64,000 bases of DNA, from assembly GCF_009601685.2 (NCBI RefSeq), contig NZ_CP045701.2:4402001-4466000 (forward strand), in the 5' to 3' direction. This document shows, piece by piece, positions 1 to 64,000 of this stretch. The stretch is from Pseudomonas brassicacearum (GTDB lineage: Bacteria > Pseudomonadota > Gammaproteobacteria > Pseudomonadales > Pseudomonadaceae). A program made the position numbers and the translations under genes. Position 1 is the stretch's first letter, and every line of letters begins with the position of its first letter. Under the pieces are notes generated by a model. It was not told the DNA's origin. It was given only the letters and a program-made list of their open reading frames with translations, and ran no database searches.

Positions 1-236
1 GTTTTGAAGCGCTCGGATTCTAAGCGCTTGAGCCAAAGACAGAAGCCGTTGCGCTCCCAGTACAAGATCTTCACGCGGTTGCGGGACTTGTTGAGAAAGA
101 CGAAAAGTATTGGATCGAATACCGCCACTTTTATATCCAGTTCGACCAACGCGGCGAGGCCGTCGATAGATTTTCGAAAGTCCACCGGCTTGGGGTAGAG
201 GTACACTTTTTCGACTTTGGCGTCGGGTCGCATCAT
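1..236 (-). CDS. tnpB: IS66-family TnpB (Orf2), cut by window edge
   Basis: The reverse strand reads MMRPDAKVEKVYLYPKPVDF, then RKSIDGLAALVELDIKVAVF and NKSRNRVKILYWERNGFCLW, the hallmark N-terminal half of IS66 TnpB (the PF05717-type accessory protein). IS66 elements need this protein for transposition although its biochemical role is unclear. The 3' end lies beyond base 1, so intactness cannot be judged. The reading frame upstream (about 240-300) may be the tail of TnpA, which normally overlaps TnpB, but no start is visible before the neighbouring integrase remnant, so the element is probably truncated on this side. Start taken at the first of two adjacent ATG codons. Confidence 0.85.
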   Translation of the reverse strand, partial: MMRPDAKVEKVYLYPKPVDFRKSIDGLAALVELDIKVAVFDPILFVFLNKSRNRVKILYWERNGFCLWLKRLESERFK

Positions 237-314
237 GGCGGGGCTGGCTCCAGAAAGAGATCGGGAGCGAAGCATCGGGGATCAAATGCGGGCTTGGAAT
301 GTGGGGGTCATGGA

Positions 315-638
315 TCACTTACTGACGATACGAGCGTATTGACGAGTAGATAGATGGTCTGAAGTATGCAGCCGGCTAGGAAACAGGCAGTCCTCGCTGC
401 GTAGCTGGGCCCGATGTATCCAGGCCGCGAGAGCAGACCGTGTTTGCTCAGTGATCTCAAACTGCACAGGCCGCTGCGTTTTCTGCTGCATCACCATGGC
501 TCATGATGATACGTGCTCGCCATGAGCGACATCGCGCACGCGGAGCTTGGTTAAGTCGCAGGCTCGAAGCTTACTGTCTATGGCCAGATCGAAAAGAGCC
601 AGATCTCGGGTTCTTTCCGCAATTTGAAGCCTTACTTG
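315..638 (-). pseudogene. Tyrosine recombinase/integrase remnant with in-frame stop
   Basis: Reading leftward, a continuous frame gives KQVRLQIAERTRDLALFDLA, IDSKLRACDLTKLRVRDVAH, then a TGA stop at 501-503, then AMVMQQKTQRPVQFEITEQT and the LFPSRLHTSDHLSTRQYAR segment. Both halves match a widespread short tyrosine-recombinase family in proteobacterial mobile DNA, where the stop position usually holds Arg. The N-terminus and the C-terminal catalytic box (HxxR...Y) are missing; the frame ends at 315 near the IS66 remnant. It is therefore dead twice: nonsense mutation and truncation at both ends. It marks an older mobile element at the same locus. Confidence 0.75.
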
Positions 639-639
639 T

Positions 640-980
640 TTACCCAAACTGTCGGAGCATTGAGCGGTGAGAGAAGATTTTTAGCACGCTTATACGTGAA
701 GTCTCAGCTCGAAAACCTCTGCGAAGATTCAGAATTTCAATCTCAGACGCGCACTTTACTGTCATGGAAATCAAGGCGGAATTTTTCAACAGAGCTCGCC
801 ATCTGTGACCAGTGGATATTATCCATCCACGCATTACAAATCACGAGCATCGTGAGGTTCTCTCAGCGGTGTAGTACGAGTCATATCATTAGCAAACTCA
901 ACACTGAACAGCAAAGTGCCGAGACACCTCGAATGTACCCGAGCCTATCCATTAAACTTCAGGGGTTTTGTATACATGGC
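640..980. other. Gene-free stretch with IS-end-like remnant
   Basis: No convincing gene. Bases about 735-815 resemble the right part of the 186-bp element at 2790-2975 (shared words such as atttcaatctca, cgcg.actttnctgt and ttttttcaacaga), but the copy is diverged and lacks a clear partner terminal repeat. The rest is AT-rich with nothing recognised. Confidence 0.4.
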
Positions 981-1622
981 CTACATATCAATGTACGCAG
1001 GAGGAGCATCTCCGTGCTTGATAGGTTGTTGTGCCCCAGGCAACCATATGCACAGGCGAGACCATATTTGATAGCAGCAGCAATATAGCGCCATTGCATC
1101 TTCATCTTCAGCTGCGCCAACACTGTCCAACTTTTTTTCCGCTGCGTGGCATGCGTCCTTTATCAAGTCTAGAATTATTTGCACGCTAGAATGATCAACA
1201 CCATGCTCGAAGTTGTTCTTCGCAATTGACATCACCTCAGCAAAAATATCGAGATATTCCTGTCGATCATCGGGAGCTGTTATGGTGGCATCATAACCCC
1301 ACCAGTGAATATCTTTCTGCGCCAATACACCGCCTAATAATCTAGCGGTCGAACACGCCCAGGCATAGACTTTGAAACCGGTCAACGCGCGCCCGTCATT
1401 TTCCACAACGGCCTCAACGCCATCGCTATCAATAATTGCCAAACGCGAGCCATGGCTCATCGAGAAAATAGCGCGCTTTTCTCCCAGTAACTGGTCATGA
1501 AGCCTATCTCGCAACGCATCGCAACCAAACAATTCTATATCAGTGTGTGCAGCTATCTTCTTTGCAACTGCAAGATTGGCTGCGGTTTGTCTATCGCTAT
1601 GAGTGACGAAAAAAATAGTCAT
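981..1622 (-). CDS. Small caspase/CHAT-like cysteine protease candidate
   Basis: 213 residues, family not recognised with certainty. Residues 51-58 (AIFSMSHG) followed by a hydrophobic strand ending in YAWACSTA (residues 86-93) place His57 after a beta strand and Cys90 after the next one. This is the usual spacing and context of the catalytic dyad in the caspase-haemoglobinase fold (CHAT, C11, C14 relatives). The N-terminal segment MTIFFVTH also looks like a core beta strand. The C-terminal 60 residues are Cys- and Trp-rich (YCCCYQIW) with no signal peptide or clear membrane helix. The ATG overlaps the stop of the upstream TOPRIM gene (ATGA), so the two are translationally coupled. Function as an abortive-infection effector protease is inference. 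Confidence 0.6.
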   Translation of the reverse strand: MTIFFVTHSDRQTAANLAVAKKIAAHTDIELFGCDALRDRLHDQLLGEKRAIFSMSHGSRLAIIDSDGVEAVVENDGRALTGFKVYAWACSTARLLGGVLAQKDIHWWGYDATITAPDDRQEYLDIFAEVMSIAKNNFEHGVDHSSVQIILDLIKDACHAAEKKLDSVGAAEDEDAMALYCCCYQIWSRLCIWLPGAQQPIKHGDAPPAYIDM

Positions 1623-2425
1623 TTTTTTGCCTTTCGCAGCGTAAAATCCCGAGCAACTCTAAGTAATTCAGTCACATACTGCTTTCCAATCTCTGTCCCC
1701 TCACCAATATTCCTGGCCAATTCAGCTGCACTATAAGTCTCGCCAGCAAGTGTTCGCCACGCTACAGCGTCCCCAGGGAGTTCACGTAGCAACGTAGAAA
1801 AAACGTCACGACTCACTGTGGATGACATGGAGTGATCGGGTAAGTCCGATGCCAGCTCCAAAACGTCACATATACCAGCAAGGAAATTTCTTAAAGAGGG
1901 AGATCTAGCCGCCGCCCTATGAATATCTAAATTCCGCAATACGTTATATCTATGAGGCGACTTCGTGATGCGTAACACTTGGCTTGCTAAATATTTCGGG
2001 TAAGGAATCGACTCTGGCAACGGCATGCGCTCGATGGTTCGTATTGCCGATTCATTCTTTGCGAGTGAACTAGCGATTTTATCATCCGCGAATAGCCAAG
2101 CTTCGATAGTAGGTACTGCACAAAAAACAGGTATCGAGGGATTGCCAAGTTGATGCTTCGCCTCTTCCCTAGAATCAAATACACTTGGTTCATCAGCGTC
2201 TATCAATGCTATGTATTTAGTACTTCCATCATTAGTCAAGTTCTTGATGGTTTTTGCTATGCGGTGTTTGCCATTGCAAACCACCATGGTTGGAGTAAGG
2301 TGAGGGTTCATGGCGTACAAGATATTTTCAACAATGGCTGCATCCGTAGCACCCTCTACAAATATTACCAGTTGTGAAAATTCCAGCGGTATGTTGTTGT
2401 TTTGAAGCATTAATGACTTTCGCAT
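1619..2425 (-). CDS. Stand-alone TOPRIM-domain protein (OLD-like nuclease candidate)
   Basis: 268 residues. The N-terminus carries LVIFVEGATDAAIVENIL (residues 19-36), with Glu24-Gly25 of TOPRIM motif I, and YIALIDADEP (71-80), with the Asp76-x-Asp78 metal pair of motif II; AVPTIEAWLFAD further on fits the TOPRIM of OLD, DUF4435 and DUF3226-type proteins. There is no ATPase domain, so it is not a full OLD or GajA nuclease. The C-terminal half (about 120-268) is helical and unassigned. AAGGAT lies five bases before the ATG. The next gene starts inside its stop codon. TOPRIM nucleases are recurrent defence effectors (PARIS AriB, Gabija GajA), which supports but does not prove a similar role. 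Composition is more AT-rich than the core genome. Confidence 0.7.
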   Translation of the reverse strand: MRKSLMLQNNNIPLEFSQLVIFVEGATDAAIVENILYAMNPHLTPTMVVCNGKHRIAKTIKNLTNDGSTKYIALIDADEPSVFDSREEAKHQLGNPSIPVFCAVPTIEAWLFADDKIASSLAKNESAIRTIERMPLPESIPYPKYLASQVLRITKSPHRYNVLRNLDIHRAAARSPSLRNFLAGICDVLELASDLPDHSMSSTVSRDVFSTLLRELPGDAVAWRTLAGETYSAAELARNIGEGTEIGKQYVTELLRVARDFTLRKAKK

Positions 2426-2789
2426 GATTCATCCTTAATTCTGTGCTGAACTATTTCGATTGTTGATGATTTCATCTGAAATCTGGCGAACTGATGCCTT
2501 TTTTACCAGCCCAAATCGCACTTCGATTGCTGTTTTCCTGGCCGGAGATTAAAAAACAACAAAAAACCGAACCCCGGATTTCGATGTGCCCAAGCCATGG
2601 TTTTGAGACTCGTCAACGAAAGAGAACTTTCTCTCCACTTTAATACTCCCCATCCCGAATGCGGCGGGCCCTACCGGTAGCACATCTTAGCTCATGCCAT
2701 AAAAAATCAGGACCTGAATGGGTGATATGCCACGATAAAAAAGGCAGCACGAAGGGTAGATCAATCTACTCCCCTTAGTGACCGCTTTT

Positions 2790-2975
2790 GGCCGATTCTG
2801 TTGAAAAAGTCGCTTCTTCCAGACTGCCCGGACACTGACCGCTGAAAACGCCTTTTTTACGCGCCGCTACGCGAAATCTGAGCCCGGAGTCTTCTGCTCA
2901 ACGCAAAGATTTCAATCTCAAACGCGTACTTTTCTGTTGTGGAAACCATGACCGACTTTTTCAACAGAATCGGCC
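2790..2975. mobile_element. 186-bp MITE-like element with 23-bp perfect inverted repeats
   Basis: Bases 2790-2812 (ggccgattctgttgaaaaag and three more) are the exact reverse complement of 2953-2975. The 140-bp interior has no coding capacity. The ends resemble IS5/IS1182-type termini seen in Pseudomonas, so it is probably a non-autonomous derivative. No target duplication is obvious. It lies in the 650-bp gap upstream of the TOPRIM gene; bases 2430-2789 otherwise show only the probable promoter region of that gene and nothing recognised. Confidence 0.65.
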
Positions 2976-3006
2976 GATTCCTGCCGGTCAAGACGCACCC
3001 GTGCGC

Positions 3007-3070
3007 TGGTCACGTCCGATGCAAATGGCTGGTCAAGTCGAATGCAAACAGGTGGTCAACTCAGTGCAAT
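3007..3070. repeat. Three IS21-like terminal direct repeats
   Basis: Near-copies of a 19-bp word start at 3007 (tggtcacgtccgatgcaaa), 3030 (tggtcaagtcgaatgcaaa) and 3053 (tggtcaactcagtgcaat), each 23 bp apart. Regularly spaced repeats of the type tggtcaan(6)gcaa are characteristic of IS21-family ends. No istA or istB is present, so this is a leftover end. It abuts the truncated toxin. Confidence 0.55.
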
Positions 3071-3076
3071 TACCCA

Positions 3077-3199
3077 GCTGGCTACCGGGTCTATTTCACC
3101 TTGCGCAGTGGAGTGGTCATCGTGCTACTGGCCGGTGGTGACAAGTCTTCACAGCGTGCTGATATCCGGCGAGCGAAGAAATCGGCAAAGGAGATTTGA
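3077..3199 (+). pseudogene. HigB/RelE-type toxin, C-terminal remnant
   Basis: The frame AGYRVYFTLRSGVVIVLLAG followed by GDKSSQRADIRRAKKSAKEI is the C-terminal third of a HigB-like RelE/ParE superfamily mRNA interferase; only about 40 of roughly 100 residues are left. The frame stays open upstream to 2939 but that part is IS-end sequence, not toxin. The stop (TGA at 3197-3199) lies two bases before the antitoxin ATG, the usual toxin-first HigBA order. The N-terminal part and presumably the promoter have been replaced by the IS21-like repeats, so no toxin activity is expected. Confidence 0.75.
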
Positions 3200-3201
3200 G
3201 C

Positions 3202-3510
3202 ATGAGCCAACACCTGACGACATTTGACATGGCGGCACTTCTCGATAGCGACGAAGCAATCAGCGAATACCTTTCTCAGGTGCTGGCTGATGGCGATAGC
3301 GAGGAGTTTCTCCGAGCGATTGGCTATGTGGCCAAGGCCCGCGGCATGGCGCAGATCGCTAAAGACTCTGGCATGGGGCGAGAAAGCTTGTACAAGGCGT
3401 TCGCACCCGGATCAAAGCCGAGATTTGATACCGTACTCAAGGTCATTCATGCGCTAGGCATTGATCTTCATGCGCAGCCTGGGCATGCAGCTAATCATTC
3501 ACCGGCCTGA
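3202..3510 (+). CDS. higA: HigA-family antitoxin (addiction module antidote)
   Basis: About 102 residues, with a helix-turn-helix of the GMAQIAKDSGMGRESLYKAF type followed by KPRFDTVLKVIHALGIDLHA, typical of the 'probable addiction module antidote' branch of HigA. AAAGGAG at 3187-3193 supports the ATG at 3202 over the TTG six bases earlier. HigA binds and neutralises HigB and represses its own operon; here the partner toxin is only a fragment, so the antitoxin is orphaned. It could still protect against related toxins or act as a regulator (inference). Confidence 0.85.
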   Translation: MSQHLTTFDMAALLDSDEAISEYLSQVLADGDSEEFLRAIGYVAKARGMAQIAKDSGMGRESLYKAFAPGSKPRFDTVLKVIHALGIDLHAQPGHAANHSPA

Positions 3511-3527
3511 CGAACGGATTAGACACC

Positions 3528-3593
3528 GGGACAAACCACGATTTTGAGTTCGCTTGTAAAATCGGCCCGTCTCATAATCGTAGTCTGCCCCCC
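3528..3593. repeat. Imperfect palindromic repeat, copy 1
   Basis: Left arm gggacaaaccacgatt and right arm aatcgtagtctgcccc flank a short core with cttgtaaaatcggccc. The same structure with better arms is at 4410-4472. Sequences of the form GGGGACAGACCACG commonly accompany REP-associated (Y1) transposase relics; that link is recall, not demonstrated here. Confidence 0.5.
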
Positions 3594-3608
3594 GTTTTCC
3601 TCTTATGA

Positions 3609-3632
3609 AACGGGCGGCTTATAAGTCGCCCG
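3609..3632. terminator. Hairpin terminator at 3' end of the small leftward gene
   Basis: acgggcggcttataagtcgcccgt forms a stem of about nine pairs seven bases past the stop codon of the leftward gene. T-rich flanks on both sides mean it could work in either direction and also close the HigA transcript. Confidence 0.55.
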
Positions 3633-3638
3633 TCTTCA

Positions 3639-3911
3639 TTATTCCGCCGCCTGCGCCCGCAATCGTCTTCCAATCACATCCATGACATCACAACCATCGC
3701 GTAACGATGTGGTCAGCAATTTGCAAAAATCAGTCAGCACCACCGTGTCTGAGCTGATGTCCGAGCGAAACGCGATATTTTCCAAGACTTGGGTCACCGT
3801 GCGGATGCGGTAATCGGCGGTTTCGAAAAGGACGTCCAGAGGCGCTTCGGTGTCGATGAGCAGGGTTGCGGGGATGCAGTCGATGCCGGTGATGGGCATG
3901 TATCGGGTCAT
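3639..3911 (-). CDS. Small conserved Pseudomonas protein, DUF3077-like
   Basis: About 90 residues (MTRYMPITGIDCIPATLLID onward). I recall similar short Pseudomonas proteins with an N-terminal ITGI.CIP segment, a helical middle (LDVLFETADYRIRTVTQVLE) and an RRL end; the DUF3077 label is tentative. No catalytic motif, signal peptide or membrane helix. An ATG at 3926 is possible, but AAGG eight bases before the ATG at 3911 favours the shorter form. A strongly structured element lies 60-140 bp upstream and may be its leader. Function unknown. Confidence 0.6.
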   Translation of the reverse strand: MTRYMPITGIDCIPATLLIDTEAPLDVLFETADYRIRTVTQVLENIAFRSDISSDTVVLTDFCKLLTTSLRDGCDVMDVIGRRLRAQAAE

Positions 3912-3971
3912 GAGCAGTACCTTCATTCAATTGATAAGGACTACCACTCAAACGTCGCCAAACGAATGGGG

Positions 3972-4049
3972 TGGCAGCTGTGCTCGGGTTGGCGAACCGG
4001 GAATGAAAGCGAACCGGCAGACTCGAAAGTCTCCCGCACACAGCTGCCA
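3972..4049 (-). ncRNA. Structured leader-like element upstream of the small gene
   Basis: Exact 11-bp arms tggcagctgtg (3972-3982) and cacagctgcca (4039-4049) enclose a second hairpin (gactcgaaagtc, about 4019-4030) and a direct repeat of gcgaaccgg. A three-element fold like this directly before a small Pseudomonas gene suggests a structured 5' leader. Class unknown. The remainder of 3927-4409 holds a second hairpin-rich segment (4060-4110) but no recognised gene. Confidence 0.4.
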
Positions 4050-4409
4050 TAAAGCAGTCTGCAACTGCAAAAAAGCCCCGCAGTGTAGCAGGAGCTTCTG
4101 CGCTTCATTCAGTCGAGTCGCCAAACCCGAATCGCCATCTCGGCGACAGAGGGACAATAAGCTGCGCACCTTGATGCTGCAATGCGCTGGCTTCCGAGGT
4201 TTGTGTAGGAATTTGCGTCAATGCCCCTCGCGACGCTCGTTTGAGTCGTCATAAGCCGCAGCGAAGGGGCGTAGGGGAAAGGAGACGGAAAAGAGGACAG
4301 TTTTTTCCCAAACCAGCCCAAAAAAAGACTTTCAGCGCGGCGAAATAAATCTGTCCCCTTTTTCGGCTAGCGAATCCATTCGATAAAAATTCTCAGCGCA
4401 GCGGAAACC

Positions 4410-4472
4410 GGGGACAGACCACGATTTGAGCTCACTTGTAATCGGCCCATCTAATAATCGTGGCCTGTCCCC
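4410..4472. repeat. Imperfect palindromic repeat, copy 2
   Basis: Arms ggggacagaccacgatt (4410-4426) and aatcgtggcctgtcccc (4456-4472) pair with one mismatch around cttgtaatcggccc, repeating the structure at 3528-3593. The two copies bracket the small leftward gene, as if that gene had moved or been captured between them. Confidence 0.5.
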
Positions 4473-4579
4473 GCTTTCCCCGCTGCGGTTGACTGGACTT
4501 GAGCCTGCATGAAGATCCTGCACAGTTGTCACTCCAGAATAAAAAGACCAGAATAAAGACCTATTCAGGAGTCATATCC

Positions 4580-4867
4580 ATGCAAAATATTCTGGCCGAT
4601 GTGGCCGTCAGCGTATCTGAACTCAAGAAGAACCCATCTTCCGTCTTGAGCGGCGCCAATGGCTTGCCTGTGGCCGTGCTGAACCACAACCGCGTTGTGG
4701 GCTATATGGTCCCCGCGAATGTTTATGAGGCGATGGTCGAGCGCCTGGACGAACTGGAACTCGTACACCTGGCCAAGGCACGGCTCGACGCCAACGAAAC
4801 ACCTGTTCGCGTATCTCTCGACGATCTGATTGGCGAGGCCGAAGCAGATATAGCCAACGGGCGTTGA
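4580..4867 (+). CDS. Phd/YefM-family antitoxin
   Basis: 95 residues. The N-terminus MQNILADVAVSVSELKKNPS, then SVLSGANGLPVAVLNHNRVVGYMVP and a helical C-terminus rich in acidic residues, matches Phd/YefM/StbD antitoxins: an N-terminal DNA-binding and dimer domain plus a C-terminal toxin-binding tail. CAGGAG at 4566-4571 supports the ATG at 4580. The toxin gene follows directly. The antitoxin would bind RelE and repress the operon. Confidence 0.85.
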   Translation: MQNILADVAVSVSELKKNPSSVLSGANGLPVAVLNHNRVVGYMVPANVYEAMVERLDELELVHLAKARLDANETPVRVSLDDLIGEAEADIANGR

Positions 4868-4879
4868 GTACGGAGTCGA

Positions 4880-5143
4880 GTGGGATCCGAAGCGTTGAAA
4901 GAACTGCGAAAGCTGGACGGTGCAATTCGTCTCCAGTTTCTCAAAAAGCTTCAGCAGCGGCAGACCGGCCCGCGAGTGCCAGGCGATGCGCTCCACGGCA
5001 TGAAGGATTGCTACAAGATCAAATTGCGCGGCGCCGGCTACCGACTTGTGTACCGCGTTGAGGATGAGCGAATTGTCATCTTGGTGCTAGCCGTCGGTAA
5101 GCGCGAGCGAAGCTCGGTGTACGAGCAGGCTGGGAACCGATAG
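4880..5143 (+). CDS. RelE-family toxin, probably N-terminally shortened
   Basis: The frame EALKELRKLDGAIRLQFLKK ... GAGYRLVYRVEDERIVILVL ... GKRERSSVY is a RelE mRNA interferase with the normal C-terminal core. The first beta strand (normally like Y.VEWDPKALKEL) is encoded just upstream as EYGVEWDPK but one frame away: the bases tggatccgaagcgttg lack one base around 4889. Either a single-base deletion has inactivated the toxin, or translation starts at GTG 4880 with GGAG four bases before it. The antitoxin lies 12 bp upstream. Confidence 0.7.
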   Translation: MGSEALKELRKLDGAIRLQFLKKLQQRQTGPRVPGDALHGMKDCYKIKLRGAGYRLVYRVEDERIVILVLAVGKRERSSVYEQAGNR

Positions 5144-5157
5144 ACGCGTACCGAAAA

Positions 5158-5177
5158 AGCCCGCGCATCAGCGGGCT
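5158..5177 (+). terminator. Hairpin after relE
   Basis: agcccgc...gcgggct stem 15 bases after the relE stop, preceded by an A run; no strong T run follows, so efficiency on the plus strand is uncertain. Confidence 0.45.
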
Positions 5178-5220
5178 ATCAGTGACTTCCACTATATAGG
5201 TTTCCCCAAACCCCAGACGC

Positions 5221-5251
5221 AAAAAAGGGCCAACCTCTCGGTTGACCCTTC
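5221..5251 (-). terminator. Original tRNA-Val terminator, left copy
   Basis: Reading leftward, gggtcaacc-gaga-ggttggccc then TTTTTT. The partner at the right end (47623-47647) has the same shape with compensating base changes, so this is the displaced chromosomal copy. Confidence 0.65.
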
Positions 5252-5328
5252 TAGACCGCCCAGCAGAGCGGATTTTGTTTGGTAGGCGCGATTGGACTCG
5301 AACCAACGACCCCCACCATGTCAAGGTG
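5246..5328. repeat. attL: 83-bp prophage end repeat
   Basis: Identical over 83 bases to 47643-47725. It contains the 3' 49 bases of tRNA-Val(GAC) (5280-5328, leftward) and the start of its downstream region. Identity breaks at 5329, where the tRNA would continue. This is the chromosomal 3' tRNA fragment displaced by integration. Confidence 0.92.
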
Positions 5329-5529
5329 ACCGTGAATCGAGTGTAACACTATGAAAATTAAAGGAAAACACCTGCACGACGCGTTAGAAAAAACAGCGTT
5401 ACCATCCTATAAGAATCAATAACTTAGCGTTGTATATTCCTACAGTGGTACCTCCCTCCCCCGGCGTCCTGCCGACCGAATACCCTTCCCAAACTGCTAC
5501 GCTGATTCCATTGCCCAAGGAGTCGTCAC

Positions 5530-5739
5530 ATGCCCAACTCGGACCTTCTCCCTTCCCTGCTATTCAAGATCCATGAAAACCAACTGGCCCTCGAAGCGGC
5601 CATCATGGAGCTGTCCAATTGGGTCGAACGGCACGGCTCCACCGACGTCGCTGACAACGTACGCGGCGCCCTGGACACCATCGACAAGAACGAGGAGTTC
5701 ATCAAGATGACGCTTGCGGTCCTGATGACACCTGAGTGA
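5530..5739 (+). CDS. Small conserved phage-end protein, function unknown
   Basis: 69 residues (MPNSDLLPSLLFKIHENQLA ...), mostly helical and acidic, no membrane segment. AAGGAG nine bases before the ATG. It is transcribed toward the phage interior from just inside attL, a typical place for lysogen-expressed accessory genes. The preceding 5329-5529 stretch holds the attL-proximal end and a 23-codon open frame at 5351 that I do not call. Confidence 0.6.
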   Translation: MPNSDLLPSLLFKIHENQLALEAAIMELSNWVERHGSTDVADNVRGALDTIDKNEEFIKMTLAVLMTPE

Positions 5740-5950
5740 CCTGCTCATGGTTATCAACCACAGGCTTTACATCGTCCAGCGCCACCCATGGTTGGATGTT
5801 TGCACCGAACAGGGTGCACGTTGGGGAATGAGGGAATTGCATTGATCTATCTACCTCTTGCTGCACTCCGCCGCAGCGCTTGCACCTGACGGTTCCATTC
5901 AAAATGGACCAGTTCTGATGCCAGGCAAGGATCTTATCCAGGGGCGTCAT
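5702..5950 (-). CDS. Small zinc-ribbon-like protein
   Basis: About 82 residues from MTPLDKILAWHQNWSILNGT. VRCKRCGGVQQ ... FPHSPTC gives a C-x2-C ... H-x4-C pattern that fits a small zinc-binding fold seen in Pseudomonas accessory proteins. Its 3' end overlaps the convergent gene at 5530-5739 by 38 bp. The ribosome-binding site is weak, and an upstream TTG/ATG start at 5980 remains possible. Function unknown. Confidence 0.5.
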   Translation of the reverse strand: MTPLDKILAWHQNWSILNGTVRCKRCGGVQQEVDRSMQFPHSPTCTLFGANIQPWVALDDVKPVVDNHEQVTQVSSGPQASS

Positions 5951-6164
5951 ACTGCTGATACCTGTACAAAATATGTACAAAACATACTAACCCCAAGTAT
6001 TTTTGCCTTCAAGACGAGGTTGAAGATGACAGCGGGTGGAGCCTCCAGCGCCGGGCTTTTCGTATGTGCCCGCCAATTTGGCGAGGTATTAATAAGACAT
6101 CATTTACACTCGGCTGTCAGGGTCTATGCTTATACTCCCTCCCCCCCTTCCTTCAGGTCACTGA

Positions 6165-6413
6165 ATGGACGTCCTAAGCAAGCTCGATCTTGAACGCCTT
6201 CTTTCTGATCGGCTTCCGCAGTGCATTGTCACGTGCTCGATTAACGAAGACGGATGCTTATCGATTAACGTGGCTGGCCCAGGCACAAACCAGTTCACGA
6301 TCTCACAGATAGAGCGCAGCCATTATCACGGAGAAGAGGGAATCCATAGACTTGTCCGCGAGATCCTGGAAGAGATGGTGATGTCACGACAAGCTACTCA
6401 TCTGCTCGGCTAG
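6165..6413 (+). CDS. Conserved Pseudomonas prophage protein, unknown function
   Basis: 82 residues: a short helix, a two-strand segment (IVTCSINEDGCLSINVAGPG), then FTISQIERSHYHGEEGIHRL and VREILEEMVMSR. Small Pseudomonas proteins of this pattern are familiar from prophage ends. No catalytic signature. A strong terminator follows 4 bases after the stop. Confidence 0.65.
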   Translation: MDVLSKLDLERLLSDRLPQCIVTCSINEDGCLSINVAGPGTNQFTISQIERSHYHGEEGIHRLVREILEEMVMSRQATHLLG

Positions 6414-6416
6414 TGT

Positions 6417-6438
6417 GCCCGGCCCAGCGCCGGGCTTT
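6417..6438 (+). terminator. Intrinsic terminator
   Basis: gcccggc...gccgggc stem followed by TTT just after the preceding rightward gene; it also faces the end of the leftward late operon. Confidence 0.65.
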
Positions 6439-6474
6439 CTATTATGTGCAACCAGGGTGCGGAGCTGATCAGGC

Positions 6475-6990
6475 CTATCGCTGATTCACTTCTCTGACAT
6501 ACGCCTGGCACGCCTTCAACGCAATCAGCCCCCGGTCGCCGTCGTTGGTGATGGCGACAATTCGTTGAGCATGCGCTGGGTCAAGTTGGGCTCGACGGCC
6601 TCCATGAACCACGCCGACGGCGCCGGGGGTGGTAGGCACTCCGTTGCAACTGGCTGGATCCTCGTCAAGGAGGACTGACAGCCGCAAATCAGCAGTGGCA
6701 AGGCGATCGCGCAGGCGATCTTGAGCTCTCTGGACATTGGTCAACACCTGGTGGTGGGTTTGTTCGCTGGTTGCCAGCTTTTGCTCGAGCGCGAGCCGAT
6801 TGTCCTGCGCCTTCTGAACCTGGGCAGCTGCCGCCCTGCTGATCTCGGCCAGGTCCGACTGGTGAAGGCCGGCCTGCTCGGCCAGCTGCTTTCCGTAGCG
6901 CCAGTCCTGGACCTTCCACGTCGCGCCCACGGCCAGAGCCAGCAGCGCCAGAACGCCGACAGCCCAGGCCTTCAGCCCCAGGGGACTCAT
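6475..6990 (-). CDS. Rz: Rz-like inner-membrane spanin
   Basis: 171 residues. An N-terminal membrane anchor (AWAVGVLALLALAVGAT, residues 7-23) is followed by a long charged coiled-coil region (about 30-115), the architecture of i-spanins. With Rz1 it bridges the periplasm and fuses the inner and outer membranes in the last step of lysis. Its ATG overlaps the endolysin stop (ATGA). The Rz1 gene lies inside it in another frame. Confidence 0.85.
   Translation of the reverse strand: MSPLGLKAWAVGVLALLALAVGATWKVQDWRYGKQLAEQAGLHQSDLAEISRAAAAQVQKAQDNRLALEQKLATSEQTHHQVLTNVQRAQDRLRDRLATADLRLSVLLDEDPASCNGVPTTPGAVGVVHGGRRAQLDPAHAQRIVAITNDGDRGLIALKACQAYVREVNQR
6525..6737 (-). CDS. Rz1: Rz1-like outer-membrane lipoprotein spanin, nested in Rz
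   Basis: 70 residues. A short signal peptide ends in a lipobox-like LLICGC with lipidated Cys20, and the mature part is Pro-rich (CLPPPAPSAW). Nesting of a small lipoprotein in an alternative frame inside the i-spanin gene is the classic Rz/Rz1 arrangement. Confidence 0.85.
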   Translation of the reverse strand: MSRELKIACAIALPLLICGCQSSLTRIQPVATECLPPPAPSAWFMEAVEPNLTQRMLNELSPSPTTATGG

Positions 6991-7412
6991 GGCACATCCT
7001 TGAAGAAAACGTGATTGCCCAGGCGCAGAGTCTGGGTGGCATCCTTGGCCCAGGCCGGCGGCTTCGGCATGGTCGTGGCGTAGTAGTGGGTCGCGCCTTT
7101 CGTGATGTCTGGCTCCTGACCGGAGATCACCAGATCGGCCGCACGCTGCGCTTGGGCGAACTGCTTCGGCGGGATCGGCTTGGCGCCGCTCAGGTAGGGA
7201 TAGTTCGGGTCGTTCTTGTTCCAGCAGCTGAACTGGTACGGCTTCAGGCAAACACCGGCATAGCCCTCGCCCCACCAGGACTTGGCCTTGCCATCGTTCA
7301 CGCGGTTGCGGATCACGCAGGCCACGGCCACCTGGCCGGCGAAACCTTCGCCGCGGGCCTCTCCGTACAACGTCCTCGCCAAAATATCGCGGTCTCTCTC
7401 GGTTGCGGTCAT
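6987..7412 (-). CDS. Endolysin, SleB/cell-wall hydrolase family
   Basis: 141 residues. LARTLYGEARGEGFAGQVAV and VACVIRNRV contain the Glu18 and strand pattern of Hydrolase_2 (SleB-type) muramidases; WWGEGYAGVCLKPYQFSCWN and DITKGATHYY complete the family signature. No signal peptide, so export needs the holin. ATGA overlap with Rz makes a lysis cassette. An intrinsic terminator sits directly upstream. Confidence 0.88.
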   Translation of the reverse strand: MTATERDRDILARTLYGEARGEGFAGQVAVACVIRNRVNDGKAKSWWGEGYAGVCLKPYQFSCWNKNDPNYPYLSGAKPIPPKQFAQAQRAADLVISGQEPDITKGATHYYATTMPKPPAWAKDATQTLRLGNHVFFKDVP

Positions 7413-7427
7413 AACTTTTCTCCAGGC

Positions 7428-7451
7428 AAAAAAATCCCGCTCGATGGCGGG
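7428..7451 (-). terminator. Intra-operon terminator before endolysin
   Basis: Leftward cccgc-catcga-gcggg followed by TTTTTTT, then GCCTGGAGAAAAG that leads into the endolysin ATG. The terminator and ribosome-binding site are fused in one short gap. Confidence 0.7.
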
Positions 7452-7472
7452 TGGCAGACGGCCGATGACGGT

Positions 7473-7934
7473 TTATTCAGGAAGGACCAGTGCTGGCAGT
7501 TCGTTGAGGAAATCATCAATCGCGGGCTGTGGCCGGGCACCGGAAATCACAAGTTCGACTTGTTCATTGGCATACGCCCACACCAGGCTGCGCCAAGCAC
7601 GGAAAGCGCGGCCTTCGTTCTGGAATTTCGCAACAGTCGGCTCCTCGGCGTAGCTGATCGCAGTGAGCAAGCTGTCATAACCGGCCTCACGCGCTTTTTC
7701 GTCCATGAACACCTGTGTCTGCCAGATGAGCTCTTCTTTGATTTCGTCCGGTGTCGGCTCGATCAAGGGCGGTGCGACGGGCTCAGGGGGTAAGGTGACG
7801 CTCAGTCCACCATCAATGGAGACAACCTTTCCTTCCAGAATCCCCGCAAGCGCAGCGGCGTATTGCTGCTCCGTGATTTCGATCCCCTCATCAATTGGGT
7901 CCCTACTGATTTTTCCATTCGATGCAAATGGCAT
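7473..7934 (-). CDS. Tail-fibre assembly/chaperone-like protein
   Basis: 153 residues, placed directly after the fibre gene. The N-terminal segment ITEQQYAAALAGILEGKVVS and the Pro-rich PPEPVAPPLIEPTPDE linker followed by a helical C-terminus are typical of Tfa/DUF4376-like tail accessory proteins in Pseudomonas phages. It shares one base with the fibre stop. Role in folding or attaching the fibre is inferred from family and position. Confidence 0.7.
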   Translation of the reverse strand: MPFASNGKISRDPIDEGIEITEQQYAAALAGILEGKVVSIDGGLSVTLPPEPVAPPLIEPTPDEIKEELIWQTQVFMDEKAREAGYDSLLTAISYAEEPTVAKFQNEGRAFRAWRSLVWAYANEQVELVISGARPQPAIDDFLNELPALVLPE

Positions 7935-8992
7935 TACAGAATCCTCATGTAATAAGTGGCGCCGATGTTCTTCGAGCGGGTCTCCGTGTCGGTACGAACA
8001 ACGGCTGAGGCATCAAAGGTTGTGATGTCTGAGGCGAGTGTTGCGCCAACACCTGCCGTGCTTCTTGCTGCCGCGATGCCGGATGCATTTGTGACGGAAA
8101 GAGCCCCAACCCCCGAATACATTGGTGCGGTGCCGTCGGTCAGTCGGCGCTGCTGGAAAGAACCAGTGATGTTCTGCAGTGCGTCGTTTTGCTTGACGCG
8201 TGGGCTACCGGCACGGATGAAACTCCTGTCGGTGTTGATCAGCGCCACAGTAGCGCCGTTGAAGATGCTGCCTGCAAGGCTGATTACAGCAGTTGCCTCA
8301 ACCAGCGGGGCGGAACCACTCACCGTTTCGCTGGTTAGCAGCCCAGCGTTATAGGCATCAGAGGCCGTGAGCTTGATGTATTTGTAGGTTTGGTTCTGTG
8401 GCGGTGTGTTTCCCGCCGTATCAAACAGAATCGGAAGGGGTACGCCAAGAGGCTGGAAAGCCCAAGGGTCAATGACATTTCTCCCGGTGCCACCTTGGGC
8501 AACGCTCAACGGAGTCGTAAGCCCGGTCAGTGAGGTGATGTCAGCATTCGCTCCAGACTTCGCTGAGCTCAAAGTTAGCCGCCCTGCCGCTGCGTCGGGG
8601 TCGTTCAACATCCCCTGCATGAAGGCAGAAAGATCTGTGATCCCGGTGCCGCCCTTGCTCACCGGCAAAATGTCATAGTTCCCCGTGGTCTTCAGCGCCG
8701 CCAGCTGCGCGCCGTAGGTATTGACGATGGCCCGGAGTGCGTCGGCAGAGTCCTTCACGTAGCCCTGCATTGGCGCCAGCGCGTAACTGCCGCCAGATGC
8801 CGACGCGCCAATATAGGGCGGATCGATGGAAATCGCCGTATTGCTCGCCACGTTTGTGACTTCATACCACCGGCCATCCGGACCACGAAATGCATCGCCG
8901 ACCCGGGAGTTCACGATGAACGCGGTGCCTGTACCGGTTACAGCATTGGAATTCAGGGTGACGGAAACCGTCCCAGTTTTATACCAGGGCAT
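7934..8992 (-). CDS. Tail fibre protein
   Basis: 352 residues. The N-terminus (MPWYKTGTVSVTLNSNAVTG) is a common Pseudomonas/enterobacterial phage fibre head; GYVKDSADALRAIVNTYGAQ is a helical trunk; two VSKGGTGIT / VAQGGTGRN motifs are the tail-fibre repeat family. The C-terminal half is beta-rich and ends with NIGATYYMRIL, the probable receptor-binding end. Host-range determinant. Confidence 0.8.
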   Translation of the reverse strand: MPWYKTGTVSVTLNSNAVTGTGTAFIVNSRVGDAFRGPDGRWYEVTNVASNTAISIDPPYIGASASGGSYALAPMQGYVKDSADALRAIVNTYGAQLAALKTTGNYDILPVSKGGTGITDLSAFMQGMLNDPDAAAGRLTLSSAKSGANADITSLTGLTTPLSVAQGGTGRNVIDPWAFQPLGVPLPILFDTAGNTPPQNQTYKYIKLTASDAYNAGLLTSETVSGSAPLVEATAVISLAGSIFNGATVALINTDRSFIRAGSPRVKQNDALQNITGSFQQRRLTDGTAPMYSGVGALSVTNASGIAAARSTAGVGATLASDITTFDASAVVRTDTETRSKNIGATYYMRIL

Positions 8993-9005
8993 AGGAAGTT
9001 GTCCT

Positions 9006-9680
9006 TTATAATTTTGCGAATACTGCGGGAAGAAAGAATGCGAATGGGTTGTTTGTACCTACAGTAAGTGCGTACAGATTCCCGCCGGAGAAGTCCCACC
9101 AGCAGTACAGAGACCTTGTAAAAGGCTCATCATCAAGCATCGGCATACTGAAAGTATTGATCAGCATGTGCTCCCCTGCCGGGAATGTGAAGTTTACCCT
9201 GTAGTAATTACGAACCTGCCCTTGACTGGTTGTATCACTTTTTACATAGGACCAGTTTTGAAATGACCTCGTGAATCTCGCGTACGGGGTTCCGCTATCA
9301 AATAGCAACTTTGAGTTTCCATCCCAAAGCCGCATACCAAAATCAGCCAAAGCAGTGGCGGCGAATCCGCAAGCAAAATAAGTTCCGTTCGGCTGAAGCG
9401 TATTGACGTCATACGCCCTGACGTAAAAACCCGTCCAAGCACCAGGCGAACCAAGAACACGCATCAAGCACAGGCCGGCAATCCCGCTGCTTCCAGACGG
9501 CCTAACAAAAACAAGCGGCGGTTCTTGGCTTGTAATTGTTCTTGGGAAGGACGTCACCGACCCTAATCCTGATTCTTGAGTTGGGTGATATGTGCCCTTG
9601 GCCAACACAACCAACCTAGTAAACTCCGAGTCAACAGTCACCACATTGTCGTTATTTGTGAACTCTAATCCATAGGCCAT
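9006..9680 (-). CDS. Tail-tip accessory/receptor-binding candidate
   Basis: 224 residues. It opens with MAYGLEFTNNDNVVTVDSEF, similar to the N-terminus of its neighbour at 9680-10003, followed by a beta-rich domain with many aromatic residues (YCWWDFSGGNLYALTVG). Position between J and the fibre suggests a virion tip decoration. Stop and start of the two neighbours share a base. No enzyme motif. Confidence 0.65.
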   Translation of the reverse strand: MAYGLEFTNNDNVVTVDSEFTRLVVLAKGTYHPTQESGLGSVTSFPRTITSQEPPLVFVRPSGSSGIAGLCLMRVLGSPGAWTGFYVRAYDVNTLQPNGTYFACGFAATALADFGMRLWDGNSKLLFDSGTPYARFTRSFQNWSYVKSDTTSQGQVRNYYRVNFTFPAGEHMLINTFSMPMLDDEPFTRSLYCWWDFSGGNLYALTVGTNNPFAFFLPAVFAKL

Positions 9681-10003
9681 CAGGAGAACCTTACTACGAT
9701 TAATCGCATTGTTGAGCTGGTCGTGCTGCTGTATTGCGCCCGCCCCCGGATAAAGCTATAAACTCTGACCGCGCCATTAATGACTTCAGTTTCAAGTTGC
9801 TTATCAGAGTTGACGTTGTAGCTACCGATAGGAACAACAAAAGCAGTTCCATTAGAAGGCGTAAGCCCTGGAACTGCGATTGTTTGGTAGTTTGCGGAGT
9901 TCGAACCAGTAACAATCGAGCTGTGTACAACGCGCATAGTGAAGGACGTTTCATCCAGCGTTACGTTTCCGCTTTCGTCCCAAATCTTCAGCCCAAAGCT
10001 CAT
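9680..10003 (-). CDS. Small tail-tip accessory protein
   Basis: 107 residues, MSFGLKIWDESGNVTLDETS then a beta-rich body ending in TSSTMRLIVVRFS. Same N-terminal plan as the 224-residue neighbour, with a shorter C-terminal domain. ATGA overlap with the end of gene J, so co-translated with it. Confidence 0.65.
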   Translation of the reverse strand: MSFGLKIWDESGNVTLDETSFTMRVVHSSIVTGSNSANYQTIAVPGLTPSNGTAFVVPIGSYNVNSDKQLETEVINGAVRVYSFIRGRAQYSSTTSSTMRLIVVRFS

Positions 10004-13000
10004 GCGGAAAGGTCTCCAAGCTGCACGCGCTTCACACCGTTCTCGTCGTAGACCTTGATCGCGCGGTTGGTCATCGTCAGGCGTCCGCCACCTGGTGCCG
10101 GTCCGTTAAACTCCAGGTTCCCAGACTTATCCAAGCGCCAGCCCTGCGATCCGGCAACATAGTTGTCCGATTGCAGGTACTGGCCGATCTTCAGCATAGT
10201 GATGCTGCCGTCCTCGATAAAGGCAGAGTTCATGAACACCTGGCCGCCCGATACAGCGAACGGCACAGACAGATTGCCGTTGATGCCGTTCACCACCGCA
10301 AACCGATCAACAGCAACCAGGAATTGGCTTTGCAGGCCGGCCCCGGTGTTCTCAATGCCGAGCCCGACACCCGCAGCAACGTATTGGCCTTGAGCGTTGA
10401 CTTGCATCTTCACCGACCACATCGTGTTCAGCTTGCCGCTGGTGTCGGCATAGGCCGTAGACGTCTGCTGAATGGCCGCCGTGTTCGATCCGACTGTTGC
10501 GGTCAGCTGATCGATCTTCGTCGAGGTTGCCGATTCGTTCGTGGCCACCACCTCTTCCAGCGTGGTCAGGTTCGCCGCGTTCTCGCCGATCTGCGCATCG
10601 AAGGTCGTCAGCCGCCGGACGGTTGCCTCGTTTTCGTTCGCCCTGACGCTGGTTTCCTGGGCAATTGCCGCCGTACTGGTCCAGCCCTTGATGGCGTCGG
10701 CCAGCTCCCCTTCCCCGTTGTCGTCGCGGTACGAAGCCCGAAGCGCTTCGAAGGCTGTGGCCTGGGCGGTGACCACGCCGTCAATTTCGGTAATGTCGGC
10801 GGTGTTGGTCGCCACCTGCTGCGCCAGGCCGTTGTTCGCCTCGACCGACTGCCCAACATCGAGCCAGTAGGTGGTGTTGGGCGGTGGTGTGTTGATTGGG
10901 ACCGGGATTTTTGCCTGGAAGATGCGACCGTCCTCCACCACCATCTGGCCCGTCTCATAGGGCTCATCCGGCTTGTAGGCCGACAGCCCGTCGAGCGCGT
11001 CGATTTGGGCCTGAAGGCCTGGGATCTTCTCGATTTCAGTGAGCAGATCTTCGCCGAGTTCCGTTTCGGTGATTTGCCCCTTGATCAGGTCCAAGATCGG
11101 GCCAGCGTCGGAGCTGGCCTGGCCCAGCACGCCGTTGCCGACTGGGTACCATGGTCCGATGTTCCCGATACGGTCCACCAGGCGCGCCCAGAAAAAGAAC
11201 GTGGCGCCGGCCAGCAGGCTTTGCAGGCTGTAGTCGCTCTGGGGATAAGCCAGGTCGGCCAGCTTCGTGGCGTTCTCCAGGACGTTGGTTGACCCGTACC
11301 AGATTTCTGTCCGCTGGGTGTCCTCGGCGCCAGCAGGGAATCCCCACTTGAGGCCGATGCCGAACAGCAGCGAAGCCGCTGTCAGGAACGACACCGCCGG
11401 TGGCAGACCTTCCTTGCCCTTGAGTTCGGTCAGCACGGAGTTACGCCAGATCGACGAGATGTCGAAGGCGCTCACCGCGCGGACGCGGGCCACGTAGCCG
11501 CCCGCATAGATGCCCACCACATCGACGTTGGTCGAGCCTGTGCGCTGGACCTTGATCCAGTTCCCGCTGTCCTTTCGCCATTCGACGTCATAGGCAACCG
11601 CCCCATCGACGGCAGGCCAGCTGATTGTCATGGTGGCCACAGCCAGCCCCTGGACAACCGAGGAGGTCGATACGACTGTGACGCTCGCAGGCGCAGGAAC
11701 GACGGTGATCGGAATAACGCTGATCGGCCGGTCTTCCAGGCGTGCGCCGGTGTCGATGAAAGCGAACTTGCTTGGTTCGTACTGCAGGGCACTGATTTCA
11801 AAATCGCCCTCGGTGGTGCGCTTGGTCCGCAACACCCGGTACAACGGGATCGCCAGGTCGTCAGCATCCAGAGCCCACTGAAGCTGTGCCCGCGGCGCCT
11901 CGCTGTAGGCGACGGTCACGGTCACGGCACGGCCAGCGACGCTCTGCACAGTGCGCCCTTCTGCGCGCCCGCCGGGCAGGTTGATGATCAGTCGGTCCCC
12001 GGCCTTCGCCTGGGTATCACGGTCCAGGGTCACCACGCGACCGGCAACGGCTGAGATCCGCCCGCCAATCTCCCGACCGGCCAACAGCGAGTCGGCCACG
12101 GGGATGATGTGGCCCGGGAGCGGGATTACACCCTCCATGCCGGTCTTGAACGTGACGGTTCGATCCAGGTTGTTGCTCAGGATCGCCCACTTGCCACGGC
12201 GCTGGGCTTCGGAGGCGCGGGTGCAGCCAATGGCGCTCAGCTCGGTTGGCCGGTCCCCATAACGGCGCTGGAGGCTCAGGTCAGAAAACGGAATGACGTC
12301 GGTGTCGTAGTTGTTCGAAGGGTTGTCGTAGCTGACAAGGGCCCGGGTGTACCGGGTCTTCGCCGAGGCGCTGCCGTAGGAGAACTTCCCGTCGATGACG
12401 TTCGCCCGCGTGAAGACGTAGTCGAAGTCCTGGGCCCGAGGCATGTCTGCCTGCATGATCAACTGGCCCTGAGCCCAGTAGGTCATCCCTCGGTAGATGC
12501 CGGAGATGTCCCGCAGCAGCGTCCAGGCGTCGGCCTTGCCTTGCAGGTTCATGTCACAGAGGAAGCGCGGCTCGGTGCCGCCCAGGCCGTCGGGCACAAG
12601 CTGGTCGCAGTACTGCGCGATCCGGTACAGCTCCCACTTGTCGACCATGAACGGCTTGATGCGCTTGCCCAGGCCGAAACGCTCCTCTGTGCAAATGCCG
12701 TATGTGATCCAGGCCGGGTTATTGGTCCAGGCCAGCTTCATGCTGCCATCCCAGGTGCCGGCGTACGTCCTGGCGATCGGGTCGTAGTTGCTCGGAACCT
12801 GCCACTTCCTGGCCTTGCACTTCACGGTGACGGCCGGGATGTTGGTGAACTGCTCGGCGTCGAACTCGATGTAGAGCAGCGCGGTGTTCGGGTAGCGCAG
12901 CTTCGCGTCGATCACCTCGGTGAAGCCAGCGATCAGCATCGTGTCGGCGATCTTGTTGCTGTTCTGGTTGGGTGTCAGGCGGCGGACGCGGATCTGCCAG

Positions 13001-13563
13001 CCCGTGGTTGCCTCAGGCAGGTCGACACGTTTGGAGCGCTCGTAGCGGGTGGTGGTCTTCCCATCCACAGCATCTGTCAGCACCTGCTGATAGGCTCCGC
13101 CGTCGGTAGCCACGTCGATTGCATACTCGATGCGATAGCCGCCAATGTTGCCTTGGTCGTCCTGGCGCTGGAGCGCTGGCCAGGCGAAGCGCAGGCGCAC
13201 GGCTGAAAGCTGGGTGTTCGTCACGGACCGAACCCAGGCTGCATCGCTGCGCAGCTCGATGTTCAGCGATGTCTCGTTCTCGACGGATGGAATGCCTGGG
13301 ATGTAGGTCTGATCGACAGAGCCGGAGCGCCACTCCCACTTCACGTTGGGGAAGTTGACGTTGCCGCTGGCGTCATTGATTGGCGTGTTGTCAAGGAAGA
13401 TGGTCGCCGCAGTGGGAGACTCCTCAAACTCGCCCTCGCCCACGGCGATCAACAGCTTGGCAATATTCGTGGAGCGCAGGTTGTCGCTGGCCTCAGTCGG
13501 GGACTTAGGCTTTTTGTCTCCGCCTTTCGCGCCGTGAATATCGATCTTGCGTGCTGCTCCCAT
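10000..13563 (-). CDS. J: Tail tip host-specificity protein J
   Basis: 1187 residues, the usual size for lambda J. The N-terminus (AARKIDIHGAKGG..KPKSPTEASDNLRS) is the conserved phage-tail_3/TipJ start; the middle holds the hub domains and fibronectin-type III repeats (about 620-800, PAPASVTVVSTSSVVQGLAV); a coiled-coil stalk (about 850-1040) precedes the C-terminal receptor-binding part (DUF1983-like, about 1040-1187). GGAGG precedes the ATG. J forms the central tail tip and sets host range. Confidence 0.92.
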   Translation of the reverse strand: MGAARKIDIHGAKGGDKKPKSPTEASDNLRSTNIAKLLIAVGEGEFEESPTAATIFLDNTPINDASGNVNFPNVKWEWRSGSVDQTYIPGIPSVENETSLNIELRSDAAWVRSVTNTQLSAVRLRFAWPALQRQDDQGNIGGYRIEYAIDVATDGGAYQQVLTDAVDGKTTTRYERSKRVDLPEATTGWQIRVRRLTPNQNSNKIADTMLIAGFTEVIDAKLRYPNTALLYIEFDAEQFTNIPAVTVKCKARKWQVPSNYDPIARTYAGTWDGSMKLAWTNNPAWITYGICTEERFGLGKRIKPFMVDKWELYRIAQYCDQLVPDGLGGTEPRFLCDMNLQGKADAWTLLRDISGIYRGMTYWAQGQLIMQADMPRAQDFDYVFTRANVIDGKFSYGSASAKTRYTRALVSYDNPSNNYDTDVIPFSDLSLQRRYGDRPTELSAIGCTRASEAQRRGKWAILSNNLDRTVTFKTGMEGVIPLPGHIIPVADSLLAGREIGGRISAVAGRVVTLDRDTQAKAGDRLIINLPGGRAEGRTVQSVAGRAVTVTVAYSEAPRAQLQWALDADDLAIPLYRVLRTKRTTEGDFEISALQYEPSKFAFIDTGARLEDRPISVIPITVVPAPASVTVVSTSSVVQGLAVATMTISWPAVDGAVAYDVEWRKDSGNWIKVQRTGSTNVDVVGIYAGGYVARVRAVSAFDISSIWRNSVLTELKGKEGLPPAVSFLTAASLLFGIGLKWGFPAGAEDTQRTEIWYGSTNVLENATKLADLAYPQSDYSLQSLLAGATFFFWARLVDRIGNIGPWYPVGNGVLGQASSDAGPILDLIKGQITETELGEDLLTEIEKIPGLQAQIDALDGLSAYKPDEPYETGQMVVEDGRIFQAKIPVPINTPPPNTTYWLDVGQSVEANNGLAQQVATNTADITEIDGVVTAQATAFEALRASYRDDNGEGELADAIKGWTSTAAIAQETSVRANENEATVRRLTTFDAQIGENAANLTTLEEVVATNESATSTKIDQLTATVGSNTAAIQQTSTAYADTSGKLNTMWSVKMQVNAQGQYVAAGVGLGIENTGAGLQSQFLVAVDRFAVVNGINGNLSVPFAVSGGQVFMNSAFIEDGSITMLKIGQYLQSDNYVAGSQGWRLDKSGNLEFNGPAPGGGRLTMTNRAIKVYDENGVKRVQLGDLSA

Positions 13564-13578
13564 GCTTTCCTCCAGGCG

Positions 13579-13601
13579 AAAAAAAACCGCCTCATGGGCG
13601 G
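13579..13601 (-). terminator. Intra-operon terminator between I and J
   Basis: Leftward ccgcc-catga-ggcgg plus eight T, then CGCCTGGAGGAAAGC and the J start codon. Confidence 0.7.
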
Positions 13602-13620
13602 CCTGCTTACTGCGTTCGGG

Positions 13621-14211
13621 TTACGTTTTGTCTTCGGCGTATATCGATGCGGAAATAATCATCCCGCCCCACCGGCGGTCGCCGATGGGGATCGGCACGG
13701 GGTAGCCGCTGGCTGTGGTGTTCTTGGCGCTGCCGAAGGCGTAGGACGGTGCGTTGTCAGGGGATGCGCTTTGCTTAAGGCCGGACGCCTGGGGGCTTAG
13801 CATCTGGATGACGCCACCAGCGACGAGGCCAACGCCAAGCTGAACAGCCCACGGCTGCCCAAAATACGTGCCCGCAGCGACCAGAACGGCGCCGACGATT
13901 GTCTGTAGGAGGCCGGCACGCTTACTACCAGACACCAGCGGTACGATGCGTATCTCTTGTGCGCCCCCGAGTGAAAAATCCTTCTCGGCCACATTCTGAC
14001 GATTCCTGAAGATCGCAAAGCGCATCCCCTTGCGCTCGAGGTCCCTAATCGCCGCCTCAAATCCTTCGAGGGTGCATTTGAGGGCCTTGAAAGCCTCACC
14101 CACGGACCTGCTGCCAAGCTGACGATAGTGGGCGCGTCCGAACAGCTTGATAAGCGGTCCAGAAAGAAGAATGGTGGTCATGGCTGGGTTGTTGCTGAGC
14201 GTGGCTGCCAA
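13621..14211 (-). CDS. I: Tail assembly protein I
   Basis: 196 residues. FGRAHYRQLGSRSVGEAFKA, the Gly/Ala-rich membrane-like segment LLQTIVGAVLVAAGTYFG and the C-terminal YAFGSAKNTTASGYPVPIPI GD match the lambda TipI family. GGAG eight bases before the TTG at 14211 supports that start; the ATG at 14181 has no ribosome-binding site. Works with K and J in tip assembly. Confidence 0.85.
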   Translation of the reverse strand: MAATLSNNPAMTTILLSGPLIKLFGRAHYRQLGSRSVGEAFKALKCTLEGFEAAIRDLERKGMRFAIFRNRQNVAEKDFSLGGAQEIRIVPLVSGSKRAGLLQTIVGAVLVAAGTYFGQPWAVQLGVGLVAGGVIQMLSPQASGLKQSASPDNAPSYAFGSAKNTTASGYPVPIPIGDRRWGGMIISASIYAEDKT

Positions 14212-14228
14212 GGCTTTTCTCCGGGCGT

Positions 14229-14249
14229 AAAAAAACCGCCCGGAGGCGG
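14229..14249 (-). terminator. Intra-operon terminator before gene I
   Basis: Leftward ccgcc-tccg-ggcgg and seven T followed by ACGCCCGGAGAAAAG, the same layout as before J and the endolysin. Confidence 0.7.
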
Positions 14250-14256
14250 CTTGTTG

Positions 14257-14655
14257 TCATTGCATGGTGGGCGATAAGTCCATGCTCATCGCTGAGTCCA
14301 TGGATATCCTGAATTTCTTGGTGCTGCCGGCCTTGATGTTGGTTTCCCGCTCCTTCAAGCCGCTACCGCAGGCTGACGCCGAGACAATGTGCTCACCTGG
14401 AGCAACGCGGAATTTCGCCGTCTCGCCGGAACCGATCTCTGCCGCCCTGTGGCCATCGATGCTCAACGTCGTATTGCAGCCGGCGCCCACGAAGCCATTG
14501 TCCCGAGTAACGACAAGGGTCGAATCACCTTGAGTCGGAGCTTGAAATGCGAACATCCTGGACGACGGGACCGGGTCAGCTTCGCTGGAAGGAACCGGGG
14601 AGGTTGCACACCCCGTCAGCAAAGCAATAGCCGCCGCGCCTACGAACAATCTCAT
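14257..14655 (-). CDS. Small phage lipoprotein (accessory gene)
   Basis: 132 residues. MRLFVGAAAIALLTGCATSP is a lipoprotein signal with Cys16; the mature part (STLVVTRDNGFVGAGCNTTL ... GSGETAKFRVAPGEHIV) looks like a small beta-sandwich, PEGA-like. AGGAG eight bases before the ATG. It interrupts the usual K-I order and is probably made by the lysogen or late in infection. Surface exclusion is a reasonable guess, not shown. Confidence 0.7.
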   Translation of the reverse strand: MRLFVGAAAIALLTGCATSPVPSSEADPVPSSRMFAFQAPTQGDSTLVVTRDNGFVGAGCNTTLSIDGHRAAEIGSGETAKFRVAPGEHIVSASACGSGLKERETNIKAGSTKKFRISMDSAMSMDLSPTMQ

Positions 14656-14747
14656 GGGGTCACTCCTGTGGAAGATGGTCACAAGATATCAGAAATGAAA
14701 AAAGCCCAGCGGGCGCGCTGGGCATACCTAGCTTGCTGAGCCCATGC

Positions 14748-14933
14748 CTATCCGAGAGAACGAATTTCGCCAAGCGCCCTTGAAATGCAGTAAGGGATGA
14801 CGGCGCACGCAACACCCATAGCTGCAGCAGCAGCCTCTTGCGGCGCACTCTGTGCCGCATACATACCTCCAAATGCTATGACTGCACCAGCGAGAGACAT
14901 CAGAACAGTGACGATCCACATTAGCTTGACCAT
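14748..14933 (-). CDS. Small two-helix membrane protein
   Basis: 61 residues. Helix 1 MWIVTVLMSLAGAVIAFGGM and helix 2 AAAAAMGVACAVIPYCISRA flank a short loop. Lies between K and the lipoprotein gene. No known family assigned with confidence; position suggests an accessory gene. Bases 14934-15059 hold nothing recognised. Confidence 0.55.
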   Translation of the reverse strand: MVKLMWIVTVLMSLAGAVIAFGGMYAAQSAPQEAAAAAMGVACAVIPYCISRALGEIRSLG

Positions 14934-15059
14934 TTCAATCCTTTGGCGGTTTCAGGTTGACTCAGAAAAAGTGAGCAACTAGCTGTTTTGCCAATTTAGT
15001 ACGCAAGATGAAGTGAAGTCAAACCGCCATTACGCAACCGATTTCATCAGTTCCTTCAT

Positions 15060-15821
15060 CTAGTCTGGCCGTGCATCTTTGTGCCTGAGGATAAGGCGTG
15101 TTCGGTCTAGCCAGGGACCACCGAAGACGATGATTTCGCTCGGTCGACCATACAGGTGATGAAGCAGAAACGGCCCGGGGCCGAAGGTCGCGGACTCTTC
15201 ACCGGGCAGCGCCGGGTCGGCGCCGAGGAAAATCCCGGCGTGGTTCGGGTGAACCGTCCGGCCCACCTCCATCACGATCATGTCGCCGCGCTGTGGCTGG
15301 TCGACCCGGTTGAAGCCGGCGACCTCGTAGTTCGCCTCGTAGAGGCTGGCGTTGTCCTTGCTCTCCCACCAGCCGTCGGCTCGTTTGAAGGATTCGAACT
15401 CTAGCGCCCACTCGCGCTTGTACCAGTCCGCGCAGACCTGCCAGCAATCCCAGGCGCCGTGAACGAACGGGCGCTTGAGCAACGGTGTATCGCCGGTTGG
15501 CACCACCGTCCGCAAGTCGCCCTCCGGCCAGCTCAGGATGTGCCAAGGCATAGCCGTGGCTTCGCACATCGCCAAGTCGCGCGGCGACGGCCTGCTGGTG
15601 GCGTCCGGGTGGGAGTGAACAATGCCGATCACCTCGCCAAGGTCTTCCGCCGCGGCGTAATCCTCAGGGTCGATAATGAATTCTTCACTCGGCTCGGTCG
15701 CGATGTTTCTGCATGGGAAATACTGCTGCTTACGGCCCAGCGCAAGCAGCAGCCCGCAGCACTCTTTCGGATATTCGGCGGCCGCGTGCTCCTGGATCGC
15801 ACTCAGGATGTGTTTGCGCAT
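15060..15821 (-). CDS. K: Tail assembly protein K (JAMM and NlpC/P60 domains)
   Basis: 253 residues. N-terminal JAB/MPN domain with IVHSHPDA (the HxH metal motif) and an upstream Glu; C-terminal NlpC/P60 domain with GAWDCWQVCADWY (catalytic Cys) and HPNHAGIF (His). Matches lambda K, which has a tail-maturation and peptidoglycan-hydrolase-like role. AGGAG before the ATG at 15821 supports this start over the longer frame. Confidence 0.88.
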   Translation of the reverse strand: MRKHILSAIQEHAAAEYPKECCGLLLALGRKQQYFPCRNIATEPSEEFIIDPEDYAAAEDLGEVIGIVHSHPDATSRPSPRDLAMCEATAMPWHILSWPEGDLRTVVPTGDTPLLKRPFVHGAWDCWQVCADWYKREWALEFESFKRADGWWESKDNASLYEANYEVAGFNRVDQPQRGDMIVMEVGRTVHPNHAGIFLGADPALPGEESATFGPGPFLLHHLYGRPSEIIVFGGPWLDRTRLILRHKDARPD

Positions 15822-15823
15822 GG

Positions 15824-16573
15824 TCAGCTCCTGGCGATCAGGGAAACGGCGGGGAAGCCTCCGAAGGGCAGCGGGTTGCCCTCGCCGAAGCGTGGAATGC
15901 AACCCCGGCCAAGCGTGGCGTCACACTCGTCCAGTTCCGGATTGTCCGTGACCACCCCGTCCTTTGTCACGTAGGGCCCGGTGTAGCTACAGTTCGGCCC
16001 ACGGTAGCCGCCGGTCAGGCACCAATGGCACAGCGTCGTGGCCTGGCGCCCAATGGACTCCCCACCCACGTCGCCCGGGCTGGCAAGCTCCCAGGTGACC
16101 GTCTCCCCGTCCTCGTTCGTCTTCTGGTCGATATACCAGACCTCGATCGTCTCTTGGGTTGGATCGGCCTGAGGGTTGCCGCCTGGGAAGTTCTCGGCGT
16201 CCAGGTACGTGCCCAGCGTGTGCCGCATGGTCAACTTGAACTCGAGCAGGTCGTCGAAGGCCAGGCACAGGGCTGTGATCCGGCCATTGACGTTACCCAC
16301 CGACAACGTTGGGCGGACGGCCGTGCCGTCGCCGTTGGATTCAATGCCGTCGATCTGCATCGGCCAGGCGCCGTACTCGTTGCCCTGCCAGTAAATCGAC
16401 TTGGCCGGCAATTCATCGGCCGCGGCGCCGGCGGCGATCAGCTCCGCAGCCGTGTACGGGATCGAGTGTCCATGGAAGCGCAGGACATCTGCGCCATAGT
16501 CAGACCCGTCCAATTCGAAAAGCAGCACTTCGCTGCCAGGCTCGAGAACCTGGATTTCACTGATCAGCGGCAT
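15824..16573 (-). CDS. L: Minor tail protein L
   Basis: 249 residues. FELDGSDYGADVLRFHG, LCLAFDDLLEFKLTMRHTLG and the C-terminal Cys set (LCHWC, NCSY, DEC, RGC) correspond to lambda-type gpL, whose C-terminal domain binds an iron-sulfur cluster. Two bases upstream of K and 9 bases after M, so part of the M-L-K string. Confidence 0.88.
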   Translation of the reverse strand: MPLISEIQVLEPGSEVLLFELDGSDYGADVLRFHGHSIPYTAAELIAAGAAADELPAKSIYWQGNEYGAWPMQIDGIESNGDGTAVRPTLSVGNVNGRITALCLAFDDLLEFKLTMRHTLGTYLDAENFPGGNPQADPTQETIEVWYIDQKTNEDGETVTWELASPGDVGGESIGRQATTLCHWCLTGGYRGPNCSYTGPYVTKDGVVTDNPELDECDATLGRGCIPRFGEGNPLPFGGFPAVSLIARS

Positions 16574-16582
16574 GATTGCCCC

Positions 16583-16921
16583 TTAAGGGAGAAACGATTG
16601 GGTGAAGGTGGTGGTCAGGGTGAACCAACCGGCACCTTTCGGCGTGATCGACGGTGCAGTGCCACGAAAGAATGAGAGTTCCCCAAGCGGCGGCGTCCAG
16701 AAGAACGACTTGTGCCCGGCGTGACGATCCAGAAAGTCTTTGATCTCCAGCGCCACCGCCTCCCGCACAACAAACGTCAGCGGCCAGGAATCTAGCCGAT
16801 TGTTCGGTCCGTCCCCGACGACCTGCTCATAACCGTTGCCGAACTTAGAAGATCGGTTCCGGTATTCCGGTGTGCTGGTGGTCTCGACCATTGGACACCA
16901 ATCAAACGTTTCAACGGCCAT
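16583..16921 (-). CDS. M: Minor tail protein M
   Basis: 112 residues. ETFDWCPMVETTSTPEYRNR SSKFGNGYEQ and FLDRHAGHKSFFWTPPLGE are the gpM/phage_min_tail signature. Overlaps the tape-measure stop by 11 bp. Tail-tip initiator component. Confidence 0.88.
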   Translation of the reverse strand: MAVETFDWCPMVETTSTPEYRNRSSKFGNGYEQVVGDGPNNRLDSWPLTFVVREAVALEIKDFLDRHAGHKSFFWTPPLGELSFFRGTAPSITPKGAGWFTLTTTFTQSFLP

Positions 16922-19796
16922 TCACAAGCCTCCAGATTTTGCCGCCAGGCTGGGTTTCCCTGACGATTTCCTGCTGCGCTCCGCGCTTTGCGACATCGGC
17001 GTAGGCTTGGCCCAGGGCTTGAGAGTCTTGCTGCGATGCTCCGGCGCCAGCGCTCTGTACCTCAAAGGACTGATTGATGACGATCTGCCCAGGCGCGGCC
17101 GGCGCGGCGGACGAGCCGCCCGACAACCCAACATAGCCGCCGTCCGCATACCCTCGCTTGTTCAGGTTGACCAGGTACTCCTTCATGCCTGGCCGATCTA
17201 CAACTTCCTTGCGGATCACCACCTCGCCACCGTGGACTATCCCCGCCGGCTCGTACTTGCCGCCCGGGCCGGTGTAGCCGCCATCATCAAACCCATATTG
17301 GGCGCTATAGCCAGCAGCAGTGCTTCCCGCCGAAACCGGCGCACTACCGCCGCCGAACGCACTACCAATTGCGGTGCCCAGGGCGCTCCCCGCGATGCTG
17401 CTGAAAACGCCCGATGCGGCCGACTCCAATGCCATCTTGGCGATCATCTTCGCAAAGCTCGTGGCCACCTCTCCAAAACTCTCATCTGCACCGAACGCCC
17501 AATCAACCGCAGCGTCGGTGAGACCGTCATAGAGCGATGTGAAGGCAGCCTTCGCCTGGCCGGCGACGTCCTTCGCCTGATCCAGGTAGTTCTGGAAGGC
17601 CGAGGATGCTCCCATCGTCCAGTCACCCCGGGCTTCATCCTCATCGGCGTAAAACTTGTGCTGCATGGCCAGACGCTGATCGAGCGCCGATTTCAACGCC
17701 TGGGTCTCCTGGTCGTACAGTTCGGTGCTGAACTGGTCCTTGTTGCTCTTGTTGTAATCGGATGTCAGCTTGTCCAGCTGCGACTGATAGGACTGCTGGA
17801 TGCTGCGCTGCTCCTGCAAGCGCTTGCGCTGTTCATCACCCAGGCCGATGCCGGCCAGGTTGTTGTCGAGGCCCTGCTGTGCGCTGGAAAGCTGGCTCTT
17901 CAGGTTTTCATCGAACGCCGCTAATTTTCGACGGGTTTCCAGCCCCTTATCGCGCAGCGTGTTCTCGGTTTCGAGCGCAGCGTTGCGCTTGAGTTGGGCG
18001 GTGATCAGTTCCTTGTTGGCCAGCAGCGACTGCTGTTCAGCAGTAAGCGTTTTCTTGCTCTTGATGTCGGCAAGCTGCTGCTCCCACTCGACCAACTTTT
18101 TCGCATTCGCACCAAGCGTCTGGCTCGCAGCCGACTGATCGCCGATCTGCGCACTCTGTTGCTGAAGCACTGCGTACTGCTGCTTCGCCTGGTCAAGCGC
18201 CTTGATGCCGGCGTCTTCACGATACGCCGGAGCCTTGGCGGCCTTGGGATCCTTGTATTTCTCGTTAATAGCGGCGATATCCTTCGCCTGCTGCTCTGCA
18301 GAGATCAGCAACGACTTATCGCCCGAGGCCTTCGACTGAGTGACGCGCCGCTCAACCAGCAGCCGGTACTCCCCCAACTCGCGCTCACGCTTGACCGAGT
18401 TGCTCTCCGTTTCTTTGCGCAGCTTGTCCAGGCGCACCTGGTCTTCCAGCGATTGCTGCTGTTGTTGCTGCTGAAAGCCTTTCGCGGCGGCTCGTCGATC
18501 CTGTTCGGACTTGAGCACCAGCTTTTCGGTTTTCTCACGCTCAAGGGCGTCCTTGCGGAAGCTATCATCGGGCGTCAGATTGCTAAATGGATCCGCGGGC
18601 CTTCCTCTGGGATCGCGCTTGTTACGAAGGGCCGCACTGTCGGCAATCGCGTTGAGTTGCTCATCCAGCTTGGCGATCTGCTGATCAAGCGTTTCCTCGC
18701 GCCCAACGTTCAGCGCCGCATCCCAGGCCCCTTTGGCGGCGTTTTTCACCGCCCCCCAACTGGCCTCAAGGACGCCGAGGTTCTGCTTGATGGACGCGGA
18801 TGTGCGGTTTAACCCGTCTTCATACGCGGCGGTTGCCAGCGCGGCGGCCTCCAGGGTCTTCCCCTGCTCCTGCAGCGACTTGATGTTTTCGTAAGTGGTC
18901 GCCGTCAGAAAATTCATCGACTCGTTGAGCTTCAGAATTTCCGCTACCGGGTCCTTGGCGATCCGCTTGAAGTTTTCGACCGTGGTCTCTGCAGCGATGC
19001 CGGTAGCCGATTCGAACTTGATCGCCGCGGCGGCCATGGACTCGAACGCAGCCACTGGAATGCGCGTAGATGCCGCCAACTGCGCCAGCACTTCGGATGC
19101 TTTGCCGACCGTACCGCTAGCGCCCGACACCTGGCGAGCCATGGTTGCCAAGCTGCTTGCCGTGGTGCCAGCGGTATTCCCGGTCATTGCCAGCGAGGTA
19201 GTAAACGCCGTTCCCTCGTCGGAGCCTTGCTTGTAAGCCAGCGCGAGTACGGCGGCCGCAGCCGCCGCAACGGTGAACGGATTCACCAATCCAAGCACAT
19301 ACCCGCCCAAAGCCTTGGCCGCCGGACCGGCTCCACCGAACATATCCTTGAGCTGCCCGCCCTGCTGTAGGAAAACCGTCAGCGGGTTCTGCCCAGCCTG
19401 GAGCGAAACGGCGATATCGGTGAACTGCGCAGGAACACCGCGCAGGTTGGCCGCATATTGCTTGGCGGTCTGGCCGTTCTTGGCCATGACGCGGTCAACT
19501 TTTTCGATTGCGTCACGCTGCACCTTCAGCTTATCGAGGTACATGGTGAAGTCGGCATTATCCAGCCGGCCGGCCGCACGGTGCTTGCGCAGCTGCTCTT
19601 CCATCTTGTCGAGGCGGCCATAGGCCCCAATCACCGGGTCAATCTGGCCGACCAGCTTATCCAACTGGTCGGCTTGGTACTTGGCTTCCCGCGTGGCGGA
19701 CTTGAGAGAGCGTTGTGCCCGGTCCATCCCCTTTTCAAAGCCGCCAGTGTTGGCAACCAGATCGACCGTCAGTTGGCCAAGTGAATCAACAGCCAT
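16911..19796 (-). CDS. H: Tape measure protein
   Basis: 961 residues. The N-terminus (MAVDSLGQLTVDLVANTGGF EKGMDRA) is the lambda H-like start; RGVPAQFTDIAVSLQAGQNP and LTVFLQQGGQLKDMFGG are the TMP_2 core; membrane-like segments lie at about 165-195 and 780-820; residues 350-720 are long Gln/Lys-rich coiled coil. Length predicts a tail of roughly lambda size. AGGTGA precedes the ATG, just after the T-frame stop. Confidence 0.92.
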   Translation of the reverse strand: MAVDSLGQLTVDLVANTGGFEKGMDRAQRSLKSATREAKYQADQLDKLVGQIDPVIGAYGRLDKMEEQLRKHRAAGRLDNADFTMYLDKLKVQRDAIEKVDRVMAKNGQTAKQYAANLRGVPAQFTDIAVSLQAGQNPLTVFLQQGGQLKDMFGGAGPAAKALGGYVLGLVNPFTVAAAAAAVLALAYKQGSDEGTAFTTSLAMTGNTAGTTASSLATMARQVSGASGTVGKASEVLAQLAASTRIPVAAFESMAAAAIKFESATGIAAETTVENFKRIAKDPVAEILKLNESMNFLTATTYENIKSLQEQGKTLEAAALATAAYEDGLNRTSASIKQNLGVLEASWGAVKNAAKGAWDAALNVGREETLDQQIAKLDEQLNAIADSAALRNKRDPRGRPADPFSNLTPDDSFRKDALEREKTEKLVLKSEQDRRAAAKGFQQQQQQQSLEDQVRLDKLRKETESNSVKRERELGEYRLLVERRVTQSKASGDKSLLISAEQQAKDIAAINEKYKDPKAAKAPAYREDAGIKALDQAKQQYAVLQQQSAQIGDQSAASQTLGANAKKLVEWEQQLADIKSKKTLTAEQQSLLANKELITAQLKRNAALETENTLRDKGLETRRKLAAFDENLKSQLSSAQQGLDNNLAGIGLGDEQRKRLQEQRSIQQSYQSQLDKLTSDYNKSNKDQFSTELYDQETQALKSALDQRLAMQHKFYADEDEARGDWTMGASSAFQNYLDQAKDVAGQAKAAFTSLYDGLTDAAVDWAFGADESFGEVATSFAKMIAKMALESAASGVFSSIAGSALGTAIGSAFGGGSAPVSAGSTAAGYSAQYGFDDGGYTGPGGKYEPAGIVHGGEVVIRKEVVDRPGMKEYLVNLNKRGYADGGYVGLSGGSSAAPAAPGQIVINQSFEVQSAGAGASQQDSQALGQAYADVAKRGAQQEIVRETQPGGKIWRLVNGR

Positions 19797-19799
19797 AAA

Positions 19800-20110
19800 T
19801 CACCTCTTGACCGACTGCAGCAGCGCTAACAGATCCTGCGGCGTGGCTGCTTTTGGCTCGGGCTTCTGTCCACGATCAGGAAGGAAGTCTTCAAAGGTCG
19901 CCTTTCCGCCGTGCACGTTGTTTAGCAGCGTCGCCAGCATTGCAAACCCATGCTCGAGGCGAAGCCCCAGATTCAGCGAGCCCGCCTTCTGGGCGTACCG
20001 CATCCAGGCCAGCGCCTCGACATACGTCAGGTTTTGCTTTGCTTCCCTGATCGTGCGGCCGCCGACGCCCGCGAGGACGAGCTCGTGCCAGAACTCTTCC
20101 TCGGCGTCGA
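19800..20110 (-). CDS. GT: T extension of tail chaperone GT (-1 frameshift product)
   Basis: This frame has no own start: it runs open from the A8 run at 20111-20118 as IDAEEEFWHELVLAGVGGRT, IREAKQNLTYVEALAWMRYA, and ends ALLQSVKR at 19800. Gene G reads CTT GAA AAA AAA TCG; slipping back one base gives ATC GAC GCC. The fused GT protein (about 118 + 103 residues) is the lambda-type assembly chaperone that links the tail tube protein to the tape measure. A shorter independent start at 20003 is less likely. Confidence 0.85.
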
Positions 20111-20467
20111 TTTTTTTTCAAGGGCGCCCTCCGGCACCTTGTTGACTTCACCAATGGCCGAGAGCAGCACGATTGCAAGCTCAGCGCACAACGCGCCGTG
20201 CCCTGTATCTGGTCCGCCGACCACATCAGCCACGGTAAACACCGGCTTGCCATCCTTATCGACGATGCAAGAAGCAATGCGTTGAGCGGTAATGTCCCCG
20301 CCCTGGTTCTGCGCATCCCAGCGCTGCGTGACGGAGATGTAGGACTCATGAGCCACATAGACCGTGGCTTTCTGAAGCACGCCACCTGAATGCCATTGGA
20401 TTTCCTTCTTCACCGGCGGCGCGGCGAATGCGCCGGCGGCTGCCAGCGCTGCGATACTCAGATCCAT
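20027..20467 (-). CDS. G: Tail assembly chaperone G
   Basis: 146 residues. MDLSIAALAAAGAFAAPPVK, then KEIQWHSGGVLQKATVYVAH and AELAIVLLSAIGEVNKVPEG; after the frameshift site the zero-frame tail is a low-complexity KSSGTSSSSRASAAARSG. A disordered terminus past the slippery run is usual when most function lies in the shared part. Downstream of the tube gene, as in lambda. Confidence 0.85.
   Translation of the reverse strand: MDLSIAALAAAGAFAAPPVKKEIQWHSGGVLQKATVYVAHESYISVTQRWDAQNQGGDITAQRIASCIVDKDGKPVFTVADVVGGPDTGHGALCAELAIVLLSAIGEVNKVPEGALEKKSTPRKSSGTSSSSRASAAARSGKQSKT
20111..20119 (-). promoter_or_regulatory. Programmed -1 frameshift slippery site
   Basis: gaaaaaaaa on the coding strand: eight A preceded by G. 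Both P- and A-site tRNA(Lys) can re-pair after a one-base backward slip. Confidence 0.8.
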
Positions 20468-20476
20468 GGGACTTCC

Positions 20477-21205
20477 TTAAGCAGAGGTTTTAACGATCAG
20501 TTCGATCTCGCCGGATACCTGAATACCGACGTTGGACTTCACGACATCACCGAGCCCAAAGGTGAATGGGAAGGCGTTCATGTAGCCTTCGAAAGTGAGC
20601 CAGGTCCGGGTATTTGGCAGGTCGAAGTCAGCGCTTTCGTTGATCAATGCACGAGCAGAAGCGCCGGTACCATCGCCACCGGTGAGGGCCACCGTCGGAA
20701 CAGTGGTGTAACCAGAACCAGCGTTGGTGATGGTGAAACCGGTGACTTTGCCGTCGGCAATTTGGGTCGTAGCAGTCGCACCGCTACCGCCACCGCCGGT
20801 GATGGCAACGGCCGGAGCCGTGGTGTAATCCGTGCCCGCAGAGTTCAGCACGATGCCAGCCAGCGTGCCTTCAGCACCTACCAGGGGAGGAATGCCGGTT
20901 TCTGCCTCGAAGTCGTATCCGTCCGACCAGCCAACCACCCACTTGAGTTTGGTGCCCGCTTTCTTCAACTGGTGCAGCCGCAGATGGGAAGGGTTTTTCG
21001 GGTCGATGTTCAGACCGAACGAAGCAGATCCCGGCTCGGCCAAGCCCGCTTCATACTCGCGTGCCTTGGATTTGGTGCACGTCACGTCGATCTGTGCGAT
21101 TGCAGTGTCAATCCCGTCCAGCGAGGTGAAGCAACCGACGTCGATGACGCTGTTGTCAGCCGGATCCAGCGCGAAAAGCTCCGTGCCTTGGGTGTTAATG
21201 GTCAA
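20477..21205 (-). CDS. V: Major tail tube protein with repeat insertion
   Basis: 242 residues. The N-terminus (TQGTELFALDPADNSVIDVG CFTSLDGID) and C-terminus (RTWLTFEGYMNAFPFTFGLG DVVKSNVGIQVSGEIEL) match lambda V-like tail tube proteins. Residues about 115-185 hold two tandem copies of a Gly-rich beta unit (SAGTDYTTAPAVAITGGGG / NAGSGYTTVPTVALTGGDG) inserted into the tube fold, probably displayed on the tail surface. Confidence 0.88.
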   Translation of the reverse strand: MTINTQGTELFALDPADNSVIDVGCFTSLDGIDTAIAQIDVTCTKSKAREYEAGLAEPGSASFGLNIDPKNPSHLRLHQLKKAGTKLKWVVGWSDGYDFEAETGIPPLVGAEGTLAGIVLNSAGTDYTTAPAVAITGGGGSGATATTQIADGKVTGFTITNAGSGYTTVPTVALTGGDGTGASARALINESADFDLPNTRTWLTFEGYMNAFPFTFGLGDVVKSNVGIQVSGEIELIVKTSA

Positions 21206-21250
21206 TTTCGTACTCCCCGATTTCCTGCGAAATCACTGTTTGACGGGCAT

Positions 21251-21271
21251 AAAAAAACCCGCCGGGGCGGG
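21251..21271 (-). terminator. Intra-operon terminator upstream of tail tube gene
   Basis: Leftward cccgcc-cc-ggcggg with seven T, 45 bp before the tube gene start. Separates the head/connector block from the abundantly made tube protein. Confidence 0.7.
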
Positions 21272-21290
21272 TCGTTCTTTCTGGTGCGGT

Positions 21291-21656
21291 CTACTGGCTC
21301 ACGAGCCAGGCGACGTCGAAACCTTTTCTGTAGTTGTGCGTGTCCTTGTCCCGGTCATCAACACCGAACCCTGTGATGTACGCATACCGCGCAATCACTT
21401 TGCGGAGCGCCCCCACAACGGCATAAGCGGACGATGCCGTATCGGCGTAAACGTCCACCTGGAGGCCATATCGATCCGTGTCTGGAACGCCGTTGACGTA
21501 GTTGATCGGCGAACCGCTGACGACCTGCCAGACCGCATAGGGTTTGGTGGTTCCTTCCGGCGCCTCACCGTGTGGGTAAAGTCTTGTCGGGCCGGTGCCA
21601 AGCAGCGCAGTAACCGATGGTGCTGCGGCGCACACCGTGAAGATGGGCGCGGCCAT
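21291..21656 (-). CDS. Tail terminator (DUF3168-like)
   Basis: 121 residues from MAAPIFTVCAAAPSVTALLG. RLYPHGEAPEGTTKPYAVWQ VVSG and DTDRYGLQVDVYADTASSAY are the DUF3168/gpU-like pattern. The ATG shares a base with the previous stop (TGATG). Caps the tail tube and joins it to the head. Confidence 0.82.
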   Translation of the reverse strand: MAAPIFTVCAAAPSVTALLGTGPTRLYPHGEAPEGTTKPYAVWQVVSGSPINYVNGVPDTDRYGLQVDVYADTASSAYAVVGALRKVIARYAYITGFGVDDRDKDTHNYRKGFDVAWLVSQ

Positions 21657-22102
21657 CAGTTCACCCCCAGCTTGATCAGTTGGTACTTGGCCGAGCTCAA
21701 GAACTCCTTGAACAGTACCTCGCGGTTGTTGGCCAGGGCCGGCCGGAGGAACGGTTTTGCCCGGTTCTTCTCGGTGCCCAACTCCACCCACCACCAGTAG
21801 AACGTGTTGCCGCCCTTCTGCCCTCGCTTGCGCATGCGAACACCCACGGAAACGACCACCGCACCGACCTCCTGGCCCAGCGTCTTGCGTTCGATCATGG
21901 CCAGGTTGGCCGGGATGAAGTTGGCCGTTTCCGGGTCGTCGATCCGCGCCGCGCGATCCTTCGCGTCGAGCAGCACGATGTCCATGGCATCCTTGGCAGC
22001 CGGCAACACAACCTTGCGCCGCATTTCCTCGGTCAAGCCCTTGAACTTGGCAGACAATGCATCGGCACCCTTGAGGTTATACGTGACCCAATCACCCATC
22101 AT
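21656..22102 (-). CDS. HK97 gp10-like head-tail joining protein
   Basis: 148 residues. VTYNLKGADALSAKFKGLTE EMRRKVVLPAAKDAMDIVLL and the C-terminal RAKPFLRPALANNREVLFKE match the HK97-gp10 family. Two adjacent ATG codons are possible starts. Overlaps the upstream head-closure gene by 11 bp. Confidence 0.85.
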   Translation of the reverse strand: MMGDWVTYNLKGADALSAKFKGLTEEMRRKVVLPAAKDAMDIVLLDAKDRAARIDDPETANFIPANLAMIERKTLGQEVGAVVVSVGVRMRKRGQKGGNTFYWWWVELGTEKNRAKPFLRPALANNREVLFKEFLSSAKYQLIKLGVN

Positions 22103-22433
22103 TCACCCCCGAGGAAACCAGCAGCGTCAGGTATTCCTTTCGTGAGTTGATGTCGGCCAACGGCGGACCAACGATTCCGCAGATGGCGCCAGTGCTCAGT
22201 ACAACGCGCATCGCAGGGGTTATGCCCTCTCGATACCGTATGACGATGCGGGTTTTTGCTTCGGACTGCCCGGCCTGCGCTGCAATGAAATCACGAGCGC
22301 TCAAGTCCTCGACTGAAGCCCAAACTTTGGCGAAATCGACCCATTGCTCAGTCAATTGCTCCCCGGTTTGAGGATCCTGTCCAGTTACCTTCTGCTGGAT
22401 TTGAATTCGATGCCTGAGTTTTCCGGCCTGCAT
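22092..22433 (-). CDS. Head closure protein (head-tail adaptor)
   Basis: 113 residues. MQAGKLRHRIQIQQKVTGQD and WVDFAKVWASVEDLSARDFI AAQ are the Phage_H_T_join/SPP1 gp16-like signature. Shares one base with the upstream connector gene. Confidence 0.87.
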   Translation of the reverse strand: MQAGKLRHRIQIQQKVTGQDPQTGEQLTEQWVDFAKVWASVEDLSARDFIAAQAGQSEAKTRIVIRYREGITPAMRVVLSTGAICGIVGPPLADINSRKEYLTLLVSSGVNDG

Positions 22434-22732
22434 TAGAATCGCTTCCTGTACCAGAGCAGCCTGTCGACTGCGAGAGGAACGGCTGACGGCCCCCCGCCCA
22501 TCACCACCGCTTCACGGTTGGCGTACCAATGCCCGACCAGCAGCAGAAGCGCCTGCTCAACGTCCCTGGTAAGGCCCATTTCGTCTGGCTCAACCGGATT
22601 TTCCTCGACCAGCCTCCGGTCGCAGTGTTGCTCGATGTGAGCTTTGGCCGCTTCGAGGTAGCCACCGATCAAGGCATCTTCTTCGTCGCCATCGACCCGC
22701 AGGTGCATCTTCAAGGTGGCCAACTCGATCAT
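22433..22732 (-). CDS. Head-tail connector, HK97 gp6-like
   Basis: 99 residues. MIELATLKMHLRVDGDEEDA LIGGYLEAAKAHIEQHCDR is the gp6-like (Phage_gp6) start; the C-terminus RDVEQALLLLVGHWYANREAV is equally typical. Forms the ring under the portal. Confidence 0.88.
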   Translation of the reverse strand: MIELATLKMHLRVDGDEEDALIGGYLEAAKAHIEQHCDRRLVEENPVEPDEMGLTRDVEQALLLLVGHWYANREAVVMGGGPSAVPLAVDRLLWYRKRF

Positions 22733-22951
22733 TTACTTAGCCTCTTTCGGCACAGCAGGCTTGCTGTCCTTGGGTTTGGCGGTTTTTGGCTTGCCGTTGC
22801 CATCGAGCTCAACGACCAGCCCTTTGCCGACCAGGGCGTGCGCATACTCTTCGTCAGCGATATCGAACTCTTGACCTCGCGAGGCCTTTGGCGAGTCGGC
22901 GCCGAGCAGTTCAGCATTGCCAACGAAGCCCCACAGAGCTTTAACTTTCAT
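22733..22951 (-). CDS. Small capsid-region protein, unknown
   Basis: 72 residues: MKVKALWGFVGNAELLGADS, a compact SH3-like N-terminal part, then a Lys/Pro-rich tail (KPKTAKPKDSKPAVPKEAK). Common between capsid and connector genes of HK97-like phages. A stem (22970-22992) without T run lies just upstream. Confidence 0.6.
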   Translation of the reverse strand: MKVKALWGFVGNAELLGADSPKASRGQEFDIADEEYAHALVGKGLVVELDGNGKPKTAKPKDSKPAVPKEAK

Positions 22952-22969
22952 ATTGCCTCCGGAAACAAG

Positions 22970-22992
22970 AAGGCCGGCGATACGCCGGCCTT
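22970..22992. other. Stem-loop between capsid and small gene
   Basis: aaggccggcg-ata-cgccggcctt, ten perfect pairs, no T run on the coding strand. May slow 3' decay or lower downstream expression relative to capsid. Confidence 0.55.
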
Positions 22993-23008
22993 CATGGGGT
23001 TTGGTGGA

Positions 23009-24211
23009 TTACGGCGCGATGGGGAATTGCCCCTTGACCAGCGCCTCTTTGCGACGCACGCCCAGGCCCAGACGCTCTTCGACCAACAGCGCGATCTCGT
23101 TGCGGATGAACTGATCATTGATCAGGCCCATCTTGAATTGGAACGACATGCGGTCGAACAACGTGGTGGAGCGAGCAAAGTTGGCCACGAGGAATTCGCC
23201 GCCCGTATCGACGTCGCCCTCGTCCATGCTGTCAGAGGTGATGACCGGGCGGCCCCACAGGATTGGAGTGACCAGGCCCTGCAAGTTGGCGAACAGGTAG
23301 CGGTTTTCGCCATCTTTTTGCAGTTCGATGTTCATCCAATCCAGCTCGGTCATCACGACGCCGTCGGCGGACATCTGCGACTGCTTGCGCACCTGATAGA
23401 TAGCACGACGCACCAGGTCGATGGCGGTGTCCCCGGCTTTGCTCAGCGCTGTGTTGTAGGTCGTGGCCTGGGTCATCAAGCCATTGAGGTTCTCGCCGGT
23501 ACCGTCGCCTTTGAGAATTTGGCCTTCTTCCTCGAGCTTGAGGTCGTAGCGCAGCAGTTGTTGCAGGTACGCAAACATCTGAGGCACATCGGAGAGCACC
23601 TCGTCGGTAGCCGGCATCCAGACCGCGATTTTTTTTACGCGATCGGTTTCGGTGGTGAAGGTCACGTTGCTGGTTGGCTTCAAGCCACCTTCAGCCACCG
23701 GCGCAGCGCCTCGGGTGTGCAGGTTCTCGCGGAAATACGTGTAGCTCTGCCCAGTCACCGGGATGGTGGTGAGCAGGTCGCGGATGCGCAGCTCCTGGCG
23801 AATGCCGGGTTGAATCACCGGATCGTAGATTGGTGCTACGACGCCAGCGCTGGTAACCTTCATTTCCTTCATCGAAGCCAGATCAGACTTCGTGACTTCG
23901 ATGAGCGCGGTGCTGACGTTCTTCTGCTGCAGCCCCTTGTAATTGTCGTCGCCCTTGACCATGTCGATGAAGCTTTTGCCTTCACCTGGCTGGCCGCGCA
24001 GCTTGACGCCTTTCTGCTCCAGATCCTGCACCTGGTCGATGACTCGCTGCAGCTCGCCCTTTTGATTGTCGATCTGGCTTTTCAGGTCGGTGGTGACCTG
24101 GTTGCCCTTTTCAACCTCCGCGATAGCGGCGTCGTATTTCTTTTGCAGCCCTTCGAAACCGCTTTTAAGTTGCAGCTCGAGGGAGTCCTTCAGTTCTTTT
24201 ACTTCGCTCAT
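23009..24211 (-). CDS. HK97-family major capsid protein
   Basis: 400 residues. The first ~75 residues are coiled coil, the delta/scaffold domain removed by the protease; the HK97 fold follows (VAPIYDPVIQPGIRQELRIR DLLTTIPVTGQSYTYFRE ... RTTLFDRMSFQFKMGLINDQ). ATGA overlap with the protease gene. Confidence 0.92.
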   Translation of the reverse strand: MSEVKELKDSLELQLKSGFEGLQKKYDAAIAEVEKGNQVTTDLKSQIDNQKGELQRVIDQVQDLEQKGVKLRGQPGEGKSFIDMVKGDDNYKGLQQKNVSTALIEVTKSDLASMKEMKVTSAGVVAPIYDPVIQPGIRQELRIRDLLTTIPVTGQSYTYFRENLHTRGAAPVAEGGLKPTSNVTFTTETDRVKKIAVWMPATDEVLSDVPQMFAYLQQLLRYDLKLEEEGQILKGDGTGENLNGLMTQATTYNTALSKAGDTAIDLVRRAIYQVRKQSQMSADGVVMTELDWMNIELQKDGENRYLFANLQGLVTPILWGRPVITSDSMDEGDVDTGGEFLVANFARSTTLFDRMSFQFKMGLINDQFIRNEIALLVEERLGLGVRRKEALVKGQFPIAP

Positions 24212-24849
24212 GGTGATACTCCGAAATGGTGGGCGAATAAGGTGGATATGTCTTTCAGCTCATCCACGATCACCGTGGCCTCACTGCCGCCATCACGGCG
24301 TAGTGCGGAGTAGCCGAGCGAAGCGACTGCCGCCGCTTCCTTCTGAGAAAGCCCTATGCGCTCGCGCAAGGCGTTCTCGAAAAGTCGAATGTCAGATTTC
24401 ACAGTGAGGATTTGCGCCTCTGGATTCATCCCGAAGGGTACGAAGGAGGCCTCCCAGAGCTCTGCCTCCTTGATGATCCGGACACGGCGGCCGGCGCGCT
24501 CCTCGAAGCTTTCCTTAATGGTGTTGAAGCCTATCGACATGCTGTCGAGAATCTCGGCCTTCATCAGCTCGTAGGCATCGCGTGCATAACTGACCGCAAG
24601 ATTGACCCGGCCTTTAAGCAGCAGGCCGTGGTCGTCCTGGGTGTAGTCGGCAGCGCCGACCAAACGCGTCAGGTCGTGATAGAGCGCAAGCTTCAACTTG
24701 CCACCGCGGGTGGACTTCACTCGAGTAAAAGCACCGGGAAGGATGACGTCATCACCAAGATCAACGTTGTTGAACACCGCTGCGTAACCTTCAAAATTGC
24801 CAGCGTCGTCCACCGTCTTGAGTTCAAACGGGACTTCAAGTTTTGACAT
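24208..24849 (-). CDS. HK97-family prohead protease
   Basis: 213 residues from MSKLEVPFELKTVDDAGNFE. FEGYAAVFNNVDLGDDVILPGAF, LALYHDLTRLVGAA (catalytic His) and AEILDSMSIGFNT (Ser) are the S78 peptidase hallmarks. GGAGAT precedes the ATG at 24849; overlap of 14 bp with the portal gene. Removes the capsid delta domain. Confidence 0.9.
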   Translation of the reverse strand: MSKLEVPFELKTVDDAGNFEGYAAVFNNVDLGDDVILPGAFTRVKSTRGGKLKLALYHDLTRLVGAADYTQDDHGLLLKGRVNLAVSYARDAYELMKAEILDSMSIGFNTIKESFEERAGRRVRIIKEAELWEASFVPFGMNPEAQILTVKSDIRLFENALRERIGLSQKEAAAVASLGYSALRRDGGSEATVIVDELKDISTLFAHHFGVSP

Positions 24850-26050
24850 TGGTCTGCATCTCCCACCGGGTGATCCGGTTGTATTCATCGCCATCCAGGG
24901 GCGTTTGATTTTCCTTTTCGCGGACTTCGTTGATGGTCATCCACCCGGATCCGCCGGAACCACCAAGTGCTGCCTGGTAATAGGCGGCGCGGCCCGCGCT
25001 ATCGGCCCGCAACAAGCCCTCAACGGTAAATTCGACAAATCGGGAGTTTTTTCGATAAACCTTGTCGTTGAACTCATCCTCGACGGCGTCGATGTAGGGC
25101 TTCAGGCCGAAGGTGATAAAGCCAGTGAGTTGCTGCTCAAGGTTTGAGCCCATAATCGAGGTCTTGCCGGCCCTGTTCGCCAGCCAGAGAGGCACGCCGT
25201 AGATACCGGCCAACGCCTCTTCTTGAAACTGCTGGGATTCAATGAACTGAGCATCTTTCTGACTGAGGCCGGCGGGCACGATCTTCGGGTTGCCTTGCAG
25301 AATGGCCATCTTCCCGATGTCATCCACGTCCCCCTGGCGCACGTCCGGGAACTTCTCCATGACCTGGGCCTGCTGCACCTTGGTCAGGAACTGTTCGTAG
25401 ATCACGTATCCGCCGGTAAATCCGCCCTTACGCATGAAGCGCGAGGACCATTGCTGCCCGGCCTTGGCCAAGCCCATGGTTTCCGCCTGGTATTCGATGG
25501 GCGACAGGCCGACGATGCCGTCCAGGCTGAACAACTTGAAATGCAGCATGTTTTCAGGTGAAACGGGGAATCTATCCCCGTCTTTTGGAGTTACCCAGTA
25601 GATCAACTCGTCGTCTGTATCAATCGTGACGGTGTTGCAGTCCAGGGGCACAAATCCGATTGCCTCACCATTGCGGTTGCGCTCAATCAGGGCGAAGGCA
25701 TTACCCCGTAGCGCCATGTTCACCACCACGAACTTCAAGAAGTTCAGCAGCGTCATGTAGGGGTTGGGCTTTCGCAGCAGCTTGAGCTCCCGATCCGTGC
25801 TCTTCACCATCGTTCGAGTGCCAGCGGCCTCGTCGTATAGCTTCAGTGGCAATCCACTCAAAGACTCCGAGAGGATCTTCACGCAGGACCAGACCATGCT
25901 GATCGACAAGGCTGTTTTGGTGGTTACACGGACGCCGGCTTTGGTGCGCTTGCCGCCGACCTCCATGTCCACTTCGACATAGTCGCCTGTGGTCGGGTCG
26001 GTGTACCCGAAAAATCCCCACGTCCGGGGGTTATACCAACGAAATGCCAT
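24836..26050 (-). CDS. HK97-family portal protein
   Basis: 404 residues. SISMVWSCVKILSESLSGLP, LNFLKFVVVNMALRGNAFAL IERN, LSPIEYQAETMGLA and LAGIYGVPLWLA define Phage_portal (HK97 gp3). Twelve-subunit ring through which DNA is packaged. Confidence 0.93.
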   Translation of the reverse strand: MAFRWYNPRTWGFFGYTDPTTGDYVEVDMEVGGKRTKAGVRVTTKTALSISMVWSCVKILSESLSGLPLKLYDEAAGTRTMVKSTDRELKLLRKPNPYMTLLNFLKFVVVNMALRGNAFALIERNRNGEAIGFVPLDCNTVTIDTDDELIYWVTPKDGDRFPVSPENMLHFKLFSLDGIVGLSPIEYQAETMGLAKAGQQWSSRFMRKGGFTGGYVIYEQFLTKVQQAQVMEKFPDVRQGDVDDIGKMAILQGNPKIVPAGLSQKDAQFIESQQFQEEALAGIYGVPLWLANRAGKTSIMGSNLEQQLTGFITFGLKPYIDAVEDEFNDKVYRKNSRFVEFTVEGLLRADSAGRAAYYQAALGGSGGSGWMTINEVREKENQTPLDGDEYNRITRWEMQTNVKT

Positions 26051-26052
26051 GG

Positions 26053-27732
26053 TCAGCCTACTAGTCCGAAAAAGCCGTTATTGAGGTAGTCGTCCATGCC
26101 GCCGAGCGCCTCGGGATTAAGCGAAAGAAGCGAAACGGCGTTGAACGTGGCCATGAGTGGGTCAATTTTCGCGGTGCCCGACGCCTGCTTAGTGATGAGG
26201 AATGCGTTTGCCGAGGGCACGCCTTTCGCGTTACCGCAGGCCCAGGCCATCAGCGGCTGTCCGCAGTGCAAAAACGCGCCCTCAGCAAGCTTGCGCTCGG
26301 TGGTTTTAATCGCCCCGGTGAGCTTCCAGCCCTGAGATATGCCGATAATTTTGTCTTCCTCGACGCCCGCGTCAGCCAGCGCATCAAGCACGGCGCCGAT
26401 GCCAGCGGGGTCAAGGCCAACTTTGTCCAGCAACCCGGCTTGATTGATGCGGGCCACCGTTGCGGCGAGGTGCTCGACGTCATCGCCGATCTTCTTCACC
26501 AGGGTCAGATCACCAACCGCCGCGAGATCCATGAGGCGCGGCGCTTCGGTCTTCCGTCGTGTAAGCACAGATGGGTGAGCGTATGCGTGAGCCCAGTGCA
26601 GCCAGGTGCGCGAGTCACGAACTCGGCCCATGACCGCGAGACCCAGCAGGTCATCAAGGCCACCGCCATCGACACCGACGACGATCACCTCACAACGCTC
26701 GATGAGTGAGTCGAGCGTCAGACCGGCCTCGGCCTGGGGCTCCCAGAAGTCAGCACCGACCCAGCTGTCTGACATAAGCGCCAGACCGATCTCGATGTTG
26801 AGGAATTTGGCAAGAAAGCCACGCACCTCAGCCTCGCCATCCATCTCGGCCTGCATAAACAGGCGTTCTAGGGTGGGCCTGTCCACCGAGTACCCCATAT
26901 TCGGGTTCACCAGGTGGAAATTCTCAGGCCGTCGGGCCTCTCCGCTCTCGATCATCTCGGGCGGAAACTCGTAGATAACAGGCAGGAAGCGCGGATCTTC
27001 GATCCGCCCCTCACGCACACCACGGGCATAGCTCAGTTTCGATCTGAATATGCCGGCCGGAGGCTCGTTTGACTGAGTCGTCAGCCAAATAATGAAGCCC
27101 TCAGGCCTGGACAGCAGGCCCCCAGTAGCCTCACGGATCATATCCGGGGCCTTCACGTTCTTGCCAAACAGCCAGGCCTCATCGATCAGCACCCCAACGG
27201 CTTTTTTGCCACCGACCACATCGCTATCCGCTGCAACCACTTTCAACGTGGCACCGGTCTCGCGATGCGTGATCAGCTTCAGGTGCGGCTGGACGTGAAG
27301 CAGATCGCTCAGTTCTTCATCATGCTTGACCATTGCCGCGCAAGGCTTGAACGCGTTGTCGGCAATTTCCTTGGTCGGGGCCAGGATGATGAACTCGGCT
27401 TCCAGCCGCCAGTTGCGAATGAGCGCGGTCAGCATGATCGCCGCAGCAATCGTCGACTTGGAGTTCTTCTTCGGGATGCAGAGGAAGTACTCGCTGATCA
27501 GGCGGTGGCCTGTCTCGCTGTTGTAGCTACCAAAAATTGCCCCGGCAAAGTCGATAACCCAAGGCGCGCATGCTGATTCAATTGTCGGACAACCTGGCGC
27601 GTCGACGATCTTCAGGGAGCGAAAGACTTCGAGGCCTTCTTCAGCTTCGGCCGGGAAAAGGGGTGGTGGAATTATTGATTCGCCGGCAGAGAGGCGCCGC
27701 CACCAGTCCGGGCAGGCAGTTGTCCATTGCAT
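26053..27732 (-). CDS. terL: Terminase large subunit
   Basis: 559 residues. ATPase: IPKKNSKSTIAAAIMLTALI is the degenerate Walker A (near residue 90) and GVLIDEAWLFG the Walker B. Nuclease: VVGVDGGGLDDLLGLAVMGR supplies acidic metal ligands. HK97/terminase_1 family. Two bases between its stop and the portal start. Confidence 0.93.
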   Translation of the reverse strand: MQWTTACPDWWRRLSAGESIIPPPLFPAEAEEGLEVFRSLKIVDAPGCPTIESACAPWVIDFAGAIFGSYNSETGHRLISEYFLCIPKKNSKSTIAAAIMLTALIRNWRLEAEFIILAPTKEIADNAFKPCAAMVKHDEELSDLLHVQPHLKLITHRETGATLKVVAADSDVVGGKKAVGVLIDEAWLFGKNVKAPDMIREATGGLLSRPEGFIIWLTTQSNEPPAGIFRSKLSYARGVREGRIEDPRFLPVIYEFPPEMIESGEARRPENFHLVNPNMGYSVDRPTLERLFMQAEMDGEAEVRGFLAKFLNIEIGLALMSDSWVGADFWEPQAEAGLTLDSLIERCEVIVVGVDGGGLDDLLGLAVMGRVRDSRTWLHWAHAYAHPSVLTRRKTEAPRLMDLAAVGDLTLVKKIGDDVEHLAATVARINQAGLLDKVGLDPAGIGAVLDALADAGVEEDKIIGISQGWKLTGAIKTTERKLAEGAFLHCGQPLMAWACGNAKGVPSANAFLITKQASGTAKIDPLMATFNAVSLLSLNPEALGGMDDYLNNGFFGLVG

Positions 27733-27735
27733 CGG

Positions 27736-28224
27736 CTACCTCTTCACTACAGTGAGCGGCGGCTTACCCGCCGCATACTTGCCTTTTCCAGCCTCTTTCG
27801 CGGCCTCTGCCTTGATATCTTTCTTGCCGGCCTCCCCTTTCTTGCCGTGCACGTAGGGCACGGCTGTCTGAGCTGCGTTTCGCCGGTCGAAAATTTTGGC
27901 CCTGGGCTCATTCATAAGAGCCAACAGCCATGCGAGAGGATCTTCAGTGGTAGGCAGACAGTCGAGGTACTCACCACTGGTCTCCTCCTGTTCAGGAGCC
28001 TGGTCGTCGACGGTCGGTTTCTGTTTGCGCTGCTTTTCGGGTTTAACACTCAGCTCTGATCGGCGAGCAAGGATTGCGCTGCAAATCTTTGGATCGTTGG
28101 CCCAGCGCGAGCCGGCGGCGGAAGCCGTGGAAGCCTTGCAGCCTGCGGCTTCAGCCGCTTCTTTGTTTGACGCGCCACGGGCCTTAGCGTCAACAAACTG
28201 TCGTTGTTTGTCTGTTAACACCAT
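27736..28224 (-). CDS. terS: Terminase small subunit
   Basis: 162 residues from MVLTDKQRQFVDAKARGASN KEAAEAAG, an N-terminal DNA-binding helix-turn-helix of the terminase_2 type; Lys-rich C-terminus. AAGG ten bases before the ATG at 28224. Recognises the packaging site. Confidence 0.85.
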   Translation of the reverse strand: MVLTDKQRQFVDAKARGASNKEAAEAAGCKASTASAAGSRWANDPKICSAILARRSELSVKPEKQRKQKPTVDDQAPEQEETSGEYLDCLPTTEDPLAWLLALMNEPRAKIFDRRNAAQTAVPYVHGKKGEAGKKDIKAEAAKEAGKGKYAAGKPPLTVVKR

Positions 28225-28383
28225 TAACAAAATACCTTGGGGTCGGGAAAAAAAGTGCAAATGGGATCGGGCGCGGTCTGGAAGCGATTCACCCCCTATA
28301 TTTAGACCCCCCCCTCCATAGAACCTCTCAATCGCACCATTTTGGTGCGTAAAGGATGGGAATTCCTCGCATTTGGCAACCGG
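28225..28383. other. Candidate cos/packaging region
   Basis: Gap between HNH and terS. It contains C-runs (about 28307-28317), cgcacca-ttt-tggtgcg (28333-28349) and A-rich flanks. The HNH-terS-terL order usually marks cos phages, with the site beside terS, so this is the best place for it; the cut position cannot be read from sequence. Confidence 0.4.
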
Positions 28384-28725
28384 TTACCACGAACTCGAGC
28401 CCGCTGCCTCCTCGGCTTGCTTGACCGAGTCATGGCACGGCTTGCACAGGGTCTGCCAGTTGTTCCGATCCCAGAACAGGGTCATGTCACCACGGTGAGC
28501 CTCGATGTGGTCGACGACTGAGCCCGCTGTCACTCGACCGAGTCGCTCGCAGTAGACGCAGAGCGGGTGGGCATGAAGCCATCCCTCGCGAGCCTTCTGC
28601 CACTTGTAGCCGTAGCCACGCTGGGCGGCCGTTTCCTTGGTGGCTCGCCATGAGTTCGTGTTGACGGCCACAAGACGATCAGGCTGGGTCTTGACCCTGT
28701 TTGCCAGCGTCTTCAGCCTTCCCAT
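28384..28725 (-). CDS. HNH endonuclease (packaging-associated)
   Basis: 113 residues from MGRLKTLANRVKTQPDRLVA. RGYGYKWQKAREGWLHAHPL CVYC ... VVDHIEAHRGDMTLFWDRNN WQTLCKPCHDSVK: two CxxC pairs and the DH...N...H HNH core. GGAG ten bases before the ATG at 28725. HNH proteins of this type boost terminase cleavage in HK97-like cos phages. Confidence 0.88.
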   Translation of the reverse strand: MGRLKTLANRVKTQPDRLVAVNTNSWRATKETAAQRGYGYKWQKAREGWLHAHPLCVYCERLGRVTAGSVVDHIEAHRGDMTLFWDRNNWQTLCKPCHDSVKQAEEAAGSSSW

Positions 28726-28839
28726 CAGGTGGCGCTCCATCATGCGGTTTCGTTGAAAGAACTGAGGCTGCACGCTCTGCTGCGATCCTCAGCCACTTGA
28801 CCGCTCTGGCTCGGCGTGCGGCACACCCAGTGCAGGCCA

Positions 28840-29172
28840 TCACTCGGCCTTACGGCTGGGCAACTTGAAGTCAGTCACCCTGTCGGCAATAGAGCGAATC
28901 TTCTCGACGCCAAGGAAGCCAACCCAGCCACCAACGAAGGTAGCCATGCTCTGTGGGAGCGAGAAGAACTCAAGCCCGCTGATGATCGTCAGGGCGAGCC
29001 CGCCACAGATCGCGCCTTCCACAATCATCTGGCGTCGCGTGCCGCCACCATAGGTGATCCTCAGCACAGCCATCGCGCAGGACAACGAGGCGGCGTAGAG
29101 GATTGGTGAATGCTGGCTCAACCACGCAAGCGCTATCGCCCAGGTGTCTGGTTTGTCTGGCATGTTCGGCAT
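28840..29172 (-). CDS. Holin
   Basis: 110 residues. Hydrophobic helices at about 18-38 (SPILYAASLSCAMAVLRITY), 48-68 (MIVEGAICGGLALTIISGLE) and 75-92, with a charged tail: class I-type phage_holin_3 layout. GGGAGG before the ATG at 29172. Controls endolysin release, although the endolysin lies 21 kb away at the other end of the late operon. Confidence 0.8.
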   Translation of the reverse strand: MPNMPDKPDTWAIALAWLSQHSPILYAASLSCAMAVLRITYGGGTRRQMIVEGAICGGLALTIISGLEFFSLPQSMATFVGGWVGFLGVEKIRSIADRVTDFKLPSRKAE

Positions 29173-29260
29173 CTCAGCTTCCTCCCTTTCGGGGAGCGGA
29201 TATATCCGACTCCAAGGGCACTCCCAGTTCGGAACGATGGGTGTGAAGGAGCCGAAAACG

Positions 29261-29285
29261 AAAAAGCCCCGCAAGGTGCGGGGCT
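29261..29285 (-). terminator. Terminator upstream of holin
   Basis: agccccgc-accttg-gcggggct; leftward it ends in TTTTTCGTTTT. It separates the small-gene pair from the holin and late operon. Confidence 0.7.
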
Positions 29286-29300
29286 ATGTCAATTGCTTTA

Positions 29301-29561
29301 TTACTTGGTTAAGAGATATGTGATGAAAGTGGCAAGCAATGCGCCAATCGTACCGACCACTATCTTCGTGAGATTACTCAAGCAGAAATCCCGAACTCGC
29401 TTTGAAGGCGAAGCAGGATCGACTTGCGCACCAACCCCGACTTCGCATCGATCTGCGGTCAACACACCAACCTTTCCGCTCGCTTTAAGCATCGTCTCAG
29501 AAGTTGTCTTGCAATTTGTGAGGGTGGCCTTGTCTGCGCTTTCGATATCAAACATAGGCAT
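29301..29561 (-). CDS. Small tail-anchored protein, partner of upstream gene
   Basis: About 86 residues, starting ATGCCTATG inside the end of the upstream gene (overlap 14 bp). N-terminal soluble part (FDIESADKATLTNCKTTSET MLKASGKVGVLTADRCEVG) and one C-terminal membrane helix (IVVGTIGALLATFITYLL) that leaves the protein in the cytoplasm. Family not recognised. Coupled translation says it works with the upstream protein. Confidence 0.6.
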   Translation of the reverse strand: MPMFDIESADKATLTNCKTTSETMLKASGKVGVLTADRCEVGVGAQVDPASPSKRVRDFCLSNLTKIVVGTIGALLATFITYLLTK

Positions 29562-29829
29562 TTGCAATACTCTTCACCAGGTCAAGAGGCGGCGCATCCC
29601 ATTTCATCGAAGCCTTCAAGGGCTCCTGATGCCGTAGATTTTGGGCGTCGATCGAGGTCCAACCAGTTCCTTTAACAGCGGTCGTGACGTTTAAGAAATC
29701 AGAGTCTTTGATCACACCGTTTGAGTTGATCATATGAATACCGACATCGATACCCTCACCAACAAATCCGGTAACTTCGCAATCAATACAGCGACTCAGA
29801 ACAATGCCCGTCGTAGTCATTCGATGCAC
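29548..29829 (-). CDS. Small beta-helix-like protein, unknown
   Basis: 93 residues. TTTGIVLSRCIDCEVTGFVG, GIHMINSNGVIKDSDFLNVT and TSIDAQNLRHQ have the short repeating strands of a right-handed beta-helix rung. No signal peptide. Likely one unit with the tail-anchored protein. Flanked by terminators on both sides (29261 and 29903), so the pair is a separate cassette with its own promoter, probably cargo. Confidence 0.55.
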   Translation of the reverse strand: MHRMTTTGIVLSRCIDCEVTGFVGEGIDVGIHMINSNGVIKDSDFLNVTTAVKGTGWTSIDAQNLRHQEPLKASMKWDAPPLDLVKSIANAYV

Positions 29830-29902
29830 CCCTGAGAAGAGAGAGCCATCAATTTAACACATCCAACACGAGCCATATGGTTTTGCCGGGGACCACAAAA
29901 GC

Positions 29903-29930
29903 AAAAGCCCAGCATGATGGCTGGGCTTTA
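29903..29930. terminator. Bidirectional-looking terminator
   Basis: aaagcccagc-atgat-ggctgggcttt; closes the leftward early operon about 70 bp after its last gene. Confidence 0.7.
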
Positions 29931-29997
29931 TTTGTCGACTCTCATAACGCGCAAGATCGACATGATGGAGTTAATTTACGGCCAGTCGGCCATCAGG

Positions 29998-30561
29998 TCA
30001 AGCGGCATCGACAAAGATTTGTTCACGGTCGAATATCTCAGTGGCGTGGATCACGGCCTGCTCCTCAAGAGATTCTAGCCGCTTGTGAATTCCGCTTCGC
30101 CAGTTGCGGCGCGTGCGTTCTGGGGACCCCGCCAAGTCCCAGGTATTCATGTCGTAGAACTCGGCGGGCAACACGATCATGTCTGTGGATCGCTTCCCCA
30201 CCTGCACGCCCCTCAGCTTCGGTATCGCCCAGGCCGTCAGCGCCTTATAGATGAACAGCTGAGGTGCCGGCGAAACCATGCGGGCCACCAGCCTGCCGAT
30301 CGCACTGACCTTGTTGGCCTTGTGCGTCGAATACTTGGCCACCAGCACGTCCCACTGCGCCGGCTCAAGCTGGCGGTGCAGTAGCGCATACAGGCAGCAG
30401 TCGTAATCGAACTTGTCCCGCACTGACAGCGTGCTGCCGGTTCCACCCTGGCGAAGGTCTGCGTCGATCAGTTTCTGCCAGGACTGCTTGGTGCTGTTGT
30501 CGATGTTGTCCGCTGCCAGCACCCGCACCAGGGTGCCCATCACGTCCTTATACATACCCAT
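29998..30561 (-). CDS. Conserved Pseudomonas phage protein in late-regulator position
   Basis: 187 residues (TLVRVLAADNIDNSTKQSWQ KLIDADLRQGG ... FDYDCCLYALLHRQLEPAQW ... VLPAEFYDMNTWDLAGSPER TRRNWRSGI). Known as a recurrent uncharacterised protein in Pseudomonas temperate phages. It is the last gene of the leftward early operon, where lambdoid phages keep Q, and the intra-operon terminators downstream call for an antiterminator; so a Q-like role is possible but only inferred. Confidence 0.65.
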   Translation of the reverse strand: MGMYKDVMGTLVRVLAADNIDNSTKQSWQKLIDADLRQGGTGSTLSVRDKFDYDCCLYALLHRQLEPAQWDVLVAKYSTHKANKVSAIGRLVARMVSPAPQLFIYKALTAWAIPKLRGVQVGKRSTDMIVLPAEFYDMNTWDLAGSPERTRRNWRSGIHKRLESLEEQAVIHATEIFDREQIFVDAA

Positions 30562-30564
30562 GGC

Positions 30565-30873
30565 TCAATCCCCTGTGTAGTTGGTGCCGCCGGCACCGCG
30601 GCGGTTGTTCTCGCTGTATTGGCCCTGGGCCCCGCCAATGCCGCCGCTCGACTGGTTGCGGCTACGGCGAACCAACAGGCCCAGCTGGATAACCAGGTCC
30701 TGCATCAGAAGGGGCTCCAGCGTCTCGGCGTGGACGAACCCGGACGAGTGACAGCCGATGCATTCGAGTTGATGGAAGACGCCCCGGATCAGGCCGGCGC
30801 CATGGCAGGAAGGACACTCGGTCAGCGGGATCAGACAACGCACAAAGGCGGGGCCATGCTGCTTTTTGATCAT
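30565..30873 (-). CDS. DnaJ-type zinc-finger protein
   Basis: 102 residues. LTECPSCHGAGLIRG ... LECIGCHSSGFV contains two CxxCxxxG units like the DnaJ central zinc domain; the rest is disordered (GGIGGAQGQYSENNRRGAGG). Four bases from the next gene and overlapping the recombinase stop. Phage zinc-ribbons here may help late regulation or replication. Confidence 0.65.
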   Translation of the reverse strand: MIKKQHGPAFVRCLIPLTECPSCHGAGLIRGVFHQLECIGCHSSGFVHAETLEPLLMQDLVIQLGLLVRRSRNQSSGGIGGAQGQYSENNRRGAGGTNYTGD

Positions 30874-32168
30874 TTTGAAACCTCGCCATTAACAATGTTA
30901 GGAACAGCCGTGCAGCCCGCGCCGTTACTGGTCTGCGCGGGGTTATGCGAATCTTCAAATTGGGCACCTGTCAGGTTGTGAATCGCCTGAAAGCCACGCT
31001 CATCTAACCAAGCGTGCCACTTCTCCAGCGCCTTCAACCGCTGCTCCCGGGCCTGGGTGTTGATGTAGGTCGAGGCGATCTTGCCCAGCGAGTGGTTGAG
31101 CAGCATCTCGCCGATGTGGCCGTCGATCCCGAGGTCCGTCCAGGCGGTGCGCGCCACTTTACGAAGGTCATGGCTGGTCCACTCACCCTGGCCAAGGCGC
31201 GTGAATACTGCGCTGGCCTGGCCTTCACTCAGCGACCGGCCACGGCGCGACGGGAACAGGTAGATGCCGTCATAGCCCGTGGCGATTTGGGTGGCGCGGT
31301 ACCGGGTCAACAGGGCCTTGGCCTGGGCCGTCAGTGGCAGACGATGCTCGGTGCGGGTCTTCGTGTGCTCAGCCGGGAGGAACCACTCGCCATCGGCCAG
31401 GGAGATGTCAGGCCAGCGCGCCATGCGAGTCTCACCAACCCGGGTGCCATGGCAGAGCATCATCAGCGCGAGCATCGCCTCGGCAGGTTGCTCCTCGAAC
31501 CGCTCGGCCAGGGCAGGGACCAGCTCCACCAGGTGCACACCACGCAGCCGGGCGGCCTTGGGCATGATCTTGGCCTTGGTGAAGTCCACAAACTTCAGCC
31601 CGGCCACCGGGTTGGTGTCGATCAGCCCCAGTTTGTGCGCCTGGCGGAACGCGACCACCAACAGGCCGAAGAGCTGCCGAACGTAGGACAGCGACAGCAC
31701 CTCCTGAGCGGGCCACATCAGCAGCTTGTCCAGTACAGGCGCCGAGACCTCACGGATGGGCAGGCTGGCCAGGCGCGGGCGCAAGTGGCAGGCAATGGCC
31801 GACTTGGCGCCGGTCTTGCGCTTGGCCGAAAGCGAGCGGTCGCGCCCCATCCGGTCACCGTACCAGTCCAGCAACTGGCCAACCGTGGACAGTCCGCCCA
31901 GGGCAGCGGTCGCCGATGGATCGTGCAGCAGGCGCAGGCGCAGCGCGGGCAGCTCGGCCAGTACCGCCGCCGCGCCCAGATCGGGGAAGCGTGCGATCTG
32001 TTTCCATGCCTTGCCTTTGACCAGGTACCAGGAACCCCGCTGCCGGTCCTGGCCGAAGCGCAGATACAGGCCAGGGTGACGTGGGTCGCGCAGGTCATGC
32101 ACGGCTGGGTCAGCGGCCTGGCGCCGGATCTCGGCATCGCTGAACTTCACTACGCGGGTCTTGCTCAT
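30870..32168 (-). CDS. Second tyrosine recombinase inside the early operon
   Basis: 432 residues. N-terminal DUF4102-like part (DPAVHDLRDPRHPGLYLRFG), SAM-like core (about 90-190), C-terminal catalytic domain with CHGTRVGETRMARW (Arg), TKTRTEHRLPL (Lys), SHDLRKVARTAW (HxxR), LLNHSLGKIASTYINTQ (His, Tyr): all catalytic residues present. ATGA-type overlaps with neighbours show it is a real early-operon gene, not an insertion. Since a dedicated integrase lies at attR, this may resolve replication intermediates or multimers (inference). Confidence 0.85.
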   Translation of the reverse strand: MSKTRVVKFSDAEIRRQAADPAVHDLRDPRHPGLYLRFGQDRQRGSWYLVKGKAWKQIARFPDLGAAAVLAELPALRLRLLHDPSATAALGGLSTVGQLLDWYGDRMGRDRSLSAKRKTGAKSAIACHLRPRLASLPIREVSAPVLDKLLMWPAQEVLSLSYVRQLFGLLVVAFRQAHKLGLIDTNPVAGLKFVDFTKAKIMPKAARLRGVHLVELVPALAERFEEQPAEAMLALMMLCHGTRVGETRMARWPDISLADGEWFLPAEHTKTRTEHRLPLTAQAKALLTRYRATQIATGYDGIYLFPSRRGRSLSEGQASAVFTRLGQGEWTSHDLRKVARTAWTDLGIDGHIGEMLLNHSLGKIASTYINTQAREQRLKALEKWHAWLDERGFQAIHNLTGAQFEDSHNPAQTSNGAGCTAVPNIVNGEVSK

Positions 32169-32581
32169 GCCGCAACCCCCGTCGGTGGTTGAAGTAAATA
32201 GGCCCGGATCGCTTCGAGCGCATCGATATGCCCACGGCAGACGATCGCGAGATAGCCTTGCTCGGTAAGCGCTTGGATGTACGCGTCCTGGCTGGCCGAG
32301 ACGGCAGCATCGAACGGCGGCATGGCCTTGAACTCGATGTACAACCCGAAATACCCGCCCCGGGCCATAGGCAGCACCAGGTCAGGAACGCCTGCCTTGA
32401 CGCCCTGCTCTTTCAGCTTGATCGCCACCAGCTTGTGCCGGTGCCCGCCGTTCGGGACGTGGTAGATCAGTTTCGCGGCCGCCGGGTAACGCAGGGTGAC
32501 CTCCTTCAGCAACGCAGCCTGCTCCAGGCCTTCCCGGTCGATGGATTTGGCGCGCTTCGGCTTCAATCCAAACGCCTTCAT
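32165..32581 (-). CDS. VRR-NUC nuclease domain protein
   Basis: 138 residues. EGLEQAALLKEVTLRYPAAA KLIYHVPNGG, KLKEQGVKAGVPDLVLPMARGG and YIEFKAMPPF give the PD-(D/E)xK core (D, ExK) of VRR-NUC nucleases; a stand-alone VRR-NUC is usual in phage replication modules, where Holliday-junction or flap cleavage is proposed. ATGA overlap with the upstream gene. Confidence 0.85.
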   Translation of the reverse strand: MKAFGLKPKRAKSIDREGLEQAALLKEVTLRYPAAAKLIYHVPNGGHRHKLVAIKLKEQGVKAGVPDLVLPMARGGYFGLYIEFKAMPPFDAAVSASQDAYIQALTEQGYLAIVCRGHIDALEAIRAYLLQPPTGVAA

Positions 32582-32880
32582 GCGGCACCCTTCACGGTCA
32601 GTATCCCGGCCCGGAAAAGCGCTTCGTGGGTTTCGGCAATGGCCCGCGGCATGTCCGCCCACTCAACGTCGCCGGCGGCCCGGCCGTCGATGACATCGTG
32701 GCAAGCACTGCAGGCGTACACCGCGACCGTGTCGAAGCCCTTCATGCCCATGCCTTTTTGCCCGCACGGCAAATGCGCCAGGACGGTGGTCTCTGGGTTG
32801 TGGTTGCAGATGCCAGGCATACGCACGGCGCAGTCCTGGCCGTTGGCCGAAGCCCGGAGTTTCTTCGAGGTCACTCGCAT
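32578..32880 (-). CDS. DUF1364-like HNH-type nuclease protein
   Basis: 100 residues. KKLRASANGQDCAVRMPGIC NHNPETTVLAHLP and YACSACHDVIDGRA are the DUF1364 signature (lambda NinE-region-like; Cys/His metal-binding HNH relative). Overlaps neighbours on both sides. Confidence 0.82.
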   Translation of the reverse strand: MRVTSKKLRASANGQDCAVRMPGICNHNPETTVLAHLPCGQKGMGMKGFDTVAVYACSACHDVIDGRAAGDVEWADMPRAIAETHEALFRAGILTVKGAA

Positions 32881-33098
32881 GCCGGCCCACTCGCCTTTTG
32901 CTCAAGCTCAATGAGCAGCTCAAGGAAGTGCTTGGCCTTCTCCAAGTCGGCTAGACCGCCCTTGTCCCGCCAGCGAGTGACGTACTTGATCACGCTGCCC
33001 TCAGCGAACGGGATGCCATTGGCGTGGATGTATTCGATCGGCTGGATCTTGAGCGACTTGTAGTGTCCGCCTGAAACCTGTTTCGTGAGTGCGCTCAT
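32871..33098 (-). CDS. DUF3310 protein
   Basis: 75 residues. SGGHYKSLKIQPIEYIHANG IPFAEGSVIKYVTRWRDKGG LADLEKAKHFLELLIE is the complete DUF3310 pattern, widespread in phages and sometimes described as nucleotide-kinase-like. TGATG junction with the loader gene. Precise function unknown. Confidence 0.88.
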   Translation of the reverse strand: MSALTKQVSGGHYKSLKIQPIEYIHANGIPFAEGSVIKYVTRWRDKGGLADLEKAKHFLELLIELEQKASGPACE

Positions 33099-33892
33099 CA
33101 AAAACCCTCCTTACCGCGCTGAGATTCCCATTCAAATGGGACGGCGATCGCGCCGCCTTCCCGCAGACGATCAAAGCAACGCTCACCCATAGCGCCTGGG
33201 AGCATGCCGGCGTCGAGGTTTGAAATGACCACCGTAGGGCGCATCTGCTCGTAACGGCCGTTGATGATCGAGAACAATGTGGTGAGCTCGAAATCGCTAG
33301 GGGTCTCCTTGCTCACGCCAATTTCGTCGAGGATCAGCAGCGACGGTCCGATTAGCCCAGAGAGGATCTGGCTTTCGGTGCGCTCGCTCCCTTTCGCGTA
33401 GGTTGATCGGATCTCCTGCAACACAGTGCCGAGCGTTCGGTACACGGCTGTCGCGTCTGTTTTCTTCATGATTTCGGCGGCGATGGCCACGCCCAGGTGC
33501 GTCTTACCGGTGCCGGGCTTCCCCAGCAGCAACAAGCACCGCCCGGTAGGGGCTATTTCGGAAAATTTGTCTGCGTACTTGGTGCAGATCCTCAGCGCCT
33601 CCTTCTGATCGGGTGAGACGGCGAGGTACCCAGACAGCGTTTTCCCGGCGAACCGCTTGGGGATCAGCGCGGACCCAAGCTTCAGCGCCAACTCCTGCCG
33701 AGCCTGAGCCCTGATGCGCTCCTGCTCTTCTGCCTTCGCAATGACCTGGCACTGCGGGCAGACGGTCTTGAATTCACGGCCGAAGATGACGTTGACGGTC
33801 TGCGGGTACTGACCGTGCTCGTCGCAAATACCGGTCGACTTGTGCGGCGCCGGCAGTGCGCTCGGCATGGTGATCACGTTTTCAGATGCCAT
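33098..33892 (-). CDS. DnaC-like helicase loader (AAA+ ATPase)
   Basis: 264 residues. Zinc-ribbon-like start (CDEHGQYP ... VCPQC), then LLLLGKPGTGKTHLGVAIAA (Walker A), LLILDEIG (Walker B) and VVISNLD (sensor). IstB/DnaC family; loads host DnaB at the phage origin. Overlaps the initiator gene by 11 bp. Confidence 0.9.
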   Translation of the reverse strand: MASENVITMPSALPAPHKSTGICDEHGQYPQTVNVIFGREFKTVCPQCQVIAKAEEQERIRAQARQELALKLGSALIPKRFAGKTLSGYLAVSPDQKEALRICTKYADKFSEIAPTGRCLLLLGKPGTGKTHLGVAIAAEIMKKTDATAVYRTLGTVLQEIRSTYAKGSERTESQILSGLIGPSLLILDEIGVSKETPSDFELTTLFSIINGRYEQMRPTVVISNLDAGMLPGAMGERCFDRLREGGAIAVPFEWESQRGKEGF

Positions 33893-34802
33893 AGGTGCCG
33901 TCCTCTCGCTTGGTCAGGCCAGCGGTGTAGTTACGTTGGGCGAATCCGTTGTGGCGCGAAGGCTGAACGGGCTTCAGCTGACGAACGTTGTTGGCCTTGG
34001 CCCTGTCCGACTTCACCCAACCGACCAACAGCGATACCCATTTGGCTTGGGTGTTCAGGCCGCCAATGGACTCGTGATGAGCTGTGAACGAAGCCATGGC
34101 TTCTCGGGTGAAGAGGTCCGGCGATACGCCGAAGTGCACGCAGTAGGTTTTCAGGAGATTGGCGTCAGGCACCCAGTCCAGCGTCATCTCCACAGGTGCC
34201 TTGGGGTCGACAGGATCCACCGATGGGCTTGGGACGTTTTCCAGACCCTGCTCGGCTGAATCCGAATTGCCCTCGCCCGCTGAGAGAGAGTGGTGTTGAT
34301 CTTGATTCAGTGAATCAGGAATCAGGAATCCACAATCAGGAATCAGGGCGTTATCGGTTGGTTGGTTAACAGGCTCTAACGGTGGTTTAACGTTAAAACC
34401 GTGTTCAGAGACATGGACTTTGCGTTGGGCGCCTGCGACTACGACGTTCTTTTTCCGTTCGTTAACAGTTAGATAGCCGTTAACGTCTGGCAACGTGCTG
34501 TCTTTTTCCGAACCGTGAGGACTCTGGTGCTTCTGGAAGTTGACGATCTCGATCACCGACTGACCTGCTACTTGGTATCGTGAAATGAAGCCGGCAGCCG
34601 CCAAACGGTTTAGGCCGGCATCCACGTCATAGTCATCGCATGGGAGAAGCTCGATCTTGATGCGCTTCACTCGGTCCTCAAGGCGTCCCTCGCGATCAGC
34701 AAGGCACCAAAGACCGATGAACATCAGTCGGTCGAACGCTGGAAGCTCCACGAGTAGTTCATTGCTGAACAGCCCGGGTTTCACATTGCGAGCGCGGGCC
34801 AT
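33882..34802 (-). CDS. O-like replication initiator with DnaT-like C-terminus
   Basis: 306 residues. N-terminal winged-helix (RNVKPGLFSNELLVELPAFD RLMFIGLWCLADREGRLEDR VKRIK) that binds DNA; a variable linker (about 110-205) whose coding DNA holds heptamer repeats; C-terminal DnaT-DNA-binding-like domain (WVPDANLLKTYCVHFGVSPD LFTREAMASF). Partner of the DnaC-like protein. First gene of the leftward early operon. Confidence 0.85.
   Translation of the reverse strand: MARARNVKPGLFSNELLVELPAFDRLMFIGLWCLADREGRLEDRVKRIKIELLPCDDYDVDAGLNRLAAAGFISRYQVAGQSVIEIVNFQKHQSPHGSEKDSTLPDVNGYLTVNERKKNVVVAGAQRKVHVSEHGFNVKPPLEPVNQPTDNALIPDCGFLIPDSLNQDQHHSLSAGEGNSDSAEQGLENVPSPSVDPVDPKAPVEMTLDWVPDANLLKTYCVHFGVSPDLFTREAMASFTAHHESIGGLNTQAKWVSLLVGWVKSDRAKANNVRQLKPVQPSRHNGFAQRNYTAGLTKREDGTYGI
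34313..34347. repeat. Heptamer iterons: candidate phage origin
   Basis: Five contiguous 7-mers: aatcagg, aatcagg, aatccac, aatcagg, aatcagg. AT-rich DNA with gttaac and ttaacgttaa motifs follows to 34400. Lambdoid phages keep their origin in the linker of gene O, at the same relative position. Confidence 0.65.
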
Positions 34803-34858
34803 TACGCCACCTCCCGTAGAATCGCAGGGAGTGGAAAAGCCACATGCGCATGATTGAA

Positions 34859-34899
34859 GTGTCGCGACACGCTTTGTCCGATCCGGAAAAGTGTCGCAA
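34859..34899. promoter_or_regulatory. Bipartite palindrome/half-site motif upstream of initiator
   Basis: gtgtcgcgacac (34859-34870) and the half-site gtgtcgcaa (34891-34899), 32 bp start to start. The same pair with identical spacing occurs at 39568-39608. Located 57-97 bp before the leftward early operon. Confidence 0.5.
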
Positions 34900-34971
34900 C
34901 GTGGAGAGTATTGCTTGGAGCGGTGTTGATGTTCATAATGGCCCCACTGTGTTTTACAAGTTGTTGGAAGA

Positions 34972-34995
34972 ACCGCCCTGCCAGGCGGTTTTTTT
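34972..34995 (+). terminator. Intrinsic terminator
   Basis: accgcc-ctgcca-ggcggt then TTTTTTT, in the divergent gap upstream of the initiator gene. Confidence 0.7.
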
Positions 34996-35080
34996 ATGCC
35001 TGCGATTCAGGCGCTATAGGTGTCCGGCGCATCCGTGGTAGCTTTTTGCTTCCACACGAAAAGGCCATTGGAGGCCGGAC

Positions 35081-35311
35081 ATGAGCGATGAAAAAGTAAT
35101 CACCCCTTTCGAACTTGGTGTTTGTGTTGCGATGCAACTTGTTGGGAAGGCGATTGCAATGAATCCACATCTGGACATCGAGGAGTTGAAGCGCGACGCG
35201 GCAGCAGTGATGGAAACGATGCCAAGCGAACCCAAGTGGGTAGGCGGGCCAGGAGTCCATCAAGCTGCGATCGAAAACCTGTTGGTTGGCATTGGCAAAG
35301 TGAAGCGGTAG
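35081..35311 (+). CDS. Small early-region protein, unknown
   Basis: 76 residues: MSDEKVITPFELGVCVAMQL VGKAIAMNPHLDIEELKRDA AAVMETM, mostly helical, soluble. GGAGG eight bases before the ATG. Lies between the initiator and cro, in opposite direction to both. I do not recognise the family. Confidence 0.6.
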   Translation: MSDEKVITPFELGVCVAMQLVGKAIAMNPHLDIEELKRDAAAVMETMPSEPKWVGGPGVHQAAIENLLVGIGKVKR

Positions 35312-35506
35312 AAATCTTGCTGGCGAGGTAGTCGAGCTTTTCGGCCGCCCCGCCATCAACCGGATAGCTTGTCTCGTTCTTCGTGTTATTCATGCCCTTC
35401 CCCTTCGTGTTTTGAATCCGCTACTGGATGGATCAACAGCCCATCTGCTGCTCTCCCTATCCGTTACCGAACGGCGGATAATTAGCCCAACGGAATCGCC
35501 GGGCGC

Positions 35507-35737
35507 TCAGGCGACCGAAAGCTCTGGCCATATTTGTTTCCAGTCATCTGGACGAAGCTCTTTCCGCGTGACACACCCACCAGTCGCCGACTCAGTCCGA
35601 GCGGCGATTTCGGCGGAAGCAGTCTTGTGGCCATACGCAATCAGCCGCAGATATGCTCGGCTCGTTCCGGTGCTGAGGACGGCTTCATCACTGGCAGTTT
35701 TCAGCCACTCAAGCAGTTGAGGATTTTTGGTCCGCAT
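35507..35737 (-). CDS. cro: Cro/YdaS-like DNA-binding protein
   Basis: 76 residues. NPQLLEWLKTASDEAVLSTG TSRAYLRLIAYGHKTASAEI AARTESATGG is a Cro/YdaS helix-turn-helix, with a short C-terminal tail (RPDDWKQIWPEL). GGGAGG before the ATG. Transcribed away from the repressor gene; the promoter (TTGCTT 35787-35792, TAATAA 35765-35770, 16-bp spacer) overlaps operator sites. Counteracts the repressor during lytic growth. Confidence 0.85.
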   Translation of the reverse strand: MRTKNPQLLEWLKTASDEAVLSTGTSRAYLRLIAYGHKTASAEIAARTESATGGCVTRKELRPDDWKQIWPELSVA

Positions 35738-35764
35738 GTCGGGCCTCCCTTTAGATACCTCGGA

Positions 35765-35820
35765 TTATTACCCGCAGGTAATTTCAAAGCAATACCTACG
35801 GGGAATTTACCTATTGGTAA
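35765..35820. promoter_or_regulatory. Repressor/Cro operator cluster and cro promoter
   Basis: Palindromes ttacccgcaggtaa (35768-35781) and ttacctattggtaa (35807-35820), with a weaker match atacctacggggaa (35792-35805). The leftward -10 for cro lies at the edge of the first site and the -35 between sites. Consensus TTACCYNNNGGTAA. Confidence 0.75.
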
Positions 35821-35840
35821 CGGTAACGGATGATTCGCGG

Positions 35841-36581
35841 ATGGAAATTTCAGATATTCGCCGCGAAAATTTGCGGGCACTCATGAAGCAGCGCTTTGAT
35901 GGAAAGCAGGCCAGGCTGGCCGATGCTTTAGGAAAGAGCGCCAATTACATATCGCGCTGTCTCTCGACTGCACCATCATCTGCTGGTAGTAAAAACATCG
36001 GGGAGGACTTCGCTCGGGACATCGAGATGAAACTCGGCCTGGAGCGTTATCAGCTCGACCGTAAAGGCATGCACCCAGAGCTGGTGAACGTCGAGAGTAA
36101 CGCCGAGTACCTAGGCCAATTTTCGGTTTGGGACGATGACACGCCGCTGGATGATGATGAGGTATATGTGCCATTCCTCAAGGAAGTAGAACTGTCAGCG
36201 GGAAGTGGAAAGACGGTCGTAGAGCCATCACATAAGCAGAAGCTGCGCTTTGGTAAACAGACGCTTCGACGCCAAAACGTGCAACCGAGCGAAGCTGTTT
36301 GTGTAACGGTGAGCGGGAACAGCATGGAACCAGTCCTGCCCCACGGGAGCACCGTTGGCGTAGATCAGGGTTCGACCGCGATAACTGATGGAAAAATGTA
36401 TGCCCTTAACCACGGAGGCCAGCTCCGGGTAAAAACCCTATATCGCGCACCAGGTGGCGGTATCAGGATGCGCAGCTACAACCGCGACGAGCATCCAGAT
36501 GAGGAATACAGCGCCGAAGACATGCTGCAGAAAGACATCATCGTGATTGGCAAGGTCTTCTGGTACTCAGTTCTTCTATAG
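35841..36581 (+). CDS. cI: CI-type prophage repressor, S24 self-cleaving
   Basis: 246 residues. N-terminal helix-turn-helix (about 8-60, ADALGKSANYISRCLS); Ala120-Gly121 in ELSAGSGK is the LexA-type cleavage site; Ser161 in SGNSMEP and Lys198 in LRVKTLY are the catalytic dyad. RecA-stimulated self-cleavage after DNA damage should induce the prophage. Start at ATG 35841 gives the normal domain boundary; the leader is very short after the operators. A terminator follows the stop. Confidence 0.92.
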   Translation: MEISDIRRENLRALMKQRFDGKQARLADALGKSANYISRCLSTAPSSAGSKNIGEDFARDIEMKLGLERYQLDRKGMHPELVNVESNAEYLGQFSVWDDDTPLDDDEVYVPFLKEVELSAGSGKTVVEPSHKQKLRFGKQTLRRQNVQPSEAVCVTVSGNSMEPVLPHGSTVGVDQGSTAITDGKMYALNHGGQLRVKTLYRAPGGGIRMRSYNRDEHPDEEYSAEDMLQKDIIVIGKVFWYSVLL

Positions 36582-36603
36582 AGACACGCTCGCCTTACCA
36601 GAC

Positions 36604-36630
36604 AGCCCGCTTAGTCAGCGGGCTTTTTTT
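36604..36630 (+). terminator. Terminator of the repressor gene
   Basis: agcccgc-ttagtca-gcgggct then TTTTTTT. Confidence 0.8.
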
Positions 36631-36647
36631 CGTCCAAACAAAAATAA

Positions 36648-36687
36648 TTACCTATAGGTATTGACCGCCAATGTTACCCATAGGTAA
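36648..36687. promoter_or_regulatory. Second operator pair with rightward promoter
   Basis: ttacctataggtat (36648-36661) and ttacccataggtaa (36674-36687) match the cI-cro operators. TTGACC at 36661-36666 between them fits a -35 for the rightward early genes, so the repressor probably controls this promoter too. Confidence 0.7.
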
Positions 36688-36955
36688 TCTTCAGTCATTG
36701 CCGGATAACAACCGGCCTGATTGAAGGCAGCGATGAACCGGCCTCAACGGTTCAGAGGGTTGGCAACTGACCCGGGCGCGCAGCGTAAAGCGCCAAGACC
36801 AGTTATCCAGCGGGAGAACAAGCCGAAAGGCCCGCGGCTGGAAGAACAATTCGAATGAGCCCGTACCGCGCCAGTAGCGCCGAAGGGACAGCGGAGTTTT
36901 TCACTGATGCACCTGGTGACGGGTGCATTGGGAAATCAACCGAGAGGCACGCAGC

Positions 36956-37261
36956 ATGGAATCAATCATCAAGAGCGGCACGTGGATCGGCCATCTCGGC
37001 CGTGGGCTTGCTCGCAGAGAACTTCAGTTTTTGCTTTTGGTCGCGCAGGGCTTCACAGCCAAACAGATCGCACGCACCCACGATGTTGAACCGGGAACGG
37101 TGGTCAAGCGCATCTCAAACGCCATGTTCAAGCTCGGAGTGCATCGCCAATCGGCGGCGATTGCCGAAGCGATGCGGCGAGAAATCATCGTTGGACAGGC
37201 TGACAGCCCGAAACCTCAAGGTCCAGTTGGGGAATCGAACGATGGTGTTTTTATCGCTTAA
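36956..37261 (+). CDS. LuxR-type helix-turn-helix regulator
   Basis: About 101 residues. LGRGLARRELQFLLLVAQGF TAKQIARTHDVEPGTVVKRI SNAMFKLGVHRQSAAIAEAM is a GerE/LuxR output domain without any sensor part. First gene of the rightward early operon; GAGAGG precedes the ATG at 36956. Likely a phage transcription regulator; target unknown. Confidence 0.82.
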   Translation: MESIIKSGTWIGHLGRGLARRELQFLLLVAQGFTAKQIARTHDVEPGTVVKRISNAMFKLGVHRQSAAIAEAMRREIIVGQADSPKPQGPVGESNDGVFIA

Positions 37262-37270
37262 AGGAAGGCA

Positions 37271-37305
37271 AGGCATCACTTCTGCACCTTGGCGACAGGG
37301 TGCAG
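37271..37305 (+). repeat. 15-mer plus hairpin, copy 1
   Basis: aggcatcacttctgc (37271-37285) leads into ctgcacc-...-ggtgcag (37282-37305). The same 15-mer and a hairpin recur at 37977-38012. A related hairpin (tgcacctggtgacgggtgca) lies before the LuxR-type gene at about 36908-36927. Confidence 0.5.
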
Positions 37306-37337
37306 CGGGATGTAACCCAACCCCAGAGGAATAACCC

Positions 37338-37775
37338 ATGTTTGGTATTGGAAAGAAACTGTTCGGCGCCAAGCGCGCAGTCAAGAAGCTGGAAAATCGC
37401 GACCTGATGCAGGCCATCGTCGGTGGCTGCCTGCTGGTGGCTGCGGCCGATGGCGAGATCAGCAAGAACGAGGCAGCACAGATTGATATCCAGATCCGTG
37501 CCAACAAGGCCTTGGAACACTTCGGGTCGGAAATCACCAGTACCGTAAACCTGTTCACGGAACAGCTGCAGGCGGGCTTTCGCCTGGGCCGCATGAACAT
37601 CCTGCGCGAGATCCGCGACATCAAGAACAACCCCGCTGACGCCGAGGAGGTTTTCGTCAACATGCTGACCGTGGCCGAGGGCGACGGGAACATCAGCCCC
37701 GAGGAAATGAAGGTTCTCGCCGAGATCGGTGTGGAGCTGGGCCTGCGCCTCAAAGACTTCGGTATCGAGGCGTGA
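37338..37775 (+). CDS. TerB-like protein
   Basis: 145 residues. QAIVGGCLLVAAADGEISKN EAAQIDIQIRANKALEHFG and MLTVAEGDGNISPEEMKVLA EIG are two acidic helical repeats of the TerB (tellurite-resistance) fold. Found in many Pseudomonas phages; its role in infection is unknown. AGAGGAA precedes the ATG. The next gene starts inside its stop (GTGA). Confidence 0.85.
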   Translation: MFGIGKKLFGAKRAVKKLENRDLMQAIVGGCLLVAAADGEISKNEAAQIDIQIRANKALEHFGSEITSTVNLFTEQLQAGFRLGRMNILREIRDIKNNPADAEEVFVNMLTVAEGDGNISPEEMKVLAEIGVELGLRLKDFGIEA

Positions 37776-37978
37776 GCAGGCGGTTGCGGCGGCTTCTGAT
37801 CCTTTCCTGTGTGGTCTTCGCCCTGAGCCTGCTGATCAACAGCCTCGTCAATCGCGGCGCCTGCTCCTACTACGGCTACCAAACCGACTGGGAAACCAAA
37901 TATGCAGCCTTTGTGGGCTGCATGGCTAAGGTCTCTGGCAATTGGGTGCTTCGTAGCGAGCTTCGCGCCGTGCAATAG
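37772..37978 (+). CDS. Small membrane protein coupled to TerB-like gene
   Basis: 68 residues, GTG start overlapping the terB-like stop. N-terminal positive stretch (SRRLRR) and one hydrophobic helix (LLILSCVVFALSLLINSLV), then a periplasmic Cys/Tyr-rich part (GACSYYGYQTDWETKYAAFV GC). Acts perhaps with the TerB-like protein (inference). Confidence 0.65.
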   Translation: MSRRLRRLLILSCVVFALSLLINSLVNRGACSYYGYQTDWETKYAAFVGCMAKVSGNWVLRSELRAVQ

Positions 37979-38012
37979 GCATCACTTCTGCCCATTCAAT
38001 GAGTGGGCAGAA
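37977..38012. repeat. 15-mer plus perfect 9-bp hairpin, copy 2
   Basis: aggcatcacttctgc (37977-37991) continues into ttctgccca-ttcaatgag-tgggcagaa (37986-38012). It lies between convergent genes, where it may also act as a transcription stop. Confidence 0.55.
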
Positions 38013-38027
38013 GACGGAAAATGCAAT

Positions 38028-38219
38028 TTATCGAGCCCCAACTTTCTTAGCAATCTGCTCAACAAGATGCACTTCCTGAGCGTTCATTGCGGAAATCGCG
38101 CAGCCGCAAGATGCGCATTGAACGAAGTAAATAACGTGACCGCTACCCTTCACTTTAGTTTGGGTCGATAGCTCAAAAGAGCTCGAATCACATTTTGGGC
38201 ATTTCGTCGTCACAGCCAT
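38028..38219 (-). CDS. Small zinc-ribbon protein
   Basis: 63 residues. TKCPKCDSSSFEL and VQCASCGCAISAM form two CxxC knuckles separated by 28 residues, a zinc ribbon common in short bacterial proteins that track with mobile DNA. Transcribed against the surrounding early genes. Function unknown. Confidence 0.75.
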   Translation of the reverse strand: MAVTTKCPKCDSSSFELSTQTKVKGSGHVIYFVQCASCGCAISAMNAQEVHLVEQIAKKVGAR

Positions 38220-38342
38220 TTTTCAATCCGCTCCCTGATTATTGAACCTAAACCCTATCAGCTTCCCTACCTCACGAATAGCTACACCCCACGGCAGCCT
38301 GTCGCTGGCTGCCCGAGCACCTGGTACTCCCCAGCACCAGGC

Positions 38343-38390
38343 CCGCATCGGAGTGTGATCGGAGCGTGCTCCGATCACACTCCGATGCGG
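38343..38390. repeat. Perfect 48-bp palindrome
   Basis: Left arm 38343-38365 and right arm 38368-38390 are exact 23-bp reverse complements with a 2-bp centre. Each arm carries two near-copies of an 11-mer (atcggagtgtg, atcggagcgtg). It lies in the non-coding 38220-38646 gap, which otherwise contains a terminator (38521-38546) and a long weaker stem before the next gene. Confidence 0.85.
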
Positions 38391-38520
38391 ATATACAGGT
38401 GGCCACTGCCTGTCCAGTGAGCGAACAACAGAGGATCGCGCCCATGAAATAGCCCAGACCCAAGCCCTTCCAATGAAGGCACCCAGCGCTCACATAGGGA
38501 GGTCTGTGTGACGCCAACGA

Positions 38521-38546
38521 AAGCCCGGTCTCGATCGGGCTTTTTT
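38521..38546 (+). terminator. Intrinsic terminator
   Basis: aagcccg-gtctcgat-cgggctt then TTTTT; 100 bp before the next early gene. Confidence 0.7.
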
Positions 38547-38646
38547 ACGCCTGCCTTTATCCGCCAGCACTCTCCCCTGCGCCCCATGGCAAACGGCAGG
38601 TGAGCAGAGTGCTGACGAATAAACGCAACCCCAACGAGGAATCGCC

Positions 38647-38931
38647 ATGCATCCATCCATTCAACAGCGAGTCGACGGGGTCGCGGCCCTGCACGCTCGC
38701 TCTACCATCGCCACCGCCGAGTTCTACGCCCTGATCGGCAAGGAGCCACCCGTGCAGAAGATTCGCTACCAGGTCGTCACCAAGGGCGAAAGCGCGTACC
38801 ACATCGTCGAACTGGCAACCGACAAGGTGCGGGGCTTCCGCTTCACCTACAAGGAAGCGGTCAACTTCGCACAGCTGCTGGAATCGCGGGCCGACGGCAT
38901 CAAGGTCACGCTCTCGGGTGACCGACAATGA
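38647..38931 (+). CDS. Early-region protein, unknown
   Basis: 94 residues: helical start (SIQQRVDGVAALHARSTIAT AEFYALIG), then a beta-rich half (KIRYQVVTKGESAYHIVELA TDKVRGFRFTYKEAVNFAQL LESRA). CGAGGAA precedes the ATG. Overlaps the next gene (ATGA), so co-translated. Family unknown to me. Confidence 0.68.
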   Translation: MHPSIQQRVDGVAALHARSTIATAEFYALIGKEPPVQKIRYQVVTKGESAYHIVELATDKVRGFRFTYKEAVNFAQLLESRADGIKVTLSGDRQ

Positions 38932-39242
38932 TCGGCGAGCCAATGCCCAACCCGCGGGACGCAATCATCCAGGACCTGAACCAGAAGCTGGAGCAGTTTT
39001 TCGGTAGCGGGAAGACCATCCAGCAGATCGAAAGCGGCGTGAGCGCAGAGGCGCCATTCTTCGGCACCACTGCCCACCACGCAAAGCTCCGGGCCGACCG
39101 TGACAAGTTGGCGCCAGCGGTACGAGCCCAGGCCGAGGCCGGCCAGACCGCCAGCGCCGCGGCTGTCGCATTGAAGATGCACATCAAACGCGTCCAGCTC
39201 ATCGCCCGAGAAAATGGCTTCACATTCGCCGAGCCCTCATGA
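38928..39242 (+). CDS. Early-region protein with HTH-like C-terminus
   Basis: 104 residues. DAIIQDLNQKLEQFFGSGKT IQQIESG at the N-terminus, then RADRDKLAPAVRAQAEAGQT ASAAAVALKMHIKRVQLIAR ENGFTF, whose last 30 residues resemble a helix-turn-helix. Coupled to the preceding gene. An ATG at 38943 is an alternative start. Confidence 0.65.
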   Translation: MIGEPMPNPRDAIIQDLNQKLEQFFGSGKTIQQIESGVSAEAPFFGTTAHHAKLRADRDKLAPAVRAQAEAGQTASAAAVALKMHIKRVQLIARENGFTFAEPS

Positions 39243-39323
39243 GGCGAATCAACAACCAGGCGCGCCAGCGTCGAAGGCAAACATGGCTGGAGCTGCCAGC
39301 CAGCGGAATCGAAGGAGACGGCC

Positions 39324-39704
39324 ATGGCCGAGGAACAGCAGCCGACGGCGGAAGCGCTAAAGCAGCGCCGAAAGCGCGAGAAGGCAGCGGCGAAGGATGC
39401 CGCCCTGGGCATCGAGAAGTTCACGGTTGAAGTGGCCGGCGTGTTCAAGCCGGACCTGAAGCAGGTCATGAAGGCCCATGGCATCGATAACCAGCAGGAC
39501 GTTCACCAACGGCTGCTGATGAACCTCATCGCGGCCGACTTCGAGGGCCAGGCCAAGATGCTTAAGTGTGTCGCGACACCTTACGTGGCAAGCGAAAAGG
39601 TGTCGCAAGCGTTCCGAGATCAGAGCCTTCGCGCTTTAGCTAAAGACCCCGGAGAACCTGAAGACGAAGTGATCGCCCCGCTGGAATTCACCACGTCAAA
39701 GTGA
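39324..39704 (+). CDS. Early-region protein, unknown
   Basis: 126 residues. Charged helical N-terminus (ALKQRRKREKAAAKDAAL), then VEVAGVFKPDLKQVMKAHGI DNQQDVHQRLLMNLIAADFE, resembling a ribbon-helix-helix-like or capping module. AAGGAG before the ATG. Its DNA contains the bipartite gtgtcgcgacac motif at 39568-39608. Confidence 0.65.
   Translation: MAEEQQPTAEALKQRRKREKAAAKDAALGIEKFTVEVAGVFKPDLKQVMKAHGIDNQQDVHQRLLMNLIAADFEGQAKMLKCVATPYVASEKVSQAFRDQSLRALAKDPGEPEDEVIAPLEFTTSK
39568..39608. promoter_or_regulatory. Second copy of bipartite palindrome/half-site motif
   Basis: gtgtcgcgacac (39568-39579) and gtgtcgcaa (39600-39608), the same words and same 32-bp offset as 34859-34899, but inside a coding region. 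Confidence 0.5.
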
Positions 39705-39915
39705 CTTTTCCACCTCCGGCGCTTCCGATGCGAACGTAATCACCAACAGGTAACCCGCCAGCATCGGTTAGGGTCAAGCCTCCCTCTCCGCTGTTAGCAG
39801 CTGAGGCCAACCGTACAAGGTCGCCAACGGGTCTGCCGGCGGCCTTCAACTCAAGGTTAGCTCCTGCGGACAAAATCCTTACCAGATCGCCAACAGCTAA
39901 TTTATCAAAGCTCAT
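39688..39915 (-). CDS. Small repeat protein, unknown
   Basis: 75 residues. Three copies of a unit like VGDLVRILSAGANL, VGDLVRLASAANS, VGDYVRIGSAGGG at a 25-30-residue period, suggesting a small beta-barrel or trimeric repeat. AAGGAG before the ATG at 39915, just after a ccggc-gccgg hairpin. Convergent with the preceding gene, overlapping by 17 bp. Confidence 0.68.
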   Translation of the reverse strand: MSFDKLAVGDLVRILSAGANLELKAAGRPVGDLVRLASAANSGEGGLTLTDAGGLPVGDYVRIGSAGGGKVTLTW

Positions 39916-39930
39916 TTCCACTCCTTTTAT

Positions 39931-39945
39931 CCGGCTCCATGCCGG
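39931..39945 (-). promoter_or_regulatory. Hairpin fused to ribosome-binding site
   Basis: ccggc-atgga-gccgg followed by ATAAAAGGAG before the gene at 39688-39915. Confidence 0.5.
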
Positions 39946-40025
39946 TCTCCCGTAATACCCCATCTAGCACCAAATTGCCATCATGGGTCGCAGCGGTCGG
40001 CGCCTGACTAGCTATGGCGGAAACC

Positions 40026-40229
40026 CTAATCGGCGCGACCAATTAGATAGTCAACAGCCTCTGCTGCTGCATGCTTGTGGTCCGGGCTAATCCAGCAGTA
40101 TGGCTTGTTCCCATAGATGCCGATCTTCGCACTCTCAGACAACCGAAGCAGGTCAACCCCCTGCGCCTTGGCTTCCGCCACTATTGCGACGGCAGCCTGC
40201 TCCAGTGCGATCTCACGATCTGTAGCCAT
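40026..40229 (-). CDS. Small phage protein, unknown
   Basis: 67 residues: MATDREIALEQAAVAIVAEA KAQGVDLLRLSESAKIGIYG NKPYCWISPDHKHAAAEAVDYLIG. Helix-strand-helix, soluble. AAGGAG before the ATG at 40229 after a ccggc-gccgg hairpin (40246-40260). Confidence 0.62.
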   Translation of the reverse strand: MATDREIALEQAAVAIVAEAKAQGVDLLRLSESAKIGIYGNKPYCWISPDHKHAAAEAVDYLIGRAD

Positions 40230-40245
40230 CCCATTTCTCCTTGAT

Positions 40246-40260
40246 CCGGCCTCATGCCGG
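40246..40260 (-). promoter_or_regulatory. Hairpin fused to ribosome-binding site
   Basis: ccggc-atgag-gccgg then ATCAAGGAG, before the gene at 40026-40229; near-copy of the hairpin at 39931-39945. Confidence 0.5.
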
Positions 40261-40325
40261 GCCATCAACCAATAGCCCACAAACTCGAATCACGCCAACC
40301 GCGCCACCGGCGAGCTGCGTGTGAA

Positions 40326-40514
40326 TCAGTTGAACTCCAGCGCCTCAGAAAGCAGCCCCGCCGACTCGGTGTAGGTCGCCAGATCAATGACCTGGCGAAG
40401 GAACACGACCATCGCCAATTTCTGAGCGTCGTCAGGTAGCCCTACCCATTTCAGCATCGCCCTCGCGTCTTCCTCTATTGCCGCGAGTGCATCTACGTCG
40501 CTTTGCAGTCTCAT
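40326..40514 (-). CDS. Small phage protein, unknown
   Basis: 62 residues, fully helical (DVDALAAIEEDARAMLKWVG LPDDAQKLAMVVFLRQVIDL ATYTESAGLLSEAL). GGAGG seven bases before the ATG, in the context GGAGGCCGAC. Third of three small leftward genes in this stretch. Confidence 0.58.
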   Translation of the reverse strand: MRLQSDVDALAAIEEDARAMLKWVGLPDDAQKLAMVVFLRQVIDLATYTESAGLLSEALEFN

Positions 40515-40591
40515 GTCGGCCTCCGGTCAGTGTGAGCTCTAACAAGTCATAGCCATCAACTACGAATCACGCCAACCGGCGAGGATCCCCT

Positions 40592-42397
40592 ATGTCCGCA
40601 CAACAGAAATTGCCTCAGTTCATCCATGGCCAGCCGAGCATGGGACTGCCGTTCGAAAAGGAACTGGTGGTTGACCTGTTCGCCGGCGGCGGTGGCGCCA
40701 GCACCGGAATTGCCCGGGCATACCGTGAGCCAGACGTTGCGGTAAACCACAATCAAATCGCCCTGGCGGTTCACCGCGCCAACCACCCGAAGACAGCGCA
40801 CTACGTGGCCGACGTGTACGAGGTTGATCCTCGGGAAGCCACTGGCGGGCAGCCGGTCGCGATCATCTGGGCATCGCCAGACTGCCGCCACCACAGCAAG
40901 GCCAAGGGCGGCGCGCCTCGCGATCGCGGTGTGCGTGGGTTGGCTTGGGTAGTGATTCGCTGGTTGTTCGTCACGAAATCCCGTCTTCTCTTCCTAGAAA
41001 ACGTTGAAGAGTTCTGCGACTGGGGCCCAATCGACGATGACGGACAGCCGATCAAGTCTGAGCGCGGCCGCACCTTTAAGGCGTTCATTGCTGCTATCAG
41101 CACCGGCCTGCCTGCTGATCATCCTGACATGCCGGAAATCATGCAGGCGATCGGAGAGTTCGTGCCGATGGAAGCCCTGGTGCGCGGGCTGGGCTACAAC
41201 GCCGAGTGGCGGGAGCGGATCGCGGCGAACGCCGGCACTCCAACCATCCGCAAGCGCCTTTATCTAGTGGCCCGAAGCGACGGCAAGCCGATCGTTTGGC
41301 CGTCGCCTAAGCGTCACAAGCGGCCCGCGGCGAAACAATTGCCATGGCGCTCCGCCGCTGAATGCATCGACTGGAGCAACCTCGGGCGCACGATCTTCCG
41401 AGACAAACCGATGGCCGAGAACACCATGCGCCGAGTGGCCAAGGGCTGCTGGCGGCATGTGCTGACCAGTGCGAAGCCTTTCATCGTGCCGATGCGCGGA
41501 ACGTCATCGGCGCACACCAGCACACACGGAACCGACGAAGCGCTTTCCACGATCAGTGCGGGCGGCACCCATCACGCTCTGGTGCAGCCGGTTGCAGCGC
41601 CCTTCCTTACCGAGTGCGCCAACGGATCAGCACAGCGCAACTTCGACGTGCAGGAGCCGCTGCGCACGCAGGTCGCCCAAGTCAAAGGCGGACACTTCGC
41701 GATGGCAGCAGCACACATGACAGCCTTCGGGCAGAACGCAGCGGGCAGCTCGCCCGATGAGCCTACGCAGACAGTTCTCGCAGGCGCCCAGCGTCACGGC
41801 ATCGTTACAGCATTCTTCGAACAGGCGAATGGCGGCTTCTACAAAGGCGACGGCCGCTCGGCCTACGATCCGATTTCGACCATCTGCCAGTCCGGCGCCA
41901 ACCAGCGGCTCGTGAGCGCCTACCTGGTGAAGTACTACGGAAAAGAGAGAGACGGCATTCCGCTCACCGAGCCGATGCACACGCTGCCGACGAAAGACAG
42001 GGTTGCGGTGGTTGAAACTGTTCAGGTGCCGGACACGCTGACACCTGAACAGATGGAAGGCGCCCGCCGTTGCGCAGTGTTCATGCACGAATACCTGCCT
42101 GAGCACTTCAAAGACCCGGCGGAAATGGTGATGGTGGGCGGATACGTGCTGATCGACATCACGCTTCGCATGCTGCAACCACCTGAGCTAAAAGCCGCTC
42201 AAGGCTTCGACAAGGACTACATCATCGATCGCGGGCTGTTCGTTGACCCGGTCACTGGTGCCGAGGAATGGCGCGACATCAAGAAGGTCGACCAGGTGCG
42301 ACTCATCGGCAACAGCGTCTGTCCAGACGAGGCCGAGGCACTGGTCGCCGCCAACGCCGCAGACATCATCGAGCTTTATCAGCGCCTCGCCGCATAA
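40592..42397 (+). CDS. DNA (cytosine-5) methyltransferase
   Basis: 601 residues. Motif I VVDLFAGGGGASTGIARAY (residues 26-44), motif IV ASPDCRHHSKAKG with catalytic Cys98, and a C-terminal motif X-like QVRLIGNSVCPDEAEALVAANA. The middle (about 270-480) is a long region with repeated TIxxxGTHHAL / VLAGAQRHGI blocks, typical of large phage C5 enzymes. No restriction enzyme lies nearby, so a solitary methylase that shields phage DNA is likely. A cgcc-aacc-ggcg hairpin with GAGGA precedes the ATG. Confidence 0.9.
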   Translation: MSAQQKLPQFIHGQPSMGLPFEKELVVDLFAGGGGASTGIARAYREPDVAVNHNQIALAVHRANHPKTAHYVADVYEVDPREATGGQPVAIIWASPDCRHHSKAKGGAPRDRGVRGLAWVVIRWLFVTKSRLLFLENVEEFCDWGPIDDDGQPIKSERGRTFKAFIAAISTGLPADHPDMPEIMQAIGEFVPMEALVRGLGYNAEWRERIAANAGTPTIRKRLYLVARSDGKPIVWPSPKRHKRPAAKQLPWRSAAECIDWSNLGRTIFRDKPMAENTMRRVAKGCWRHVLTSAKPFIVPMRGTSSAHTSTHGTDEALSTISAGGTHHALVQPVAAPFLTECANGSAQRNFDVQEPLRTQVAQVKGGHFAMAAAHMTAFGQNAAGSSPDEPTQTVLAGAQRHGIVTAFFEQANGGFYKGDGRSAYDPISTICQSGANQRLVSAYLVKYYGKERDGIPLTEPMHTLPTKDRVAVVETVQVPDTLTPEQMEGARRCAVFMHEYLPEHFKDPAEMVMVGGYVLIDITLRMLQPPELKAAQGFDKDYIIDRGLFVDPVTGAEEWRDIKKVDQVRLIGNSVCPDEAEALVAANAADIIELYQRLAA

Positions 42398-42440
42398 CCC
42401 ACCCTCCACCGCCCGGGCATGCCCCGGCAAGGACATAGCC

Positions 42441-43082
42441 ATGCCCGCAGAAAACAAACAGGCCGTACCGCTGAAGGTTGAACGGTCGACGGTAACAAAG
42501 CTGGTCATCACCGGTGCGCCGCGACTGGACCCGATCACCGTGTTCCTCGAGGACTTCGGGCGGCGCGACTGCCCGATCGAATCGAACCCGAATTACCAGA
42601 CTGCCCAGGGCAAGATCACCATTAACTGCTGGGATAGTAGCTGGAACGCATATTGGGGCGGCATGGGGCCGCGCACTGTCGCCGAGTTCGTCGCCGACTG
42701 CGACTGGCATTACATCCTGAACTGCCTGGATCGCGGTATCAGCCCAACCGCTTTCAGCGGCGATGCGCTCCACGCCTTCGCTAAGAAGTGCATTGTCCAG
42801 CGGCGCCGACAGCAGACCGGCCGCCACGACTGGGAGCTGGGCGAACTGAGCAAGGAGGATGCTCGCTCGCTTTGGTGTGACATCGATGTTCTGCGCAACA
42901 TCGAGAGCTCCAGCGAATGCTGGCATCAAAGCGAACTGCTAACCGACCTCTTCGGCGAAGAATGGCATTACCCGCTGGACGGCAATGCCGTCGAGGAAAA
43001 CCACAAATTCAATTACCTGCGCCGGGTTGTCGAAGCGGTGCAACAAGCGCTGCGCCAGGAACGGCAGCAGGAGGCCGCATGA
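42441..43082 (+). CDS. Early-region protein, unknown
   Basis: 213 residues. VERSTVTKLVITGAPRLDPI TVFLEDFGRRDCPIESNPNY, KITINCWDSSWNAYWGGMGP RTVAEFVADCDWHYILNCLD: a beta-rich N-terminal part and helical rest. Common next to phage early genes; no enzymatic motif seen. AAGGA before the ATG at 42441. The next gene overlaps its stop. Confidence 0.68.
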   Translation: MPAENKQAVPLKVERSTVTKLVITGAPRLDPITVFLEDFGRRDCPIESNPNYQTAQGKITINCWDSSWNAYWGGMGPRTVAEFVADCDWHYILNCLDRGISPTAFSGDALHAFAKKCIVQRRRQQTGRHDWELGELSKEDARSLWCDIDVLRNIESSSECWHQSELLTDLFGEEWHYPLDGNAVEENHKFNYLRRVVEAVQQALRQERQQEAA

Positions 43083-43393
43083 AGCGCATCTACCTCAGCG
43101 GCCCCATGACCAACATGCTGGACCTGAACTTCCCGCTGTTCCACACGGTGACGTCCGCCCTGCGCAACGCCGGGCACGTCGTCATCAACCCCGCCGAACT
43201 CAACCCTGACCCGGGCACCTGGAGCGAGTGCATGCGCCGCGACATCAAAGCGCTGATGGATTGCGACACCGTGGCCACCCTGCCCGGCTGGCAGGATTCC
43301 CGCGGCGCCAGCCTTGAAGTGCACATCGGCAAGGCGCTCGGCATGAAAGTTGTGAATGCCCATGATCTGGTATCGATGGAGATTGCAGGATGA
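43079..43393 (+). CDS. DUF4406 nucleoside-deoxyribosyltransferase-like protein
   Basis: 104 residues. KRIYLSGPMTNMLDLNFPLF HTVTSALRNAGHVVINPAEL ... MRRDIKALMDCDTVATLPGW QDSRGASLEVHIGKALGM matches DUF4406, related to nucleoside 2-deoxyribosyltransferases and Rossmann-like nucleotide binders. Possibly a nucleotide-pool enzyme. ATGA coupling with the upstream gene. Confidence 0.88.
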   Translation: MKRIYLSGPMTNMLDLNFPLFHTVTSALRNAGHVVINPAELNPDPGTWSECMRRDIKALMDCDTVATLPGWQDSRGASLEVHIGKALGMKVVNAHDLVSMEIAG

Positions 43394-43447
43394 GCTATGA
43401 AACTCATGAACCGCAATTCTAAATCGGCGCTGCAAAACTGGTATAGT

Positions 43448-43831
43448 TTAAACTTTAGGGTCGTTAGTATTTCGCCCAAGCAAATAACCAACAATAGTTC
43501 CCAGCAAACCAATTACCGGTGATATTTGCTTATCACTATATCCAGCAACAACCAAGAACACCGCGCTGACTATAACGAGTACCGTACCAAAAACCTTGAG
43601 AATGCTATCGGCCGAATACCCCTTCCCCAAAAGCCTCGAAGCCAGAAAACAAATTACAAACCCAAACAACAACACCACAACACTTATAGTCATTGCATTC
43701 TTAGCGGACCACCAAACCTCATTCCCAGCTGGAACTTTAGCAATACTGACAGTTTCGGAAATATTTTTTTTAGATTCCGTTATTTTACCATCAAGCTCTT
43801 TAAACATAACATCAAACGATTTCTCGCTCAT
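43448..43831 (-). CDS. Membrane protein of AT-rich two-gene cargo unit
   Basis: 127 residues. N-terminal amphipathic/coiled region (SFDVMFKELDGKITESKKNI SETVSIAK), then hydrophobic helices at about 46-66 (AMTISVVVLLFGFVICFLAS), 79-97 (ILKVFGTVLVIVSAVFLVVA) and 104-120 (SPVIGLLGTIVGYLLG). Family unknown. Base composition is clearly more AT-rich than flanking phage genes, and it runs against them. ATGA overlap with the partner gene. Confidence 0.65.
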   Translation of the reverse strand: MSEKSFDVMFKELDGKITESKKNISETVSIAKVPAGNEVWWSAKNAMTISVVVLLFGFVICFLASRLLGKGYSADSILKVFGTVLVIVSAVFLVVAGYSDKQISPVIGLLGTIVGYLLGRNTNDPKV

Positions 43832-44130
43832 CTCTCACTCTCCAGCACTTTTATTCTCGACTTCAAAAGCTCTATCATAGTTTCTTGCTGCCGAACCAAA
43901 TTCAACAATTGCTTGTTTTCCCACTTTAACTTAATGGAAGAGTCAAGACCCGGATACTCTCCACCGACAGCCTCGCTTTCATGATATCCAGCAACAGCTT
44001 CTGCTGCTGGATCTGAATGCGCAGCCGGGGGGCTCGCAACATCGGTAAAATTTGGAAAATTAGGTAGCTCCCAACTGACCGCATCAAAGGAGATAAGAAC
44101 CATTAGATATAAAAATGATGTTTTAGACAT
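43828..44130 (-). CDS. Exported coiled-coil protein, partner of membrane protein
   Basis: 100 residues. N-terminal hydrophobic segment (TSFLYLMVLISFDAVSW) is a probable signal peptide or anchor; a Pro/Glu-rich middle (ASPPAAHSDPAAEAVAGYHE SEAVGG) leads to a C-terminal coiled coil (IKLKWENKQLLNLVRQQETM IELLKSRIKVLESE). Family unknown. First gene of the leftward pair, with its AT-rich promoter region in 44131-44275. Confidence 0.62.
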   Translation of the reverse strand: MSKTSFLYLMVLISFDAVSWELPNFPNFTDVASPPAAHSDPAAEAVAGYHESEAVGGEYPGLDSSIKLKWENKQLLNLVRQQETMIELLKSRIKVLESER

Positions 44131-44275
44131 CTCTATTCACTCCCACACGAGCAAATCCGATTAATTTTCACATCATGAACAACTACATTTGTTTTAGTAG
44201 ATCAAGCGTAAAACTCCAGTTAATTTGAGATTTATTTACCCCCCCTCACTGTCTCTTTCTACCCCTTCAAAGTCA

Positions 44276-44289
44276 GCCGCTATAGCGGC
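44276..44289 (+). promoter_or_regulatory. Hairpin fused to ribosome-binding site
   Basis: gccgc-tata-gcggc directly followed by AAGGA and, eight bases on, the ATG at 44302. Confidence 0.55.
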
Positions 44290-44301
44290 AAGGACGAAGT
44301 C

Positions 44302-44904
44302 ATGCCTGAAGAAAATGCAATACGCCTAAATCGCGCGGCCCGAGATGTTGTCGCTGAACGTCAACGCCAAGTATCGGCCGAGGGTTATTCGCTCCATCGC
44401 GACGACCTCTACGTGAAGGGTGAGCTCGCCGAAGCGGGAGCAGCCTACGCATGCCTCGCAGGCAAACCGGGCAGCATGAGTTCGGCATGGCCCTGGGGCG
44501 CTGGCACATTCAAGCCAAGCGAGGATCGGCGACGCGACATGGTCAAAGCTGCCGCCCTGCTGCTGGCAGAGATTGAGCGCCTGGACCGGGTCGGCCTGAT
44601 AAACCACTGGCCGGTTCGAAGGGATGAGAACGGAATGTTCCAACATCCTGACATGCCAGATTTCGAAGAAGGTGAAGGCGACAAGTGCAAGACCTGGATC
44701 GCTGAGCAGGGCCTGCAGGTCGCCATGGTCAGCCTGGAATACGCTGACGAAGCAATCGCGAACCGATACTTCGAATCCCATGACCCTGACTGCAGCTACT
44801 GGGAGCCTGACCGACCCGAAGGCGAAGACTGGTTCTGTCTGGCAATCCACGACACAGACGACGGCCCGGTCTGCTGGTGGGCACGCCGCGAGGTGACGCC
44901 ATGA
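44302..44904 (+). CDS. Phage early protein with NTP-pyrophosphohydrolase-like N-terminal motif
   Basis: 200 residues. RAARDVVAERQRQVSAEGYS LHRDDLYVKGELAEAGAAYA and WGAGTFKPSEDRRRDMVKAA ALLLAEIERLDR are a familiar phage N-terminal domain (MazG-like charge pattern without certain catalytic set). The C-terminus (YWEPDRPEGEDWFCLAIHDT DDGPVCWWARR) is a DUF551-like end. No firm function. Confidence 0.68.
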   Translation: MPEENAIRLNRAARDVVAERQRQVSAEGYSLHRDDLYVKGELAEAGAAYACLAGKPGSMSSAWPWGAGTFKPSEDRRRDMVKAAALLLAEIERLDRVGLINHWPVRRDENGMFQHPDMPDFEEGEGDKCKTWIAEQGLQVAMVSLEYADEAIANRYFESHDPDCSYWEPDRPEGEDWFCLAIHDTDDGPVCWWARREVTP

Positions 44905-44957
44905 TCCTCCCCCTGCTCTATATGGCCTGGCTCATCTATTCGGGGCCGAGGCCATGA
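44901..44957 (+). CDS. 18-residue micro-ORF coupled on both sides
   Basis: MILPLLYMAWLIYSGPRP. Its ATG overlaps the upstream stop (ATGA at 44901-44904) and its stop overlaps the next ATG (ATGA at 44954-44957). It is hydrophobic enough to insert in a membrane. The double overlap argues for translation, if only as a ribosome relay; a functional peptide is unproven. Confidence 0.5.
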   Translation: MILPLLYMAWLIYSGPRP

Positions 44958-45376
44958 ACAGACCGGTAACTGAACGCGACTTCAGAAAGCCTGAATTTAG
45001 GGATGCCCAGCCCGAGGACTACGAATTCAGGGAAGACGGTGCGGTGGTCAGAAAGGACCGCTGGGAAACAGCAATCCGCCAGATCCGCTGCATTGTCGGG
45101 CCGAATGGTCGGGAGTTCGAAATCGCCGATGTGGTTGCGGCAGTTGATGCAGTCGCGGGCGGATGGCGCGACCCGGAACCCGACGAAGACCCAGGCTATG
45201 ACGTGATCGATGTCCGGCTCTCTTGCGGCAGCATCCTCTGCGGCCTGGAAAGGATGGGCAAGGAGTACGCCTTCGCTTGGCGATTCGGCGGTACCGACTT
45301 CACCCACGCTGATTTTGGTGCCGACATCGAAGCTTGGCGCCCATCCAGACGCAAGCCTGACGCACCCGCCTCCTAA
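44954..45376 (+). CDS. Early-region protein, unknown
   Basis: 140 residues. ERDFRKPEFRDAQPEDYEFR EDGAVVRKDRWETAIRQIRC IVGPNGREFEIADVVAAVDA V: an acidic, Arg-rich mixed fold that recurs as a small phage protein next to DUF551-type genes. No motif for catalysis. Translation is coupled to the 18-codon frame. Confidence 0.65.
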   Translation: MNRPVTERDFRKPEFRDAQPEDYEFREDGAVVRKDRWETAIRQIRCIVGPNGREFEIADVVAAVDAVAGGWRDPEPDEDPGYDVIDVRLSCGSILCGLERMGKEYAFAWRFGGTDFTHADFGADIEAWRPSRRKPDAPAS

Positions 45377-45424
45377 CCCCAACCCACCTACAGCCTGCCG
45401 GTGAACGACGGGCGAGGAATTCGT

Positions 45425-45919
45425 ATGCCTGATCAAAAATCTTTACTGCGCGAAGTGGCGATCGATGCGATCTCCGATATCGCCCAGCACCTGCCGCTCG
45501 ACTGCCAAATGTTCCTGGTGGTGTGCCGCCCCGGCAAGGCGGACTTCGACCTGCTCCTGCCGTCGCCCGAGGCGAACCTGAACAACGCCCTCGACGCGCT
45601 GCGCCGCCAGGGCCTGAGTATCGACGGCGACAACGCCTACAAGCGCGACCTGCTGGACTGCGTTGTCGGCGCCCTGGCCATGGGCGCGCAGAACACGAAC
45701 CCTCCGCCGGCCGGACACTGGGGCCAGCGCTTTTGGGGTATCGGCCGGGAAGAACGAGCGCTGCACGAAGAAATGGTCGCGACGCTCCGTGAGTCTCGGC
45801 AAGTGATCGCCGTGGCGCTCAAGACTGGGGCGCCCGACTGGTTCGACACCGATGAAAAGGTGGCACAGCACGTCACCGTGCAAAAGATCGACGCAGCCAT
45901 CGCCAAAGCCAATCGATAA
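45425..45919 (+). CDS. Early-region protein, unknown
   Basis: 164 residues from MPDQKSLLREVAIDAISDIA. Includes a MFLVVCRPGKADFDLLLPSP strand pair and a Pro-rich linker NTNPPPAGHWGQRFWGIGRE followed by helices ending AAIAKANR. Recurs in Pseudomonas prophages. CGAGGAA before the ATG at 45425. Confidence 0.6.
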   Translation: MPDQKSLLREVAIDAISDIAQHLPLDCQMFLVVCRPGKADFDLLLPSPEANLNNALDALRRQGLSIDGDNAYKRDLLDCVVGALAMGAQNTNPPPAGHWGQRFWGIGREERALHEEMVATLRESRQVIAVALKTGAPDWFDTDEKVAQHVTVQKIDAAIAKANR

Positions 45920-45927
45920 CCACCTTC

Positions 45928-45944
45928 TGCCGCCACGCGCGGCA
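45928..45944 (+). promoter_or_regulatory. Hairpin fused to ribosome-binding site
   Basis: tgccgc-cacgc-gcggca followed by AGGAA; almost the same as the hairpin at 46169-46185. Confidence 0.55.
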
Positions 45945-45954
45945 AGGAACCCAT

Positions 45955-46161
45955 ATGCCTGCAAAAAAACTGTTCGAAGTCCTGATCGGCGCCCTGCTGT
46001 ACCTGCTGATCACCCTGCTCTGGTTTTTCTATGCGGTACCGGAAATGGTCGAGCGCGGCTCTGATATTGCCATGATCATCGCCGGCTTCGGCTCGCTGGT
46101 CTGGCTCTCCGCGACCGGCTGCATCCTCATTTACATCATCCAGAAGACGCGCCCCGCGTAA
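45955..46161 (+). CDS. Small two-helix membrane protein
   Basis: 68 residues. Helices LIGALLYLLITLLWFFYAVP (about 10-29) and IAMIIAGFGSLVWLSATGCILIYI (about 38-61). Short positively charged ends. No family recognised. Lies just before xis. Confidence 0.65.
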   Translation: MPAKKLFEVLIGALLYLLITLLWFFYAVPEMVERGSDIAMIIAGFGSLVWLSATGCILIYIIQKTRPA

Positions 46162-46168
46162 CCCTTTC

Positions 46169-46185
46169 TGCCGCCAGGCGCGGCA
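46169..46185 (+). promoter_or_regulatory. Hairpin fused to ribosome-binding site
   Basis: tgccgc-caggc-gcggca then CGGAG before the excisionase ATG at 46198. Confidence 0.55.
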
Positions 46186-46197
46186 CGGAGCATCACC

Positions 46198-46431
46198 ATG
46201 GCAAAGGTCATTGCACAAATGACGATAAAGCTCCCCCGGCTTATGGAGGTGAGCGAATACAGGAAGCTGCGCTACGTCGGGGGAAAGCCGAGCGTGCAGC
46301 AGCTGAAGAAATGGATTGAGGAAGGCGAGGTGGCAGGAGAGGTGAAAGGCGGGATGTATTTTGTGGACGTCCAGGCTGCAGTGATGGGCTCTACTGACCC
46401 GCTGCTGGCCCAAATGATGGAGATCGGTTGA
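46198..46431 (+). CDS. xis: Excisionase (Xis)
   Basis: 77 residues. LMEVSEYRKLRYVGGKPSVQ QLKKWIEEGEVAGEVKGGMY FVDV is a winged-helix excisionase pattern (HK022/lambda Xis-like). It bends attachment-site DNA and directs the integrase toward excision. Its stop overlaps the integrase start (TGATG), so both are made together. Confidence 0.82.
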   Translation: MAKVIAQMTIKLPRLMEVSEYRKLRYVGGKPSVQQLKKWIEEGEVAGEVKGGMYFVDVQAAVMGSTDPLLAQMMEIG

Positions 46432-47567
46432 TGGCTGCCCGGCCGCGCACACTGAAAAACAGGAAGTTACCGCCGAATCTCTACCCCAACGGGAAGTATT
46501 GGCGGTACCGCAACCCAATCACCGGCCTGATGACGAGCATCAACCGCCCCATAGAGGAGGCAATAAAACTAGCCCGGGCGGCAAATTTGAAACTGGCGGC
46601 GCTCGTTGTGGACGATGGCGCGCTGCTCACCCTGCTTACGGGTGATCGCCTGCCGACTGTCAGCAACCTGCTGCAGCGCTTCCACGATGAATGGCTGGTG
46701 GATAAGGGCTACGCCGCTCGCACCCTGGAAGAGATCAAATTCAAGATCGAGCGCTACCGGCAGGACCTTGGAGATAGGCTTATCGGGCAGATGGACGTGC
46801 TGGCTATGGCCGAGTATCTGGACCAGTTCAGCAACAACGCCTACACCAAGCACCGGGGGTTGTGGGTGCAGATATTCGCATTTGCCGTGGCCAAGGGCCT
46901 GGCCGAGCGAAATAACGCCGAGCTGACTCTGGTGAAGAAGGAGGCGGAGAAGAAGCGGCAGCGGCACACGCTGGAGGGGTTGAAGTCGGTCATCGACGCG
47001 GCGACTACGCCACCCTGGCTAAAGCGAGCAATTCGCCTGGCGCTGACCAGTCTACAGCGGCGCGAAGATATCGTGACGTGGCTGAAATCAGCTGCCGACA
47101 TGGAGAAAAACACTCTGACGGTATCGCCCGGCAAGACCCAGGGTTATGACAACCCCGTCCACCTGAAAATCAAGATGGGCGCCGCGCTCCGGGAGGTAGT
47201 TGGCGAGTGCCTGCGCTCGCCTCTGGCTTCGCCCTACCTGATCCACTACAAGCCGAAGGCGCGCCGGCGCGAGCAGATCGACGCGAAGGACCATTGGACC
47301 TCAGTAACGCCTGACTACCTGACCAAGGAGTTCAGCAAGGCCCGAGACGCGGCACACGCCTACGACCATGTGCCGGCCGGCGAGCGCCCCACTTTTCATG
47401 AGATCCGCGCTTTGGGTGCATGGTTGTACGAGCAGCAGAATTTCCCACAGGAATATATCCAGGCGCTGCTGGGTCATGCGGATGAGAAGATGACCAGGCA
47501 CTACCAGGAGGGGCACGGCAACAAGACAATTGAGTACGTCGAGGTGGGAGCAGAATTGGCATTGTGA
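46431..47567 (+). CDS. int: Prophage tyrosine integrase
   Basis: 378 residues. N-terminal arm-binding start (ARPRTLKNRKLPPNLYPNGK YWRYRNPITG), core-binding domain (about 65-165), catalytic domain with SLQRREDIVTW (Arg), SPGKTQGYDNPVHLKI (Lys), FHEIRALGAWL (HxxR) and LLGHADEKMTRHYQEGHG (His, Tyr). Lambda/HK022 integrase branch. Ends 76 bp from attR. Integrates at the 3' end of tRNA-Val(GAC). Confidence 0.93.
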   Translation: MAARPRTLKNRKLPPNLYPNGKYWRYRNPITGLMTSINRPIEEAIKLARAANLKLAALVVDDGALLTLLTGDRLPTVSNLLQRFHDEWLVDKGYAARTLEEIKFKIERYRQDLGDRLIGQMDVLAMAEYLDQFSNNAYTKHRGLWVQIFAFAVAKGLAERNNAELTLVKKEAEKKRQRHTLEGLKSVIDAATTPPWLKRAIRLALTSLQRREDIVTWLKSAADMEKNTLTVSPGKTQGYDNPVHLKIKMGAALREVVGECLRSPLASPYLIHYKPKARRREQIDAKDHWTSVTPDYLTKEFSKARDAAHAYDHVPAGERPTFHEIRALGAWLYEQQNFPQEYIQALLGHADEKMTRHYQEGHGNKTIEYVEVGAELAL

Positions 47568-47574
47568 GGTGGGG

Positions 47575-47606
47575 GTTTTGCAAAAGTTTTGCAAAAGTTT
47601 TGCAAA
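47575..47606. repeat. Three 11-bp direct repeats beside attR
   Basis: gttttgcaaaa at 47575 and 47586, and gttttgcaaa at 47597, in exact tandem, immediately between int and the attachment core. Candidates for integrase arm sites or Xis sites; each unit is also a near-palindrome (ttttgcaaaa). Confidence 0.55.
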
Positions 47607-47622
47607 TCGCACCCAACAAAAA

Positions 47623-47647
47623 AGGGCCCACCTTTCGGTGAGCCCTT
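47623..47647 (-). terminator. tRNA-Val terminator, right copy carried by the phage
   Basis: Leftward gggctcacc-gaaa-ggtgggccc then TTTTTT. Differs from the left copy by paired changes that keep the stem. Confidence 0.7.
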
Positions 47648-47725
47648 CTAGACCGCCCAGCAGAGCGGATTTTGTTTGGTAGGCGCGATTGGACTCGAAC
47701 CAACGACCCCCACCATGTCAAGGTG
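47643..47725. repeat. attR: 83-bp prophage end repeat
   Basis: Exact match to 5246-5328. Overlaps the last 49 bases of the complete tRNA-Val gene, so the phage replaces the 3' end it takes over. Confidence 0.92.
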
Positions 47726-47753
47726 GTGCTCTAACCAACTGAGCTACGTGCCT
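47677..47753 (-). tRNA. tRNA-Val(GAC), prophage target
   Basis: 77 nt with encoded CCA; arms AGGCACG / CGCGCCT pair at the ends, T-arm GGTTCGAGTCC, anticodon loop TTGACAT. The 5' 28 nt come from the chromosome and the 3' 49 nt from the phage. Confidence 0.96.
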
Positions 47754-47936
47754 GCTGTGAGGCGGCATTCTACGGAATTCCGGAGGGGTGTCAACACCTT
47801 TTTTTCACCTAACCCTATGAATATGCAAAATATTTAATTTCGCCAAGGCAACGAAGATTTCGCGGTGGCTGGCGGCCGATTTTTATCTCGGGTAGGATCG
47901 CTGCATTCGTAAAAAATATAAAACAGAGGTTGCAGA

Positions 47937-49220
47937 ATGGCGAACACATCCTATCCAGCGTCCTATTACGCCGCGTCGGCCAACCCGGTTCCTCCGCGCC
48001 CTGCCCTGCAGGATGACGTCGAGACGGATGTGTGCGTGATCGGCGCGGGTTACACCGGCCTGTCCTCTGCGCTGTTTTTGCTGGAGAACGGCTTCAAGGT
48101 CATCGTGCTTGAGGCGGCGAAGGTCGGTTTTGGGGCTTCGGGTCGCAACGGCGGGCAGATCGTTAACAGCTATAGCCGCGACATTGATGTGATCGAGCGC
48201 AGCGTTGGTCCTCAGCAGGCGCAGTTGCTGGGCAACATGGCGTTCGAGGGCGGGCGGATCATTCGTGAGCGGGTGGCGAAGTATCAGATTCAGTGTGATT
48301 TGAAGGACGGCGGTGTATTCGCCGCCCTCACCGCTAAACAGATGGGCCACCTGGAGTCGCAGAAGCGTTTATGGGAGCGTTTCGGGCATACCCAGCTGGA
48401 GTTACTGGATCAGCGGCGTATTCGCGAGGTGGTGGCTTGCGATGAGTATGTGGGCGGCATGCTCGATATGAGCGGCGGGCATATTCACCCGCTCAACCTG
48501 GCCTTGGGCGAAGCGGCGGCGGTGGAGTCGCTGGGCGGGGTGATTTATGAGCAATCGCCAGCGGTGCGCATCGAGCGGGGTGCCAGCCCGGTTGTGCATA
48601 CGCCACAGGGCAAGGTCAGGGCCAAGTTCATTATCGTGGCGGGCAATGCTTACCTGGGCAATCTGGTGCCGGAGTTGGCGGCCAAGTCCATGCCTTGCGG
48701 TACGCAGGTGATCGCCACCGAGCCGCTGGGGGACGAGTTGGCTCATAGCCTGCTACCTCAGGATTATTGCGTCGAAGACTGCAACTACCTGCTCGATTAC
48801 TACCGGCTGACGGGCGACAAGCGCCTGATCTTCGGGGGCGGCGTGGTGTATGGCGCGAGGGATCCGGCGAACATTGAGGCGATCATTCGGCCGAAGATGC
48901 TCAAGGCTTTCCCGCAGCTCAAGGATGTGAAGATCGATTACGCCTGGACCGGAAATTTCCTGCTGACGTTGTCGCGTCTGCCGCAGGTCGGGCGGCTGGG
49001 GGATAACATTTATTATTCCCAGGGCTGCAGCGGCCATGGCGTGACGTATACGCACCTGGCGGGCAAAGTCCTGGCCGAAGCGCTGCGAGGTCAGGCTGAG
49101 CGTTTTGATGCGTTTGCGGACCTGCCCCATTACCCTTTTCCTGGCGGTCAGTTGTTGCGTACGCCATTTGCGGCGATGGGGGCTTGGTATTACGGGTTGC
49201 GGGATAAATTGGGGTTCTGA
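47937..49220 (+). CDS. FAD-dependent amine oxidoreductase (gamma-glutamylputrescine oxidase-like)
   Basis: 427 residues. VETDVCVIGAGYTGLSSALF is the dinucleotide-binding GxGxxG; FGASGRNGGQIVNSYS is the second flavin-contact motif of the DAO family; YYSQGCSGHGVTYTHLAGKV is the C-terminal FAD motif. Closest to PuuB/PauB-type enzymes that oxidise glutamylated polyamines; other glycine/sarcosine-oxidase-like substrates are possible. First core gene after the tRNA; 183 bp upstream gap. Confidence 0.82.
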   Translation: MANTSYPASYYAASANPVPPRPALQDDVETDVCVIGAGYTGLSSALFLLENGFKVIVLEAAKVGFGASGRNGGQIVNSYSRDIDVIERSVGPQQAQLLGNMAFEGGRIIRERVAKYQIQCDLKDGGVFAALTAKQMGHLESQKRLWERFGHTQLELLDQRRIREVVACDEYVGGMLDMSGGHIHPLNLALGEAAAVESLGGVIYEQSPAVRIERGASPVVHTPQGKVRAKFIIVAGNAYLGNLVPELAAKSMPCGTQVIATEPLGDELAHSLLPQDYCVEDCNYLLDYYRLTGDKRLIFGGGVVYGARDPANIEAIIRPKMLKAFPQLKDVKIDYAWTGNFLLTLSRLPQVGRLGDNIYYSQGCSGHGVTYTHLAGKVLAEALRGQAERFDAFADLPHYPFPGGQLLRTPFAAMGAWYYGLRDKLGF

Positions 49221-49307
49221 AGCCGCCAACAACAAGGGCTGCTTCGCAGCCCAGCGGGAGCAAGCTCCCTCGCCACGGGCTTGTTCCAATCTTTCAAATC
49301 CGAAAAA

Positions 49308-49335
49308 CAAAAAACCCCGGTCTTTCGACCAGGGT
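49308..49335 (-). terminator. Terminator of the tRNA cluster
   Basis: Leftward accctggtc-gaaa-gaccggggt then TTTTTT, 75 bp past the last tRNA. A REP-like gggagcaagctccc lies nearby at about 49256. Confidence 0.75.
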
Positions 49336-49410
49336 CTTTGCTATCGACTAGAAGTAGCTTTTCAGCTTTCTTCTTAGCTTCAAGGCGTTCAGTGGGCCTC
49401 GAAGCAGATA

Positions 49411-49487
49411 TGGCGCAGCGGACGGGACTCGAACCCGCGACCCCCGGCGTGACAGGCCGGTATTCTAACCGACTGAACTACCGCTGC
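49411..49487 (-). tRNA. tRNA-Asp(GTC), copy 2
   Basis: 77 nt, GCAGCGG / CCGCTGC acceptor stem, anticodon loop CTGTCAC, CCA encoded. Identical to the copy at 49577-49653. Confidence 0.96.
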
Positions 49488-49576
49488 GTATCGCTATGGA
49501 CTTGCGTCCAGTTAACTCGTCTGATCCAAACCCTTGGGTCTGGATCTCGAACCAGGCGAACCTGCTTCGGAAAATA

Positions 49577-49653
49577 TGGCGCAGCGGACGGGACTCGAAC
49601 CCGCGACCCCCGGCGTGACAGGCCGGTATTCTAACCGACTGAACTACCGCTGC
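49577..49653 (-). tRNA. tRNA-Asp(GTC), copy 1
   Basis: 77 nt, identical to 49411-49487; 89 bp spacer between them. Confidence 0.96.
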
Positions 49654-49711
49654 GCGTCGGTGGAGGCTTTTGACAGCTTCCGTCTTGCTTTCGCAAAACT
49701 CTCGTAAAACA

Positions 49712-49787
49712 TGGTGGGTGATGACGGGATCGAACCGCCGACATTCTGCTTGTAAGGCAGACGCTCTCCCAGCTGAGCTAATCACCC
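49712..49787 (-). tRNA. tRNA-Val(TAC)
   Basis: 76 nt, GGGTGAT / ATCACCC acceptor stem, anticodon loop CTTACAA, CCA encoded. First gene of the leftward Val-Asp-Asp cluster. Confidence 0.96.
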
Positions 49788-49890
49788 TTTGCTTCGTTGA
49801 GGCCGCGAAATTTACGCAGGTACCGAAGCTAAGTCAATAGCAGGGTTGAAGTTTTTTCAAAACAGTTTCAAACGGCACCCGCAACCGCAC

Positions 49891-50664
49891 TCACGTATAA
49901 ATCATTTTCTTGGTCATGCCGCCGTCCACGACGAACTCCTGCCCCGTGACAAAACCGGCATTGCGCGACAACAGCCACGCCACCATCGCCGCCACGTCCT
50001 CTACCGTGCCCACCCTGCCCGCTGGATGCTGGGCGTGATCGGCATCGGTCAGCGGTTGTGCGCGACGCTGGGAGGGATCACGCGCGTCGATCCAGCCAGG
50101 GCTGACGGCGTTGACCCGGATCTCCGGCCCAAGGCTGATGGCCAGGGCATGGGTCAGGGCCAGCAAGCCGCCCTTGCTCGCCGCATAGGCTTCGGTATCG
50201 GGTTCCGATTGCGCGGCGCGGGTCGAGGCCAGGTTGACGATGGCACCGTTGTGGGCGCGCAGATACGGCGCGCAGTGCTTGGCCAGCAGCATCGGCCCAC
50301 CCAGGTTCACCGCCAGCACCCGATTCCAATAGGCCAGGTCCAGGCTTTCCAGGGTGATGTTGTGCGGGTCGGCGATGGCCGCGTTGCACACCAGCGCGTC
50401 GAGCCGCCCGAACTGCCCGAGCACCTCGGCGATAGCGGTGGCGACCTGCCCCTCGTCCGCCACGTCCATGGCGATGAACCAGGCGTTGTCACCCAGGGTC
50501 TTCGCCACCTTGGAACCGCGCTCGCGGTCCAGGTCGGTCAGCACCACCTGCCAGCCTTCACAGATCAGCCAGGCGGCGATGCCCAGGCCGATGCCCCGTG
50601 CGGCGCCCGTAACCAGTGCAACCCGGCCATGGGTGCCGCTCGACGGCGTAGCCAGCTCGATCAC
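49891..50664 (-). CDS. SDR-family oxidoreductase
   Basis: 257 residues. [20 protein letters not shown] (TGxxxGxG, NAD(P) binding), VCNAAIADP (NNAG-like), catalytic Tyr-Lys in [18 protein letters not shown] end. Substrate unknown. Its ATG overlaps the metZ stop (ATGA), the same order as PA3106-PA3107 in P. aeruginosa, so probably co-transcribed. Confidence 0.88.
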
Positions 50665-51872
50665 AAGGCCGCCAACCCGCGGGCCAGGTCGGCTTGCAGA
50701 TCAGCCACGTCTTCCAGGCCGACCGCAACGCGGATCAGGCTGTCACGAATACCCGCCGCTTCACGTTCCTGGGGCGACAGGCGACCGTGGGATGTGGTGC
50801 TCGGGTGGGTGATGGTGGTCTTGGTGTCCCCCAGGTTGGCGGTGATGGAAATCAACCGGGTCGCGTCGATGAAGCGCCAGGCGCCCTCCTTGCCCCCCTT
50901 GACCTCAAAGCTCACCACCGCACCGAAACCGCGCTGCTGACGGGAGGCCAAGTCATGTTGCGGATGGCTCTTGAGGCCGGCGTAATGCACTTTCTCGATG
51001 CCGTCCTGCTGCTCCAGCCACTCGGCCAGGGCCTGGGCATTGGCGCAATGGGCCTTCATGCGCAGGCCGAGGGTTTCCAGGCCCTTGAGGAAGATCCAGG
51101 CGTTGAACGGGCTGAGGGTGGGACCTGCGGTGCGCAAAAAGCCCACCACTTCCTTCATCTGCTCGCTACGACCGGCCACTACGCCGCCCATGCAACGGCC
51201 CTGGCCGTCGATGAACTTGGTCGCCGAATGCACCACCACGTCCGCGCCCAACTTCAGCGGTTGTTGCAGCGCCGGGGTGCAGAAGCAGTTATCGACCACC
51301 AGCATGGCGCCCTTGGCGTGGGCGATTTCCGCCAGCGCGGCGATGTCCACCAGCTCGGCCAAGGGGTTGGACGGCGATTCGACGAACAACAGCTTGGTAT
51401 TGGCCTTGATTGCCGCATCCCAAGCGGACAGGTCCGCCAGGGGCACGTAATCGACTTCCACGCCAAAGCGCTTGAAGTACTTTTCGAACAGGCTGATGGT
51501 CGAGCCGAAGACGCTGCGCGACACCAGCACGTGGTCGCCACCGCTGCACAGGCTCATCACCACGGCCATGATCGCGGCCATCCCGGTGGCAGTGGCCACG
51601 GCTTGCTCGGCGCCTTCCAGGGCGGCGATGCGCTCCTCGAAAGCCCGCACGGTCGGGTTGGTGTAGCGCGAGTAAACGTTGCCCGGCACTTCGCCGGCAA
51701 ACCGTGCGGCGGCATCGGCAGCGGTGCGGAACACGTAGCTGGAGGTGAAGAACATCGGATCGCCATGTTCGGCCTCCGGTGTGCGGTGCTGACCCGCGCG
51801 AACCGCCAGGGTATCGAACGCTACGCCTTCAAGGTCGCTGTCCAGCCGACCGGCATCCCAATCCTGACTCAT
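50661..51872 (-). CDS. metZ: O-succinylhomoserine sulfhydrylase
   Basis: 403 residues. Cys/Met-metabolism PLP enzyme: [16 protein letters not shown] holds the PLP Lys, [20 protein letters not shown] and [15 protein letters not shown] are family motifs. Makes homocysteine from O-succinylhomoserine and sulfide in methionine synthesis. Placement next to purF is the Pseudomonas arrangement. Confidence 0.93.
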
Positions 51873-51902
51873 GCTGTCACTCCTGAAATCGGTTTAAACG
51901 CA

Positions 51903-51924
51903 AACCGGCCCCTCAGGGCCGGTT
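51903..51924 (-). terminator. Hairpin between purF and metZ
   Basis: aaccggccc-tgag-gggccggtt; weak T run on the leftward strand, so possibly only partial termination. Confidence 0.55.
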
Positions 51925-51930
51925 GGTTAA

Positions 51931-53436
<1,506 letters not shown>

Positions 53437-53477
53437 GCGACGCAACCCCTACTTAATGGATCTGAACTGAACAACAC

Positions 53478-54038
53478 TTACTGCGGCGTTTTGGCCATCG
53501 GCAAGAGCTGTTCCTTGAACGGTATTTCAGCGGGTACGCTGATACCGCTGGCAAGCCACTGACTGCTCCAACCCAGGATCAGGTTTTTGGACCAGTCTGC
53601 GACCAATAGAAATTGTGGCACGAGCCGGGACTCCTGCCACCACGTATCCTGCTGTACCGGCCCCAGGCTCAAGAGCCCGACGGCCACGACCACCAGCAAT
53701 GCGCCACGCGCCGCGCCAAAGGCCATGCCCAGGAACCGGTCCGTCCCGGAAAGCCCGGTGACGCGAATCAGTTCGCCGATCAGATAATTAATCATTGCGC
53801 CAACCAGCAAGGTGGCGATAAACAAGATGGCACAGCCCGCGATCACGCGAGCCGACGGCGTTTCGATGTATCCGGCGAGGTACTGGGACAGCGAACCACC
53901 AAACATCCAGGCTACGACTCCCGCGATGATCCAGGTCAGCAGTGAGAGGGCTTCCTTGACGAAGCCGCGGCTCAGACTGATCAATGCGGAGATGGCGACG
54001 ATCGCAACGATCGCCCAGTCAACCCAGGTAAATGGCAC
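53478..54038 (-). CDS. cvpA: CvpA family membrane protein
   Basis: 186 residues. MPFTWVDWAIVAIVAISALI SLSRGFVKEALSLLTWIIAG is the conserved CvpA start; four or five hydrophobic helices follow. Linked to purF in most gammaproteobacteria; involved in envelope tolerance and colicin V production in E. coli. Confidence 0.92.
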   Translation of the reverse strand: MPFTWVDWAIVAIVAISALISLSRGFVKEALSLLTWIIAGVVAWMFGGSLSQYLAGYIETPSARVIAGCAILFIATLLVGAMINYLIGELIRVTGLSGTDRFLGMAFGAARGALLVVVAVGLLSLGPVQQDTWWQESRLVPQFLLVADWSKNLILGWSSQWLASGISVPAEIPFKEQLLPMAKTPQ

Positions 54039-54127
54039 GGTGCAGCCTACAGACGGATAAGGCGGCGCATTTTAGCAGAGCGCAGGGCTGTCGGTAAGCT
54101 GCACGATTCAAATCAGCTAAATCGCCG

Positions 54128-54802
54128 TTAGCCGCGCTCTGGCTGGAAGCGCACCACAAAACCCTTGAGGTTCTGCTGGCGGCCGAGCAGGTCACGCAGG
54201 CGGTCGGCTTCGGCACGCTCGATCAGCGGGCCGACAAACACCCGATTCTTGCCATCGGCGGAGCGGATGTAAGCGTTGTAGCCCTGGCTGCGCAGGGTTT
54301 TCTGCAGGTTCTCGGCACTTTCTCGACTGCTCAGGCTGGCCAATTGCACCGACCAACTGACCGACAGGCCATTGGCATCCACGCGGCTTTGCGTGGTGTC
54401 CGGCTTGGTCGTGGCGGCGGTAATCGGCTGGCTTGGGGCCGGCTTGACCGCTGGAGCCGCCGGAACGGGAGCTGGAGCCGGAGCAGTTGCCGGCTTGCTC
54501 GGCGCGGCGGGCGCAGGCGTTGCGGGGGCAGGCGCAATCGGCATCGACGGCGCCGATTGCTCGGCCAACTCCTCGTCGCTCGGAATAGGCTCCTGGGGCA
54601 GCGCCTGTGGTTCGGGCACGATCACTGGCTCGACCTGCACAGGCGGCACGGACGGCGCCTGGGGCGCCGCTGGTGCATCGACCGTGACCTGGCGCTGCTC
54701 GTCCTGACGGGAAAACAGCATCGGCAGGAAAATCACCGCCAGGGCTACTAACACGAGTGCCCCGACCATGCGCTGCTTGTACGCTTTATCCAGCAATGCC
54801 AT
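54128..54802 (-). CDS. dedD: SPOR-domain cell-division protein (DedD-like)
   Basis: 224 residues. One N-terminal membrane helix (MVGALVLVALAVIFLPMLFS), a long Pro/Ala-rich periplasmic linker (about 40-145) and a C-terminal SPOR domain (SVQLASLSSRESAENLQKTL RSQGYNAYI ... VFVGPL) that binds denuded septal peptidoglycan. Overlaps the folC end by 17 bp. Confidence 0.88.
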   Translation of the reverse strand: MALLDKAYKQRMVGALVLVALAVIFLPMLFSRQDEQRQVTVDAPAAPQAPSVPPVQVEPVIVPEPQALPQEPIPSDEELAEQSAPSMPIAPAPATPAPAAPSKPATAPAPAPVPAAPAVKPAPSQPITAATTKPDTTQSRVDANGLSVSWSVQLASLSSRESAENLQKTLRSQGYNAYIRSADGKNRVFVGPLIERAEADRLRDLLGRQQNLKGFVVRFQPERG

Positions 54803-56093
54803 CTGCAGCTTCCTCCGTGGAGCGCCGGGCCAACCATTGAAGGGCCTCGGCAACACAAAAAAATGATCCGAACAGCAGGATTTCATCATCGGCCGTCGCC
54901 AGGGCGCACTGCCCTTCCAGCGCGGCAGCCACGCTCGCGTAGGCTTGCACTGAAGCACCACGGCGCTGCAAGGCTTCCTGCAGCTGAGCCGCTGTACGCG
55001 AACGTGGCGAATCCAGTGGCGTCACCGCCCAATGTTGGACACTAGCACCCAACGCCTCGACAACGCCATCCAGATCCTTGTCGGACAGCAGCCCGAACAC
55101 GGCAAGACGCCGCCCCACCACGGGGCGCCGTGCCAGGCGCTCGGCCAGGTACTGCGCCGCGTGGGGGTTATGGCCGACATCCAGCAACAGGTTCAGACGC
55201 TTGCCTTGCCAATCGAACTGGCGACGATCGAGGCGCCCGACCACACGGGTCGCCTGCAGCGCCTGGACGATTTGCCCGGCATCCCATGGCAAGTCCAGCA
55301 ACAGGTAGGCCTGGAGCGCCAGCGCGGCGTTTTCCATCGGCAGGTCCAGCAAGGGCAGATCGTGCAATTCCACCGGATTGCCCCGCAAGTCACTGCCGCG
55401 CCATTGCCAATGCTGCTCGGTCATCGCCAGGTCGAAATCCCGCCCACGCAGAAAGAACGGGCAGTTCAATTCGCGAACCTTGTCGAGCAACGGCTGAGGA
55501 GGATTGAGATCGCCGCAAAGCGCAGGCGCGCCCTGGCGAAAGATGCCGGCCTTCTCGAAGGCCACGGATTCGCGGGTATCGCCCAGGTAGTCGGCATGGT
55601 CCACGCCAATGCTGGTGACCAGGGCAATGTCTGCGTCCACCAGGTTGACTGTATCCAGGCGTCCGCCCAGGCCGACTTCCAGCACGACCGCATCGAGACC
55701 AGCACGGGCAAACAACCAGAACGCCGCCAGGGTGCCCATCTCGAAATAAGTGAGGGTTGTATCGCCTCGCCCGGCTTCCACCGCGGCAAAGGCTTCGCAC
55801 AGCTGCGCGTCAGTGGCTTCGACGCCATTGACTTGCACCCGCTCGTTGTAGCGCAGCAGGTGCGGCGAGCTGTAGACACCAACGTTCAGCCCCTGGGCCT
55901 GCAACAGCGAGGCCACGAAGGCGCAGGTCGACCCCTTGCCGTTGGTGCCGGTGACGGTGATGACCCGGGGCGCCGGCTTGGCCAGCCCCATGCGGGACGC
56001 TACCGCTTGCGAGCGCTCCAGCCCCATGTCGATGGCCGATGGATGCAACTGCTCGAGGTAGGCAAGCCAATCGCCCAGGGTACGTTGGATCAT
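54786..56093 (-). CDS. folC: Dihydrofolate/folylpolyglutamate synthase
   Basis: 435 residues. [20 protein letters not shown] (P-loop), [30 protein letters not shown] and [12 protein letters not shown] are the FolC motifs. Makes dihydrofolate and adds glutamates to folates. ATGA overlap with accD. Confidence 0.95.
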
Positions 56094-57010
56094 AGGCCAG
56101 CAGGCACCGGCGGAACCACGATCGGCTCGATCGGTGCAGCGACGAACTTCGGCGTCGGCAAGCCCATCAATTGAGCCAGCAGGTTGCCCAGGCGCGGACG
56201 CAGCTCCTGGCGATGGATGATCATGTCGATGGCGCCGTGCTCCAGCAGGAACTCACTGCGCTGGAAGCCTTCCGGCAGTTTTTCGCGCACGGTCTGCTCG
56301 ATCACGCGCGGACCGGCGAAGCCGATCAGGGCTTTCGGCTCACCGACGATCACGTCGCCGAGCATCGCCAGGCTGGCGGAAACGCCACCGTAGACCGGGT
56401 CGGTCAGCACCGAGATGAACGGAATGCCTTCTTCACGCAGACGCGCCAGCACCGCGGAGGTCTTGGCCATTTGCATCAGCGAGATCAGCGCTTCCTGCAT
56501 CCGCGCACCGCCGGAAGCGGCGAAGCAGATCATCGGGCAACGGTTTTCCAAAGCATAGTTGGCGGCACGAACGAAGCGCTCACCGACGATGGCGCCCATG
56601 GAACCGCCCATGAAGGAAAATTCGAAGGCCGAGACCACCACCGGCATGCCCAGCAGGGTGCCGCTCATGGATATCAGCGCGTCTTTTTCGCCGGTCTGTT
56701 TCTGGGCAGCGGTCAGGCGGTCCTTGTATTTCTTGCCATCGCGGAATTTCAGGCGATCCACTGGCTCCAGGTCGGCACCCAGCTCAACACGGCCTTCGGC
56801 ATCGAGGAAAATATCGATACGGGCGCGCGCACTGATGCGCATGTGGTGGTTGCACTTGGGGCAAACGTCCAGGGTCTTTTCCAGCTCGGGACGGTACAGC
56901 ACCGCTTCGCAGGATGGACATTTGTGCCACAGACCTTCAGGCACCGAGCTTTTCTTCACCTCGGAACGCATGATCGAAGGGATCAGTTTGTCTACCAACC
57001 AGTTGCTCAT
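56090..57010 (-). CDS. accD: Acetyl-CoA carboxylase carboxyltransferase subunit beta
   Basis: 306 residues. N-terminal zinc ribbon ([23 protein letters not shown]), then [16 protein letters not shown] and [20 protein letters not shown] of the carboxyltransferase fold. Works with AccA in malonyl-CoA synthesis. The gap to trpF (57011-57262) holds no gene. Confidence 0.96.
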
Positions 57011-57262
57011 GCTTTCTTTCTCCAGTACCGGCGGCCCGAACGCTTTGGTTCGCGGCCCCGCGTATGCCCTTGAGCTAAATTCATTGTGCGGCGAGTCGAG
57101 GGGTCGCCACGGTCAGTGCAAAACATGACCTGCGTGCAACCCAGCCTTCCTCAGCCATCCCGGCAACCGCACGGCGGTTACCACTTCGCTATCGGCCCAC
57201 CCGGAGGCGGCGCCTGCCTGCTTTGTACAGTGCTGGTATGGACGGCGGCAGTCTGCCAGCCG

Positions 57263-57895
57263 TCACATTGACGACTGGCTGCTGCGCACAGCGGCCATGA
57301 ATGCACGAATCTTTGCCGGGTCCTTGATGCCCTTGTCCTGCTCCACTCCGCCGCTCACGTCCACCGCGTAAGGGCGAACCTGGCGAATGGCCTGAGCCAC
57401 GTTATCCACCGTCAGGCCACCGGCCAGGATAATCGGTTTGTCCAAGCCTTGGGGCACCAGCGACCAATCGAACGCTTCGCCGGTCCCTCCGGGAACGCCT
57501 TCCACATAGGTGTCCAGCAAAATGCCGCTGGCACTGGCAAACGCCTGGCAAGCGGCGGCGATGTCGTCACCGGCCTTGACCCGCAACGCCTTGATGTACG
57601 GACGATGCCAGCCCTCGCAATCGGCCGGGGCTTCATCGCCGTGAAACTGCAACAAACCCAGCGGCACCGCATCGAGTATCTCGCCCAACTCGCAACGACT
57701 GGCATTGACGAACAGGCCCACCGGAGTCACGAACGGCGGCAAAGCCTGGATGATCGCCCTCGCCTGCTGCACCGTCACCGCGCGCGGGCTCTTGGCGTAA
57801 AACACCAGCCCGATGGCATCAGCCCCGGCCTCGACCGCTACCAATGCGTCCTCGACGCGGGTGATCCCGCAAATCTTGCTGCGAACGACCGGCAT
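57263..57895 (-). CDS. trpF: Phosphoribosylanthranilate isomerase
   Basis: 210 residues from [27 protein letters not shown] (phosphate/active Cys), [22 protein letters not shown] and VDVSGGVE are the TrpF barrel motifs. Tryptophan synthesis. The ATG at 57895 gives the family-standard start. Confidence 0.95.
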
Positions 57896-57958
57896 GGTGG
57901 GTAAAACCTCAGGCAAATCCGTGAAAGTCCCGGATGGTAGCAAATGCTGCGCAGGGCG

Positions 57959-58813
57959 TCAGCCGTCGAGTTCCGAGAAGCCCGTGAGGAAATGTGGCCC
58001 GATATAACGCTCCGGCAGCTCGAATTCATCGCGATATTCGACCTGTACCAGGTACAAGCCAAACGGGTGCGCCGTGACGCCACCGGAGCGACGAACACGA
58101 CTGTCGAGCACTTCCTTGATCCACTCCACCGGCCGTTCGCCCGCACCAATGGTCATCAGCACGCCGGCAATGTTGCGCACCATGTGATGCAGGAACGCGC
58201 TGGCGCGGATGTCGAGCACGATCATCTTGCCATGACGGCTCACGCGCAGGTGATGCAACTCCTTGATCGGCGACTTGGCCTGGCACTGGCCGGCACGGAA
58301 GGCGCTGAAATCATGGACGCCGACCAGGTATTGTGCGGCCTCGGCCATGCGCTCGACGTCCAGCGGACGGTGATTCCAGGTGATTTCTTCGTTCAGGTGC
58401 GCCGGGCGGATCTGATCGTTGTAGATCACGTAGCGATACCGCCGGGCGATGGCCTTGAAGCGCGCATGGAAATGCGCCGGCATCACCTTGGCCCAACTGA
58501 CGCTGACATCGTGGGGCAAGTTGATGTTGGCGCCCATCACCCAGGCCTTCATCGAACGCTCGACCTGAGTGTCAAAATGCACCACCTGGCCGCAGGCATG
58601 CACGCCGGCATCGGTACGCCCGGCGCAATGCAGCGCCACGGGCGAGTCGGCGACTTTGGACAGGGCGTTTTCAAGGGTTTCCTGCACCGTCAATACACCG
58701 GAAGCCTGGCGCTGCCAGCCACGATAGCGCGAACCTTTGTATTCAACGCCCAAGGCGATCCGGAAAAAGCCATCGGCCGCCATTTCGGCGGCCGGGTTGT
58801 CTATGTTTGCCAA
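57959..58813 (-). CDS. truA: tRNA pseudouridine(38-40) synthase
   Basis: About 284 residues. FRIALGVEYKGSRYRGWQRQ start, catalytic Asp in CAGRTDAGVHACGQVVHFD, HDFSAFRAGQCQAKSP and FLHHMVRNIAGVLMTIGAGE. The exact start is uncertain: TTG at 58813 follows an AGCAGG, TTG 58840 is nine codons earlier, and ATG 58783 lacks a ribosome-binding site. Confidence 0.9.
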   Translation of the reverse strand: MANIDNPAAEMAADGFFRIALGVEYKGSRYRGWQRQASGVLTVQETLENALSKVADSPVALHCAGRTDAGVHACGQVVHFDTQVERSMKAWVMGANINLPHDVSVSWAKVMPAHFHARFKAIARRYRYVIYNDQIRPAHLNEEITWNHRPLDVERMAEAAQYLVGVHDFSAFRAGQCQAKSPIKELHHLRVSRHGKMIVLDIRASAFLHHMVRNIAGVLMTIGAGERPVEWIKEVLDSRVRRSGGVTAHPFGLYLVQVEYRDEFELPERYIGPHFLTGFSELDG

Positions 58814-58976
58814 GGAATTACAGCCTGCTGAGGTACGCAAAGGCGGGCATTATAAGGCTGATGGCTTGGGATGCCAGTCCGACGGGTGATCCTGTATTGA
58901 ATGGACTGACGCTATCGCGAGTAAACTCACTCCCACAGGGGTTCACCAGCGCTCACGAGTTCCGCGCTCACCGCCC

Positions 58977-60462
58977 CCCCTGTGGGAGCCGAGCTTGCTC
59001 GCGATAGCGGTGGGTCAGCTTGCATTGATGTTGAATGGACCTCGGTCATCGCGAGCAAGCTTGGCTCCCACAGCAATTCTCCAGTGTTCATGCGTTCCGC
59101 GCTCACCGCCTCCCCCCTGTGGGAGCCGAGCTTGCTCGCGATAGCGGTGGGTCAGCGTGCATTGATGTTGAATGGGCCTCGGTCATCGCGAGCAAGCTTG
59201 GCTCCCACCGCAATTCTCCAGTGTTCATGCGTTCCGCGCTCACCGGCCCCCCCTGTGGGAGCCGAGCTTGCTCGCGATAGCGGTGGGTCAGCGTGCATTG
59301 ATGCTGAATGGACCTCGGTCATCGCGAGCAAGCTTGGCTCCCACCGCAATTCTCCAGTGTTCATGAGTTCCGCGCTCACCGCCCCCCCTGTGGGAGCCGA
59401 GCTTGCTCGCGATAGCGGTGAGTCAGCGTGCATTGATGTTGAATGGACCTCGGTCATCGCGAGCAAGCTTGGCTCCCACCGCAATTCTCCAGTGCTCATG
59501 AGTTCCGCGCTCACCGCCTCCCCCCTGTGGGAGCCAAGCTTGCTCGCGATAGCGGTGAGTCAGCGTGCATTGATGTTGAATGGACCTCGGTCATCGCGAG
59601 CAAGCTTTGATCCCACAGCAATTCTCCAGTGCTCATGAGTTCCGCGCTCACCGCCCCCCCCCTGTGGGAGCCGAGCTTGCTCGCGATAGCGGTGGGTCAG
59701 CTTGCATTGATGTTGAATGGACCTAGTTCATCGCGAGCAAGCTTGGCTCCCACCGCAATTCTCCAGTGTTCATGAGTTCCGCGCTCACCGCCCCCCCTGT
59801 GGGAGCCGAGCTTGCTCGCGATAGCGGTGGGTCAGCGTGCATTGATGTTGAATGGACCTCGGTCATCGCGAGCAAGCTTTGATCCCACAGCAATTCTCCA
59901 GTGCTCATGAGTTCCGCACTCACCGCCCCCCTGTGGGAGCCGAACTTGCTCGCGATAGCGATGGGTCAGCTTGCATTGATGTTGAATGGGCCTCGGTCAT
60001 CGCGAGCAAGCTTGGCTCCCACAGCAATTCTCCAGTGTTCATGAGTTCCGCGCTCACCGCCCCCCTGTGGGAGCCGAGCTTGCTCGCGATAGCGGTGGGT
60101 CAGCGTGCATTGATGTTGAATGGGCCTCGGTCATCGCGAGCAAGCTTGGCTCCCACAGCAATTCTCCAGTGGTCATGAGTTCCGCGCTCACCCCCCAGTG
60201 GGAGCCGAGCTTGCTCGCGATAGCGGTGGGTCAGCGTGCATTGATGTTGAATGGGCCTCGGTCATCGCGAGCAAGCTTTGATCCCACAGCAATTCTCCAG
60301 TGCTCATGAGTTCCGCACTCACCGCCCCCCCTGTGGGAGCCGAGCTTGCTCGCGATAGCGGTGGGTCAGCGTGCATTGATGTTGAATGGACCTCGGTCAT
60401 CGCGAGCAAGCTTGGCTCCCACAGCAAAACCCGTGTGGGAGCGAGCCTGCTCGCGATGAGGC
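58977..60462. repeat. Tandem array of about eleven ~135-bp paired REP units
   Basis: Each unit has gtgggagccgagcttgctcg and its inverted partner cgagcaagcttggctcccac, joined by two spacers (cagcgtgcattgatgttgaat and caattctccagtg.tcatgag). Right-hand REPs recur near 59048, 59186, 59321, 59457, 59593, 59730, 59866, 60000, 60134, 60265 and 60400. Long open frames inside are by-products. No gene lies between 58841 and 60539. Confidence 0.92.
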
Positions 60463-60539
60463 CAGCCCAAACACCCGCAAATCCCGCCGCAAACAAAAAC
60501 TGCAGCCTCACTGGCTGCCGTTTTTGTATAAACACTGAC

Positions 60540-63113
60540 TCAAGCCAAACGCGACAACATCTCCTGCGCTTCGCTCTTCTGGGTGGCGTCGCCTTCGCTG
60601 AGGACTTCGCCGAGGATGTCGCGGGCGCCGTCGTTGTCGCCCATGTCGATGTAGGCCTGGGCCAGGTCGAGCTTGGTCGCCACTTCGTCGGTACCGCTAA
60701 GGAAGTCGAAGTCCGGCTCGTCTTCTGCACCGGCCAAGGCATCTTCGGCGGTGAAGGTCGGCTGGCCAAGGCTGTCGGACAGACGATCCAACTCGGCGTT
60801 TACATCGTCAAGCTCGGACTCGAAGACATCCTTGGGCGCATCGTGCGCGTCCATTTCATCAGACAGGGACAGATCGAAGTCCGCCGGCAGTTCGAGATCG
60901 TCAGCCGGGGTATCAGCCAAAGCCGGCGTTTCAGTCGCAGGCAAGTCCAGGCCCTTGAGGTCGTCGTCCAGGTCCAGCAGGAAGTCTTCATCGTCGAGCG
61001 CAGGGACCGGGGTCGGGGCATCGGCACCCAGGTCCAAATCGAACTCCGACAGGTCGTCCAGGCTTTCGCTGGCTTCAGTCTGCTGCTTGAGCACCGACTC
61101 GAAACTCAGGTCGTCGTCTTCCGGGAACGCGTCCAGCTCGGCGACAGGCTCTGGCGTCGGCGCAACCGGGGCGGCTTCCAGGTCATCCAGGCTCAGGTCG
61201 AAGGCGCTGTCGAGTTCCTCGTCTGTCGGCGCCTTGTCTTCCAGCAGGTCCTTGACGTACTGCGCGTCCAGTTCAGCAGCCACCGCTGCCGCGGCCAGGC
61301 CCGCGGTAGTCGCGACCACCATGGCCGGGAAACGGCTTTTCAGTTGTTCGACCTGGGCGAAATTCTCGCCATTGGCCACCAATTGGCGTTCCTGGGCGAC
61401 AAAGGCGTCGCGGTCGCCCTGCTGACCGTAGACTTCCATCAGCTTCAGGCGTAGATCGCTGCGCTGAGGCTCGGCCTTGATGCCTTGTTCAAGCAGGTCG
61501 GCAGCCTGGTTCAAGCGGCCGCGGTCGATATGGGACTGGGCCTGGGGCAGCACGTCGTCGGAGCGATCGGCAGCCGGAGCCACCAAGGGCGCCGCGATAG
61601 GCGGCGTGACCACCACAGGCGCAACCACCGGGGCCGGCTTGGGTACCGGCGCAGGAGCAGGCGCGGGTTTTGGCTCGAGCTTTACGCTAGGCGGTGGAAC
61701 ATCAATGCCCTCGAAGCTGCTCGGGGGCAGATCGAGCTCCGGGGAGAAGTCAGCCTCCTCCTCGAGGGCTCGGGCCATGCGCAAGTGCTTTTCCGCTTCC
61801 TGCTGGGCCTTGCGGCGACGGGCGAGCAACAACAAAAGCAACAGCAGGAGCAGCGCCCCACCGCCAATCAATCCCAGCAGGATCGGGTTGGTCAGCAGGT
61901 CGTTGTATTTTTGCTCGTTGGACGCGGCAGGCGTCGGCTCGACCGCAGCGGCAGGCGGCGTCGCTTCCGGGGCTGCCTCTGGCGCAGGCGCAGGCGCAGG
62001 GGCCAGTTCTGCGGACATTGCAGGAGGTGCCTCGCCAGCAGGAGGAACGGCGACACCTTCGGCCTGCATCTTGGCCAGTTGATTGTTCTTCAGCTCGATC
62101 AGGCGTTGCAGTTTGTCCAGTTGACTCTGCAGGTCCGCCATACGGCTTTTCAGTTCTTCGTTATCCCGGCGAGCCGAGTCGAGGCTTTCCTGGGTGACTG
62201 CAAGCTTGTTGGAGAGCGCTTGGGCATCGCCGGCAGCGCCCTTGCCCTTGCCGCCCGCCTTCGCCGAATCAGCCGACACCAGGCTCAGGTTGTCGCGACC
62301 GGCAGCCTGTGCCGGCGCACCTTCACCGCGGCCGCGCTTGGTGGCATCCAACTGCTGTTTGCCAGCACCCGCCACGCCACGCCGCCCCGCACGCCAGGCG
62401 GCGTTCTGCGCAGCCACTTCGGCGATGGCCTGGGGTTGCGGCAATGCCGTGCTTTGCACCGGGTCCGGCAGGCGCAACACCTGGCCGGTCTTGAGCAGGT
62501 TGATGTTGCCGTTGATGAACGCGTTAGGGTTCAACGCCTGGATCGCCAGCATGGTTTGCTGGACCGAGCCGCCGTTACGCACCTTGGCGGCGATTTCCCA
62601 CAGGGTATCGCGCGGCGTGGTGGTGTATTGCGAAGGCTTGGTGGCGCCGGTGACCGGCGTGGACACGACCTGGGGCGGTTTCGCCCGGGTGGCGTCAGCG
62701 GCCTGTGGCGAGAATTTGGAGGGATCGAGCAATACGCTGTAGTCGCGCAGCAGGCGGCCATTGGGCCACATCACCTGCACAAGGAACTTGACCATGGGTT
62801 CAGACAGCGGCCGACTGGACGTTACCCGCAGGACGCTCTTGCCATTGGCGTTGATCACCGGAGTGAAGCTCAGGTCATTGAGAAAGGGCTGGCGGTCGAC
62901 CCCTGCCTTGGCAAACTCTTCGGGCGAGGCCAGGCTCGGCACGACTTCGGCGGCGGTCAGTTGCTGGACATCGAGCAGCTCGATCTCGGCGACCAAGGGC
63001 TGGTTCGGCGGCGACTTCAGGGTCAATTCCCCGAGCCCGAGCGCTTGCGCCATACCGGAGGACAGCGCCGAGGCGGCCGCTATTGCTAACACCAGTTTGC
63101 GAACTTGAACCAT
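60540..63113 (-). CDS. fimV: Polar hub protein FimV
   Basis: 857 residues. Signal peptide (LVLAIAAASALSSGMAQALG), FimV N-terminal domain (LGELTLKSPPNQPLVAEIEL), LysM (YTTTPRDTLWEIAAKVRNGG, about 165-215), coiled coil (about 300-345), membrane helix (ILLGLIGGGALLLLLLLLLL, near 415-435), acidic cytoplasmic part with TPR-like repeats, and the C-terminal FimV/TPR cap (KLDLAQAYIDMGDNDGARDI). Organises type IV pilus and polarity proteins. Long REP array downstream. Confidence 0.95.
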   Translation of the reverse strand: MVQVRKLVLAIAAASALSSGMAQALGLGELTLKSPPNQPLVAEIELLDVQQLTAAEVVPSLASPEEFAKAGVDRQPFLNDLSFTPVINANGKSVLRVTSSRPLSEPMVKFLVQVMWPNGRLLRDYSVLLDPSKFSPQAADATRAKPPQVVSTPVTGATKPSQYTTTPRDTLWEIAAKVRNGGSVQQTMLAIQALNPNAFINGNINLLKTGQVLRLPDPVQSTALPQPQAIAEVAAQNAAWRAGRRGVAGAGKQQLDATKRGRGEGAPAQAAGRDNLSLVSADSAKAGGKGKGAAGDAQALSNKLAVTQESLDSARRDNEELKSRMADLQSQLDKLQRLIELKNNQLAKMQAEGVAVPPAGEAPPAMSAELAPAPAPAPEAAPEATPPAAAVEPTPAASNEQKYNDLLTNPILLGLIGGGALLLLLLLLLLARRRKAQQEAEKHLRMARALEEEADFSPELDLPPSSFEGIDVPPPSVKLEPKPAPAPAPVPKPAPVVAPVVVTPPIAAPLVAPAADRSDDVLPQAQSHIDRGRLNQAADLLEQGIKAEPQRSDLRLKLMEVYGQQGDRDAFVAQERQLVANGENFAQVEQLKSRFPAMVVATTAGLAAAAVAAELDAQYVKDLLEDKAPTDEELDSAFDLSLDDLEAAPVAPTPEPVAELDAFPEDDDLSFESVLKQQTEASESLDDLSEFDLDLGADAPTPVPALDDEDFLLDLDDDLKGLDLPATETPALADTPADDLELPADFDLSLSDEMDAHDAPKDVFESELDDVNAELDRLSDSLGQPTFTAEDALAGAEDEPDFDFLSGTDEVATKLDLAQAYIDMGDNDGARDILGEVLSEGDATQKSEAQEMLSRLA

Positions 63114-63323
63114 AGCCTCTTCCTTTGTTTGAACATTCCTCGGCCAGCGAGAAGGTATTGATGCCGCTGCCGTAAGGCATTGCGCGCAGCCCCGAAGCGA
63201 CGGTGCGCGCGATCATTTCACTCATGCCCCGGGAATGTCCCCCAGAGGGATGTTCGCCTTCAGCACTCCGACCAAGCATAGCGCCCAGCTAGAATCATTC
63301 GACAAATTGATGCCAAGTATCTT

Positions 63324-64000
63324 TTACAGCAAGTCTTTTATCAACAACTCAGCCACCTGCACGGCATTGAGCGCCGCGCCCTTGCGCACGTTATCTGACG
63401 TCAGCCACATATTTAGTTCCGCCGGATCGTCGATTCCACCGCGCACACGACCAACGTAGACCACATCCTGGCCCACCGCATCGCCCACCGCCGTCGGATA
63501 ATCGCCCGCATCCACCAGCTCGATACCCGGGGCCGCTTCCAGCGCCGCGTTGACCTTGGCCAGGTCGATGGGACTGGCAGACTGCACAGTCACGCTAAAG
63601 CTATCGCCAAAAAACACCGGGGCTTGAATGCAAGTGACGGAAATCTTTAACAAAGGTTGATTCAGCACCTGGCGCAACTCGCGGACCAGGCGCTTTTCCA
63701 ACTGCGTATGGCCCTGCTCGTCCGGGGTGCCGACCTGGGCCAGCAGGTTGAACGCCATCTGCCGGTCAAAGAATTTCGGCTCCAGCGGACGGGCGTTGAG
63801 CAGCTCGGCGGTCTGGCGCGCCAGCTCGCTCACAGCCACGCGGCCCTGGGCCGACACGGCGAGGCTGGCGGTCAGGCTGATGCGCTGCAAGTCCAGGCAT
63901 TCGCGCAGCGGCGCCAGCACCACCGCCAAGGCCGTGGCCGAAGCGCTGGGGCTGCTGACCTGCAACGGCTTGCTCAAACCGGCGAGCACCTGGGCGTTGG
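63324..64000 (-). CDS. Aspartate-semialdehyde dehydrogenase-like protein (5' part outside window)
   Basis: 225 residues visible. KPLQVSSPSASATALAVVLA PLREC, VAFN-like MAFNLLAQVG and VQSASPIDLAKVNAALEAAP match the C-terminal half of Asd-family proteins; the conserved catalytic Cys is replaced or shifted in this position (SSPSASAT), as in the Usg/PA3116 paralogue, so it may not be a true Asd. Frame remains open to base 64000. Gap to fimV (63114-63323) carries the fimV promoter region only. Confidence 0.82.
   Translation of the reverse strand, partial: NAQVLAGLSKPLQVSSPSASATALAVVLAPLRECLDLQRISLTASLAVSAQGRVAVSELARQTAELLNARPLEPKFFDRQMAFNLLAQVGTPDEQGHTQLEKRLVRELRQVLNQPLLKISVTCIQAPVFFGDSFSVTVQSASPIDLAKVNAALEAAPGIELVDAGDYPTAVGDAVGQDVVYVGRVRGGIDDPAELNMWLTSDNVRKGAALNAVQVAELLIKDLL

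Follow-up and report, generated by a model that had tools for sequence, protein, structure and literature searches.

A mobile, co-inherited two-gene module pairing a predicted OLD-type TOPRIM nuclease with a predicted caspase-fold protease

Results

Two overlapping genes between an IS66 element and prophage genes

We analysed a stretch of 64,000 nucleotides from Pseudomonas brassicacearum (contig NZ_CP045701.2, positions 4,402,001–4,466,000; hereafter the window), in which an initial annotation, made from the letters alone, had proposed a coupled pair of TOPRIM and caspase/CHAT-like genes. Both open reading frames lie where they had been annotated on the minus strand, and the stop codon of the first (gene 1) shares an ATGA with the start codon of the second (gene 2), an overlap that may couple their translation (Table 1). 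A scan for promoters and terminators at the pair found nothing above chance level. The AT-richness ascribed to the pair was confirmed, with a GC content of 44.6% for gene 1 and 47.2% for gene 2 compared with 58.8% for the whole window. The longest frame without a stop codon in this region extends over 269 codons, whereas the maximum in 300 single-base shuffles was 215, and dN/dS between the window and the corresponding locus of Pseudomonas sp. Irchel 3E13 was 0.127 for gene 1 and 0.163 for gene 2, indicating purifying selection on both. Given the length of this frame and the low dN/dS values, the two frames are not a product of chance.

In the window, the pair is located between an IS66 element with an integrase fragment on one side and prophage tail and cell-wall hydrolase genes on the other (Pfam). 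The IS66 element (TnpB, TnpC) lies at the left edge (L011 16052–18275 and window positions 1–275) and is adjoined just outside the window by the C-terminal fragment of a tyrosine integrase (Pfam); further left lies a 330-amino-acid open reading frame (L011 14867–15859) without a Pfam or PADLOC match. The integrase and IS remnants of the initial annotation are thus present in the form of these two elements, but the frame at 315–497, integrase-like by eye, had no Pfam match. The tRNA integration site that had been placed beside the pair was not there, as the tRNAs lie at 47.7–49.8 kb, some 45 kb away. The toxin-antitoxin genes annotated nearby do occur, at 3.2–5.1 kb (window 2939–5143): an HI1420-like antidote gene (3199–3510), preceded by an 86-amino-acid frame whose sequence looks by eye like the end of a HigB-type toxin, is followed by a YafN-like antitoxin and a RelE-type toxin. 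Three of these toxin-antitoxin frames had no PADLOC match. Prophage lysis and tail genes occupy the minus strand from 6475 to 24300, starting about 4 kb from the pair.

Table 1. Positions of the pair and its notable codons and motifs in the window.
Feature	Position	Strand	Remark
Gene 1, 268-amino-acid predicted OLD-type TOPRIM protein (DUF4276, PF14103) with an extra C-terminal domain	1619..2425	-
Gene 2, 213-amino-acid predicted minimal caspase/CHAT-fold protein with His57 and Cys90	981..1622	-	From the predicted structure
ATGA overlap (gene 1 stop, gene 2 start)	1619..1622	-	4 bases; likewise in L001, L002 and L003
Shine-Dalgarno-like AAGGA, 6 bases ahead of the gene 1 ATG	2432..2436	-
Gene 1 Glu24 codon, TOPRIM acidic residue	2354..2356	-	92/93 rows, one gap
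Gene 1 Asp76-x-Asp78 codons, TOPRIM DxD	2192..2200	-	93/93 rows
Gene 1 C-terminal domain, residues 185–268	1622..1873	-	No significant Pfam or PDB sequence match
Gene 2 His57 codon, putative catalytic dyad	1452..1454	-	47/47 rows
Gene 2 Cys90 codon, putative catalytic dyad	1353..1355	-	47/47 rows
Gene 2 His203 codon	1014..1016	-	47/47 rows

Gene 1 encodes a predicted OLD-type TOPRIM protein with an additional domain

Gene 1 scored above the Pfam cut-offs for both PF20469 and PF14103, and its predicted structure was closest to OLD, the PARIS protein AriB and GajA, with OLD C-terminal regions as the top fold matches. On its own, Foldseek returned no PDB match for the gene 1 model at E ≤ 0.001, and PDB sequence searches with single proteins and with profiles of either gene gave no credible match; the fold assignments of both genes rest on many related rows agreeing in a second structural alignment. 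The fold is accompanied by the conserved Glu and DxD of TOPRIM domains, as Asp76 and Asp78 are kept throughout the gene 1 family alignment and Glu24 in every row except one with a gap. Taking the model, the Pfam matches and the alignment together, gene 1 is predicted to be an OLD-type TOPRIM protein. The PADLOC family HEC-01B covers part of it, and a match to PDLC04194 was found in 93/93 family members.

The C-terminal domain of gene 1 opens with a linker modelled at low confidence (about residues 191–210, in pLDDT blocks of 64 and 66). Within this linker, Arg206 is kept in 91/93 rows, and we suggest this residue as a candidate cleavage point. A profile of the C-terminal domain matched one of 299 genomes, the window's own, in a search that scored some of the first-look candidates.

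Gene 2 encodes a predicted minimal caspase/CHAT-fold protein

For gene 2, structure prediction gave a minimal caspase/CHAT fold at a pLDDT of 95.9, with SAVED-CHAT, gingipain, separase, caspases and TPR-CHAT as relatives by structure comparison. The window protein itself matched no Pfam family and no PADLOC family; Pfam CHAT (PF12770) and Peptidase_C14 (PF00656) were absent from the matches of the 47 gene 2 members at E values up to 1, and Foldseek alone found nothing for the gene 2 model at E ≤ 0.001 in PDB or BFVD. The third row of the BFVD listing was a Megaviridae caspase-domain protein. Both folds of the initial annotation are thus borne out by structure prediction, and the residues it had named (Glu24, Asp76/Asp78, His57 in SHG and Cys90 in WACST) are present and conserved.

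The caspase-type alpha/beta fold of the model carries a His-Gly (residues 57–58) and a Cys as its putative catalytic dyad, and His57 (MSHG) and Cys90 (WACS) did not vary across the 47 members. We therefore predict gene 2 to be a clan CD-type cysteine protease with putative proteolytic activity. The protein is a single domain without a recognisable or attached sensor. Asp118, kept in 44/47 members, suggests an acidic S1 pocket and a preference for a basic P1 residue; this pocket is presumably like that of CHAT and separase. A third invariant His/Cys residue, His203, lies in the C-terminal tail, distant from the dyad in sequence. Since catalytic-type residues are conserved in both gene families, both activities are probably used.

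The two genes stay adjacent and are inherited together

We read four loci carrying the pair: the window, Pseudomonas sivasensis P7 (L001), Pseudomonas sp. Irchel 3E13 (L002) and a 13.7-kb virus contig (L003). The two genes were adjacent with the 4-base overlap in 4/4 loci, contrary to the refuting outcome named in the initial annotation (homologues never adjacent), and an all-against-all comparison of frames found only the pair to be common to all four. Besides frames overlapping the pair, the window and L001 additionally share one lysis-type prophage gene.

To extend this beyond the four loci, we compared homologues in the protein database. By identical contig size, as opposed to inspection of each contig, 29/46 gene 2 homologues (from a profile search that scored 7997 candidates) were matched to one of the 120 gene 1 homologues listed out of 169 matches. 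In three named records, from Delftia, R. leguminosarum and a Bacteroidota MAG, the two genes have consecutive locus tags. The 17 unmatched gene 2 homologues lie on contigs of down to 1.0 kb and include two Klebsiella clusters on chromosome-sized contigs, and 91 of the 120 listed gene 1 homologues had no gene 2 partner on a contig of identical size. Distance matrices of the two genes mirrored each other (r = 0.897 for 30 pairs, the window included), with 0.349 as the highest value in 5000 permutations; nearest neighbours agreed between the genes in just 18/30 pairs. Coincidental neighbours without joint function would have nothing in their favour except the AT-rich patchwork around the window copy, and we rejected this highly improbable explanation on the adjacency at all four loci, the consecutive locus tags and the mirrored distance matrices.

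The family is rare. In searches that scored some of the first-look candidates, the family was found in 1/398 genomes of the phylum and 1/369 of the class at 1e-10 and in 2/398 of the genus at 1e-5, and the gene 2 profile in 1/299 genomes. Neither tblastn of both genes against plasmids nor blastn of the pair against E. coli genomes gave a match.

The pair occupies different mobile elements

The mobile-element setting that had been annotated for the window recurs in other forms. The L001 pair adjoins prophage genes, the L002 pair is cargo of a Tni-type transposon with TniQ, TniB and a Mu-type transposase, and the L003 pair sits in a phage head operon between the terminase and portal genes (all Pfam). 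In L003, a Mor-type activator gene (5561–6058) lies between the terminase and the pair and may control expression of the cargo. The L002 cargo also includes, on the minus strand (10053–12778), a caspase gene with Peptidase_C14 and SH3 domains next to a trypsin gene; among the ten neighbours scanned with PADLOC, only these two proteases matched (5.4e-13 for the caspase, and a partial LmuA match at 2.1e-6 for the trypsin gene). They are possibly another protease-based conflict system.

The position of the L003 copy in a head operon is what would be expected of a phage or mobile-element housekeeping pair, combining DNA processing with a maturation protease and having no part in defence. We consider such a role improbable, because tblastn of both genes against 50,697 phage records gave no match, three scans of the virus collection yielded the single L003 contig, and the pair is also found in bacterial chromosomes and in a Tni-type transposon, with homologues named from Klebsiella, Pantoea and Rhizobium. 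The small overlapping operon, its mobile-element settings and the toxin-antitoxin genes near the window copy could also indicate a toxin-antitoxin-like pair, in which a toxic TOPRIM nuclease is checked by the protease (or by a non-catalytic version of its fold), or the reverse, with any anti-phage effect being secondary. However, none of L001, L002 and L003 shares the toxin-antitoxin neighbours that the pair has in the window, and the invariance of His57 and Cys90 in 47/47 members makes a purely structural antitoxin role of gene 2 unlikely; we give a relationship of this kind little credence.

Taken together, these observations establish the pair as a real two-gene module, mobile and co-inherited, whose parts are predicted to be a TOPRIM nuclease and a caspase-like protease.

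Ordinary DUF4276 genes lie downstream of an ATPase gene

PF14103 was found in 51/200 genomes of the phylum, with up to seven matches per genome. Among the genomes with a match, we examined the 30 loci of the best-scoring ones and 20 loci hand-picked among weaker matches. A Walker-A protein was encoded directly upstream of DUF4276 in 27/30 and 19/20 of these (46/50), and AAA_21 (Pfam) was present in 8/8 of the 27 upstream proteins that were checked. At the four loci without an upstream ATPase (L017, L033, L039 and L056), the contig stops 622, 161, 910 and about 940 bases upstream, respectively; at L017, a Walker-A frame lies downstream of DUF4276. DUF4276 is therefore normally one half of an ATPase–TOPRIM pair. 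We found no paper naming DUF4276 in the literature searched, although the domain is common in the phylum sample.

At the four protease-paired loci (the window, L001, L002 and L003), we saw no ATPase frame next to the pair, and no ABC ATPase is fused or adjacent to the OLD-type TOPRIM protein. The HEC-01 system of PADLOC joins HEC-01B to HEC-01A, which we take to be an ATPase; gene 1 has a partial HEC-01B match and no such neighbour. Likewise, no gene resembling that of the PARIS ATPase AriA, the partner of the TOPRIM protein AriB, lies beside the pair at the four loci. An ordinary HEC-01 or PARIS member was thus rejected for lack of an adjacent ATPase. Ordinary DUF4276 frames also end early: at the 20 hand-picked loci, 18 stop within 23 codons of the match. 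The protease-paired family thus seems to have added the C-terminal domain of gene 1.

Discussion

Relation to known systems

The closest published parallel is Canu (CanABC; Tuck et al., 2025), in which a caspase complex turns a gated nuclease into a potent one, mutating either active site abolishes defence, and the systems occur in defence islands and near transposases (PMC12799240). Our pair resembles Canu in that a gene for a caspase-family protease (by predicted fold) adjoins one for a nuclease (by predicted fold and Pfam), and probably in the logic of a protease controlling a nuclease. It differs in its parts. The Canu nuclease CanC is a gated enzyme of the metallo-beta-lactamase type and gene 1 an unrelated OLD-type TOPRIM protein; CanA carries an Ig-like domain, which the bare domain of gene 2 lacks; and the Canu prototype has a third gene, canB, whereas only two genes are common to the four loci of the pair. 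The main text of the Canu paper does not contain the terms 'TOPRIM', 'DUF4276', 'OLD' or 'CHAT' (PMC12799240).

Other comparisons are more partial. In PARIS, the ATPase switches on a TOPRIM nuclease that has host tRNAs as its target (PMC12839542); the pair instead has a protease and an extra domain on gene 1. OLD nucleases, Gabija GajA and the retron-Eco8 effector share with gene 1 a TOPRIM domain with acidic residues. Unlike gene 1, they are described as fusions of an ABC ATPase to TOPRIM (PMC10568477). From SAVED-CHAT, TPR-CHAT (Craspase/Csx29) and Borvo, gene 2 differs in the absence of a Pfam CHAT sequence match and of an attached sensor domain, and in having a TOPRIM protein as its partner in place of the CRISPR effector or second-messenger sensor of defence CHAT proteases. 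The EACC1-caspase systems are likewise conflict modules of two genes, one of which encodes a caspase-superfamily peptidase; their constant partner is the transmembrane EACC1 domain, and the text of the paper does not mention 'TOPRIM' or 'DUF4276' (Kaur et al., 2020; PMC7159879).

We found no paper describing a TOPRIM–caspase or TOPRIM–CHAT pair in a search of mainly open literature, so a description elsewhere is possible. The initial annotation's view that no two-part system of this kind had been described holds to that extent. The idea of a caspase–nuclease pair is no longer new, because Canu was published in 2025 with an unrelated nuclease of the metallo-beta-lactamase type (PMC12799240). 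The pair adds a new variation to this pairing of protease and nuclease: unexpectedly, a protease stands where the OLD-type ATPase would normally be.

A model for protease control of a TOPRIM nuclease

Defence is, in our judgement, the most likely role of the pair, and its movement as a unit between different mobile elements suggests an undescribed antiviral switch. We propose, with a probability of about one half, that the pair is a mobile module against phages or other mobile elements, with an OLD-type TOPRIM nuclease that lacks an adjacent ATPase and is under the control of a caspase-like protease. Gene 1 would be a metal-dependent nuclease without its usual neighbouring ABC-type ATPase, and the cysteine protease encoded by gene 2 would replace that ATPase as the control element. 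The nuclease would be kept inactive, with its own C-terminal domain and flexible linker serving as a gate or docking surface. Upon infection, the protease would cut or remodel gene 1, and the released nuclease would destroy nucleic acid, stopping the phage through death or arrest of the cell. The substrate could be DNA or, given that the PARIS TOPRIM nuclease cuts tRNAs (PMC12839542), RNA such as tRNA.

The order of events proposed here, in which gene 2 licenses gene 1, is drawn by analogy from Canu, whose caspase activates its nuclease. A serious rival is the reverse order: the TOPRIM protein with its C-terminal domain would sense or process phage nucleic acid and activate the protease, which would then cleave host or phage proteins. 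Recognition could reside in gene 1, because it is gene 1 that has the extra domain, and no sensor is recognisable in gene 2, which consists of the protease domain alone. Craspase (gRAMP with TPR-CHAT) offers a precedent, as a nucleic-acid-bound partner is reported to switch a CHAT protease (PMC9729208). On the other hand, OLD-type TOPRIM domains are described as nucleases (PMC10568477), and the nearest published caspase–nuclease system runs the opposite way (PMC12799240). We therefore regard the reverse order as unlikely, though deserving of serious consideration, and licensing of the gene 1 nuclease by the gene 2 protease as the likelier of the two.

Implications

An ABC ATPase is the partner with which OLD-type TOPRIM nucleases have been described (PMC10568477). 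The further step of seeing in the pair an undescribed defence system, whose TOPRIM nuclease swapped its ABC ATPase for a caspase-like protease, gained a dedicated gate or docking domain and came under proteolytic control independently of Canu, is one to which we give slightly less than even odds. A family with a caspase-like protease in place of the ATPase would show that such nuclease systems can exchange the part that senses or licenses, and the pair would offer a minimal two-gene system in which to study caspase control of a nuclease. It would also extend the protease–nuclease principle reported in 2025 to an unrelated nuclease, as the discussion section of the Canu paper deems possible for other enzyme classes (PMC12799240). 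If the swap did occur as outlined, the pair would be a second counterpart in bacteria to the nuclease that caspases activate in animal cell death.
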